Assembly: GCA_022729995.1 (NCBI GenBank)
Contig: DZBS01000006.1
Span: 10,232-53,904, forward strand
Source: Draconibacterium orientale
GTDB lineage: Bacteria > Bacteroidota > Bacteroidia > Bacteroidales > JAADGE01
DNA length: 43,673 bases
Direction: 5' to 3'
Under the pieces are notes generated by a model. That model searched no databases, was not told the origin of the DNA, and worked only from the letters and a program-made list of their open reading frames with translations. This document shows positions 1 through 43,673 of the stretch, piece after piece (the first letter of the stretch is position 1; each line of letters starts with the position of its first letter). The position numbers were made by a program, and so were the translations under genes.

Positions 1-92
1 ATCTTGCCGACAGTATAAAAATCGGTTTGATAGTTTTTATCGGAACAGAAAAAGCCAATGAAATAGCAGAAAAAATTAGAAAATTGACTTAG
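1..92 (+). CDS. 3' end of an unidentified gene
   Basis: An open frame enters from the left edge and stops with TAG at 90-92, leaving 29 readable C-terminal residues (ending EKIRKLT). The piece has a hydrophobic strand (IGLIVFIGTE) followed by a charged helix, as in the end of a small alpha/beta domain. That is too little to name a family. A gap of about 60 bases separates it from the rpsF promoter, so it is probably a separate transcript from the ribosomal operon. It is real coding sequence by base pattern and frame, but its function is unknown. Confidence 0.45.
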   Translation, partial: LADSIKIGLIVFIGTEKANEIAEKIRKLT

Positions 93-155
93 TATAAATT
101 TAAAAAACTAAAAAAATATATTTTGAAAAATAATTTTATAAATATTGAAAACATA

Positions 156-186
156 TTTGTTTAGTAACTAATATTTTGTATTTTTG
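156..186 (+). promoter_or_regulatory. Bacteroidota-type promoter of rpsF-rpsR-rplI
   Basis: A TTTG at 156-159 and TATTTTTG at 179-186 are separated by 19 bases. This matches the Bacteroidota primary sigma consensus TTTG-N19-21-TAnnTTTG. Transcription would begin near 193, giving a leader of under 40 bases before the rpsF ATG. That leaves no room for a large structured leader. Confidence 0.75.
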
Positions 187-229
187 CCCGCTCAAATTTA
201 TTAATAATTAATTCAAAAATTTAATAATT

Positions 230-589
230 ATGATTAACAGTTATGAAACCGTTTTCATTATAACTCCCGTTTTATCTGAAGATCAGGTAAAGGAAGCGGT
301 AAAAAAATTCAGAACCGTTTTAACCGACGGAGGCGCTGAAATTGTAAATGAAGAAGATTGGGGCTTAAAAAAATTAGCTTACCCGATTAAACACAAAACC
401 ACAGGTTTTTATAGTCTTATTGAATTTAAATGCGACAGCCAATTAATCAAAAAACTTGAAATTGAATACAAAAGAGATGAAAAAATTATTCGTTTCTTAA
501 CATTTCATTTAGACAAATTCGCTGTAGCTTATGCTGAAAGAAGAAGAAATAAAAAAAATCAAAAAGTAGAAACAAAGGAGGAAAAGTAA
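230..589 (+). CDS. rpsF: 30S ribosomal protein bS6
   Basis: The 119-residue product is the small-subunit protein bS6, which pairs with bS18 on the platform of the 30S subunit. It opens with the typical [16 protein letters not shown] strand, has the conserved [16 protein letters not shown] segment near residues 46-61, and ends in a lysine/glutamate-rich tail, as usual for the family. The ATG lies in an A/T-rich context without a Shine-Dalgarno. It is first in an rpsF-rpsR-rplI operon, one base before the start region of rpsR. In Bacteroidota ribosomes bS6 also helps form the pocket that hides the anti-SD of 16S rRNA. Confidence 0.97.
575..581 (+). promoter_or_regulatory. Strong Shine-Dalgarno of rpsR
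   Basis: AAGGAGG lies within the last codons of rpsF, with nine bases between it and the rpsR ATG at 591. It is a near-perfect complement of the 16S rRNA 3' tail. Most other starts in this window have only A-rich upstream sequence. Published work on Flavobacterium johnsoniae ribosomes proposes that such exceptional SDs before the bS21 and/or bS18 genes serve autoregulation. Confidence 0.8.
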
Positions 590-590
590 A

Positions 591-854
591 ATGGCAGATA
601 AAGACATCAGATATTTAACCCCGGTTGCGGTTGATACAGCAAAATCAAAATATTGCAGATTCAAAAAACACAATATTAGATACGTAGATTATAAAGATCC
701 GGAATTCTTAAAACAATTCCTAAATGAACAAGGTAAAATTTTACCACGTCGTTTAACCGGAACATCTTTAAAATACCAACGTAAAGTGGCAAAAGCGGTA
801 AAAAGAGCAAGACATTTAGCTTTCTTACCTTATGTTACAGATTTAATGAAATAG
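591..854 (+). CDS. rpsR: 30S ribosomal protein bS18
   Basis: This 87-residue basic protein is bS18, the partner of bS6 on the 30S platform. The conserved [22 protein letters not shown]-type segment (about residues 29-50), the [16 protein letters not shown] core and the [15 protein letters not shown] end are all visible. Length is normal. It begins one base after the rpsF stop codon and has an unusually strong Shine-Dalgarno (575-581), which fixes the start. Family knowledge places bS18 next to the sequestered anti-SD in Bacteroidota ribosomes. Loss of bS18 could therefore expose the anti-SD and raise translation of its own message; that regulatory step is inferred here. Confidence 0.97.
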
Positions 855-884
855 TTTTGTATAATTTCAAAAAACAAATTTAAA

Positions 885-1331
885 ATGGAAATTATTTTAA
901 TTCAAGATATAGATAAGTTAGGATACAAAGACGATGTTGTGAAAGTGAAAAACGGATATGCAACAAACTTTCTTATTCCTAACGGATTTGCCGTTCACGC
1001 AACTGACTCGGCAAAAAAAGTTCATGCCGAAAACATGAAACAAAGAGCACACAAAGAAGATAAAATTAAACAATCTGCAATGGATATTGCAACAAAACTT
1101 GAATCGATGAAACTTGTTTTGGGAGCAAAAACCAGTTCGACAGGTAAAATTTTTGGTTCTGTTAATACTATTCAATTAGCTGAAGCTCTTAGCAAACAAG
1201 GTTTAGAAATCGACAGAAAGAAAATTTCTATTAAAGAAGATTCTGTTAAAGAAATTGGTTCTTACACAGCAATTTTTAAACTTCACAGAGAAGTTAGAGT
1301 TGAACTTCCGTTTGAAGTAGTTTCTGAATAA
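885..1331 (+). CDS. rplI: 50S ribosomal protein bL9
   Basis: The 148-residue product is bL9, a two-domain protein binding 23S rRNA near the L1 stalk. The N-terminal domain has the signature LIQDIDKLGYKDDVVKVKNG-type strand-loop and a GYATNFLIPNGFAV segment (residues about 23-38). A long lysine-rich helix follows, then the C-terminal domain with GKIFGSVNTIQLAEAL. Length is standard. It is the last gene of the ribosomal operon, 30 bases after rpsR, and is followed by a clear intrinsic terminator. The start has an A-rich upstream context and no SD. Confidence 0.97.
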   Translation: MEIILIQDIDKLGYKDDVVKVKNGYATNFLIPNGFAVHATDSAKKVHAENMKQRAHKEDKIKQSAMDIATKLESMKLVLGAKTSSTGKIFGSVNTIQLAEALSKQGLEIDRKKISIKEDSVKEIGSYTAIFKLHREVRVELPFEVVSE

Positions 1332-1357
1332 TTCCTTCAAAAACATATTTAATAATT

Positions 1358-1392
1358 AAGCATTTTGGTTTATTCCAAAATGCTTTTTTTAT
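1358..1392 (+). terminator. Intrinsic terminator after rplI
   Basis: AAGCATTTTGG, a 6-base loop and CCAAAATGCTT form an 11-bp perfect stem followed by a run of T. It ends the ribosomal operon. The right arm and T-run overlap the last codons of the opposing gene whose stop codon is at 1370-1372. Confidence 0.85.
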
Positions 1393-2251
1393 TTTCAATT
1401 TTCCTGTCTCTAATATCTATTTTGTTATAAATATGGCTCAACAGAATCACAAAAATCAAAGCCGTTATTCCCATTAATGCATTATAAAAATGCGGCAGCG
1501 AAAGTGCAAATCTTATTAAAATTGTTGCTATTGCATAAGCTGTATTTCTAAAAACTACCGAATATTTATGATTATATCTTAATGAAATTATTACAATTAA
1601 AATGTCGGTGAAAATTAATACACTATAGAACATTGTAAAAAACTGAAAATAATTTGATCCTTTCCAATACAGAAAAACGTCGTAAATTCCGATAATTATA
1701 AAAGTAAAAATCATAAAAACGGCTAAACCTTTTTTGGCAGATTCAAAATTTGTTTTTTCGCTCGGGTCGCAAGTAATTTCAACATATTTTTGTGTTTTTG
1801 AAAATATATAAACGCCTGCAAAAATTATTAATGCTCCAAAAATATCCGACATTATAAACATCATAGGTTCTGTCGTGTGTTCAATATTTATTGGCAAATC
1901 TATGTAACTAAATTCTTTAAAAGCCTGACGCAGAAGAATTAACGAAAATATTTCAAATTGCTTTGCCATCGAGTCGCTTATGGAGTATGCAAGCATAAAA
2001 ACCATTTCAATTATTTCTATGGCAAGAAGAATTTTGAAAACTATTTCAACAGTTAAAAAATATGAATCCGGAATGTATGAAGAAAAATTAATTCCGAAAG
2101 CACCATTTTTTTTCAGAAATATAAATAAAATGCTTCCCAAAAAAATAAATACAAGCGAAGTGCTAATTAGTCTAAAACTTTTTGTGCTTTCTATTTTTTT
2201 GAATAACGAATCAAAAAGTTTTTCCGAAATTTTGTAAAATAGTTTCTTCAT
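1370..2251 (-). CDS. Polytopic membrane protein of unknown function
   Basis: This 293-residue protein has about seven or eight hydrophobic segments. They lie near residues 28-46, 65-92, 130-150, 175-197, 200-225, 237-252 and 258-275. The N-terminus is basic and amphipathic, and a cytoplasmic-looking linker around 152-172 contains a single Cys. A short motif between segments (LILLRQAFKEFSYIDLP) recalls a helix-elbow, but I cannot place the protein in a transporter or channel family. The gene is convergent to rplI, and its 3' end lies inside the rplI terminator stem. The gap of about 110 bases to the dar operon suggests separate transcription or read-through. Function unknown. Confidence 0.75.
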   Translation of the reverse strand: MKKLFYKISEKLFDSLFKKIESTKSFRLISTSLVFIFLGSILFIFLKKNGAFGINFSSYIPDSYFLTVEIVFKILLAIEIIEMVFMLAYSISDSMAKQFEIFSLILLRQAFKEFSYIDLPINIEHTTEPMMFIMSDIFGALIIFAGVYIFSKTQKYVEITCDPSEKTNFESAKKGLAVFMIFTFIIIGIYDVFLYWKGSNYFQFFTMFYSVLIFTDILIVIISLRYNHKYSVVFRNTAYAIATILIRFALSLPHFYNALMGITALIFVILLSHIYNKIDIRDRKIENKKSILE

Positions 2252-2361
2252 AACAGATATATTTTTATAATCTTTTGATTAGTTTATTGCAAGATATGAA
2301 AAATTGAAATTAAACAATTTAATTTTCGAATTTTTAAAAGCAACTATTTTTTTTCGGATTC

Positions 2362-2778
2362 TTAAATAAGAATAATTTTGAATTCGCATTCGGCAATAAT
2401 TTTATCTTCTAACATTATTTCTGCACTAATAATGGAGAAATCGTCAAATTCAAAGTCTGTTTTTGTTTGGGTAAAAATTGTATCTCCAATTTTTGGAAAA
2501 CTGTAAATTTTAAGATTTTTTATTGCACCTATAAATCCGGTTCTCACTTTTTCATTTTTCTGTTTTGCAATAATTCCTGAACCTGCTGCTGCGGTTTGAG
2601 CCATATTTTCTATTAAACCGGGTTCCTGAAAATATTCGTTTTCGCAAAAAATATTTGTTTCTTTTATTAGAAATGAAGTTTTTGTTGTTCCCGCATTTGA
2701 TTCCAAAATGGAACTAATCATAATAATTGGTTCACGCTGAGGAATGTAATTTAATATTTCTTGTTCTGTTGCAATCAT
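2362..2778 (-). CDS. ApeP-like hotdog dehydratase partner
   Basis: The 138-residue product is a single hotdog-fold protein of the 3-hydroxyacyl-ACP dehydratase group. It has the N-terminal YIPQREPIIMI segment that corresponds to the HRYPFL-like region of FabZ. The following EPGLIENMAQTAAA helix carries the conserved acidic residue. The GHFPxxP histidine motif is absent and replaced by CENEYFQEPG. This fits the ApeP-type half of a dehydratase pair, which works with a His-bearing ApeI-type protein. A candidate partner is encoded 37 kb away at 39846-40217. Its ATG directly abuts the darB stop (TAAATG), so the two are translationally linked. The assignment to the pigment pathway is firm by context; independent catalytic activity is doubtful. 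Confidence 0.85.
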   Translation of the reverse strand: MIATEQEILNYIPQREPIIMISSILESNAGTTKTSFLIKETNIFCENEYFQEPGLIENMAQTAAAGSGIIAKQKNEKVRTGFIGAIKNLKIYSFPKIGDTIFTQTKTDFEFDDFSIISAEIMLEDKIIAECEFKIILI

Positions 2779-3915
2779 TTAAACAACTGTTAATGAAACA
2801 AATGTGTAAGAAAAACGTGCACTTTCCGGAACCATTATCAATATTTTTTGTCCTTTCTTTAATTTATTTCCGTTAAAAAGTTCTTCGAGCATTAGAAAAG
2901 CCGAGGCTGAACCAACATTTCCGACAAAAGGCAGGTTTACAAACCATTTTTCTTCCGGAATTTCAAGATTCATATTTTTTAAGCCATCAAATATTTTATC
3001 TTTAAAAAACATCGATGAAAGGTGAGGCAAAAACCAATCTACTTTACTAACATCGTAATTTCTTTTTTTAATTATTTCATAAAGAAATTTAACTCCAAAA
3101 TTTATAATATTATCGCCAAGCATTCTGGTATCTTGGCTAAGTGTCATTATAGATTTTTCGATAAGTTCTTTTTCGGTGAAATCGCGCCAAGGAATTATTT
3201 CACCGTTTTCGGTAATTTCCATTCCAGCATACATACATGTATCTATTTCGCCTGCAAAAGATGTAATATCAATCCAATCTATTTCCAGTGAAATTGATTT
3301 TTCGTTGGGTTTATTTTGAACTAAAGCAGCTGCAGCTCCGTCGGAAAGCATCCATCTCAAAAACTCTTTTTGGAATGCAAGCATTGGTTTTTTCTCCAAT
3401 GTTTCTATTAATTTTGTTTCTTCTTCAAAGTTTTTTGCTTGAAGCCATGTCGATATTTTTTCGCTTCCTGTTGTAATTGCGTTTGTAGAATTCCCTGAAA
3501 GTATTGATAAATAAGCATGTTTAAGAGCCAACATTCCCGAATTGCATGAACCGGAAGTTGACATATATTCAAGATTATGTAATTTCAGCAATCCGTGAAC
3601 CATTGATGCGTGCGAAGGCAAAAGTTGGTCGGGAGAAGTTGTTCCGCATGCCAAAAGTTCCAATTCTGAAAGTTTGAAGTTTTCGTTTTCCAATTTCTTT
3701 ATACTTTCGGCTGTAAGTTGTGCATTTGTGTGTGTCGATTTGCCGTTTTTATCAATTGCATAATATCTTTTTTCTATTCTGTTGTTTCTAAGAATAATTG
3801 GTTTTGCTTTTGATTTTGTATCGTTAATATAGCCCAAATATTCTTCCATTTCTGAGTTTTCGATTGCTTTCCCGGGTAAAAATTTTTGGATATTGGTAAT
3901 GTAAACTTTTGCCAT
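2779..3915 (-). CDS. darB: Dialkylresorcinol-forming ketosynthase DarB
   Basis: This 378-residue KAS III-like enzyme matches my memory of DarB from flexirubin loci, including the early LGYINDTKSKAKPIILRNN stretch and the RYYAID segment. DarB joins a beta-ketoacyl thioester with a second acyl thioester to make the ring precursor of dialkylresorcinols. The FabH-type triad is visible as Cys124 (GSCNSG), His298 (LPHLSS) and Asn333 (VGNVGSAS). The gene follows darA in the same direction after a gap of about 100 bases that contains a possible -7 element. It abuts the ApeP-like gene. Family assignment is strong; the acyl substrates cannot be read from sequence. Confidence 0.92.
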   Translation of the reverse strand: MAKVYITNIQKFLPGKAIENSEMEEYLGYINDTKSKAKPIILRNNRIEKRYYAIDKNGKSTHTNAQLTAESIKKLENENFKLSELELLACGTTSPDQLLPSHASMVHGLLKLHNLEYMSTSGSCNSGMLALKHAYLSILSGNSTNAITTGSEKISTWLQAKNFEEETKLIETLEKKPMLAFQKEFLRWMLSDGAAAALVQNKPNEKSISLEIDWIDITSFAGEIDTCMYAGMEITENGEIIPWRDFTEKELIEKSIMTLSQDTRMLGDNIINFGVKFLYEIIKKRNYDVSKVDWFLPHLSSMFFKDKIFDGLKNMNLEIPEEKWFVNLPFVGNVGSASAFLMLEELFNGNKLKKGQKILIMVPESARFSYTFVSLTVV

Positions 3916-3959
3916 TTCTTTAATTGTTCAAATTTTCAAGTCTGTTTTATTTAGTGGTG

Positions 3960-3967
3960 CAAAAATA
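3960..3967 (-). promoter_or_regulatory. Possible -7 element upstream of darB
   Basis: On the minus strand this reads TATTTTTG, a full match to the Bacteroidota -7 consensus, about 45 bases upstream of the darB ATG. No TTTG is present at the expected -33 position, so it may be a weak or regulated internal promoter, or chance in A/T-rich DNA. Confidence 0.35.
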
Positions 3968-4015
3968 TAAAAATGAATGAATTAATTTTTATGTTTTTGA
4001 ATATCATTATTGAAA

Positions 4016-4921
4016 TTATGACGAGTAATATTTTATTTCCGATTTTGCCGATTTATTGAATATTATTTTCTTTATTTTGAAAAACAATGACGCAAAAGGA
4101 GATACTCCAAAAATGACAAAATATAAGTAGTTTTTAAATATATTCAGTCTTCTTTTTCTTTGTTTTGGTGTTAAATTTCCTTCTTTTAAAATTTTTGTGT
4201 ACCAAATATTAAAAATTCTGCCTCCGTTTAATTCGGTTTTCATAATTGCATAATCAATTTCTATTGCTCCGTTTTCAACCAACGATTTTTGCAGATTCAT
4301 CAGATTATTATTTATTAATTTTTCATAAATAATTTTTCCGAATTTACCTGTATTTTCAATATCCGATTTGCTAACTCCGGCTGCAGGCCAAATTCCTTTT
4401 GCTTCTTTTTGTCCGTTTATTAACCAGCGAACAATTGTAATTACGCTCACCAAATTATTGTTTTTATCAGACAAAACAATGTTTCCGACAATTTTTCCTC
4501 CAATTTCATTTATAAGATTTTTAGTTTTTGAATGAGCATTAACCCACATATTTCTAACTCCGTAGACAGTAACAATCGGTTTATCTTTTAATAATTTTCC
4601 GGCTTCTTCGCTTTTCAAAAATGAAGTAATAGGAATCGACGGTGATAAATACCAAACTTGTCCGGCTAAAACAATTAAATCGAAATCATTATTGATATTA
4701 AAATCCGAATTATTTATTTGGCAAGGTTTAAGTCCGACACTTTCGGGGAAAACATCAAAAAATTCGTTTGCAGTCCAAGGGAAAGGATATTCGGGAATTG
4801 CTTTAATTTCTTTGTACGTGATTTCAATTTCGGAAGGAATTTCTTTTTCATTGAAAATTGATTTACAAATGTCCAATATTTGTCCGCTTTGACTGTAATA
4901 TATAACTAATATTTTTTTCAT
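4016..4921 (-). CDS. darA: Dialkylresorcinol aromatase-type protein DarA
   Basis: The 301-residue protein belongs to the family annotated as dialkylresorcinol condensing enzyme DarA. It opens with a flavodoxin-like strand and phosphate loop (KKILVIYYSQSGQI). The flavodoxin-like part continues through LIVLAGQVWYLSPSIPI near residue 83-99 and TVYGVRNMWVNAH near 117-129. In the Dar pathway DarB makes a cyclohexanedione and DarA aromatises it to the resorcinol; a flavin-type fold suits that oxidation. The C-terminal third ends in a hydrophobic helix around 267-285, so membrane contact is likely. It sits between the ABC permease gene (47-base gap) and darB. Confidence 0.88.
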   Translation of the reverse strand: MKKILVIYYSQSGQILDICKSIFNEKEIPSEIEITYKEIKAIPEYPFPWTANEFFDVFPESVGLKPCQINNSDFNINNDFDLIVLAGQVWYLSPSIPITSFLKSEEAGKLLKDKPIVTVYGVRNMWVNAHSKTKNLINEIGGKIVGNIVLSDKNNNLVSVITIVRWLINGQKEAKGIWPAAGVSKSDIENTGKFGKIIYEKLINNNLMNLQKSLVENGAIEIDYAIMKTELNGGRIFNIWYTKILKEGNLTPKQRKRRLNIFKNYLYFVIFGVSPFASLFFKIKKIIFNKSAKSEIKYYSS

Positions 4922-4968
4922 TTTGATTGTTTTTCAAATACTTATATTGATATTTTTATTATTTTCTA

Positions 4969-6243
4969 TTACAATCTTTTAAATCGTTCATAATAAATTG
5001 TTAAAAAATTTAATGTTAAAGAAAATAATATTAATGAAGCAATTTGAGGTAAAACTTCAATAATTCCGTAATCTTTCAAAAAAATTTTATAAAAACCTTC
5101 TAAACCCCAATTCATCGGCGAAATTATACTTATATCCTGCATAATTTTCGGCATTGTGTAAACAGGAAACCAAACTCCGGCAATTGCTGCCATAATTATA
5201 ACTCCGACAGAACCAAAAACACCGGCTTGTTCGTGCGTTGTTGCAACAGTTCCAACAGCTGCACCAAAACCTGTAGCTGCAAATCCTGATGCTAAAGCAA
5301 CCATAATTAAAGCAAAAATATGATTTCCGAGTTTTAATTGTGGCAAACCGAAAAGCGGTAAAATATAAATCCCGATTAGCAACATCAAAATAAATTGAAT
5401 CATTGTAACTCCCATGTAAATAATTGTTTTACTCGTGATAACGTGAAAATACGAGCCGGGCATAGTTCTAAGACGAAAAAAGCTGCCGTCGTTTCTTTCG
5501 TTAATCATGTTTCCCGAAATCGGTATAACAATGAAAAACATAGCAAAAAGTGTCCAAGCCGGAACATTATGTTGAGTTGAATTAGGAATAATTCTGCTTT
5601 CTTTTTCGTAAGCAAAAATTTCTTTAAAACTTATTGATTCTGTGGCTTTTATTTCAGTTTTATTTTCTGTTCCGGTCATTTCTGCAATTTGCTCGGCCAA
5701 AAGTTTGAAAAGTATTTGTGTTTCGGTTTTTCCGGTGTATTCTCTAATCGACGATAATATTGCCTGTTTGAAAGTTTGCTTTAATGTGGGTTCTGTAAGT
5801 ATTTGAATTTCTATAGTATTAGAATTTTCTAATTTGTGAATATCCGGTGTTTCGCCGCTAAAAAACTTGGCAATCATCGGTTTTACTTTATTTCTGACAG
5901 AATCTGTTGCGCCGGCCGGAATTATTACCGCAATTTTATATTTTCCGTCCGACACTTTTTTTAGTGCATAATTGTAATTATAGTTTTTTATATCTTTTTT
6001 TTCGGTAATTTGAAATATTTCGGCACTTTGAAGTCCTTCTTTTATTGTTTTTCCAAGAATATCATTATCGTTATCAATAAAAAGAATTTCTATTTGCGAT
6101 TCTTTTAACGATTGAAGCGTTGTGTCTTGTGCAAGCGAAATAACTATTATTAGTGCAACAGGCATTATAAAAAGTATTGCCAAACCGGGAATATCTCTAA
6201 TCAGAATTAAATATTCTTTTATAATAGAAGCTTTTAGTTTCAT
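4969..6243 (-). CDS. ABC-2 type transporter permease
   Basis: The 424-residue protein has the ABC-2 permease layout. One N-terminal membrane helix (about 17-36) is followed by a large extracytoplasmic domain (about 40-230). A C-terminal block of five helices (about 232-250, 272-300, 310-340, 350-372 and 398-415) contains the conserved PMNWGLEGFYKIFL loop. This resembles YhhJ/DrrB-like exporters of lipids and antibiotics. The partner ATPase gene lies just upstream at 6346-7065. In this operon it probably exports or flips the alkylresorcinol or finished pigment. That role is inferred from context only. Confidence 0.9.
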   Translation of the reverse strand: MKLKASIIKEYLILIRDIPGLAILFIMPVALIIVISLAQDTTLQSLKESQIEILFIDNDNDILGKTIKEGLQSAEIFQITEKKDIKNYNYNYALKKVSDGKYKIAVIIPAGATDSVRNKVKPMIAKFFSGETPDIHKLENSNTIEIQILTEPTLKQTFKQAILSSIREYTGKTETQILFKLLAEQIAEMTGTENKTEIKATESISFKEIFAYEKESRIIPNSTQHNVPAWTLFAMFFIVIPISGNMINERNDGSFFRLRTMPGSYFHVITSKTIIYMGVTMIQFILMLLIGIYILPLFGLPQLKLGNHIFALIMVALASGFAATGFGAAVGTVATTHEQAGVFGSVGVIIMAAIAGVWFPVYTMPKIMQDISIISPMNWGLEGFYKIFLKDYGIIEVLPQIASLILFSLTLNFLTIYYERFKRL

Positions 6244-6345
6244 CTGTTTATTTCTAATTGTTTTTAAAGGTCAGATAGGAACATCCTGAATAATCATTCG
6301 TTTGTGTGTTGAGAAATATACATTGATGTTTCACTTTCTTATTTT

Positions 6346-7065
6346 TTATTTCGTTAGTTTAAAAAACACTTGTTCAAGGTTTTTGCAATTGTTTTGTTCT
6401 ATTAGTTTATACGGATTTCCTTGTGCAATAATTTTACCCGATTCGAGAATTGCTATTTCGGAGCAAAATTTTTCTGCTTCGTCTAAATAATGCGATGTAT
6501 AAATTATTGTTGTTCCGGTTTTATTAATTTTTTTGAGAAGCTCCATTATTTCAAATCTCGAATGTGCGTCGATTCCCACAGCAGGCTCGTCTAAGAGAAG
6601 TATTTCCGGATTATGCAGAATTCCTGCAATAATATTAATTCTGCGTTTTAGTCCGCCGGAATAGTGTTTAACTTTCTTATTTGCATGTTCTGTTAAACCA
6701 AATTCTTCGATTCTTTGTTCGATAATAGGTTTTAGCTTTTTTTCTTCAATTCCGTACATTCTTCCGAAAAACATAAGATTTTCGATTCCGGTAAGGGTAG
6801 GATAAAGCGCAATATCTTGAGGAACAACACCTGTTATTGCTTTAAATTTATTCATGTTTTTGCTTTGCAATTGATTATCGAAAAATATTTTTCCCGATGT
6901 TGGAGGAAAAAGTCCGCAAAGCATTGAAAATATTGTTGTTTTTCCGGCACCGTTTGGTCCTAAAAGCCCAAAAACTTCGGCTTTATTTATTTGTAGACTG
7001 ATATTGTTAACAGCAATATTTTCGGATTCGTGATATTTTTTTGTTAAATTTTCTATTCTAATCAT
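6346..7065 (-). CDS. ABC transporter ATP-binding protein
   Basis: This 239-residue ATPase drives the permease encoded next to it. Walker A is GPNGAGKTT (residues 36-44) and the Q-loop lies near VVPQDIALYP. The signature is YSGGLKRR, with Tyr in place of the usual Leu at its first position, and Walker B is ILLLDEPAVGID. The H-loop is TSHYLDEAEK. These place it in the drug/lipid (CcmA/DrrA-like) subfamily. It starts 10 bases after the BtrH-like gene and is followed by a gap of about 100 bases before the permease gene. Confidence 0.95.
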   Translation of the reverse strand: MIRIENLTKKYHESENIAVNNISLQINKAEVFGLLGPNGAGKTTIFSMLCGLFPPTSGKIFFDNQLQSKNMNKFKAITGVVPQDIALYPTLTGIENLMFFGRMYGIEEKKLKPIIEQRIEEFGLTEHANKKVKHYSGGLKRRINIIAGILHNPEILLLDEPAVGIDAHSRFEIMELLKKINKTGTTIIYTSHYLDEAEKFCSEIAILESGKIIAQGNPYKLIEQNNCKNLEQVFFKLTK

Positions 7066-7075
7066 TTCAAAAAAT

Positions 7076-8101
7076 CTAAAGTTCTTTTACTACTGAATTT
7101 AACCGAGTAAAAATATTCTTTTCCATTTCAAATATTTCCAATAATATTTCTGATGCTTTTAAATAAGGTTCCTCCATTTCGCTTCGTTTTTTTGAAACTC
7201 TTCCTGCCAGAATTGCAAATTCTCTCCATTTGTCGCCGGTTTCGGTCATTAATTTAGAAAGTTCGGCAAGTTTTGAGTTGTTAAAAATAATTGAAATTTC
7301 TTGTAAAAATGCAGCGTAAAGAAATCTGAATCCTGCTCCGCCGGTTCCAATTTCTTCTTGCATACGAACAGCTTGAGCCATATATAAAGCAGCTTTTTTA
7401 GTTCCCAAATTTTTTTCCCAATTCTTAACTTTTTTAGAAAAATATTTAATTCCTTTTACTCCAAAAAGCGGAATAGGAATTGTGAGCATATCGCTGCAAG
7501 TGTGTTTTATTCCTTTAATTACGGCTTTTTTTACATCATGTTCGGCAGTTTTTTCAGAAATATAATACATTTTTCCGCCCGGAGAATAAGTTCCTTTTGC
7601 GTAACGAACTTTTTTTAATCGTTCATAATTAAGCTTTTCAGGATTTATCATTACGGGGTCGCTAATCAGATATTCATTGTTTTCTTTTCCGTATACAACA
7701 ATATTGTGTGCATTAAAATGAAAACGATAGGCAGGCGGAAAATAATCGAGATGAAAAACACCCACAACCATTCCAACCGGAATTCCTTTTTCAAGAAGAT
7801 TGTCGAGTTCCGACATACCTTTGTCTTTATTCTTAAATTTTTTAGCAGTTACTTTGAATCCAAGTCTTTTTGCTGTTCTTTTGAAAATTGTTCCGGGAAG
7901 CGGTCTGAATGAAATTACCGGAATTCCGTTGAGTTTTATAAAAGGTAAATATGAAAAAAATATTCCTGAGCCAATTCCAAAAATCATTGCTTCTGAAAGT
8001 TTTATTCCTTGAAATTTTATAAGATTTGATGTTACTCCGTTTTCGCAATGAGCAGCCATGCTGTGCTCAAAATTTATCTTATTGTTAATTGTATCAGCCA
8101 T
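7076..8101 (-). CDS. BtrH-like acyl transferase
   Basis: The 341-residue protein has a BtrH N-terminal domain: a peptidase-C39-like fold with a candidate nucleophile Cys19 in AAHCENGVTS, followed by the GIGSGIFFSYLPF motif. A second His is visible in YRFHFNAHNIVVYG near residue 129-142, with YLISDP after it. The C-terminal part (about 170-341) is helical, like the DUF4872 region of this family. BtrH of butirosin biosynthesis transfers an acyl group from an acyl-carrier protein to an amine. Homologues recur in flexirubin loci, so this protein may join an ACP-bound acyl chain to the resorcinol or another acceptor; that is inference. It starts four bases after the preceding gene and lies in the same operon. 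Confidence 0.85.
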   Translation of the reverse strand: MADTINNKINFEHSMAAHCENGVTSNLIKFQGIKLSEAMIFGIGSGIFFSYLPFIKLNGIPVISFRPLPGTIFKRTAKRLGFKVTAKKFKNKDKGMSELDNLLEKGIPVGMVVGVFHLDYFPPAYRFHFNAHNIVVYGKENNEYLISDPVMINPEKLNYERLKKVRYAKGTYSPGGKMYYISEKTAEHDVKKAVIKGIKHTCSDMLTIPIPLFGVKGIKYFSKKVKNWEKNLGTKKAALYMAQAVRMQEEIGTGGAGFRFLYAAFLQEISIIFNNSKLAELSKLMTETGDKWREFAILAGRVSKKRSEMEEPYLKASEILLEIFEMEKNIFTRLNSVVKEL

Positions 8102-8105
8102 TTAA

Positions 8106-8561
8106 TTAATTCTTTGTATGTTTTTCGATACTGCTTTCTACAGTTTTAGGATTTATAAGATCTTCTATGCTGATTTCAAATATTTCGGCATAAATTTGTA
8201 ATTTACCGTTACTTAATTTTTTAAAAAATTTTGGTTTGCAATGATTTTTAACTCTAAAAACAAAAGTTTCGGCATATTGCGAAAGTAGTTTATAATCCAT
8301 AATATTTTTTATCATGTAGAAATAAATTGGACTTTTTTCGCCCGAAATTACTTTTTGAAGAGCAATTTTTGCATTTTCGTCTACTTCGTTCCACGCTTCT
8401 CGTAATATATCATTTTTTATATCCCAACCTTTGCTGAAAATTTGAGTGTAGTTTCCGTTTTCGTCTGTAGCATATTGGATTTCTTCAGTTCCTTTAAGCA
8501 TATTTTCGTTATCTTGAGGCACTTCTTGTTTCTTCATTCTGCAAATTTTTATGGAAGGCAA
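8106..8561 (-). CDS. Small HTH-like protein heading the dar operon
   Basis: The 151-residue hydrophilic protein is the first gene of the minus-strand dar operon. No membrane segment or signal peptide is visible. The C-terminal half (about 90-140: LSQYAETFVFRVKNHCKPKF, then KLSNGKLQIYAEIFEIS) resembles the end of an XRE/Cro-type DNA-binding domain, with the usual 'LxxYAxxFxISxxxL' last helix. I recall similar proteins at the head of flexirubin loci, but no function is known to me. It may be a transcriptional regulator or a small adaptor. An earlier in-frame start is possible; a shorter start at Met7 (MKKQEVP) would also fit. Confidence 0.7.
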   Translation of the reverse strand: MPSIKICRMKKQEVPQDNENMLKGTEEIQYATDENGNYTQIFSKGWDIKNDILREAWNEVDENAKIALQKVISGEKSPIYFYMIKNIMDYKLLSQYAETFVFRVKNHCKPKFFKKLSNGKLQIYAEIFEISIEDLINPKTVESSIEKHTKN

Positions 8562-8634
8562 ATATATAAAATGTTTTTACTTTTTTTTATATCAATTATA
8601 AAAAGGATTATTTAAAAAATTTACAAAAAAAAAA

Positions 8635-8765
8635 GAGGCAGTCTAAAAAGTAAATTTTGCTGTCATTTCGACCAAAGGGTAAAATCTTAATGCGTTCGTA
8701 TTATGGACAATAGATTTTTCACTTCGTTCGAAATGACAACTTTTTTCGACTTTTTAGACTGCCTC
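8635..8765. repeat. 131-bp palindromic element (MITE-like or dispersed repeat)
   Basis: Perfect 16-bp terminal inverted repeats (GAGGCAGTCTAAAAAG at 8635-8650, its complement at 8750-8765) enclose two further nested inverted pairs. These are GTCATTTCGA (8662-8671) with TCGAAATGAC (8728-8737), and AAAATCT (8681-8687) with AGATTTT (8712-8718). The whole unit would fold into one long hairpin. It contains no ORF. The GTCATTTCGA / TCGAAATGAC arms resemble dispersed intergenic palindromes I know from Bacteroidota genomes. No clear target-site duplication is seen. It lies between fabH and the dar operon and could also work as a terminator. Confidence 0.8.
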
Positions 8766-8794
8766 GTCTGCTTAATATTTCCGGTTTAACAAGT

Positions 8795-9796
8795 TTACCA
8801 ACGAATAAGAGCCGAAGCCCAAGTAAATCCGCTTCCAAATGCAGTTAAAGCAAATAATTGTCCTTCTTTAATTCGACCTTGTTCCCAAAGTTCGCTCATT
8901 AAAATTGGAATTGTAGCAGCTGTTGTGTTGCCAAATCTTTCAATATTATTATAAATTTTTTCGTCGGGAAGTTTTAGTAATCTTTGAACCATTTGAGAAA
9001 TTCTGTAGTTTGCTTGATGCGGTAAAAGCATATCAATATCGGCAACCGTTAAATTATTGTGGTTTAAAGCTTCAATAACAACTTCGGGCATTCTTGTAAC
9101 TGCATTTTTGAATACAAGTTGTCCGTCCATTTGCGGATGAATTTCTTCGTAATTTTCTTCAATTCCCGGATAAAATGTTGTTGCTCTTCCTGAACCGGGA
9201 GATTTAATTCTTAGAACTTCTGCAAAATTACCGTCGGAATGCAAGTGAGTTGAAAGAATTCCTTTTCCTTCTTCGTTGTGAGCTTCTAAAACAACAGCTC
9301 CTGCACCGTCGCCAAATAAAACGCCCATTCCTCTTCCGCGAGTTGTAAGGTCTAAGGCAATGCTTTGAGTTTCCGAAGCCATTAAAAGAATTTTTTTATA
9401 CATTCCGCTTTTAATAAATTGGTCGGCAACAGATAATGCGTATATAAATCCCGAGCATTGTGCTCTTATGTCGATTGCGGGAATTGTTCCCATATTTAAC
9501 ATTGCTTGAGCTAAAACACCGCTTCCGGGAAAATAATAATCGGAACTTAATGTTGCAAAAACAATTGCATCAATTTCTTCGGGTTTAACGCCGGCTCTTT
9601 CCATTGCAATATTTGCAGCTTTTACGGCCATTTTTGCTGTAGAACCTTCTTCAACAGGGTGAAATCTTCTTTCTTTTATTCCTGTTCTTTCTTGAATCCA
9701 CTCGTCGGTGGTATCCATTATTTTTTCAAGGTCTTTGTTTGTTACAATTTTTTCCGGCACATAATGTCCGACGCCTGTAATTTTTGAATGAAACAT
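8795..9796 (-). CDS. fabH: 3-oxoacyl-ACP synthase III (KAS III)
   Basis: The 333-residue enzyme starts fatty-acid synthesis by condensing an acyl-CoA with malonyl-ACP. The FabH triad is intact: Cys114 (RAQCSGF), His260 (LLPHQANYRI) and Asn290 (ERFGNTTAATI). The N-terminal DEWIQERTGIKERR motif (residues 31-44) and the C-terminal FGSGFTWAS are typical. Length is standard. It is more canonical than DarB, so it probably serves primary metabolism, although it might supply acyl starters to the neighbouring dar genes. It is transcribed in the same direction as the dar operon but separated from it by the palindromic element. Confidence 0.95.
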   Translation of the reverse strand: MFHSKITGVGHYVPEKIVTNKDLEKIMDTTDEWIQERTGIKERRFHPVEEGSTAKMAVKAANIAMERAGVKPEEIDAIVFATLSSDYYFPGSGVLAQAMLNMGTIPAIDIRAQCSGFIYALSVADQFIKSGMYKKILLMASETQSIALDLTTRGRGMGVLFGDGAGAVVLEAHNEEGKGILSTHLHSDGNFAEVLRIKSPGSGRATTFYPGIEENYEEIHPQMDGQLVFKNAVTRMPEVVIEALNHNNLTVADIDMLLPHQANYRISQMVQRLLKLPDEKIYNNIERFGNTTAATIPILMSELWEQGRIKEGQLFALTAFGSGFTWASALIRW

Positions 9797-9873
9797 AATT
9801 TATTAGAATTTATTTTTTGTTCGATAATTTTTAGAACGCCAAATATGCAAAAAAAATGTATTACAGGAAAAAA

Positions 9874-9906
9874 AAATTTTGGAATATATAAAACGGTCCA
9901 AAATTT
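9874..9906. promoter_or_regulatory. 10-bp inverted repeat between fabH and the lipoprotein gene
   Basis: AAATTTTGGA (9874-9883) and TCCAAAATTT (9897-9906) are exact inverted copies 13 bases apart, in the divergent intergenic region. It could be an operator or an RNA hairpin. There is no T-run on either side strong enough to call a terminator. No known regulator motif was recognised. Confidence 0.5.
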
Positions 9907-9996
9907 CAGTTTGTCAAAAACATGATAAAAGCGTTTTATTATTTGATTTTTTTTATCTATTTATGCCGATTATTAATTTTAAAAAGAAAAATAATT

Positions 9997-10500
9997 ATGA
10001 AAAAAACAATTATTGTATTATTTATTGCTTTGGGATTGTTCTCATGCAAAGAAAACAAACAAAAAACGGAAGATAATAACGAAAGTTCCGTTTTAACATT
10101 GGCTGAATTTGATAAAAAAGCCGGAGAATTAGCCGGAAAAGAAGTTGAAGTAATAGGAATTGTTGACCATGTGTGTAAGCACAGCGGGAAAAAAATATTT
10201 TTGGTTAGCGACAGCAGCAATCTTCATATTGAATCGGAAACAAGATTTGACGATAAATTAACCGGAGAAGAAATTATTTTTAAAGGAATTGTTGAAGAAA
10301 TGGTAATTGACGAAGCATATTGTCAGAAATTGGAAACAGATGATATTAAAGCTCACGGCGAAGGTGAAGATAAAGAAAAAGTTAATGAAAAAAGGAAAGC
10401 TCAAGCCCAAGAATACAGAGATGAAATGAAACAAAAGGGAGTTAATGAACTGAGATTTTATTCTGTTATTTATATATCTCACAGAAAACCAAAAATTTAG
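9997..10500 (+). CDS. Lipoprotein with OB-fold-like domain
   Basis: From the ATG at 9997 the product has 167 residues with a clean lipoprotein signal: MKKTIIVLFIALGLFSC, lipidated at Cys17. An upstream in-frame ATG at 9922 would put a second hydrophobic stretch ahead of this signal and is less likely. After a polar linker, a compact beta-rich domain (about 32-110) runs through the segments VEVIGIVDHVCKHSGKK and IIFKGIVEEMVID. This is like the small OB folds of periplasmic stress proteins. Cys49, His52 and Cys92 could bind a metal or form a disulfide. The C-terminus is highly charged. It lies 11 bases before a PepSY membrane gene, suggesting a two-gene operon. Confidence 0.8.
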   Translation: MKKTIIVLFIALGLFSCKENKQKTEDNNESSVLTLAEFDKKAGELAGKEVEVIGIVDHVCKHSGKKIFLVSDSSNLHIESETRFDDKLTGEEIIFKGIVEEMVIDEAYCQKLETDDIKAHGEGEDKEKVNEKRKAQAQEYRDEMKQKGVNELRFYSVIYISHRKPKI

Positions 10501-10511
10501 AAATATTTATA

Positions 10512-11066
10512 ATGAAAGGACTAAGAAAATGGAGTAGAATTTTGCATAGAGATATTGGTTTTTTCTTTATCGGAACAAGCATAATTTACGGTTTATCCGG
10601 AATTGCATTAAACCATTTAAAAGATTGGAATCCGAGTTATTTTGTTGAGAATAAAACTTTTACTACAGATTTAGATTTAAAAAAATCTGCAAATTTGAAA
10701 GAAAATATTCTTAAATTACTTGATAAAATTGATAATAGAGAAAATTATAAACAACATTATTTTCCGAGCGAAAATAAATTAAAAATATTTTTAACCGGAA
10801 ATTCTTCGGTAATTGTTGATATTTATTCCGGAGAAGTTAATATTGAATATTTAAAACGACGACCAATTTTTTACGAATCGAATTATTTGCATTATAATCC
10901 AAATGTTTGGTGGACATGGTTTTCCGATGCTTTTGCTTTTTCGCTGATTTTATTTGCGGTAACTTCTTTTTTTATGGTTAAAGGAAAAAAAGGACCAATT
11001 GGAAGAGGCGGAATTTATATTATTGCCGGAATTGTTATTCCAATTTTATTTATGATTTTTACTTAA
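10512..11066 (+). CDS. PepSY-associated membrane protein
   Basis: The 184-residue protein resembles short PepSY-TM proteins. It begins with RKWSRILHRDIGFFFIGTSI, the first helix of the PepSY_TM family with the LHRDIG motif. A periplasmic domain (about 38-120) follows, containing VIVDIYSGEVNIEYLKRRP, a PepSY-like strand. Two more membrane helices lie at about 137-155 and 163-182. Family members are linked to metal or haem uptake and to inhibition of periplasmic proteins, but no specific job can be read here. It is probably co-transcribed with the upstream lipoprotein gene and is followed by a terminator. Confidence 0.85.
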   Translation: MKGLRKWSRILHRDIGFFFIGTSIIYGLSGIALNHLKDWNPSYFVENKTFTTDLDLKKSANLKENILKLLDKIDNRENYKQHYFPSENKLKIFLTGNSSVIVDIYSGEVNIEYLKRRPIFYESNYLHYNPNVWWTWFSDAFAFSLILFAVTSFFMVKGKKGPIGRGGIYIIAGIVIPILFMIFT

Positions 11067-11074
11067 ATTCGTTT

Positions 11075-11127
11075 ACAGTTCTCAGCCTTCAATAAATTTT
11101 ACAAAGCTGAGAACTGTTTCTTTTAAT
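11075..11127. terminator. Bidirectional terminator between convergent genes
   Basis: ACAGTTCTCAGC (11075-11086) and GCTGAGAACTGT (11106-11117) form a perfect 12-bp stem with a 19-base loop. On the plus strand a T-rich tail follows. It lies between the stop codons of two convergent genes. Confidence 0.8.
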
Positions 11128-11128
11128 T

Positions 11129-11680
11129 TTAAAAATCAATTTTTTTAAGAACTTCAATTTCATAAACAAGAATTGAGCGAGACGGGATTTTTTTCATGTC
11201 GCCTATTAAGCCCATTGCCAAATACGGCGGAATTATAAATCGAGCTTTTTCGCCAATTCTCATTAATAAAAGACCTTCTTCAAGTCCGCTGATTTCACCG
11301 CTTTTTCCAATTTTCATTGTCTTGCTTCCGGTAGAATCCGATGAATAACAAAGAGTTCCGTCGAGAAGTTCTATTTTATAATTTATCAATACTATGTTTG
11401 ACGGTTCAAGTAATTCTTTATTTGTTTTTTGATAAATTTCGTAATACAAACCGGTTTTTGATATTTGCATTTCCCAATTTTTTCTTTTGGCAAAACTTTC
11501 AATTCTTTCTTTATCTTTTTGAATAAGAAAAGTGTTGGCTCTAACTAATGTATCTTTATATCCTTTAATGTCTTTTTCCGACGGTTGATACGTGAGTTTA
11601 TTTTTGTTGTTTTTGCATGAAAAAAATACGAAAATGAAACTTAGTATGATTATAAAATATATATTTTTTGAAATAATCAT
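11129..11680 (-). CDS. FKBP-type peptidyl-prolyl isomerase lipoprotein
   Basis: The 183-residue product has a lipoprotein signal ending in FVFFSC (Cys22), so it is anchored on a membrane facing the periplasm. The FKBP domain fills residues about 75-180. It has VLINYKIELLDGTLCYSS, a GEISGLEEGLLLMRIGEKAR segment and FIIPPYLAMG, with the tail LVYEIEVLKKI. These match the FKBP core motifs. The role is folding of exported proteins; gliding-associated GldI is a related lipoprotein, but no gliding genes are present here to support that name. Two bases separate it from the upstream gene. Confidence 0.9.
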   Translation of the reverse strand: MIISKNIYFIIILSFIFVFFSCKNNKNKLTYQPSEKDIKGYKDTLVRANTFLIQKDKERIESFAKRKNWEMQISKTGLYYEIYQKTNKELLEPSNIVLINYKIELLDGTLCYSSDSTGSKTMKIGKSGEISGLEEGLLLMRIGEKARFIIPPYLAMGLIGDMKKIPSRSILVYEIEVLKKIDF

Positions 11681-11682
11681 TA

Positions 11683-12303
11683 TTAAAGTGTTTTGATAAA
11701 TGTATTACCTTCGGTATTTTGAAAACCCATTCTTTTTAAATATTTAGTATGAATTTTATTATTGCTGTATGTTTTTATTTCTTTATATCCTTTTAGTAAA
11801 AAATAATTTCGAAGCTTAATAAAAACATGTTTGCCGCTTTTAAAATCTCTGTATTCCGGAGTAACAAAGTCGAGCCCGATTTTTAGAGTTCCGTCGCCTT
11901 CTTTGTGAGCTAAAAAAATACCGGCAACTTGCATATCTCGTAGAATAAAGAAACTCACTGTATTAATTTCCGGTTTGTATTTAAATCCGGGAAAAAATGT
12001 TTGAATGTCTTTTTTGTAAAAATCAAGAAATGCCAATAAATATTTGTTGTCGGGGCGAATAACCAATACTTGAAAATAATCTTCTTTGTTAAAAATTTTT
12101 AATATGAAATAAATATCAACTCCTGCAATGAAAGTATTTAGAATTCCGACAGGAATTGCACCAATCAAAAATCCGTATATTGCAAATGTGAGTGCGCCAA
12201 TTAAATTTATAATTCTAAATTTTAATATTGAACTCACCGTCATTGAAATTGCAATAATAATTGATGCCGAATAACCAATAATTTGAAGAATTTCTTGTAA
12301 CAT
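11683..12303 (-). CDS. YgjV-like membrane protein with GNAT-like domain
   Basis: The 206-residue protein combines two parts. Residues 1-75 form three hydrophobic helices with IGYSASIIIAISMTVSSILK and NLIGALTFAIYGFLIGAIPV, resembling the YgjV-type inner-membrane family. Residues about 80-206 look like a GNAT acyltransferase: FFILRDMQVAGIFLAHKEGD, then GLDFVTPEYRDFKSGKHVF, and a final HTKYLKRMGFQ motif as in acetyltransferases. The acetyl-CoA loop is not classical, so activity is uncertain. It lies in a minus-strand run with the FKBP gene downstream and nrnA upstream. Function unknown. Confidence 0.75.
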   Translation of the reverse strand: MLQEILQIIGYSASIIIAISMTVSSILKFRIINLIGALTFAIYGFLIGAIPVGILNTFIAGVDIYFILKIFNKEDYFQVLVIRPDNKYLLAFLDFYKKDIQTFFPGFKYKPEINTVSFFILRDMQVAGIFLAHKEGDGTLKIGLDFVTPEYRDFKSGKHVFIKLRNYFLLKGYKEIKTYSNNKIHTKYLKRMGFQNTEGNTFIKTL

Positions 12304-12344
12304 AATTTGTTAGTTTTTAATGTTATATTTAAAGATAAATAAGT

Positions 12345-13352
12345 TTATTTATTAGTAAAAATATCTGTAATATATTTTTCTGCTTCCGATATTTTTATGT
12401 AAAGTTTTCCGCCTGCGGCATTTATGTGTCCGCCGCCGTTAAAATATTTGCGAGCTAAAACATTAACGTCGAAATATGATTTTGAGCGTAAAGAAATTTT
12501 AAGATAGTCATTTTTTTCCAAAACAAAAATTGATGTTTCAATACTTTTTATAGAAAGCGGCATATTTACAAAACCTTCGTGGTCGCCGGCTTTATAATTA
12601 AATTTATTTAGCTCGTCTTTTGTAACGATTATAACTGCAAGATTATTTTCTTTGAATATTTTCATTTTTTCATAGAGCAAATATCCCGAAAATCGCATTC
12701 TTTCTTCGCTGTAGCTGTTATAAAAATTATTATAAATTTCTTTTTTATCAATATTAAAAGCCAATAACTCCGAAGCAATTTCGAAAGTTCTTGTTTGTTC
12801 GGAGTTTACGCTAAAATTTATTGTATCTGTCATTATTCCGATATATAAACATTTAGCAATATCACGGTTTATAAACTTTGAATATCCGGCTTGTGTTATA
12901 AATTCGTAAACAAGCTCCGAAGCCGAACTCACGCTTGTGTCAGAAATTATAAATTTAGCAAAATCATCGGGTTGCGGATGATGATCAATCATTATTTTTA
13001 CTGCTTTTGAGTTTAGTAAAGCATTTTCCATTTTTTCAACTCTTTTTGCCGAATTAAAATCGGTACAAAAAATTACGTCGGAATTTTTAAGAATATTCTC
13101 GGCAATTTCTGTTTGCTTGTTATAAATAATAATATCCGAAGAAAAAGGAATAAATTCCAAGTTATCGGACAATCGCGAGGGTATAACAATAGAAACATTA
13201 TGACCTGCATTTTTTAATATTGCATATAAAGCTGTTGAACTGCTTATTGCATCGCCGTCGGGCGCATGATGCGAAATTACCGTAATTTTATCGGCATTGG
13301 ATAAAGTGCTTTTTATTGAATCCAACAGTATTAAATCTATTTTATCTTTCAA
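12345..13352 (-). CDS. nrnA: DHH-family oligoribonuclease / pAp phosphatase
   Basis: The 335-residue enzyme has the DHH-DHHA1 architecture of NrnA, which degrades short RNA oligomers and 3'-phosphoadenosine 5'-phosphate in the cytoplasm. The first metal motif HHAPDGDA is at residues 28-35, an FCTDFNS acidic motif lies near 95-101, and the DHH signature is DHHPQPD. The DHHA1 domain ends with GGGHINAAGG near residues 307-316. Length agrees with the family. It is divergent from ndk. Confidence 0.93.
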   Translation of the reverse strand: MKDKIDLILLDSIKSTLSNADKITVISHHAPDGDAISSSTALYAILKNAGHNVSIVIPSRLSDNLEFIPFSSDIIIYNKQTEIAENILKNSDVIFCTDFNSAKRVEKMENALLNSKAVKIMIDHHPQPDDFAKFIISDTSVSSASELVYEFITQAGYSKFINRDIAKCLYIGIMTDTINFSVNSEQTRTFEIASELLAFNIDKKEIYNNFYNSYSEERMRFSGYLLYEKMKIFKENNLAVIIVTKDELNKFNYKAGDHEGFVNMPLSIKSIETSIFVLEKNDYLKISLRSKSYFDVNVLARKYFNGGGHINAAGGKLYIKISEAEKYITDIFTNK

Positions 13353-13458
13353 TTTTTTTTGTTTTATAAAAATTTTTCAAAGAAAATTAAAAAATTGCTA
13401 TTAAACTATAATTAATTAAGAATATATTTTATTTTTGAATTAAATTAAAAATATAAAT

Positions 13459-13902
13459 ATGTCGAATTTCACATTTACAATCTTAAAACCAACCGCCGTT
13501 GATAAAGGTTTTACCGGCGCAATTTTGCATGCCGTAAACGAAGGCGGATTTAGAATTAGAGCAATGAAAATGCTTAGAATGAGCAAAGCTGAAGCACAAG
13601 CTTTTTATGCAGTTCATAAAGACAGACCTTTTTACGAAGCTTTAACAGATTTTATGAGTTCGGGACCAATTGTTGCCGCAATTCTGGAGAAAAAAAACAA
13701 TGCTGTTGAAGATTACAGAAAACTTATAGGTTCTACAAATCCGGCTGAAGCTGCCGAAGGAACAATAAGAAAAAAATTCGGCACAAATCTTCAAGAAAAT
13801 GCGGTTCACGGATCCGACAGTGATGAAAATGCAGCTATTGAAAGCTCATTCTTTTTTTCTACAAAAGACCGTTTTTTGGACGATAGAGAAGTTGAAATGT
13901 AA
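13459..13902 (+). CDS. ndk: Nucleoside diphosphate kinase
   Basis: The 147-residue enzyme exchanges gamma-phosphates between nucleoside tri- and diphosphates. The family start FTFTILKPTAV is present, followed by the KMLRMSKAEAQAFYAVHKDRPF-type region. The phosphohistidine His117 sits in ENAVHGSDSDENA. Length is normal. A possible -7 element TATTTTTG lies at 13430-13437, but no good -33 box is seen, so transcription could start very near the ATG. A terminator follows. Confidence 0.96.
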   Translation: MSNFTFTILKPTAVDKGFTGAILHAVNEGGFRIRAMKMLRMSKAEAQAFYAVHKDRPFYEALTDFMSSGPIVAAILEKKNNAVEDYRKLIGSTNPAEAAEGTIRKKFGTNLQENAVHGSDSDENAAIESSFFFSTKDRFLDDREVEM

Positions 13903-13917
13903 CTAAAATAACATTTA

Positions 13918-13976
13918 AAAAAAATCATTTCTGTTTAAGGAATTTACTTTTTCTTAAATAGGAATGATTTTTTCTT
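13918..13976. terminator. Terminator between ndk and the DUF721 gene
   Basis: AAAATCATT (13921-13929) pairs with AATGATTTTT (13963-13972), with additional pairing of TTTAAG and CTTAAA inside. A T-run follows on the plus strand. It serves the convergent pair and may act in both directions. Confidence 0.7.
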
Positions 13977-14267
13977 TTATAGAAGAACAATAGAATTTAT
14001 AATTGTTTCTTTTGCTTCGAGATTAATTTTATCGGTAATTTCCGTTTTAATCATCATAAGTTCTTGTTTTGCAGCAGGCGAACTCATTTTAATATATAAA
14101 ATTTTATTTTTTATATAGATATTTTCTGTATATCTGTTAAAAGTTCGTCCTACAATTTCTTCCCAATTATTTCTAATTTGGATTTCCTTCATTTTTTTTT
14201 CGGCGCCAATTGCTTTCAAATATTGTTTGAAAACTTCGCCCAAAGGTTCTGTATTACTTTTTCTCAA
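13977..14267 (-). CDS. DUF721 / DciA-like protein
   Basis: This 96-residue basic protein matches the short DUF721 family. It has a GEVFKQYLKAIGAEKKMKE N-terminal helix, the WEEIVGRTFNRYTENIYIKN strand region (residues about 33-52) and the LYIKMSSPAAKQELMMIK motif. Related DciA proteins load the replicative helicase in many bacteria; short Bacteroidota members lie beside recF, as here, which fits a replication or repair role. It starts 11 bases after recF and is in the same operon. Confidence 0.85.
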   Translation of the reverse strand: MRKSNTEPLGEVFKQYLKAIGAEKKMKEIQIRNNWEEIVGRTFNRYTENIYIKNKILYIKMSSPAAKQELMMIKTEITDKINLEAKETIINSIVLL

Positions 14268-14278
14268 TTTGTTGATTT

Positions 14279-15388
14279 TTAGTTTATATGTTCTGAAATT
14301 TCGGCATTATTTACATCAAAAAATTTATAATCCGATTTATTTTCTTCAATAATTTTCTTTAATCTTTCGGGATTTGTATCTGTAATAAATATTTGCCCGA
14401 AATCGTCGTTTAGCGTTGTCATAATTATTTTTTCAACTCTTTCGCTGTCGAATTTATCGAAAATATCATCGAGCAATAATATTGGTTTTATTGAACTAAT
14501 TTCTTTTATAAATTTGAATTGAGCAAATTTTAGAGCAATAAGAAATGTTTTTTGCTGACCTTGCGAACCGGTTTTTTTTAATGATGAATGATTTATTTTA
14601 AAAGTCAAATCGTCGCGATGAATTCCCGATGAAGTGTATTGTAAAACACGGTCTTTTGCCAATGAATCGTATAGTAATTCCTTAAAACCGGTTTTGCCGA
14701 GTTGCGATTTATATTTTAATGAAACTGTTTCTTTGTTTTGCGATATAAATTCGTGGTTTTGCATAAATATCGGAAGTAAATTTTTAATAAATTCATTTCT
14801 TTTTGTAAAAATATATTCTCCGTATGCAATTAATTGTTCGTTATATATTTCGAGCGAATCAATATCGAAATAATTATGTTTTGCAAAATCTCTCAGTAAT
14901 TTATTTCTTTGTAAAAGTGTTTTATTATATCTGATAAGCGAATTCAAATATTTAATATCATATTGCGAAATAACCGAATCTATATATTTTCTGCGTTCTT
15001 CGCTTGCTCCGATAATAAGTTTGTTATCGTCGGGCGAAATTATTACGGTAGGGATTAAACCAATGTGTTCGGAATATTTTGTGTAAATTTTATCGTTTCT
15101 CTTAAAAGTCTTTTTTTTATTTTTTTTATATCCGCAGTAAATATTTTCGTTTCTGTCGTTTAAAATAAAATCGCCTTGAATAACAAAAAAATCGTTTTCG
15201 TATTTAATATTTTGCAAATCGCTTGTGTTAAAATAGCTTTTTGTGAACGATAAATAATATACAGCATCAAGCAAATTTGTTTTGCCCGAGCCGTTTAAAC
15301 CCGTAAAACAATTTAGTTTATTTGAGAATGAAATATCGGCTTCTGAGTAATTTTTAAAATTAATAAGCTTTAAATTTTTAAGATACAT
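14279..15388 (-). CDS. recF: DNA replication/repair protein RecF
   Basis: The 369-residue SMC-like ATPase binds gapped DNA and helps RecOR load RecA. Walker A is GLNGSGKT (residues 30-37), directly after the typical LINFKNYSEADISFS beginning. The central VISPDDNKLIIGASEERRKY segment (about 115-134) is a RecF hallmark. The signature is GSQGQQKTFLIALKFAQF and Walker B is PILLLDDIFDKFD. Length is standard. It is followed by the DUF721 gene and is divergent from a TPR membrane protein. Confidence 0.96.
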   Translation of the reverse strand: MYLKNLKLINFKNYSEADISFSNKLNCFTGLNGSGKTNLLDAVYYLSFTKSYFNTSDLQNIKYENDFFVIQGDFILNDRNENIYCGYKKNKKKTFKRNDKIYTKYSEHIGLIPTVIISPDDNKLIIGASEERRKYIDSVISQYDIKYLNSLIRYNKTLLQRNKLLRDFAKHNYFDIDSLEIYNEQLIAYGEYIFTKRNEFIKNLLPIFMQNHEFISQNKETVSLKYKSQLGKTGFKELLYDSLAKDRVLQYTSSGIHRDDLTFKINHSSLKKTGSQGQQKTFLIALKFAQFKFIKEISSIKPILLLDDIFDKFDSERVEKIIMTTLNDDFGQIFITDTNPERLKKIIEENKSDYKFFDVNNAEISEHIN

Positions 15389-15536
15389 CAGATATGAAAT
15401 TTTAATTTTGTGTAAATTTATAATTAAAATGAAAAAAAGGAGCTTATTTTTTCTGTTTATTTTTGAAATTAAATTACATTTGCCGAAATTAAAATTTTTT
15501 AGAAGAAATATTGAAATTAATTAATTTTATATAAAA

Positions 15537-16223
15537 ATGAGTAAGAATAAAACTAAACAAGGCGACGATAATTTTCAGGCAATTGAAAGCTCTCTTACAA
15601 AAACCGAGCATTTTATAGAAAACAATCAAAAAGCTTTAACAATAGGCTTAATTGTGATATTGGCAATTGTAGGTGCAATAGTAGGATTTAATAAATTTTA
15701 TCTTGAACCTCAAGAAAAAGACGCACAAGAACAAATTTTTGTGGCTCAACAGTATTTTGACGTTGATTCATTTAATTTGGCATTAAACGGCGACGGACAA
15801 TATCCCGGATTTCTTGAAATAATTGATAATTACGGAATGACAAAAGCTGCAAATATTGCAAATTGTTATGCAGGAGTTGCCTACAATAAATTAGGCGATT
15901 TTGATAATGCAATAAAATATCTTAAAGATTTTGATACAGAAGACCCAATTTTACAGCCCTTAGCTTTAGGAAATATTGGTGATGCTTATATTGAAAAAGG
16001 TGATTTTGAAAAAGCTGTTGAAGCATATAAAAAAGCCGGTTTTAATTACGAGAACGATATTACTTCACCTTTTTATTTAATGAAATTAGGCAAAATCTAC
16101 GAATCGCAAAAGAAATATAAAGAAGCTGTTGAAGCATATAAATTAATTAAAGAAAAATATGCTGAAACTGAAGAAGGAAAAATTGTAGAAAAATATATTG
16201 TGAGAGCTGAATCTAAATTGTAG
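15537..16223 (+). CDS. TPR membrane protein, YfgM-like
   Basis: The 228-residue protein has a cytoplasmic N-terminus of about 35 residues and one membrane helix (LTIGLIVILAIVGAIVGFN, about 35-53). A periplasmic domain with three or four TPR-like helical pairs follows, visible in YNKLGDFDNAIKYLKDF, IGDAYIEKGDFEKAVEAYKK and YESQKKYKEAVEAYKLIKE. This is the YfgM/TPR_21 layout; YfgM is an ancillary factor of the SecYEG translocon. A -7-like TAATTTTG is at 15403-15410. In many Bacteroidota this gene is followed by ribH, but here a 10-kb minus-strand block intervenes. Confidence 0.88.
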   Translation: MSKNKTKQGDDNFQAIESSLTKTEHFIENNQKALTIGLIVILAIVGAIVGFNKFYLEPQEKDAQEQIFVAQQYFDVDSFNLALNGDGQYPGFLEIIDNYGMTKAANIANCYAGVAYNKLGDFDNAIKYLKDFDTEDPILQPLALGNIGDAYIEKGDFEKAVEAYKKAGFNYENDITSPFYLMKLGKIYESQKKYKEAVEAYKLIKEKYAETEEGKIVEKYIVRAESKL

Positions 16224-16244
16224 AATTCAGATTTTTTTGAATAA

Positions 16245-16303
16245 AAAAAGTCATTAACATTTTCGGGAATTTCAAATACACACCGATTTGTTAATGACTT
16301 TTT
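16245..16303. terminator. Bidirectional terminator
   Basis: AAAAAGTCATTAACA (16245-16259) and TGTTAATGACTTTTT (16289-16303) form a 15-bp perfect stem with a T-run in both orientations. It ends the TPR gene on one side and the long minus-strand operon on the other. Confidence 0.9.
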
Positions 16304-16318
16304 ATAATTTATTAATCT

Positions 16319-16945
16319 TTATTTGATTAATTGTAATCCTCCGAGAGCAGATTCGTCGTTTGGCGATAAAAGTAAAACTTTATTGAAAAGAACTTCGGCT
16401 TCTCTTTTCTTTCCCAAATTTAAATTTGTCCAAGCATACATTAGCAATCCGTCGTAGCTAAAAGGATATAAATCAACAACTTTTTTGAAATATCCGAGAG
16501 CTTTTGTATAATTTTTTTGACCGTAAAAAATTAATCCCATTCTATAATTTGCAATTGTGCTGTTTGGCGAGTTTGCAAGAATTTTTTCATATAAAGTAAT
16601 TACTTCTTCCCATTTTCCTTGAGCAGCTTTTGGGTAAATTAATCCAAATTTTGCTTCTTCCGAATACGGCATAATGTTAAGAGCTTTTTGATAATGTGCT
16701 GCAGATTCTTCAAATAATCCGGCATTATATTCGAGCCAGCCGAGTCTTAAATTAATTTCATAAGAATTATCTGCATAAACAGTTTTTATCAAATCGGCAG
16801 CTTTTTTAAATTCGCCTTTTTTTTCGAGTGCATAACTGTCGGCAAATGCTTTTTGTAATGCTTCGTTTGTTTGTGCGTAAATTTGTGTAAGCGTTAAAAA
16901 TAACAGTAAAATAATTGTGCTTAGTTTTTTTGTTAAAAGTACCAT
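16319..16945 (-). CDS. Periplasmic TPR protein
   Basis: This 208-residue protein has a signal peptide ending near FLTLTQIYAQ (residue 25). Five consecutive TPR units fill the rest, for example FEESAAHYQKALNIMPYSEE, WEEVITLYEKILANSPNST, YTKALGYFKKVVDLYPFS and REAEVLFNKVLLLSPNDES. TPR proteins act as binding scaffolds; no catalytic part is present. Its start overlaps the stop of the upstream beta-barrel gene by 13 bases, so the two are translationally coupled. It is last in the operon and likely works in the periplasm with that barrel protein. Confidence 0.9.
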   Translation of the reverse strand: MVLLTKKLSTIILLLFLTLTQIYAQTNEALQKAFADSYALEKKGEFKKAADLIKTVYADNSYEINLRLGWLEYNAGLFEESAAHYQKALNIMPYSEEAKFGLIYPKAAQGKWEEVITLYEKILANSPNSTIANYRMGLIFYGQKNYTKALGYFKKVVDLYPFSYDGLLMYAWTNLNLGKKREAEVLFNKVLLLSPNDESALGGLQLIK

Positions 16946-18249
16946 TTTATACCTCCTGTAATTGATTGGTTAATATAGTTTTGTGTATTTGAAATTCCGT
17001 AAATTTTATATTCGTTTTCTTTAATGTTATATGTATATTTAAAGAAAATATTAAATTTTTCTTTTGCTAAACTGATATTCAGTAAAGCATCGTATCTTCT
17101 AATAATCGGGTCTAAATCATTATTTGCAACCAATGAGTTATATTCGGTGAAATTATATAATCGTCCGAATGTTACCGAAGGTTCAAAATAAAAATGTTTA
17201 AGGAAATTTACAGAAACGCTTTCTTTTACAATTGCGTTAAGCGATAAATTTCCGTTTTCGAACTGATTATGGTAAATTAATGTTGAATTTATTCTTAATT
17301 TTTCGTTTCCGAAAGGCGAAATTGACAAACTTGCTTGAGGTTGCAGCTGAAACAAATTATTCAAATTTGATACCGAAACTCCTATTGAAGGACGGAAAAA
17401 AGGATATGTTTTTGATAATGAAATATCGCCTACATAAGTTCTTTCGGTGTAGTAATAATAGTATGAATTTGAAACCCTTCTTCTTCCAACCATTGTGTAT
17501 GTTGAATCTTCAGCAAAAAATGTTGATGAAATTACATGAAACGAAGTTTTAAGATTTAGTTGTTTTCCAATTAATGAACTTACTTGAAGGTAATATTCTC
17601 TTTGTTTTAATGTTTCTTCATACAAAGTAGGAATATTTTCTTGCGGAAGATCTTGTATATTGTTATGAATTACCATACTTGTAAAACCGTGAAAAACCTT
17701 TACACTTTTCCCAAAAACATGTTCGAGGCTTAAATTGTAATATGATTGTCTTAGAACAGCAACTTGCTCAATGGCATCGCTTCCGTCGGGTTCAATTACA
17801 AAATCTTCGTTAATCTCTTGTTTTGTATCGAAATAAATTGCATGAATGAAAGGTTTAGATTTTATATCAAGTTTTTTGATTAATTTATCCGAAAAAAAAG
17901 GAATTATTTTTCTTATATCATCATAATATCCTGCAAAAAGATATGAATAATACAAATATTCGTTTATTACATCGTCTCTCAAATTTTCTTTGTGAGCTTT
18001 TTCAAAATATTTTACTGCCTGAGAGTATTTTCCCAATTCGTAATATGCAATTCCCATTCTTACATGCAAATAATAAAAATCTATATTATTTTTTAACGAC
18101 AGTTTACCGGTTTCAATCAATTCTGTCCACTGTTTTTTCTCGTATTGCTCGTAAGTTTTTGCATCAATTGTAGGGTAATTTATTATTTCTTGAGCATTAA
18201 TTATTCCTGTGTATGCAAAAATAATCAGTATTAAAATAATTTTCTTCAT
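16933..18249 (-). CDS. TPR plus YaiO-like outer-membrane beta-barrel
   Basis: This 438-residue exported protein has a signal peptide (MKKIILILIIFAYTGIINAQ). Two or three TPR-like helices (about 30-120, including MGIAYYELGKYSQAVKYFEK) come next. A beta-strand-rich C-terminal half (about 165-438) with alternating aromatic residues ends in Phe (GGIKWYF), the usual outer-membrane barrel signature. It resembles the YaiO family of outer-membrane proteins. A role as an outer-membrane partner or exit of the system upstream in the operon is inference. It follows the urea-transporter/M23 gene by 23 bases. Confidence 0.82.
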   Translation of the reverse strand: MKKIILILIIFAYTGIINAQEIINYPTIDAKTYEQYEKKQWTELIETGKLSLKNNIDFYYLHVRMGIAYYELGKYSQAVKYFEKAHKENLRDDVINEYLYYSYLFAGYYDDIRKIIPFFSDKLIKKLDIKSKPFIHAIYFDTKQEINEDFVIEPDGSDAIEQVAVLRQSYYNLSLEHVFGKSVKVFHGFTSMVIHNNIQDLPQENIPTLYEETLKQREYYLQVSSLIGKQLNLKTSFHVISSTFFAEDSTYTMVGRRRVSNSYYYYYTERTYVGDISLSKTYPFFRPSIGVSVSNLNNLFQLQPQASLSISPFGNEKLRINSTLIYHNQFENGNLSLNAIVKESVSVNFLKHFYFEPSVTFGRLYNFTEYNSLVANNDLDPIIRRYDALLNISLAKEKFNIFFKYTYNIKENEYKIYGISNTQNYINQSITGGIKWYF

Positions 18250-18272
18250 TTTTAAGGTTTTTAAAAATTAAT

Positions 18273-20480
18273 TTAGATTTTTGTATTTATTGTAATTTTA
18301 TTGGATTTATTGTCAATAATTTGAATAATACCCGATTTTAATATTTTAATCTCGAAATTTAACAATTTGTTTTCATTTCCAAAAATACTGTTTTTCACAG
18401 TTGTTTTTAGTATAACGTATTCCGGACTTAAATCTGCATCTTCTTCGATATAAAATATTTTAAATTCCGATTTTAAAAATAAATATACAGGAGAAATAAA
18501 ATCTTGAAAAAACATTAATATTTTATTGAAAAATAAATTAGGTCTGATAAATGAATTGAATGAAACATCTTTATAAAATGCCGATTTTACATTATAAAAT
18601 GCTATAAAGAAATTGAATAATAATGATTTTTTGTTTCCGTAAAAATTATTAAACCAAAATCCGGTTTCATCGGAATAAAAATATGCTGTTGATTTTGTTT
18701 CCGTACATTGTATAAATGTTTGGTTGTAGTAATCTTTTTCAACTTCCCAAACTGTTTCTGTCGATTTCCCCGCAATTTCGGATATAACACTAATTTTTTG
18801 TCCGGGAATAAGATGAATTGCTTCTTTAATTAGTTCGTGAGGAACTGCTTGCGATATTTTATCGTTTAATTTTGGAATTCCAAATATTTTGTATTCTGTT
18901 GTTTCGTTTTCGCTAATATAATTTGTAAGCGGATATTCTATTGTTTTTGAGCCTACAAAAGGTGATGCTTGAATTTGAAAATGCAAATGCGGGTATGGCG
19001 AATGTCCGGAGTTTCCAACTTCTGCAATTACTTGTCCTTTTTGAACATATTCGCCTGCTTTTACTCTAAACGAACCGGATTTTAAATGGCTTAGTTGCGA
19101 ATAAAGATATTCGGCGTGCATTATTACAATTGAGTTTCCCCAATTTTGAACTGTATTTATATCGCCAATTTTGTTATCTTTTATTCCGTCGTTGATATTC
19201 ATTACATAACCCGAAGCAGGAGCAATTATATTTTTGCCGTAACATAAATAATCTTCTACTTTTTCTCCGGAACTTTTAAATTGTGAATTTTCTTTATCAA
19301 CAATTATAAAATCCCAAGCTTCTTTCCAAAATCCTTTATGTGTATATTCTCCTTCGTGGGCTTGGCTGATTGTCCATTTTCCCCAAAACGGCAAATTTAA
19401 TGGAAAAAAGTTTTTGTCTTTTATTATTTGGACATAAGTTTTGTTAAGATATAAAGTTTTTTCGGGCGTGTTTTGTTTTGTAAATGTGTCTGTTAAATGT
19501 TTGTTTCCGGTAATTCTTTGTCTTAGAGCATATATAAAAAGTATTACAACAATATTAAACGGCAGCGAATAAATTGGAATTCCCCAAGGAAGAAATAGGT
19601 TTTGCAGACTTATTGTTATTATAACCGTAATCGGTAATAATATTAATGTCCAAAGATATGTTTTTGCTGAAGGAATTACAAAATATCCGCCAATTGCAAT
19701 TGAAGTTAATATGTAATTAAAACCGATAAATGTATATTCGAGTTGAGCAAAATCCGAACCTGTAATTTCATAGAAATAAAATGCCGCAAAAAATCCGGTG
19801 ATTGAAAGTGTAAATGCTATTCTGGAATAAATTAATAATCCGATTGCAATTAAAATTCCGGCAAGTAAATTATTCTGAAAAAATATTGCACCCAATGAAA
19901 GCAGATAAATTTTTAGGATTTCAAAATCTTTGATTGAATTAAACCAATCATATATTTTAACAAAAGTGCTTCCTCCCGCCGAATATAATTCGTTGTAGGT
20001 ATATATTCCGCGATGACTTAAACCTAAAGCATCAAAATGGCTTGATGCTAAAATCACAATCCAAATTCCAAAAAGAAAAGGTATGCTCAAAAAAGGCAGT
20101 GAATATTTAGATAATATTCCTTCAATATTTATTGTGATAATTAGAGTTAAAAGAGCCGCAAAAATTATCAGAATTAAAAGCACAATTCCGGGTTCAAAGT
20201 TTAATCCGGTTCCTATTCCAACCAAAAGTGCGTTGTATCCGTATAATCCTTTTTTAATTTTTTCTTTATTGAAGCCCATAGAAAAGGCCGTGAGATTACA
20301 TACTGTAACAGCAATTATTCCCGAGATTCCTGCCCAAAAATCTATAAAGCTTACTAATAAGAGAAGAATAGAAAAAAATTTATTTTCCGAAAAAAAAATT
20401 TGAGAATAGCTTCTTAATGTTGCATTGAGTGAAGCATTGATTTTTACTTTATATTTATCTAAATTCATTATAAGTTTCAT
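18273..20480 (-). CDS. Urea-transporter-like / M23 peptidase fusion
   Basis: The 735-residue protein fuses two domains. Residues about 28-325 form ten or so membrane helices of the urea transporter (UT) type, including GYNALLVGIGTGLNF (81-95), LPFLSIPFLFG and FNYILTSIAIGG (254-265). Residues about 370-515 form an M23 (LytM-like) metallopeptidase with His381 and Asp390 as zinc ligands, His465, and HLH at 498-500. The last 220 residues are unknown and beta-rich. The M23 half would face the periplasm if the membrane topology is even. Natural substrates are unknown: the membrane part may carry urea or another small amide, and the peptidase may cut peptidoglycan or a peptide. An alternative start at Met5 is possible. 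Confidence 0.88.
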   Translation of the reverse strand: MKLIMNLDKYKVKINASLNATLRSYSQIFFSENKFFSILLLLVSFIDFWAGISGIIAVTVCNLTAFSMGFNKEKIKKGLYGYNALLVGIGTGLNFEPGIVLLILIIFAALLTLIITINIEGILSKYSLPFLSIPFLFGIWIVILASSHFDALGLSHRGIYTYNELYSAGGSTFVKIYDWFNSIKDFEILKIYLLSLGAIFFQNNLLAGILIAIGLLIYSRIAFTLSITGFFAAFYFYEITGSDFAQLEYTFIGFNYILTSIAIGGYFVIPSAKTYLWTLILLPITVIITISLQNLFLPWGIPIYSLPFNIVVILFIYALRQRITGNKHLTDTFTKQNTPEKTLYLNKTYVQIIKDKNFFPLNLPFWGKWTISQAHEGEYTHKGFWKEAWDFIIVDKENSQFKSSGEKVEDYLCYGKNIIAPASGYVMNINDGIKDNKIGDINTVQNWGNSIVIMHAEYLYSQLSHLKSGSFRVKAGEYVQKGQVIAEVGNSGHSPYPHLHFQIQASPFVGSKTIEYPLTNYISENETTEYKIFGIPKLNDKISQAVPHELIKEAIHLIPGQKISVISEIAGKSTETVWEVEKDYYNQTFIQCTETKSTAYFYSDETGFWFNNFYGNKKSLLFNFFIAFYNVKSAFYKDVSFNSFIRPNLFFNKILMFFQDFISPVYLFLKSEFKIFYIEEDADLSPEYVILKTTVKNSIFGNENKLLNFEIKILKSGIIQIIDNKSNKITINTKI

Positions 20481-20481
20481 T

Positions 20482-20522
20482 AAAAATCAAGCAGGAAGAA
20501 CAAATTAATGTTCAACCTGCTA
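20482..20522 (-). terminator. Hairpin between decarboxylase and transporter genes
   Basis: On the minus strand AGCAGG..GTTC-like arms pair with GAAC..CCTGCT (plus positions 20490-20501 and 20510-20521) around an 8-base loop. A short T-rich stretch follows. It probably acts as a partial terminator or a processing/stability stem within the operon, lowering expression of the downstream membrane genes. Confidence 0.55.
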
Positions 20523-20541
20523 TCAAACCAAAAAAAAAGAA

Positions 20542-21888
20542 CTATGTTAAATGCGTTGGAGTTTTCTCCATTGCAGTGAGAGTCTGTCCGGTTTCATTTT
20601 CTCTTATAATGTGAGATTCGCCTTTTGTGTCTATTAAAATTATTTTTGGTCGCATTGTAATAAATTGCATCCATTGTGTCATATTATATGCTCCAACTCT
20701 TTTAATTACAACATTATCATTTTTTTGTATTAAAGGAAATTTTATTGCACTTCTTACAACATCAATGTTCATACAAAGCGGACCAAATATTGTTGTGTCT
20801 TCGGAATGTGAGCCTGTTTGTTTTGTAGGATATATTTCATGGTCGTACCAAAATGATGTAAAAAGCATATTTACTCCAATATCTATAATTGTCGAGCGTC
20901 TGCCGTCGGCCAATCTTTTATTTGCCAAAACTGTTGCAATTACATCTCCTGCATCGTCAATAAGTGCTCTTCCTGTTTCCAAAATTAATGTAGGTAAATT
21001 TTGAGTGTCGAGATTTGAATTTATTAATGCGTTTGTTATAGAATCTGCATAATCATCAAACGAAGGGCAAGTATCTTTTCCGGGTAAATATGCACCTTTC
21101 AGGGTATTATCCGATGCAAATCCTCCGCCCATATCTATATATTTTATTTTATGATTGAATTTTTTATCAACATTTATTGCCAAATCTGCAAGTTTTGATG
21201 CAGCAACACCGTAAGCTTCCGGAGCCATTATGTATGTTCCGATGTGTGTGTGTAATCCAACCAATTCGAGTTTTCCGCTAAGCATTATTCTGTTAAGTGC
21301 ATTCCATGCTTCGCCGTTTTCGTAATTGAATCCGAAACGATCCCATTTTGGATAAATCCCTGTGTCCATGTTTACGCGAATTGCAACTTTTGGTTTTTCG
21401 CTAACAGTTTCGGTTAATTTTATAATATCAAAAAGTTCGTCGAAATGGTCGATATGAATATATGAACCGTTTTTTATTGCTTTTGTTAAATCTGCTATGC
21501 TTTTGTCGGGTCCGTTGAAAATAATATTTTTTCCGTCAACTCCGTTTTCAATGGCTTTATCGTATTCAAATCCTGAAACTACTTCAGCCCAAGAACCTTC
21601 TGAATGAAATACTTTACAAACTGCATTTAAATAGTTGGTTTTATACGACCATGCAAATTGAACTTTTGGATATCTTGTTGTGAATGCTTGTTTGGCAGTA
21701 TTATATTTATCTCTTATTTTCTTTTCGGATATTACGAATAGCGGAGAGCCGTATTTGTTTGTTAAATCCGAAATTTTATTTCCTTCCAATTCTTGAATAA
21801 TGGGAATTTTATGTCCCATTCCAAACTTGTCTGTAACTCCGGCGTTTATTTTATTAATTACCGGGCGTTCGTATTTTAATTTTTCCAT
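20542..21888 (-). CDS. Fold-type III PLP-dependent decarboxylase
   Basis: The 448-residue enzyme belongs to the LysA/ornithine-decarboxylase superfamily, which removes the alpha-carboxylate of an amino acid or an amino acid attached to something. The PLP lysine is Lys83 (FAWSYKTN), equivalent to YSVKAN of LysA. Other landmarks are HTHIGTY (213-219), DMGGGFAS (252-259) for phosphate binding, LETGRAL (303-309), and the catalytic Cys372 of FGPLCMNIDV. It is longer at the N-terminus than LysA by about 30 residues. The neighbours, an ATP-grasp ligase and a PqqD-like protein, are unlike lysine biosynthesis, so a secondary-metabolite role (as for BtrK or carboxynorspermidine-type enzymes) is more likely than lysA. 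Confidence 0.88.
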   Translation of the reverse strand: MEKLKYERPVINKINAGVTDKFGMGHKIPIIQELEGNKISDLTNKYGSPLFVISEKKIRDKYNTAKQAFTTRYPKVQFAWSYKTNYLNAVCKVFHSEGSWAEVVSGFEYDKAIENGVDGKNIIFNGPDKSIADLTKAIKNGSYIHIDHFDELFDIIKLTETVSEKPKVAIRVNMDTGIYPKWDRFGFNYENGEAWNALNRIMLSGKLELVGLHTHIGTYIMAPEAYGVAASKLADLAINVDKKFNHKIKYIDMGGGFASDNTLKGAYLPGKDTCPSFDDYADSITNALINSNLDTQNLPTLILETGRALIDDAGDVIATVLANKRLADGRRSTIIDIGVNMLFTSFWYDHEIYPTKQTGSHSEDTTIFGPLCMNIDVVRSAIKFPLIQKNDNVVIKRVGAYNMTQWMQFITMRPKIILIDTKGESHIIRENETGQTLTAMEKTPTHLT

Positions 21889-22041
21889 TTTAATTTAACA
21901 ATTTAGTTTCTTTTTTTTTTTGAAATTTTCTATGTTTAGAATCTTACAAAAAATTGAATTATATTTCAAACGATTAAATTTCCGGAGAAATTCCTATTTC
22001 GTTTTTAGTTTTAACTTAACAGTTTATCAAGACATTAAGTT

Positions 22042-22122
22042 AATCAGTTAATCAAAAATCAAGTCTTTCGGTTATAAGTTTATCAGTCTTTAATTAAAAT
22101 ACTAATTTCTGATTAACTGATT
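22042..22122. repeat. Inverted repeats in the gap after the ATP-grasp gene
   Basis: AATCAGTTAATCA (22042-22054) and TGATTAACTGATT (22110-22122) are exact 13-bp inverted copies around a 55-base loop. Related shorter copies of 'agtttatca' occur at 22021-22029 and near 22077. The 240-base gap before the decarboxylase gene holds no ORF. The structure may be an mRNA stability or attenuator element; the loop is long for a terminator. Confidence 0.5.
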
Positions 22123-22128
22123 TATTTT

Positions 22129-23172
22129 CTATAGTTCACCTGTTATCGACAGTCGTTCAAATTGCGAAATATCTCCAATCATATCCATTGAATATCGAAT
22201 AAACATTTTTCCGATATCATAGCTTGTAAATGGTTTTACTTTTTCGCCAAGTGCCAATTTTACAAGTGCTTCGGGTAAATTTTGTCCTGCACCAACAGCT
22301 AAATAAACCCAAGCCGGAATTCGCGGATTTATTTCAATTATATAATATTTATTGTCTTGTGTTTTTATTATTTCAAGTTCCATGCCGCCTTTCCATTTTG
22401 TTTTGGCAATAAGGTCTTTCGTAATTTCCATTAATTTTTTATCGTCGAGCGTTATTCCTCCCCAAGCTTTTCCTTTATCGGTAATATATTGTTTTCTCAT
22501 TGGAACTGCACCCACAATGTTACCTTCGCCGTCGCCGAGTGCAATAACATTTACTTCTGTTCCTCTGATAAATTCTTGAATTATAATGGGAACGCCCCAT
22601 TTTGCCGATATTTTATTGTAAAAACCTATTACTTGATCTTCATTATATGCCGCATAAGCATCATAAAACTTACCTTTTACAAGTATAGGATATTCAAATT
22701 TGTCGGATAATTTTTTAATTTCGTTTAAACTTGAAATTGTTTTGCTGAACGGAACGTCGAAACCATATTTTTCGCCATATTCGGGCAAAACGGCTTTATG
22801 TCTTTCTTCAAATTGAGGAATTGTCGGCAAAAATGTTGAAATTCCCATTTCTTTTAAAACTTTTTCGGCTTTCATAAAAGTGAATAATTCAGCGTCGAAG
22901 TTTGGTATTAATACGTCTATTTTTTCAATATTGTGAATATATTCGATTCTTTCCATTAATGCATCTGAACCTGTTGATGGATATGGAATTTGATATACTT
23001 TATCACAAATTCCGTCCATGTAAATTCCCGGTTCTAAGTTTTCATAAGCTAAACCTATAATTCTAACATCAAAATCTTTTGCTTCTCGCAAGCCTCTAAT
23101 AACAGGAACGCCCGGTCCGGGATTGTCTGTGTTGTTTAAACCTGTTACTGCTATATTATATTTTTGCTTCAT
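22129..23172 (-). CDS. ATP-grasp ligase
   Basis: The 347-residue protein has an ATP-grasp fold like CarB/PurK. A pre-ATP-grasp domain (about 1-110, IAVTGLNNTDNPGPG start) is followed by the ATP lid region with YPILVKGKFYDAYAAYN (155-171) and IIIQEFIRGTEVNVIALGDG (about 196-215). The metal site is ELEIIKTQDNKYYIIEINPR, ending in the Glu-x-Asn-Pro-Arg motif near residue 280. Such enzymes make amide bonds through acyl-phosphates. Its ATG overlaps the PqqD-like stop codon by one base (TAATG), so the two proteins are made together. The substrate may be a peptide or carrier presented by the PqqD-like protein; this is inference. Confidence 0.9.
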   Translation of the reverse strand: MKQKYNIAVTGLNNTDNPGPGVPVIRGLREAKDFDVRIIGLAYENLEPGIYMDGICDKVYQIPYPSTGSDALMERIEYIHNIEKIDVLIPNFDAELFTFMKAEKVLKEMGISTFLPTIPQFEERHKAVLPEYGEKYGFDVPFSKTISSLNEIKKLSDKFEYPILVKGKFYDAYAAYNEDQVIGFYNKISAKWGVPIIIQEFIRGTEVNVIALGDGEGNIVGAVPMRKQYITDKGKAWGGITLDDKKLMEITKDLIAKTKWKGGMELEIIKTQDNKYYIIEINPRIPAWVYLAVGAGQNLPEALVKLALGEKVKPFTSYDIGKMFIRYSMDMIGDISQFERLSITGEL

Positions 23173-23417
23173 TATTCTGCTGTTAAAACATTAAAAGTTT
23201 TTAGCATTTCCATAAAATCGTAAAAGTTGTGTTCTAAAGTAAAATTATCAATTTCGTATTTTTCAATCATGATTTCTTTAATTTCTTCTTCCGATTTTCC
23301 GGATTTTAAAAATGCTAAAATTTCTTTTCCGGTTTGGTTTAATGAAAATGAATCGCCTGTTGAAGGGTCAAACATAAATCCGCTTTCACTTATTGCTATG
23401 CTTTCTTTAATTTTCAT
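23172..23417 (-). CDS. PqqD-family small protein
   Basis: This 81-residue protein matches the PqqD fold. It has an N-terminal strand with AISESGFMFDPSTGDSFSLN and NQTGKEILAFLKSGKSEEE in the middle. A helical end contains MIEKYEIDNFTLEHNFYDF and FMEMLKTFNVL. PqqD domains act as RiPP recognition elements that bind leader peptides and hand them to modifying enzymes. No precursor peptide or radical-SAM gene was found next to it. It is the first gene of the operon, with a promoter-overlapping palindrome upstream, and is translationally coupled to the ATP-grasp gene. Confidence 0.85.
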   Translation of the reverse strand: MKIKESIAISESGFMFDPSTGDSFSLNQTGKEILAFLKSGKSEEEIKEIMIEKYEIDNFTLEHNFYDFMEMLKTFNVLTAE

Positions 23418-23434
23418 TTTTCAATTTTTAATAT

Positions 23435-23457
23435 TGATACAAATATAAACTGTATCA
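23435..23457 (-). promoter_or_regulatory. Palindromic operator over the PqqD-operon -7 box
   Basis: TGATACA (23435-23441), nine bases, and TGTATCA (23451-23457) form a perfect 7-bp inverted repeat. On the minus strand the spacer and one arm edge contain TATATTTG (23440-23447 on plus as CAAATATA), a full -7 consensus, about 25 bases from the PqqD ATG. A good -33 TTTG is not seen. A repressor bound here would block transcription. Confidence 0.6.
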
Positions 23458-23618
23458 TCAAACCTTGTGTTACGTTATTTTACAAAAATGTTATAAAATT
23501 CAACAAATTTTAATTTAGAAATTTTTATATTACACAATATGTTGATATTAAATTAATTGTAAGAGTAAATATTTTTGAAATATTTTAATTTTTATTTGAT
23601 TTTTGGAAAAGTTTTTAT

Positions 23619-24209
23619 TTATTTTAAATCTTCCAAAAAATTTTTAGAACTTCTGTCGCTAATTTTATATTCTGAAACAGACATTCCCGTTTCTTTTTTA
23701 AATTGATTTGAAAGATATTGAACGCTGCTGTAATCCATCATATAAGCTATTTCGCTCAATGTAAACTCGTTATTGTCTATCAAATGTTTTACTCTTTCAA
23801 TTTTATTTAATATGATATATTTTTCAAGTGTTAACGGTTCGTTTTCGGAGAATATCTTTGAAAGGGTTCTGTAGTTTATTCCGAGTTTCTCTACAAGATA
23901 TTCGGATTTTCTAAGAATTGAATCAACATTATTCATTTCGTGAATAAGTTCTTTTATTGCAATTTTAATTTTTTCGACAAGTATTTTTTCGCTGTCTTCA
24001 ATAATTTCAAAGCCGTATTTTTCGAGCAATGTAATTATTTCTTGAAATTTGATTTTTTCTTTATCGAATTCTATATTTATGTTACCCGGAAATATTTGAT
24101 TTATAATTATTTCATTTTGAGATAATATTATTTTTATAAGCTCAACACTGCTTTTGCAAAGCATGTTTTTAATGTATATTTGTTTACTTATATTTCTAAT
24201 ATTTTCCAT
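23619..24209 (-). CDS. AraC-type regulator with HMA-like N-terminus
   Basis: This 196-residue protein has two parts. Residues about 10-72 look like a heavy-metal-associated (HMA) domain: IYIKNMLCKSSVELIKIIL, then GNINIEFD and LLEKYGFEIIED. The C-terminal part (about 85-185) is an AraC helix-turn-helix with LEKYIILNKIERVKHLI and FTLSEIAYMMDYSSVQYLSN, followed by FKKETGMSVSEYK. Similar Bacteroidota regulators sit beside copper-efflux genes. The usual NMxCxxC metal loop is here NMLCKSS, with only one Cys. It is last in the minus-strand stress block, after a terminator-like hairpin, so it may have its own transcript. Confidence 0.87.
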   Translation of the reverse strand: MENIRNISKQIYIKNMLCKSSVELIKIILSQNEIIINQIFPGNINIEFDKEKIKFQEIITLLEKYGFEIIEDSEKILVEKIKIAIKELIHEMNNVDSILRKSEYLVEKLGINYRTLSKIFSENEPLTLEKYIILNKIERVKHLIDNNEFTLSEIAYMMDYSSVQYLSNQFKKETGMSVSEYKISDRSSKNFLEDLK

Positions 24210-24220
24210 TTTGTAAAATT

Positions 24221-24250
24221 AAAAAAAAGGGCATAAAATATGTCCCTTTC
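24221..24250 (-). terminator. Terminator after the Spy-like gene
   Basis: On the minus strand AAAGGG-CAT pairs with ATG-CCCTTT around a short A/T loop, followed by eight T. It would end transcripts of the sigma/anti-sigma/Spy operon before the AraC gene. Confidence 0.75.
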
Positions 24251-24280
24251 ACATTAATAATTTTATTGAAAATTGATTTA

Positions 24281-24778
24281 TTACATTTTTCTGCAATTCA
24301 TTCCGTTTCCTTTTCCGTAACCTGCGTCGTTTCCTCTGCATTGTCCGTTTCCGTGTCCTTTATTTGGTCGTGAATCGAAATAAATTTTTTGCTCGTCGGT
24401 TAATAATTTTCTAATTTCTTGTTTGTGAGCTGCAGATTTTTTTTGCATTGTTGTTCTTATCACGCCCATTTCGTCAATTGTTGCATTTATTGCGTTAATA
24501 TCTGCATTTTCTGCTGTTTGAAGTGTTTGTAATCTTGCTCTTTTTTCATTCATTTGATTTCTCAAAGGAAGCATTTCTTTCAAATGTGCAGTTCTTAATT
24601 TTTCAATTTTTGTTTGTTGTTCTGCTGTAAGGTTTGGAATATTTTGGAAATATCCTTTTCCTTGTCCTTGTCCTTGTCCCGGACCTGTTCCGTTCATTTG
24701 TTGTGCCGATAATGATGTTACCGAAATTAATGCGGCAAAAAGTGCCAAAGCCGAAATTTTAAATTTTGTTGATTTCAT
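24281..24778 (-). CDS. Spy/CpxP-like periplasmic protein
   Basis: The 165-residue protein has a signal peptide ending in SVTSLSAQQ. A Gly/Gln-rich linker (GPGQGQGQGKG) leads into helical LTAEQQTKIEKLRTAHLKEM and later KLLTDEQKIYFDSR, the two LTxxQ-type motifs of Spy/CpxP/ZraP proteins. The C-terminus is rich in Gly, Asn, His and Cys (GHGNGQCRGND, GMNCRKM), suited to metal binding. Such proteins act as periplasmic chaperones or metal sensors. The linker is coded by a tandem hexanucleotide repeat. It lies 24 bases after a second Spy-like gene in the sigma-factor operon. Confidence 0.88.
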   Translation of the reverse strand: MKSTKFKISALALFAALISVTSLSAQQMNGTGPGQGQGQGKGYFQNIPNLTAEQQTKIEKLRTAHLKEMLPLRNQMNEKRARLQTLQTAENADINAINATIDEMGVIRTTMQKKSAAHKQEIRKLLTDEQKIYFDSRPNKGHGNGQCRGNDAGYGKGNGMNCRKM

Positions 24779-24802
24779 TTTTTCTAAATTTAATAATAAT
24801 TG

Positions 24803-25360
24803 TTATCTGTTTGTATTTATGTGTTTTCTGTTATTTGAATTGTTTCCTCTGTTCATTCTGCAGTTTACTTCTATTTCTGTGTTTTGCATGGATAAAAACA
24901 TTTCTTTCAATTTTCCTTGTTGTGTTTTATCGCAGTTTTCATACATTTCTCGCATATAGTTTGAAGAATAAATTTTCAATTTTGCGTGCATTTTTCCTAA
25001 TTCATTAGATTTATCAATAATAAATTTCTGATTTGGTTTCTCTGCAAAAGTTTCGTTAAATATTTCCGAACGTAATACAATCATACTGTCTTGAAGTTTT
25101 CTCGCATTTTCCATATACGAAAATCTAATTTCTCCAATTTCATCTTGTTGTTCGGGCGATAAATTTAGTTCTTCGTTAAAAAAACGCATCATTCCCATCG
25201 GTTGATTGTTATTTCTTATTGTGTTTCTTCTTATTTCTCTGTTATTAAGAGTAAAATAATTGTAAGCAAAAGTTCCTATTATTGTTACATTAAGTAATAA
25301 AGAAAGAAGAAGTAAATAATTTATTAGTTTCAAATTTTTCATAATTTTTTTGTTATTCAT
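24803..25360 (-). CDS. Membrane-anchored Spy/CpxP-like sensor protein
   Basis: This 185-residue protein has an N-terminal membrane anchor (about 12-35, NYLLLLSLLLNVTIIGTFAY). A periplasmic helical domain follows with ELNLSPEQQDEIGEIRFSYM (about 65-85) and a second helix pair ending QQGKLKEMFLSMQNTE. This matches metal-resistance CnrX/CpxP-like sensors. It overlaps the anti-sigma gene by 8 bases; the codon at 25342 (MKNLKL) is an alternative start that would remove the overlap. Position after an anti-sigma gene suggests that it senses the signal and modulates the sigma factor, as in cnrYXH. That is inference. Confidence 0.82.
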   Translation of the reverse strand: MNNKKIMKNLKLINYLLLLSLLLNVTIIGTFAYNYFTLNNREIRRNTIRNNNQPMGMMRFFNEELNLSPEQQDEIGEIRFSYMENARKLQDSMIVLRSEIFNETFAEKPNQKFIIDKSNELGKMHAKLKIYSSNYMREMYENCDKTQQGKLKEMFLSMQNTEIEVNCRMNRGNNSNNRKHINTNR

Positions 25361-25787
25361 TTATTAAGTTAAATTCCAAAGATTCTTGTTCCAAATCGTT
25401 AATATAAAACACTTCGCTTTCTGAACCCGAAATTTGTGTTGATGTTTTATTTGTTCCCATATTTCCGAATAAAATTCCTACACTTATTATTAATATTATA
25501 CTTGCAGCAACAGCAAAAGGCATTAGAAAATTTAATGTTTTTTGTCGGTTTGATATTTTGAAAGATTCAATATTTCTAATATTTTGCATAACAGATTCCG
25601 TAAAATTTACATCAATTTCCATTATTCGTTCCGAACTTAATATGGATAAATCGATTTTAAGTTTTTGATATAAAATATTACAATTATTGCATCTGTCTAA
25701 ATGATTTTCAATTTCTGATGATTCACTTTTTGAAAGTTCTCCGTCAATATAAAATATCAATTTATTTTGTGTATCGTTGCAGTTCAT
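25353..25787 (-). CDS. Zinc-finger anti-sigma factor
   Basis: The 144-residue membrane protein carries a zf-HC2 anti-sigma domain: Cys3, then His29-x3-Cys33-x2-Cys36 in NHLDRCNNCN, the ZAS zinc motif. A single membrane helix lies at about 86-108 (LMPFAVAASIILIISVGILFG) and a short periplasmic tail follows. ZAS proteins hold an ECF sigma factor inactive at the membrane. It lies 53 bases after the sigma gene and overlaps the next gene, so all are likely one operon. Confidence 0.92.
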   Translation of the reverse strand: MNCNDTQNKLIFYIDGELSKSESSEIENHLDRCNNCNILYQKLKIDLSILSSERIMEIDVNFTESVMQNIRNIESFKISNRQKTLNFLMPFAVAASIILIISVGILFGNMGTNKTSTQISGSESEVFYINDLEQESLEFNLINE

Positions 25788-25840
25788 TTTTCTAAATTTT
25801 ATTATTTGACACTGTTTTTTTTAAAACTTGCGGTTTATTT

Positions 25841-26392
25841 TTAATTTTTTTTATAATAACCCGATAATTCTTTTTGTAAATTTGTTTTTGCCCTATGTAT
25901 CAGCGATTCTACCGATGAAATTGTTAAATTCATTGTTTCGGCAATTTCTTTGTAAGAAATTTCTTCAAACTTACTAAGAACAAATGCAGTTCGTTGATTT
26001 TCGGCTAAATTGTCTATTGATTTATGAATTAATTCCATTTTTTGGCTCATTTCAAATTCTTTTTCTATTGCAGAATTTTCATCGTCGCTAATTTTTAATT
26101 CATTGTCGGAAATATCCTCGGTTAATTTTTTTTTAATTTCTCTCAAATAATTAAGAGATTTATTTACCGATATTCTGTAAATCCAAGTTGAGAATTTTGA
26201 ATCGCCTCTAAATTTCGAGAGCGATTTCCAAGCTTCAATAAAAACTTCTTGGGCTACATCTTTTGCCGAATCTATATCGTGTAAAAATCCGTTACAAATA
26301 TTAATTACTTCTTTTTGGTATGAAATCACCAATTCCGAAAATAATTCTTTTTCGCCTTCGAGTATTCTTTTTATCAATTTTGATTCATCCAT
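25841..26392 (-). CDS. ECF RNA polymerase sigma factor
   Basis: The 183-residue RpoE-type sigma factor has region 2 with ICNGFLHDIDSAKDVAQEVF and FRGDSKFSTWIYRISVNKSL (-10 recognition and melting). Region 4 ends with LSKFEEISYKEIAETMNLTI and SVESLIHRAKTNLQKEL, the helix-turn-helix for the -35. I start it at 26392 (MDESKLIKRILEG), because the 23 residues added by the upstream ATG at 26461 do not match the family. It is the first gene of the operon with its anti-sigma and two Spy-like proteins. Autoregulation is typical but cannot be shown here. Confidence 0.93.
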   Translation of the reverse strand: MDESKLIKRILEGEKELFSELVISYQKEVINICNGFLHDIDSAKDVAQEVFIEAWKSLSKFRGDSKFSTWIYRISVNKSLNYLREIKKKLTEDISDNELKISDDENSAIEKEFEMSQKMELIHKSIDNLAENQRTAFVLSKFEEISYKEIAETMNLTISSVESLIHRAKTNLQKELSGYYKKN

Positions 26393-26575
26393 CAATTTAA
26401 ATATTTTACACTTTGACTCAAAAAAATTGAAAACTTGCGAAATTTTTTGAATTATTTTCAAAAAAAAATTAAAATTCCAATAAATATCGAACTTTTATCA
26501 AAAGATTTTTTTTTTAAATCAGTAGAAACGAATAATTTTTTATTTTTTTTGAAATTTTATTTTTAAAAAGACAAA

Positions 26576-27070
26576 ATGTCAACAACAAATCTATCAGTTT
26601 ACGATATCAATTCTGTTCCGAATGCAGAAAAAATGACTTTCGCAATTGTTGTTTCTGAATGGAATACGGAAATTACCGAAGCATTGTATGAAGGTGCATA
26701 CAATACACTTTTAAAACACGGTGCTAAATCTTCAAATATTTATAAAGAATATGTTCCCGGAACATTTGAATTAACATTCGGTGCAGCCGCAATTGTCTCA
26801 GAAACAAATGTTGATGCAGTAATTGTTCTCGGTTGCGTAATTCAAGGCGAAACAAGGCATTTCGATTTTATTTGTCAAGGTGTTGCACAAGGAATTTCCG
26901 ACTTGAACAGAACTTATGATACGCCCGTAATTTTTGGTGTTTTAACAACAGATAATTTTCAACAAGCAAAAGAAAGAGCCGGCGGAAAACTCGGAAACAA
27001 AGGCGATGAAGCTGCTGTTACAGCTATTAAAATGGTTGCTTTTAAAAAAAGAATTAAAAGAATAAAATAA
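26576..27070 (+). CDS. ribH: 6,7-dimethyl-8-ribityllumazine synthase
   Basis: The 164-residue enzyme makes the direct riboflavin precursor from 5-amino-6-ribitylaminouracil and 3,4-dihydroxybutanone phosphate. Family marks are FAIVVSEWNTEIT (substrate loop with Trp29), VPGTFELTFGA (60-70), and GCVIQGETRHFDFICQG with catalytic His95. The later segment PVIFGVLTTDNFQQAKERAGG is also typical. Length is normal. It is separated from the recF-TPR cluster by the accessory block. Confidence 0.96.
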   Translation: MSTTNLSVYDINSVPNAEKMTFAIVVSEWNTEITEALYEGAYNTLLKHGAKSSNIYKEYVPGTFELTFGAAAIVSETNVDAVIVLGCVIQGETRHFDFICQGVAQGISDLNRTYDTPVIFGVLTTDNFQQAKERAGGKLGNKGDEAAVTAIKMVAFKKRIKRIK

Positions 27071-27098
27071 ATTTATTCCTTATAAGATACAATAATTT

Positions 27099-27128
27099 AT
27101 TGATTTACGCAAAATTTTCATAATTTTG
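27099..27128 (+). promoter_or_regulatory. Probable promoter of the aryl-polyene operon
   Basis: TAATTTTG at 27121-27128 matches the -7 consensus, and ATTG at 27099-27102 lies 18 bases upstream, a one-mismatch -33 at nearly the right spacing. The lyase ATG is 26 bases downstream. The 12 following genes have no large gaps, so this is likely the main promoter. Confidence 0.6.
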
Positions 27129-27154
27129 CAGTCTTATTAAATTTAGGAAAGAGA

Positions 27155-28696
27155 ATGATTAAAATAGGAGTTAAAAGGCTTGAAAAAGCTGATTTCGAGA
27201 AAATAGTCTTTCAAAAAGAAAAAATCGAAATAGATGAAATTGCAAGAGAAAAAGTTAAAACGAATTTTGAATTTTTAGAACAATTCTCAAAAAACAAAAT
27301 AATATACGGAATTAATACCGGTTTCGGGCCTATGGCTCAATATCGTGTAGACGATAATCAACAAATTGAATTACAATATAATTTAATTAGAAGTCATTCT
27401 TCGGGTTCAGGAAAATTGCTTTCGAAAAAATGCACTAAAGCTGCAATGCTTGCTCGTTTGAATACTCTTTTACAAGCATATTCCGGCGTTAATAATTCCG
27501 TTACCGATTTATTGGCTCAGTTTATTAACAATGATATTTATCCGAAAATATTTCGTCACGGCGGAGTGGGAGCAAGCGGCGATTTAGTTCAGCTTTCGCA
27601 TTTAGCTCTTGCACTTATAGGCGAAGGAGAAGTAAATTATAAAGGTGAGTTTAGAAATACTGCCGTCGTTTTAAAAGAACTAAATTTGAAACCTATTGAT
27701 GTGAAAATTCGTGAAGGTTTAGGACTTATAAACGGAACTTCTGTTATGACAGGAATTAGCATTCTTAATACTTTATACACACACAAACTCTTAAGTTGGT
27801 CAATTATTTCTTCGGTTTTAATTAACGAAATTGTAAAATCTTACGACGACCATTATTCAAAAGAATTAAACTCTGTTAAACATCATAAAGGACAACAAGT
27901 TATTGCTGAATCAATGCAAAATATTTTGTATTCTTCTAAATTGATAAAAAAACGACACGATGTTCTTTACAACGGAAAAGAAAATAATACAAAAGTTTTT
28001 GAAGATAAAGTTCAAGAATATTATTCTTTAAGATGTGTTCCGCAAATTCTCGGACCAATTTTAGATACTTTAATTTATTCCGAAAATATTTTGGAAGACG
28101 AAGTAAATTCTGTTAACGATAATCCGATTATCGATCATAAAAATAATAATGTTTTTCACGGAGGAAATTTTCACGGCGATTATGTTTCTTTGGAAGCCGA
28201 TAAACTTAAAATTGCCGTTACAAAACTTTCAATGCTTGCCGAAAGACAAATTAATTTTTTAATGAACGACAAATTAAATAAAATACTTCCGCCGTTTGTA
28301 AATCTTGGAACTTTAGGACTAAATCTGGGAATGCAAGGCGTTCAATTCACTGCTGTTTCAACAGTTGCCGAAAATCAAACACTTTCAAACCCGATGTATG
28401 TTCACAGTATTCCGAATAATAACGACAATCAGGATATTGTAAGCATGGGAACAAATGCAGCTCTTTTAACACAAAAAGTGATTTTTAATTCTTTTGAAGT
28501 TTTAGCTATTGAATTGCTTTCATTGGTTCAAGCTGTTGATTATTTGGGATATCAAGATAATTTATCAGATTTATCTAAAAAAATATATTCCGAAATTAGA
28601 GCTATAGTTCCGCGTTTTGAAAAAGATTCATCTAAATATAATGAATTGGAAAATATTAAAAATTACTTAATGGATTCAAACATTAATCTTATTTAA
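27155..28696 (+). CDS. tal: Aromatic amino-acid ammonia-lyase (probable tyrosine)
   Basis: The 513-residue enzyme belongs to the HAL/PAL/TAL family. The MIO cofactor triad Ala140-Ser141-Gly142 is in GGVGASGDLVQLSHLAL and the catalytic Tyr51 in IIYGINTGFGPMAQYR. His81 (IRSHSSG) is at the position that is His in both HAL and TAL, so it does not separate the two. Overall it closely resembles the well-known Flavobacterium johnsoniae TAL (for example the SIPNNNDNQDIVSMGTN segment). Placement at the head of a pigment operon favours tyrosine to 4-coumarate. That would be the aryl starter; no histidine-degradation genes are nearby. RBS-like AGGAAAGAG precedes the ATG. Confidence 0.92.
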   Translation: MIKIGVKRLEKADFEKIVFQKEKIEIDEIAREKVKTNFEFLEQFSKNKIIYGINTGFGPMAQYRVDDNQQIELQYNLIRSHSSGSGKLLSKKCTKAAMLARLNTLLQAYSGVNNSVTDLLAQFINNDIYPKIFRHGGVGASGDLVQLSHLALALIGEGEVNYKGEFRNTAVVLKELNLKPIDVKIREGLGLINGTSVMTGISILNTLYTHKLLSWSIISSVLINEIVKSYDDHYSKELNSVKHHKGQQVIAESMQNILYSSKLIKKRHDVLYNGKENNTKVFEDKVQEYYSLRCVPQILGPILDTLIYSENILEDEVNSVNDNPIIDHKNNNVFHGGNFHGDYVSLEADKLKIAVTKLSMLAERQINFLMNDKLNKILPPFVNLGTLGLNLGMQGVQFTAVSTVAENQTLSNPMYVHSIPNNNDNQDIVSMGTNAALLTQKVIFNSFEVLAIELLSLVQAVDYLGYQDNLSDLSKKIYSEIRAIVPRFEKDSSKYNELENIKNYLMDSNINLI

Positions 28697-28712
28697 AAAT
28701 TTTATCGGAATA

Positions 28713-29438
28713 ATGAAAAACGCCATTGTTACAGGTGCATCACGAGGTATTGGAAAAGCCGTTGCAATTCAACTTGCAAAGGAAAATTTTCATGTCATTA
28801 TAAATTATGTTTCAAACGAAATTGAAGCACAAAAAACTCTCGATGAAATTATTGGTTTCGACGGAAGTGCCGAACTTTTGAAATTTGATGTGTCCGATAA
28901 AACCCAAACCGAAAAAGCAATTGAAAATTGGACCAAAAATAATCCGGATAAATATATCAGCGTTTTAGTTAACAATGCAGGAATCCGAAAAGACGGACTT
29001 ATTTTATGGATGTCGGACGAAGATTGGTTTGATGTTATTAATACAAATCTTAACAGTTTTTTCTATTTAACAAGAATTATTGTTAAAGAAATGCTTGTAA
29101 ATAAATTCGGCAGAATAATTAATATTGTTTCGCTTTCGGGATTAAAAGGAATGCCCGGACAAACCAATTATTCGGCTGCAAAAGCCGGAATTATCGGAGC
29201 AACAAAATCGCTTGCTCAAGAAACAGCAAGAAAAGGAGTTACCGTAAATGCAGTTGCTCCCGGATTTATTAAAACCGATATGACAGCCGAACTCGACGAA
29301 AAAGAATTAAAAAAAATTATTCCGGCTCAACGATTCGGAAAACCCGAAGAAGTTGCACATTTAGTTTCATTTTTAGCCTCAGAAAATTCGGCATATATTA
29401 CAGGAGAAACTATTTCTATTAACGGAGGTATTTATTAA
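28713..29438 (+). CDS. 3-oxoacyl-ACP reductase (FabG-like, ApeQ-type)
   Basis: This 241-residue short-chain dehydrogenase has the NADPH loop TGASRGIG (7-14), the VNNAGI motif (87-91) and catalytic residues Ser140, Tyr153 and Lys157 (NYSAAKAG). The end, GETISINGGIY, is typical of FabG. It would reduce beta-ketoacyl-ACP intermediates during polyene extension. It starts 17 bases after the lyase stop, and the next gene is a ketosynthase. A primary-metabolism role is less likely given the operon. Confidence 0.93.
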   Translation: MKNAIVTGASRGIGKAVAIQLAKENFHVIINYVSNEIEAQKTLDEIIGFDGSAELLKFDVSDKTQTEKAIENWTKNNPDKYISVLVNNAGIRKDGLILWMSDEDWFDVINTNLNSFFYLTRIIVKEMLVNKFGRIINIVSLSGLKGMPGQTNYSAAKAGIIGATKSLAQETARKGVTVNAVAPGFIKTDMTAELDEKELKKIIPAQRFGKPEEVAHLVSFLASENSAYITGETISINGGIY

Positions 29439-29460
29439 AAAAAATAAAGGAAAATAAAAT

Positions 29461-30675
29461 ATGAATAGAGTTGTTATTACCGGAATGGGAATATATTCGG
29501 TTTTAGGAACAAACTTAAATACAGTAGCCGATTCGCTTTTTAAAGGCAAATCCGGAATTGGTATTGATGAAAACCGTGCAAATTTTGGGTTTAGATCAAA
29601 ACTTACCGGAATTATTGAGAAACCGGATATTAAAAATCTTCTTTCGCGAAGAATGCGAATTGGAATGCCCGAACAAGCCGAATATGCTTATTTGGCTACA
29701 ATTGAAGCTTTTAAAAATGCTAAAGTTGACCAAGATTATTTAGATAAAAATATTGTTGGGATTTTATACGGAAACGACAGTTCGGCTTCGGCCGTTATTG
29801 AAGGCTGGGAAATTATGAAAGAGAAAAAAGATACTTCTCTAATTGGCTCAGGCTCAATTTTTAAGTCGATGAATTCTACAGTAACAATGAATTTATCGGT
29901 AATTTTTAAACTGAAAGGAATAAATTTTACAATTAGCGGAGCTTGCGCAAGCGGTTCTCATGCTATAGGAATTGCATATTTGCTCATTCAACAAGGTTTG
30001 CAAGATATGATTGTTGTTGGCGGAGCTCAAGAAATTAATGCAGAATCAATGGGAAGTTTCGACGGACTTTCAGCTTTTTCTGTAAGAGAAAACGAACCTC
30101 AAAAAGCATCAAGACCATTCGACCGAGACCGTGACGGATTAATTCCCGGCGGAGGCGCTGCAACATTAATTCTTGAAAGTTATGAAAATGCTGTAAAACG
30201 CGGAGCAAATATTCTTGCAGAAGTTGTTGGTTACGGATTTTCTTCAAACGGCGAGCACATTTCAAACCCAAATGTTGAAGGACCGACTCGTTCATTAGAA
30301 TTAGCGCTTAAAAATGCAAATTTAAAATCTTCGGATATTGATTATGTCAATGCTCATGCAACTTCTACTCTTGTTGGAGATGATAATGAAGCTCAATCAC
30401 TTTTTAATGTTTTTGGAAGTAAAACTCCCGTGAGTTCTACAAAATCTATGACCGGACACGAAATGTGGATGGGCGGCGCAAGCGAAATTATTTATTCAAT
30501 TTTAATGGCTCAAAATAATTTTGTAGCACCAAATATCAATTTTGAAAATCCCGATGAATTTTCTTCAAAAATTAATATTATTCCAATAACCAAAGAGATG
30601 AAAATGAAAACTTTTCTTTCAAATTCCTTTGGTTTTGGCGGAACAAATTCATCGTTAATTGTGAAAATGCTTTAA
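29461..30675 (+). CDS. Beta-ketoacyl-ACP synthase (KAS I/II type), first
   Basis: The 404-residue enzyme has an intact Cys-His-His triad: Cys162 (GACASGS), His299 (NAHATST) and His333 (TGHEMWMGG). The usual RPFDRDRDGLIPGGG segment is at 218-232 and the C-terminal SFGFGGTNSS near 389-398. It resembles FabF-like synthases of aryl-polyene loci (ApeR-like or ApeO-like). It is followed 17 bases later by an ACP gene. Which condensation it performs is not clear from sequence; starter extension from an aryl-ACP is possible. Confidence 0.92.
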   Translation: MNRVVITGMGIYSVLGTNLNTVADSLFKGKSGIGIDENRANFGFRSKLTGIIEKPDIKNLLSRRMRIGMPEQAEYAYLATIEAFKNAKVDQDYLDKNIVGILYGNDSSASAVIEGWEIMKEKKDTSLIGSGSIFKSMNSTVTMNLSVIFKLKGINFTISGACASGSHAIGIAYLLIQQGLQDMIVVGGAQEINAESMGSFDGLSAFSVRENEPQKASRPFDRDRDGLIPGGGAATLILESYENAVKRGANILAEVVGYGFSSNGEHISNPNVEGPTRSLELALKNANLKSSDIDYVNAHATSTLVGDDNEAQSLFNVFGSKTPVSSTKSMTGHEMWMGGASEIIYSILMAQNNFVAPNINFENPDEFSSKINIIPITKEMKMKTFLSNSFGFGGTNSSLIVKML

Positions 30676-30691
30676 AAAAATTAAATATATA

Positions 30692-30940
30692 ATGGAAAAA
30701 CAAGTAATAATTGAAAAAATAAATAAATTCTTAATTGAAGAAATTGAAATTGAAGAATCGGATATTTCTCCCGAAGCTTCTCTTTCAAAAGATTTAGGAA
30801 TAGACAGCCTCGATTTTGTCGATATTGTGGTGATTGTTGAAAAAACTTTCGGCTTCAAAATTAAAGGTGAAGATATGAAAGACATTAAAACTCTTGAAAT
30901 GTTTTATGATTATGTTGAGCAAAAAGTAAATCAAAATTAG
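30692..30940 (+). CDS. Acyl carrier protein, first
   Basis: This 82-residue acidic ACP carries the phosphopantetheine serine Ser39 in LGIDSLDFVDIVV. Length and helix pattern are typical. It is one of two ACPs in the operon (the other at 35194-35448), like ApeE/ApeF. It lies between a ketosynthase and an acyltransferase gene and may carry the aryl-polyene chain or the acyl chain for dialkylresorcinol formation (a DarC-type role). The two roles cannot be separated by sequence. Confidence 0.95.
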   Translation: MEKQVIIEKINKFLIEEIEIEESDISPEASLSKDLGIDSLDFVDIVVIVEKTFGFKIKGEDMKDIKTLEMFYDYVEQKVNQN

Positions 30941-30948
30941 AGTTTACA

Positions 30949-31842
30949 ATGCAACAAAACTGGGAAGGAAGAACAAGAGGCGGACTGTCGGGATATAAAA
31001 TTTTTATATTTATTCTTAAAAAAGCCGGTATTAAATCGGCATATTTACTTTTAAGATTTATAGCTCTTTGGTTTGCAATTTTTTCTTTTAAAGGTGCTAA
31101 AGCTCAATACGTTTTATTCAGAAAAAGATTAAATTATTCTGCTTTAAAATCAATATTTTCAGTTTACAAAAATCATTATATTTTCGGACAAGTGTTATTA
31201 GATAAAATCGCTATTCTTTCCGGAATGCGAGATAAATTTACTTACGAACATACAAATGAAGATGTAATTAAGAATATGCTAATTAACAAAACCGGCGGTA
31301 TTCTTATAAATGCTCACATTGGAAGTTGGGAAATGGCAGGTCAACTTTTGGAAATGCACGGCGATAAAATTTATGTTGTGATGCTTGATGCCGAACATGA
31401 AAAAATTAAAAATTATGTTTCGGAAGTTACGGGCGGAAATAAAATTGAAATTATTCCCATTAAAAATGACGGTTCGCACATTATAAAAATTGATGAGGTT
31501 TTGAAAGATAAAGGAATTATTGCAATGCACGGCGACAGATTTATGGACAGTGCAAATTTTGAAGAATTTGATTTCTTGGGGAAAAAAGCAAAATTTCCTA
31601 CAGGTCCGTTTCATTTAGCTGCAAAATATTCTGTTCCGTTCACTTTTGCAACTGCTTTCAAAGAAAAAAAACTGCACTATCATTTTTTTGCAGCCAAAGC
31701 TCAGTATGTAAAATATCCCGGGAATATTGCCGAAAGAAAAATTGAAATTAAAAAAAGTATGCAAAATTATGTTTCTCAACTCGAAGAAACTATAAAAAAA
31801 TATCCGATACAATGGTTTAATTATTACAACTTTTGGAATTAA
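30949..31842 (+). CDS. LpxL/HtrB-like acyltransferase
   Basis: The 297-residue membrane-associated protein matches the lauroyl/myristoyl acyltransferase (lysophospholipid acyltransferase) family. The catalytic motif is NAHIGSWEMAGQ with His123 and Glu128 (HxxxxE). The later segment MHGDRFMDSANFEEFDFLGK and the FPTGPFHLAAKYSVPFTF block are also typical. A hydrophobic helix lies near 30-48. In aryl-polyene and flexirubin loci such enzymes are proposed to attach the polyene acyl group to its lipid or resorcinol acceptor. Starts nine bases after the ACP gene, so it may use that ACP-bound chain. Confidence 0.9.
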   Translation: MQQNWEGRTRGGLSGYKIFIFILKKAGIKSAYLLLRFIALWFAIFSFKGAKAQYVLFRKRLNYSALKSIFSVYKNHYIFGQVLLDKIAILSGMRDKFTYEHTNEDVIKNMLINKTGGILINAHIGSWEMAGQLLEMHGDKIYVVMLDAEHEKIKNYVSEVTGGNKIEIIPIKNDGSHIIKIDEVLKDKGIIAMHGDRFMDSANFEEFDFLGKKAKFPTGPFHLAAKYSVPFTFATAFKEKKLHYHFFAAKAQYVKYPGNIAERKIEIKKSMQNYVSQLEETIKKYPIQWFNYYNFWN

Positions 31843-31862
31843 TAATATTGAAAACAAAAACT

Positions 31863-32933
31863 ATGTCGAGAACTTACGGAAAAGATGAAAAATCTGCTTT
31901 ACAAGCAAAAACCGATGCTCAAAAAATTGCATTTGCGCCAATTATGTTTCAAGCAGCAAAAGCTTTGAGAGATTTAGGAATTTTAAATTTTATAAAACAA
32001 AAAAGAAAAGGAGTTACCGTTTCCGAAATTTCTTCAAATTTAAATATTTCGGAATATGGTATTACAGTGCTTTTGGAAGCCGGAATTAGTTTAGAAATGG
32101 TGAGAGTTGAAAATGACAAATGGTTTATTACAAAAACCGGTTTTTTCGTTCTTTCAGATGAGCTTACACGCGCCAACATGGATTTTACGCACGACGTAAA
32201 CTATAAAGCATTTTTTCATTTGCAAGAAGCTATTACCGAAGGAAAACCAACAGGATTAAATAAAGAATTCGGCAGTTGGAAAACTGTTTACGAAGCTTTG
32301 GCTGAAATGCCTGAGAAATTTCGTAAAAGTTGGTTCGATTTTGATCATTATTATTCAAGCGATTCTTTTCCGCATGTGATGCCCGTTATTTTTAAAAATA
32401 ATCCGAAGAAAATTATGGATGTTGGCGGAAATACAGGAAAATTTGCCATTAAATGCGCCGAATATTCGCCCGAAATTAATGTTACAATTCTTGATTTACC
32501 CGGACAACTTGCCGACGCACAAAAAAATATAGACCAAAATAATTTTACCGACAGAATAAAAGGTCATCCGATTAATCTTTTGGATTTTTCGCAACAATAT
32601 CCTAAAAATCACGATATTATTTGGATGAGTCAATTTTTGGATTGCTTTTCGGAAAGCGAAATTTTGAATTTACTTACAAATGCAAAAAATGCAATGGACA
32701 GTAATTCAGAACTTTTCATTATGGAAACTTTCTGGGATTTACAACGTTTTGAAGCTTCAACATATAGTTTGCATGCTACATCGCTTTATTTCACTTGTGT
32801 TGCAAACGGAAATAGCCGAATGTATCATTCCGACGATATGCGCCAATTAGTCGAAAAAGCAGGATTAAAAGTTGTTGAAGTATTTGAAAATATTGGTGTT
32901 AGTCACACAATTTTTAGATGTAAAAAAGCTTAA
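31863..32933 (+). CDS. SAM-dependent O-methyltransferase-like protein
   Basis: From the ATG at 31863 the product has 356 residues. An in-frame ATG at 31833 would overlap the previous gene by ten bases and is less likely. The N-terminal half (about 10-105) is a winged-helix dimerisation domain (IAFAPIMFQAAKALRDLG, then GVTVSEISSNLNISEYG). The catalytic half has the SAM loop IMDVGGNTGKFAI near 185-197, then INVTILDLPGQLADAQ and HDIIWMSQFLDCFSE. This is the layout of plant-type and acetylserotonin-like O-methyltransferases. Methylation of the aryl ring hydroxyl or ring carbon of the pigment is likely but not proven. Confidence 0.9.
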   Translation: MSRTYGKDEKSALQAKTDAQKIAFAPIMFQAAKALRDLGILNFIKQKRKGVTVSEISSNLNISEYGITVLLEAGISLEMVRVENDKWFITKTGFFVLSDELTRANMDFTHDVNYKAFFHLQEAITEGKPTGLNKEFGSWKTVYEALAEMPEKFRKSWFDFDHYYSSDSFPHVMPVIFKNNPKKIMDVGGNTGKFAIKCAEYSPEINVTILDLPGQLADAQKNIDQNNFTDRIKGHPINLLDFSQQYPKNHDIIWMSQFLDCFSESEILNLLTNAKNAMDSNSELFIMETFWDLQRFEASTYSLHATSLYFTCVANGNSRMYHSDDMRQLVEKAGLKVVEVFENIGVSHTIFRCKKA

Positions 32934-32939
32934 TTTATA

Positions 32940-33383
32940 ATGAAGAAAATTCCGTTTAAAAATATTACAAATTTGTCGGTTGAAAAGGAAATTGAAATTC
33001 GTTTCAGCGAAGTAGATTCTATGGGAATTGCTTGGCACGGAAGCTATGTGAAATATTTTGAAGACGGAAGAGAAACTTTCGGAAAAAAATACGGAATTTC
33101 TTATCTCGATGTTTATTCTAAAAATTATATGACTCCGCTTGTAAAATTGGATATCGATTACAAAAAGTTCATTAAATACGGCGATTCGGCAATTATTAAA
33201 ACAACTTTAGTTGATTCCGATGCAGCAAAAATTATTTTTATTTATGAAGTGAAAAGAAAATCCGACAATGAAATTATTGCGGAAGGTTATTCTATTCAGG
33301 TTTTTATGAATAGAAATATGGAACTTGAACTTTTAGCACCAAAGTTTTTTGTTGATTGGAAAATAAAATATTTGAACTTATAA
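32940..33383 (+). CDS. 4-hydroxybenzoyl-CoA thioesterase-like hotdog protein
   Basis: The 147-residue protein is a single hotdog thioesterase. The catalytic region EIRFSEVDSMGIAWHGSYVK (about 17-37) has the Asp-x-x-Gly and Trp-His pattern of the 4HBT/YbgC group. The hotdog helix and strands follow (YVKYFEDGRETFGKKYG). It may release or proofread acyl chains from ACP. It starts six bases after the methyltransferase gene. Homologues occur in aryl-polyene loci. Confidence 0.9.
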   Translation: MKKIPFKNITNLSVEKEIEIRFSEVDSMGIAWHGSYVKYFEDGRETFGKKYGISYLDVYSKNYMTPLVKLDIDYKKFIKYGDSAIIKTTLVDSDAAKIIFIYEVKRKSDNEIIAEGYSIQVFMNRNMELELLAPKFFVDWKIKYLNL

Positions 33384-33397
33384 TCTATTAATATTAA

Positions 33398-35191
33398 ATG
33401 GTTTATATTTCATCACATAATATAATTTCTTCTTTAGGATTTTCAACTAATCAAAACATTGAAAATTTCAGAAATTCTGTTTCCGGAGTTTTATTCCATA
33501 ATGACAAAAAATATTCAAAAGAAGATGTATTTTTTTCGCTTATAAATCACGACGAATTAAATAAAAAATTTGAAGAAATATCTGATAATAAAGATTATAC
33601 ACTTTACGAAAAGCTTTTAATATTATCGGTTTCAGATGCTTTAAGAAATTCAAAAATTAATCCTTCGCCAAAAGATACTTTAATTTTAATTTCAACAACA
33701 AAAGGAAATATCGACCTTTTAAATAATGAAAATCCTGAAAATCCGAAATTAAAATTATACGACACAGCAAAAGTTTTAAAAGATTTTTTTAAAACAGAAA
33801 ATTTACCGCAAGTTATTTCAAATGCTTGTATTTCAGGAACTTTAGCTTTGGCTGTTGCTAAAAGATTTATAGATTCAGGTTTATATAAAAATATTATTGT
33901 TACCGGAGCCGATATAATTTCGGAGTTCACTCTCTCGGGATTTTTGTCTTTCAAAGCAATAGGAACTTCTGTTTGCAAACCTTTTGACAAAAACCGCGAC
34001 GGAATAAATTTGGGTGAAGGAGCAGGCACAATAATTCTTACTTCGGAAAAACAATTTGCTGCCGAGCCTCATATTTTCCTATCCGGAGCTTCGTGCACAA
34101 ACGATGCAAATCACATTTCCGGACCGTCAAGAACAGGCAACGAATTGGCTTTGGCAATTTCAAATTCATTGATTGAAGCAAATATTGACTCTTCAAAAGT
34201 TCAATATATTTCTGCACACGGAACGGCAACTTCTTATAACGACGAAATGGAAGCAAAAGCTTTTTCAACAGCCGGAATTTTAGATGCAAATATTACAAGT
34301 GTAAAAGCTTATATTGGTCATACACTTGGTGCAGCCGGAATTATTGAAACTGTTTTGGGAATTTCTGCTATCGAAAATCAAGAAATTTATCCTACAATAG
34401 GTTTCGAAGAAATTGGAGTTCCTGCCAAAATAAATGTGAATAATATATTTAGAAAAACGAAAATTGAAAATGTAGTTAAAACAGCTTCCGGATTTGGCGG
34501 TTGCAATGCTGCTTTGGTTTTGTCGTCAAATGTGCCTGAACATAAAAAACAAATCGAAAATATAAATCTTGATATAACGGAAAGCGTTGTAATTAAAGAA
34601 GATTTTTATATCAATTCAAACAAAAAAACAGTTATTAATTCTGATGCTTTTTCTTTCGGTAAATTCACAAAAGCCATTTATACACAGCAAAATATGAATT
34701 ATCCAAAATTTTATAAAATGGATAATTTAAGCAAATTGGCATTTATTGCTTCTGAATTATTATTGAAAAATAAAAATATTATAGAAAAATATAAACCCGA
34801 AGAAATTTCTATTATTATTTCAAACAGAAGTTCTTCGCTGAATACCGATTTTAAATATCAAGAGTCAATTTCCGATAGAGAAAATTATTTTCCGAGTCCG
34901 TCGGTTTTTGTATATACGCTCGCAAACGTTATGATTGGCGAAGTTTGTATAAGGCACAATATTAAAGGTGAAAATACTGTTTTTATTCATGAAAATTTCG
35001 ATGTTGATTTTCTAAAAAATTATATAGAAATTTTATTCAAAACAAATAAAACAAAACTTGCAATTACAGGAAGAATTGAATATGACTTTCCTTCAGAAAA
35101 ACATGAAGCGGTTTTATATTTAATTGAAAATAAAGAAAATGCAACATTAAATTTTAATAAAATAAATATAAACAAAATATATAATACTTAA
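33398..35191 (+). CDS. Ketosynthase fused to a degenerate KS-like domain
   Basis: The 597-residue protein has an N-terminal KAS I/II domain (1-380) with the full triad: Cys144 (NACISGT), His274 (SAHGTATS) and His308 (IGHTLGAAG). The C-terminal 210 residues look like a second, shortened KS N-half. It includes a KMDNLSKLAFIASELLLKN segment, IIISNRSSSLNTD and SPSVFVYTLANVMIGEVC, but no catalytic Cys where one would be expected. In flavobacterial flexirubin loci I recall this second unit as a separate protein. Here the two are one chain, so a built-in KS/partner pair is possible. It is followed by an ACP gene two bases later. Confidence 0.88.
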   Translation: MVYISSHNIISSLGFSTNQNIENFRNSVSGVLFHNDKKYSKEDVFFSLINHDELNKKFEEISDNKDYTLYEKLLILSVSDALRNSKINPSPKDTLILISTTKGNIDLLNNENPENPKLKLYDTAKVLKDFFKTENLPQVISNACISGTLALAVAKRFIDSGLYKNIIVTGADIISEFTLSGFLSFKAIGTSVCKPFDKNRDGINLGEGAGTIILTSEKQFAAEPHIFLSGASCTNDANHISGPSRTGNELALAISNSLIEANIDSSKVQYISAHGTATSYNDEMEAKAFSTAGILDANITSVKAYIGHTLGAAGIIETVLGISAIENQEIYPTIGFEEIGVPAKINVNNIFRKTKIENVVKTASGFGGCNAALVLSSNVPEHKKQIENINLDITESVVIKEDFYINSNKKTVINSDAFSFGKFTKAIYTQQNMNYPKFYKMDNLSKLAFIASELLLKNKNIIEKYKPEEISIIISNRSSSLNTDFKYQESISDRENYFPSPSVFVYTLANVMIGEVCIRHNIKGENTVFIHENFDVDFLKNYIEILFKTNKTKLAITGRIEYDFPSEKHEAVLYLIENKENATLNFNKININKIYNT

Positions 35192-35193
35192 AA

Positions 35194-35448
35194 ATGGAAA
35201 ATTTAATTTTAAAATTGAAACAACAAATTATTGAAGCTCTAAATTTGGAAGATATGGAGCCTGAAGAAATTGACACAAACGCTCCTTTATTTGGCGACGG
35301 ACTTGGTCTCGATTCTATTGATGCTTTGGAACTTATTGTTTTGTTGGAAAAAAATTACGGAATAAAAATTGAAAATCCGAAAGACGGACAAAAAATATTT
35401 GCTTCGGTTCAAACAATGGCTCAATTTATTGAAGATTATAAAAACTAA
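35194..35448 (+). CDS. Acyl carrier protein, second
   Basis: This 84-residue ACP has Ser41 in the GLDSIDALELIVL phosphopantetheine site. It begins two bases after the fused ketosynthase and precedes another ketosynthase by 16 bases, so it is the likely carrier for the KS/CLF chain extension (ApeE/F-like). Confidence 0.95.
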   Translation: MENLILKLKQQIIEALNLEDMEPEEIDTNAPLFGDGLGLDSIDALELIVLLEKNYGIKIENPKDGQKIFASVQTMAQFIEDYKN

Positions 35449-35464
35449 TTTCCGAGAAATAAAT

Positions 35465-36658
35465 ATGCGAGTTTTTATAACCGGAATTGGTGCAGTTTCC
35501 TCAATCGGAATAAATGTTTCAGAGAATTTTGAATCTTTGAAAGCAAAGAAATCCGGCGTGGAAAAAATGCGTTTTGTCGAAACTATTCATTCCGATGAAA
35601 TTCCGGCTGCCGAAATAAAACTTTCCGACAAGCAAATATTTGAAATTTTAGCATTGGAAAAATCCGGTTTTTATACGCGAACCGCCTTAATTGCAATGCT
35701 TGCAGCGAAAGAAGCTTTTGAAAATTCGGGAATTAAAATTTCTTCTGATTTTAAAACAGGACTTATTTCGAGCACAACAGTTGCAGGAATGGGAAAAAGC
35801 GAAATTTTTTATGATAAATATATAAATACCGATTTTTCAAACGGATTTATTAAAACTCATGAAGCTTCCGACAGCACCGAAAAAATTGCCGATTTTCTTA
35901 ACATAAAAGATTATATTTCAACAATAAGCACGGCTTGTTCGTCGTCGGCAAACGCAATAATGCAAGGAGCAAGAATGATAAAACACGGAATTCTCGACAG
36001 AGCAATTGTCGGAGGTGCAGATTCATTGTCGAAATTCACAATTAACGGTTTCAACACATTAATGATTTTAGACAGAAATCAATGCACGCCATTTGATGCC
36101 GACAGAAAAGGCTTGAATTTGGGAGAAGGAGCTGCTTTTCTTGTTCTTGAATCGGAAGAAAGTGTTTTGAAAAACGGAAGTAAAATTTTAGCAGAAATTA
36201 AAGGATATTCTAATACAAACGACGCATATCATCAAACTGCTTCATCGCCCGACGGTTACGGACCATATTTGGCTATGAAATTTGCAATGGAAATGGCAAA
36301 TCTAAATCCACAAGATATTGATTATGTGAATGTTCACGGAACCGGAACTCCAAATAACGATTTGTCTGAAGGACTTGCATTAAAAAGATTTTTTGGCGAA
36401 AAAATTCCAAAATTCAGTTCTACAAAAGCATATACAGGTCATACTTTGGCTGCTTCGGGAGCTTTGGAAGCGGTATATTCAGTTTTGGCAATTCAGAATA
36501 ATGTTATTTTTCCGAATTTATTTTTTAAAAATGCAATTCCGGAATTAAATTATTCTCCCGAAACAAATTTTATAGAAAATTTTCAGGTAAATAATGTGTT
36601 GTCAAATTCTTTCGGTTTTGGAGGAAACGATTCTTCATTAATTTTTTCTAAAGTATAA
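35465..36658 (+). CDS. Beta-ketoacyl-ACP synthase, ApeO-type
   Basis: From the ATG at 35465 the enzyme has 397 residues. The upstream in-frame ATG at 35369 lies inside the ACP gene and adds unrelated sequence. The triad is intact: Cys158 (STACSSSANA), His291 (NVHGTGTP) and His326 (YTGHTLAASG). The end SFGFGGNDSSL is typical. It lies directly before a KS-like gene lacking the active Cys, the pattern of a KSalpha/KSbeta (ApeO:ApeC) heterodimer in type II polyketide and aryl-polyene synthesis. It likely extends the aryl starter with malonyl units. Confidence 0.93.
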   Translation: MRVFITGIGAVSSIGINVSENFESLKAKKSGVEKMRFVETIHSDEIPAAEIKLSDKQIFEILALEKSGFYTRTALIAMLAAKEAFENSGIKISSDFKTGLISSTTVAGMGKSEIFYDKYINTDFSNGFIKTHEASDSTEKIADFLNIKDYISTISTACSSSANAIMQGARMIKHGILDRAIVGGADSLSKFTINGFNTLMILDRNQCTPFDADRKGLNLGEGAAFLVLESEESVLKNGSKILAEIKGYSNTNDAYHQTASSPDGYGPYLAMKFAMEMANLNPQDIDYVNVHGTGTPNNDLSEGLALKRFFGEKIPKFSSTKAYTGHTLAASGALEAVYSVLAIQNNVIFPNLFFKNAIPELNYSPETNFIENFQVNNVLSNSFGFGGNDSSLIFSKV

Positions 36659-36661
36659 GTT

Positions 36662-37723
36662 ATGAATGTTTTTATAAACGGAGCATCGTGCATAAGTCCA
36701 CAAAATTCAATAAATTACGATGAGTTTTGTAATGAAATTGTTGTGCATGAAACTTTATTTTTAGAATCGATAAATCCTGAATATAAAGAATTTATTAAAC
36801 CGATAGACTCTCGCCGAATGAGCAAAACCGTGAAGAACGGAATTATTGCTTCAAATTATGCTTTGCGAGAAGCCGAAACTGAAATGCCCGATGCAATAAT
36901 TGTCGGAACAGGATTGGGAGTTGTTAGCGACACAGAAAAGTTTCTTGAAAAAATGATTGAAAATAATGAGCAATTTCTTACGCCGACTTCATTTATTCAA
37001 TCTACTCACAACACGGTTGCCGGACAAATTGCTTTAGGTTTGAAATGTCATAACTATAATTTTACTTATGTTCACGGCGGTTTTTCATTTGAAAGTGCAG
37101 TAATTGATGCAGTTATGCACATTAATGAAGGGAAGAAAAATATTTTGGTTGGTGCAGCCGATGAAATGACGCAGAATTATTATAAGATTATTAAGAAAAC
37201 CGGAAATTGGAAAACTGAGATTATTAAAAATACCGATTTATTCAAATATCAAACAACCGGAGCACTTTGTGGCGAAGGTGTCAGTTTTTTTGTTCTTTCT
37301 TCACAAAAAAATCAAAATACATTTTGCATTTTATCCGGAACTCAAACAATTTATAAACCTAAAAATTCAGATGAAATTCAAATTAGAATTAATGAATTTT
37401 TATCTCACCGGAATTTACAAGTTTCTGATATTGATATGGTTATTCTTGGTGTTTCGGGTGATTACGAGCAAGATAAAATCTATTATGAAGTGCAAAATTC
37501 TTTGTTTATGAGTAAATATGTTACTTATTATAAACATTTGAGCGGTGATTTTCATACTTCAACAAGTTTTGCAATGTGGTTTGCCGCCAATGCAATTAAG
37601 CATAATAAAACACCCGATTTTGTTTCGCTTTTAAATTTGAAGCCTTCAAAAATTAAAAACGTTCTTATTTACAATCACTATTTTGAGAATAATCATTCAC
37701 TTTTTTTGTTAACAGAAGCATAA
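36662..37723 (+). CDS. Chain-length-factor-like KS (ApeC-type)
   Basis: The 353-residue protein is a degenerate ketosynthase. The N-half strands are present (IIVGTGLGVVSD at 79-90, FIQSTHNTVAGQIALGL at 111-127). The nucleophile position reads YVHGGFSFESA, with Phe141 aligned to the catalytic Cys. Neither of the two usual active-site His motifs is clear. This fits a KSbeta/chain-length factor that pairs with the synthase encoded three bases upstream and sets polyene length. Gene spacing supports coupled production. It is not expected to condense acyl units itself. Confidence 0.9.
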   Translation: MNVFINGASCISPQNSINYDEFCNEIVVHETLFLESINPEYKEFIKPIDSRRMSKTVKNGIIASNYALREAETEMPDAIIVGTGLGVVSDTEKFLEKMIENNEQFLTPTSFIQSTHNTVAGQIALGLKCHNYNFTYVHGGFSFESAVIDAVMHINEGKKNILVGAADEMTQNYYKIIKKTGNWKTEIIKNTDLFKYQTTGALCGEGVSFFVLSSQKNQNTFCILSGTQTIYKPKNSDEIQIRINEFLSHRNLQVSDIDMVILGVSGDYEQDKIYYEVQNSLFMSKYVTYYKHLSGDFHTSTSFAMWFAANAIKHNKTPDFVSLLNLKPSKIKNVLIYNHYFENNHSLFLLTEA

Positions 37724-37727
37724 TATT

Positions 37728-38498
37728 TTGCTAAAAAACTTTAAAATATTCAGTTTTAAATTTATTAGTTTTATATCAATTTTATTAATTTTGATATTAT
37801 TAATTCTTCATTTTCAAAAAGATACAAACTTACTTTTTTTAATACCGATTTTCTTGTTTTGGAGTTTGTCGATTTTTTGGGGTTCGTATAATATCAATTC
37901 AAATTTTTATTTTAATTCGATTTCAAAAATTCCTGAAAATTCAAATAACTTTGCAATAACTTTCGACGACGGACCGAATGAAATTATTACGCCAAAAATT
38001 CTTGAATTGCTTGAAAAATATGACCAAAAAGCAAGTTTTTTTGTAATTGGAAATAGTGCAGAACAAAATATCGAATTATTGAAAACTATTAATTCTAAAG
38101 GACATACAATCGGAAATCACAGTTTTTCGCATTCAAATTTTTTCCCGACATTTTCTACAAAAAAAGTTATGGAAGAAATTGCCAAAACCAACAAAATTAT
38201 TGAAAGCGTTACTTTAAGCGAAAACATATTTTTCCGTCCGCCGTTTGGAGTTACAAATCCGAATATTGCAAAAGCGTTGAAAAACTTGAAAATGCAAAGT
38301 ATTGCGTGGAATATTCGTTCGCTCGACACGGTAAAATCTGAAAAAGAGGTTTTTGAAAGAATTAAAAATGTGAAAACCGGCGATATAATTCTTTTTCACG
38401 ATAATAAAGAAAACACTCCCGTAATTTTAGAAAAATTTTTACGTTTGTGTAATGAAAAACAATTGAAATCCGTTTCTTTAAATAAAATTTTAAATTGA
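37728..38498 (+). CDS. Membrane-anchored NodB-type deacetylase
   Basis: The 256-residue protein starts with TTG, four bases after the CLF stop codon. Two N-terminal membrane helices (about 11-28 and 35-52) precede a NodB polysaccharide-deacetylase domain. The metal-binding Asp pair is in TFDDGPN (78-84), and the His pair His131 and His135 lies in GNHSFSH. The motifs FFRPPFGVTNPNI and DIILFHDN complete it. Similar genes recur in flexirubin loci, but the substrate there is unknown. It may deacetylate a sugar or another amide group on the cell surface. Confidence 0.9.
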   Translation: MLKNFKIFSFKFISFISILLILILLILHFQKDTNLLFLIPIFLFWSLSIFWGSYNINSNFYFNSISKIPENSNNFAITFDDGPNEIITPKILELLEKYDQKASFFVIGNSAEQNIELLKTINSKGHTIGNHSFSHSNFFPTFSTKKVMEEIAKTNKIIESVTLSENIFFRPPFGVTNPNIAKALKNLKMQSIAWNIRSLDTVKSEKEVFERIKNVKTGDIILFHDNKENTPVILEKFLRLCNEKQLKSVSLNKILN

Positions 38499-38499
38499 A

Positions 38500-38562
38500 A
38501 TGAAATATCCATGTAAATATATTGACACACAAGAGAATGATTATTTGGATGTTCCTATGTAA
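38500..38562 (+). CDS. Possible 20-residue ORF
   Basis: ATG at 38500 opens a 20-codon frame (MKYPCKYIDTQENDYLDVPM) in the 88-base gap between the deacetylase and LolA-like genes. The composition is more varied than random A/T-rich translation, and it starts one base after the deacetylase stop. No RBS can be judged because this phylum rarely uses one. It may be a remnant of a degraded gene or non-coding. Confidence 0.2.
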   Translation: MKYPCKYIDTQENDYLDVPM

Positions 38563-38586
38563 CCTTAAAAATTTAAAATAAAACAC

Positions 38587-39222
38587 ATGAAAAAAATATT
38601 AATATATACTTTCTTATTTTTAGTTTTTTATAATGCCAAATCACAACCTTCGGGTTTTACGGCTGTGAAAGATATAAATTCGGTATCCGAAAAAATTAAA
38701 AAAAGTTCGTTGGAAACAAAAACTCTCGACAGCGATTTTAAACAATATAAGCATTTGAGTATCTTAACAAAAGATATTGAAAGTGTTGGTCATTTTAGTT
38801 TTAAAGCCGAAAATAAAGTTCGCTGGCAATACACTGTTCCGTATAACTATTTGATTGTGATGAGCAACGGAAAAATGTGGATTAAAACCGACAAGAAAGT
38901 TCAAACTTACGACACAAATTCAAATAAAGTTTTCAAAGAAATTAACGATTTGATGGTGGGAATGCTACAAGGAAAAATCCTTAGCGACCCAAATTTTAAA
39001 ACAAAATATTACGAAAATTCAACTACAGTTTTAGCAATTTTAATTCCGCAAAAACCCGATTTAAAAGAGTTTTTAAAAGAAATTCATATATATTTTAGTA
39101 AAACAGATTATAGTGTTTCAAAATTAAAAATGCTTGAAAATTCCGACGATTACACTTTGATAAATTTCTTAAATCAAAAGAAAAATATTGAAATTTCTGA
39201 TTCAAAATTCTCTGTAAAATGA
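38587..39222 (+). CDS. LolA-like outer-membrane carrier protein
   Basis: The 211-residue protein has a signal peptide (MKKILIYTFLFLVFYNAKSQ). The LolA-type fold follows, visible in LDSDFKQYKHLSILTKDIES, VGHFSFKAENKVRWQYTVPY and YLIVMSNGKMWIKTDK. LolA proteins carry lipoproteins or other lipids across the periplasm. Homologues in aryl-polyene loci are thought to help move the pigment to the outer membrane. It overlaps the next gene by four bases (ATGA). Confidence 0.9.
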   Translation: MKKILIYTFLFLVFYNAKSQPSGFTAVKDINSVSEKIKKSSLETKTLDSDFKQYKHLSILTKDIESVGHFSFKAENKVRWQYTVPYNYLIVMSNGKMWIKTDKKVQTYDTNSNKVFKEINDLMVGMLQGKILSDPNFKTKYYENSTTVLAILIPQKPDLKEFLKEIHIYFSKTDYSVSKLKMLENSDDYTLINFLNQKKNIEISDSKFSVK

Positions 39223-39836
39223 AGTATTTCAAATATTTTGCTCTTATAGTTTTTACAATTACTTTATTTTTTTCGTGTTCAACAAAAGGATTGATTAAAT
39301 CTGATTTCGATATAAAAAATATTCAAAATTCGGAATTTCAAAACTCAGATTCTACAATTCTGTTTAAAACGGAAATAAACATTTTTAAAAACGAATTTAG
39401 CGGAATTACTGTTATAAAACCAACCGAAAACCAAAGCCATAGAATTGTTTTTTTGAACGAAGTAGGAATGAAGTTTTTTGATTTGGAAATTTCAAATGAT
39501 ACATTTATTGTTCATCAAATGTTTGAGCCGTTAAACAAAAAATCGTTTATAAATATGCTTGTTAGCGATTTTAAAACAATGCTTTTTTATGAAATTGATA
39601 TTGATAATTCGCAAATTTATCAATCCCAAAAAACTAAATATTTTGTTTTAAAATCAGAAAATAAAAGAACGTTTTATTATTTGAATAATGATTTTTATTA
39701 TCATTCAATTATAAAAAAATCTTTTTTAAGAACTGTTCAAAAGTTTAATTTCATATATAACCCTCAAAATATGTTTAAAGAAATTTATATTGAGCATAAA
39801 AATATTAACTTTGAAATGAATTTTGAAAGAATTTAA
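39219..39836 (+). CDS. Conserved lipoprotein of the pigment locus
   Basis: This 205-residue protein has a lipoprotein signal (MKYFKYFALIVFTITLFFSC, Cys20). The mature part is beta-rich (ITVIKPTENQSHRIVFLNEV, FFDLEISNDTFIVHQMFEPL), compatible with a LolB-like or DUF fold. It is coupled to the LolA-like gene by a four-base overlap, so a LolB-like acceptor at the outer membrane is a sensible guess. I do not recognise the family with certainty. Confidence 0.8.
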   Translation: MKYFKYFALIVFTITLFFSCSTKGLIKSDFDIKNIQNSEFQNSDSTILFKTEINIFKNEFSGITVIKPTENQSHRIVFLNEVGMKFFDLEISNDTFIVHQMFEPLNKKSFINMLVSDFKTMLFYEIDIDNSQIYQSQKTKYFVLKSENKRTFYYLNNDFYYHSIIKKSFLRTVQKFNFIYNPQNMFKEIYIEHKNINFEMNFERI

Positions 39837-39845
39837 GAACACATT

Positions 39846-40217
39846 ATGTTTGAAAATAAAATATTTACAGTTTTAAAATCAAATATTTCCGAATCGGGAG
39901 AAATTTCAGGTCGTATAAAATTAAATCCTTATCACGAAGTTTTTAAAGGACATTTTCCTAATAATCCGGTTCTTCCGGGAGTTGTGAGTATACAAATTGT
40001 GTTAGAATTTTTTTCAAAAGTATTAAATACAAATCATACAATAATTGAGGCTCAAAATATAAAATTTCTCAAAATAATTGACCCACAAATCCATAGAGAA
40101 TTAAACATAATAATTAAATATTCTCCTTTAAATTCAGAAACGTATAAGATTACGGCAGAAATCGTAAACGAAGATTCTTCTTTTTTCAAATTCTCGGGAA
40201 AATATCTGAAAAAATAA
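39846..40217 (+). CDS. ApeI-like 3-hydroxyacyl-ACP dehydratase
   Basis: The 123-residue hotdog protein carries the FabZ-type catalytic motif FKGHFPNNPVLPGVVSIQIV, with a His in GHFP near residue 38. It would dehydrate hydroxyacyl-ACP intermediates to build the conjugated polyene. It is the last gene of the operon and is followed by a terminator. The His-less ApeP-like partner candidate is in the dar operon at 2362-2778, so the two halves of the dehydratase may be encoded 37 kb apart. Confidence 0.9.
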   Translation: MFENKIFTVLKSNISESGEISGRIKLNPYHEVFKGHFPNNPVLPGVVSIQIVLEFFSKVLNTNHTIIEAQNIKFLKIIDPQIHRELNIIIKYSPLNSETYKITAEIVNEDSSFFKFSGKYLKK

Positions 40218-40251
40218 ATTTTTGTATTCTAAAATCCTGTTAATCAAAACT

Positions 40252-40286
40252 AAAAGTCAACATAAATTTTATATTGACTTTTTTTT
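40252..40286 (+). terminator. Terminator of the aryl-polyene operon
   Basis: AAAAGTCAA (40252-40260) pairs with TTGACTTTT (40274-40282) around a 13-base A/T loop, followed by a T-run. It ends the operon 35 bases after the last stop codon. Confidence 0.75.
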
Positions 40287-40320
40287 GTAACTAAATAGAA
40301 TACATGTTCGTCATAGTTAC
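40287..40320. promoter_or_regulatory. 7-bp inverted repeat upstream of the receptor gene
   Basis: GTAACTA (40287-40293) and TAGTTAC (40314-40320) are exact inverted copies 20 bases apart, directly after the terminator and about 60 bases before the receptor ATG. It may be an operator for that gene. No convincing -33/-7 pair was found around it. Confidence 0.35.
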
Positions 40321-40378
40321 AAATTTTATTTAATCAGTTCACAAAATAATCATGGTAATAACAAAATTTACAAATACA

Positions 40379-42736
40379 ATGAAAAAAATTTTACTAATTT
40401 CAATTGCTTTTATTTTAACAGCCGTTTCTTATGCACAAAACTTTCAAATAACCGGTCAAATAAAAGATAACACCACAAAAGCACCTGTGGTTTTTTGTTA
40501 TGTAAATGTTTTAACTCCCAAAGACAGCATTTTAACAACTTGCTTTACCGACGATGCCGGATTTTTCAAAGCTTCGCTTGCACCCGGAGCATATAAATTA
40601 GCTTTCGTTCAAATTGGTTATGTTTCAGACACTACAGAAGTTTTTGCAGTTTCCGGCGATAAATTTTTAGATGTTTATAAATTACAAGTCGACGAAAATG
40701 TTATTGAAGCCGTTAATGTTACCGGAACTTCAAATAAAACATATTTAGACAAAGAAGTTCAATTAGTTACTTCCGATATGAAAAACGGAGTTGCTAATAC
40801 TTACGATGTTATGGATAAAATGAAAGGTTTGAGTTATGACAGATATAATGACAAGATTAAGGTTGATAATGACGAAAATGTTGTAATAATTGTTAACGGA
40901 ATAGAAAAAGACGAAAATTACATAAAAAGTTTGAGTCCGGACAGATTACAAAAAATTGAAATCATAAGAGCTCCTTCCGGAAAATACGCTTTAATGGGTT
41001 ATACAGCCGTAATAAATATAATTTTGAAAGACGATTATAAAGGCTACGATGTTAGTGTTGAAAATATGTCGATGTTCAATTTTTCTAAAGCTTCAACAAG
41101 TGTTTTTCCTGTAGATTTCGGTCGTTTTACAGTGAGTTACACAAATAACAGACTTAATATTTATGGCGGTTATACAAATGTTTTCAATAATTTTAAACTG
41201 TTAAACGAAAGAAGACAATATTTTTCGGATAGTTCGGAAACATATTTCCTTTCGCCCGAAAATAAACCTTCTAACTTGAATGTGAGAGCTTTAAACAGTA
41301 ATTTTAATGTTGGTGCCGATTTTTATATTAGCCCCAAACATATATTAAGCTACGAATCAAAATTTGATTATTCGCCTGAAAGTTTTAATATAACAGACAT
41401 GAAATATGATGTTTCTGTTTATGATGATATTTTAACCGATAATTTTATTTCGTCGACTTACCAAACAGAGAACCGAAAAACATTTGAAAATTCACTTTTT
41501 TATGTGGCAAATTTTAACGAAAGAAATAATTTGAAAGTTTCTTATGCATTCTCGGTTTATGAAAATTCACAAATATCAGAAATTTCACAAGATGCGTTTA
41601 TGTATACTCAAATCTCTGAAAATTCAAGAAATTATTCAGCATTTAACGCCGATTACTCACATTCGGTTTCGCCCAAAGTTGATTATAATATTGGTTACGG
41701 AAACACTTTTAAAGATGTGAATAATTTTTATACTGTTGAATCTTCAACAACTTCAAATACATTTGCTTACACCGATTTTAGAAATCAATTATACGGATAT
41801 TTATCATACAAACCTACTCAAAAATTAGGTTTCAAAATTGGTGCAGCAGCCGAAAACAGTTCTATAAAATATGAAGACCAAAACCCGATGTATTTTATTT
41901 ATCTTCCGCATTTGGATATTAACTACAAACCGATTAAAGTTCTTGATATTACTGCAAAATTCAGATCAAATTCTACATATCCAACAATAGACCAAGCAAA
42001 TCCGTTTGAAATTGCACAAGATTGGCAAAGTGTTTCTATTGGAAATCCAAATTTGAAACCTTCAAAAAATAATACTGTTTCATTAAGGCTCAGCGCAATG
42101 GGAAGCCTTGTTTCTGTTGAACCGTATTATACTTTTGCCGATAATACTATTATTCAAATTATTGATAAACGAACAGACGGAATGTTTGAAATGACTTATG
42201 AAAACGCCGGAAATTACACCAAAAAAGGTATAAAAGCTAATTTTACAATTCCGTTCGGTAAACAAATTTTCTGGCAAAATTCGGCAGATTTTTTCGGCGA
42301 ATCAATCAGCTATAATTCAGAAACTCATAATTTGAACGATTGGACAATGCGAAGTCAACTTATTTACAGAAACGAAAAAGCAAAAACCGTTGCAGGATTT
42401 ATGTATCAAAAAGAATTAAGAAAAGTTATGACTTGGACAGGTTATCAATCTAATAATAACGATTTTTGGGCTGTTTTGGTTCAACAACCATTTCTTGAAG
42501 AAAAACTTTCTGTTATGTTGATTTACGGAATTCCTACAAATTTTGGAGTTACTTATGACCAAGGAAGTTACATTAAAACTGCGCTTGTTGAAGAATTTAA
42601 TTACGTAGACCTTACATTACTTAAAAACTTAATAATGTTCAGAATAACTTACAGATTTTCAAAAGGTAAGAGTTCTCAAAAAATTGAAAAAAATATTAAT
42701 ATTGAAGAAGCAGGAGATTCTAAAAGCATTATTTAG
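40379..42736 (+). CDS. Outer-membrane receptor-like beta-barrel protein
   Basis: From the ATG at 40379 the product has 785 residues with a clean signal peptide (MKKILLISIAFILTAVSYAQ). The ATG at 40352 would add nine polar residues before it and is less likely. After the signal come a carboxypeptidase-regulatory-like domain (about 22-105, ITGQIKDNTTKAPVVFCYVN) and a plug-like domain (IIVNGIEKDENYIKSLSP, then IEIIRAPSGKYALMGYTAVI). A long barrel follows with many aromatic strand ends. This is the OMP_b-brl_3/TonB-receptor-like family of Bacteroidota. No TonB box is clear. Substrate unknown; link to the pigment locus is only by proximity, since a terminator lies between. Confidence 0.88.
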   Translation: MKKILLISIAFILTAVSYAQNFQITGQIKDNTTKAPVVFCYVNVLTPKDSILTTCFTDDAGFFKASLAPGAYKLAFVQIGYVSDTTEVFAVSGDKFLDVYKLQVDENVIEAVNVTGTSNKTYLDKEVQLVTSDMKNGVANTYDVMDKMKGLSYDRYNDKIKVDNDENVVIIVNGIEKDENYIKSLSPDRLQKIEIIRAPSGKYALMGYTAVINIILKDDYKGYDVSVENMSMFNFSKASTSVFPVDFGRFTVSYTNNRLNIYGGYTNVFNNFKLLNERRQYFSDSSETYFLSPENKPSNLNVRALNSNFNVGADFYISPKHILSYESKFDYSPESFNITDMKYDVSVYDDILTDNFISSTYQTENRKTFENSLFYVANFNERNNLKVSYAFSVYENSQISEISQDAFMYTQISENSRNYSAFNADYSHSVSPKVDYNIGYGNTFKDVNNFYTVESSTTSNTFAYTDFRNQLYGYLSYKPTQKLGFKIGAAAENSSIKYEDQNPMYFIYLPHLDINYKPIKVLDITAKFRSNSTYPTIDQANPFEIAQDWQSVSIGNPNLKPSKNNTVSLRLSAMGSLVSVEPYYTFADNTIIQIIDKRTDGMFEMTYENAGNYTKKGIKANFTIPFGKQIFWQNSADFFGESISYNSETHNLNDWTMRSQLIYRNEKAKTVAGFMYQKELRKVMTWTGYQSNNNDFWAVLVQQPFLEEKLSVMLIYGIPTNFGVTYDQGSYIKTALVEEFNYVDLTLLKNLIMFRITYRFSKGKSSQKIEKNINIEEAGDSKSII

Positions 42737-42760
42737 GTTTTAATAAATTCTTAATTCATT

Positions 42761-42803
42761 AATCTTCAGTCAAATAAAATATTTTGACTGAAGATTTTTT
42801 TAT
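42761..42803. terminator. Bidirectional terminator after the receptor gene
   Basis: AATCTTCAGTCAAA (42761-42774) and TTTGACTGAAGATT (42783-42796) form a perfect 14-bp stem with a short A/T loop and a T-run. It serves the convergent small membrane gene as well. Confidence 0.9.
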
Positions 42804-42822
42804 TAATTATTTTTTATATTTC

Positions 42823-43299
42823 CTATTTTTTAAACTGACCCCTTTTGCTGTTGATTGATTGAAAATTACTTATAAGTCCGGCCATAAATGCCATGAATAA
42901 AACCGTAAACACAAATTTCATTGTATTATAACCGCTTGGACTGTATTCTTCCAAAAAATCTTTCGACATCACAGTTGAAGTATCATCTTTTAGATATTTT
43001 ATTTTAATGTAGCTTAATGGTTTTACTCCAAACATATTGCTCGGAATTTCTACAACAGCGTATTTTTTTTCTAATTTATCTGTATAAAAAACAATTTTTG
43101 CGTTAATATTTCTATAATCATAAGAAAAATTTGTGCTTAAAACTTGCGCAACAGTTTCAATTCCTTCTTTCTTAACTTTATTTTCAAGTTGCTCTGTAAA
43201 AAGAAAATAAATAAGAAAACTTGAGAAAAAAGATATAATTAATATCTGCTTGGCAAGCGAAATTCCTTTATGAATTTTTGGCGAGTTATCGGTATTCAT
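42823..43299 (-). CDS. Small membrane protein, DUF3592-like
   Basis: This 158-residue protein has two membrane helices (about 20-37 and 126-143). The loop between them (about 40-120) is beta-rich and contains GIETVAQVLSTNFSYDYRNI and a later IKYLKDDTSTVMSKDF. The order helix, GxxxxAxV strands, 'IKIKYL-D' and helix resembles DUF3592-type proteins of unknown function. It is convergent with the receptor gene and shares the terminator. Function unknown. Confidence 0.7.
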   Translation of the reverse strand: MNTDNSPKIHKGISLAKQILIISFFSSFLIYFLFTEQLENKVKKEGIETVAQVLSTNFSYDYRNINAKIVFYTDKLEKKYAVVEIPSNMFGVKPLSYIKIKYLKDDTSTVMSKDFLEEYSPSGYNTMKFVFTVLFMAFMAGLISNFQSINSKRGQFKK

Positions 43300-43414
43300 T
43301 TTTTGTTGATTTCTTTTAGCAAATAAGTAAATTTCTGAGTTTGGAAATATATATTTTTCGGCTAAAAATAATTAATAAGAAATTCCTTTCTGCCAAATTA
43401 TATTACTTATTTGT

Positions 43415-43673
43415 TTAAGATAATTTAATTGTATTTTTCTTTAAATCATCACCAAGAGAAGTCATATTCAGTGTTGGAAGTGTAATTGTCGGAAATCCCG
43501 ATAAATTTGTTAATGTTGATATATACGCTCTTATATACGGAAAAAGTATTGCAGGTGCGTTAATAAAGAAAAAATTGTCAAGATTTTTTATGTCGTCAGT
43601 GCTTTCAAATCCGAAATTTGCAATAGCATCACCTTCTATTGGGTCAACGTCAGTAGATCGGTTAGAATACTGT
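43415..43673 (-). CDS. secB: SecB-like export chaperone, 3' part
   Basis: The frame runs in from the right edge and stops at 43415-43417, giving 85 residues of C-terminal sequence. It contains the SecB hallmark FPYIRAYISTLTNLSGFPTI followed by TLPTLNM, as in the conserved LFPYxRxxVxxLTxxxGFPxLxLxPxNF of SecB. SecB keeps exported proteins unfolded and hands them to SecA. The N-terminal half lies outside the window. The 115 bases between it and the small membrane gene hold no ORF or clear promoter. Confidence 0.85.
   Translation of the reverse strand, partial: QYSNRSTDVDPIEGDAIANFGFESTDDIKNLDNFFFINAPAILFPYIRAYISTLTNLSGFPTITLPTLNMTSLGDDLKKNTIKLS

Follow-up and report, generated by a model that had tools for sequence, protein, structure and literature searches.

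The window, meaning the whole analysed stretch of 43,673 nucleotides from Draconibacterium orientale, carries the following genes and features:

2362..8561, minus strand: dialkylresorcinol part of the cluster (NF053539, NF053550 and NF053536, above cut-off)
2779-3915, minus strand: DarB
7076-8101, minus strand: DarH
8106-8561, minus strand: DarG (subfamily-level NCBIfam model)
27155..28696, plus strand: tyrosine ammonia-lyase FlxA (NF053541, E 1.7e-253, above cut-off)
28713..29438, plus strand: ketoreductase FlxB (NF053542, E 4.5e-118, above cut-off)
29461..30675, plus strand: KS1 (FlxC-like), a FabB-type ketosynthase (KS)
30692..30940, plus strand: acyl carrier protein ACP1 (PF00550, E 8.2e-13)
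31833..32933, plus strand: FlxJ-family methyltransferase (NF053543, E 1.3e-155; score 517.7, just under the cut-off of 560)
33398-35191, plus strand: target ORF, 597 aa (ATG at 33398, stop codon at 35189-35191)
33398..34531, plus strand: KS2 (FlxI-like), ketosynthase domain of the target, residues 1-378
33827-33829, plus strand: codon of KS2 Cys144
34217-34219, plus strand: codon of KS2 His274
34319-34321, plus strand: codon of KS2 His308
34532..34567, plus strand: linker between the domains, residues 379-390 (variable in the alignment)
34568..35188, plus strand: half-size chain-length factor (CLF) module (FlxL-like), residues 391-597, ~207 aa, identified by profile, fold and stand-alone homologues
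34847-34849, plus strand: module Asp484
34997-34999, plus strand: module Phe534
35194..35448, plus strand: acyl carrier protein ACP2 (PF00550, E 1.1e-9)
35462..36658, plus strand: KS3 (FlxN-like), full-length FabF-like ketosynthase, partner of a separate CLF
36662..37723, plus strand: CLF3 (FlxO-like), separate chain-length factor (PF13723, E 7.9e-11)
38587..39836, plus strand: LolA2 and LolB2 of flexirubin clusters, two genes (NF053544 and NF053540, above cut-off)

Judged from its sequence, this is a flexirubin (flx/dar) cluster. The markers FlxA, FlxB, LolA2/LolB2, DarB, DarG and DarH are present, all recognized by NCBIfam equivalog models above the cut-off except DarG, which is assigned at the subfamily level. 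A distance of about 20 kb separates the polyene genes from DarB, DarG, DarH and an ABC transporter, all on the opposite strand. Gene order and content make the target the counterpart of FlxI joined to FlxL, KS1 that of FlxC, KS3 that of FlxN and CLF3 that of FlxO. The start codon of KS3 was placed inside a longer ORF; the best PDB match of CLF3 is ApeC (6qsp_B), and it is weak. The separate KS/CLF pair that the initial annotation had placed next to the target is real (35462-36658 and 36662-37723), and the cluster appears to contain one FabB-like ketosynthase, one fused KS/CLF pair and one KS/CLF pair on separate genes. KS1 resembles in this respect ApeR, which has been described as FabB-like (PMC8358021). 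The 2014 Chitinophaga pinensis paper describes FlxC, FlxI, FlxL, FlxN and FlxO simply as putative ketoacyl synthases (PMC3992019). Elsewhere in the window, a 735-aa ORF (18273-20480, minus strand) encodes a urea transporter (PF03253) fused with a peptidase M23 domain (PF01551).

Elongating ketosynthases are characterized by a Cys-His-His catalytic triad in the N- and C-terminal ketosynthase domains. From sequence features, the N-terminal domain of the target can be classed with this KAS I/II type. Both Pfam domains are above the cut-off (PF02801, E 2.4e-22; PF00109, E 3.2e-13), and the triad Cys144/His274/His308, already named in the initial annotation, is present and invariant in 27/27 covering rows of the alignment of fused relatives. 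The best PDB sequence match of KS2 is 7f28_B, ApeO of A. baumannii (AbApeO), with E 6.3e-37. The domain boundary had been set at about residue 390, which is right; residues ~378-390 form a short linker with a pLDDT of ~74, below that of the flanking domains.

The C-terminal region (residues ~391-597) shows the secondary structure of a thiolase-fold N-half, with Phe534 at the position of the catalytic cysteine of ketosynthases. This agrees with its first description as a shortened ketosynthase N-half lacking the catalytic cysteine. Across 79 module homologues, this column contains phenylalanine in 62 and tyrosine in 6 (F/Y 68/79), with cysteine in just 1. Asp484 is kept in 79/79 homologues. The invariant positions, in module numbering, are D106, P123, F126, T129, L130, N132, I140, G146, E147 and G180. 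When modelled alone by AlphaFold, the module reaches a pLDDT of 89.5, and the best four Foldseek matches of this model in the PDB are Iga12 (three entries) and XdApeC, all of them chain-length factors, with moderate TM-scores of 0.53-0.63. The expectation of a thiolase-like C-terminal fold has therefore survived its check. In a PDB search with the profile of the 79 homologues, Iga12 CLF was the best match (E 2.9e-4), followed by FabF-type ketosynthases and the actinorhodin CLF, which were below significance. The HMMER alignment of the profile with Iga12 places an Asp of Iga12 two columns from Asp484. Asp484 might conceivably be a functional equivalent of the Asp113 described for Iga11-Iga12.

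A chain-length factor (KS-beta) is a ketosynthase homologue without the catalytic cysteine. The module agrees with this definition: the cysteine is gone, and structurally it matches CLFs above KS subunits. Its single thiolase fold and its length, within about 200-240 aa, fit an ApeC-type half-size CLF. Aryl-polyene clusters have ApeC as their CLF, which consists of one thiolase fold only (PMC8358021); thus the half-size CLF is already a known design. The earlier wording 'dead KS-like domain' holds for the dead thiolase-type half and fails for the generic ketosynthase, the module being an ApeC-type half-size CLF instead. In Pfam, every model was below threshold for the module alone, PF13723 included, and PF13723 is also absent from the families listed for the 79 homologues. 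For this reason the module is called ApeC-like and is not assigned to PF13723. Pfam and NCBIfam together gave no useful family name for the module alone, just weak matches to FabF-type models and AmcG. By analogy with CLFs in general, the half-CLF may control chain length.

The reading of the module as a degenerate ketosynthase copy was rejected; most of the other Bacteroidota loci fetched encode it as a gene of its own. A related explanation is that the C-terminal half is a functionless remnant of a duplicated ketosynthase, kept by chance. The loss of the cysteine and of the entire second thiolase half, along with the lack of a significant Pfam match for the module alone, would suit such a remnant. 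The invariant residues retained across the homologues, the maintenance of a separate gene in most relatives and the co-evolution of the module with KS2 argue against it and make it very improbable.

The initial annotation had proposed checking whether homologues are split or fused in other genomes, and both states occur. KS2 and the half-CLF are encoded by separate genes in 73 loci and fused in 26 relatives besides the target, in a sample of loci that were fetched by similarity to the fused protein and do not form a census; 29 fused loci were fetched, of which three are views of the target gene itself. The flexirubin setting of the cluster and the existence of the module elsewhere as a separate gene (flxL) go beyond what had been noticed initially. 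The conserved order in flexirubin clusters is KS2-(MT)-halfCLF-ACP-KS3-CLF, which matches flxI-J-L-N-O of Chitinophaga (PMC3992019). In many Bacteroidota, the half-CLF gene (~210 aa) is directly downstream of KS2. The two genes of split loci often abut, with a stop/start overlap, mostly ATGA, in five checked cases; in Chitinophaga and in many Chitinophagaceae they are separated by the FlxJ methyltransferase gene. On two long contigs (L084 and L115) the module is missing beside KS2, and both genomes encode it elsewhere; the remaining KS2 loci without the module stop at or near a contig end.

In relatives the two genes lie side by side or overlap, so that a change of one base would be enough to join them, and the fusion could in principle be an assembly or sequencing error that deleted the intervening stop codon. 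This explanation is refuted by the relatives and deserves practically no credence: the 26 other fusions include isolate genomes, and the spacing between the GFGG and KFYKM motifs is rather constant in fused relatives (mostly 68-76 residues). Within the genus, the same fusion recurs at 59% identity. Many genomes of the family have it too, as do named isolates, for example Bacteroides ihuae and Hoylesella loescheii.

Three changes are needed to place the fused state on the KS2 tree. The hypothesis that all fused genes form one clade was rejected (delta lnL 76.8, p-AU 0.0125); hence, the junction changed more than once. The tree was built without outgroups and is unrooted, so that gains and losses are indistinguishable in it. 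Two loci carry doubtful labels. In L067, labelled as an alphaproteobacterium, KS2 is nearly identical to that of L069 (Bacteroidales), and L056, labelled as Chlorobiota, closely resembles the family of the D. orientale stretch. Each looks like a metagenome bin that was mislabelled or contaminated. In Hoylesella loescheii (L061, 10092-11900), a single ORF encodes both KS3 and CLF3, the CLF being shortened, and both KS/CLF pairs of this cluster are therefore single chains. In four Mucilaginibacter loci (L040, 9117-10937; L041; L108; L112), KS3 instead of KS2 is the fusion partner, with the half-CLF attached at its N-terminus. Partnership with KS2 is thus not the sole arrangement allowed in nature.

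The full-length AlphaFold model, which rests on a 27-row alignment, has a pLDDT of 93.3 and a pTM of 0.95, with both parts confidently packed. The PfaC KS-CLF didomain is the structure that it matches best, at a query TM-score of 0.76; for single KS chains, the query TM-score is at most 0.58 among the matches listed. This ranking of the didomain above single chains is expected if the module occupies the CLF site, and it supports the initial suggestion of a ketosynthase with its own built-in partner. On this model, the two parts are predicted to dock on each other within the chain and to form a KS:CLF pseudo-dimer.

Pairwise distances across 67 clusters, with KS3 picked by gene position, gave a partial distance correlation of 0.52 (0.43-0.59) for KS2 and the half-CLF and of 0.61 for KS3 and CLF3. 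The value was 0.31 for the half-CLF and CLF3, and 0.06, not different from 0, for the half-CLF and KS3. These correlations point to two pairs, KS2/half-CLF and KS3/CLF3. Instead of, or besides, closing the tunnel of KS2, the module might act as a docking or scaffold domain joining the KS2 and KS3 KS/CLF complexes. The change of fusion partner from KS2 in Bacteroidales to KS3 in Mucilaginibacter is in line with this, as is some partial correlation with CLF3. Such a scaffold is nevertheless unlikely considering the lack of partial correlation with KS3 and the match of the whole-chain model to the KS-CLF didomain arrangement. There is likewise only a small chance that the half-CLF is mobile and shared by both ketosynthase complexes as a partner, tying them into a higher-order assembly KS2-halfCLF-KS3-CLF3. 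If true, this assembly would account for the fusions to KS2 (Bacteroidales), to KS3 (some Mucilaginibacter) and of KS3 with CLF (Hoylesella).

Domain identities, homology to the separate gene, the recurrent junction change and paired evolution form the observed basis of the preferred reading. According to it, the protein is very probably a single-chain KS:half-CLF pseudo-heterodimer of the flexirubin (aryl-polyene) pathway, which elongates the chain and is equivalent to FlxI+FlxL or ApeO:ApeC. The N-terminal domain would be the active condensing enzyme, and the half-CLF is predicted to dock on KS2 at the second-subunit site of the ketosynthase dimer. As in ApeO:ApeC and CLFs in general, the docked half-CLF would close the substrate tunnel and help to set the polyene length. 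The starter 4-coumaroyl thioester, formed from tyrosine via FlxA, or the growing polyene may be loaded on Cys144; malonyl-ACP would then be decarboxylated with His274/His308, and the condensation product would be processed by FlxB and a dehydratase. The fusion would mainly fix a 1:1 stoichiometry, and it probably leaves the chemistry unaltered.

Among the closest known systems is FlxI/FlxL of Chitinophaga pinensis (PMC3992019), with the same cluster type, the Chitinophaga gene order and homologous parts; the putative assignment to FlxI/FlxL was made by gene order and homology. Unlike the target, which is one polypeptide, these are two genes with a methyltransferase gene between them. ApeO:ApeC (PDB 6QSP, 7F28) likewise combines a ketosynthase with a half-size single-thiolase-fold CLF in aryl-polyene chemistry, but as separate subunits, and ApeC is far diverged (about 11-14% identity in structural alignment). 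PfaC of PUFA synthases (PDB 6RIW) has KS and CLF in one chain; its CLF, however, is full-size, part of a megasynthase and of a different pathway. The ishigamide KS/CLF Iga11:Iga12 (PDB 6KXD) is polyene-forming, and Iga12 is the best match of the module by profile and fold; in contrast to the target, it is a two-chain system, and Iga12, with 378 aa, comes close to full size. The half-size CLF and the KS-CLF fusion thus each have a precedent singly, in ApeC and PfaC, and their combination is the apparently undescribed part. A literature search that did not extend to subscription journals, and so is weak evidence of absence, found no description of a flexirubin KS-CLF fusion or of a half-size CLF and a ketosynthase in one chain.

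As two chains, the KS/CLF pairs of type II polyketide pathways can be difficult to make and to work with. The natural KS:half-CLF fusion, together with its split relatives, offers a ready single-chain system for testing the role of the CLF and the sufficiency of its half. For flexirubin clusters, it leads to a proposal of partners, in which KS2 would work with the half-CLF and KS3 with CLF3.
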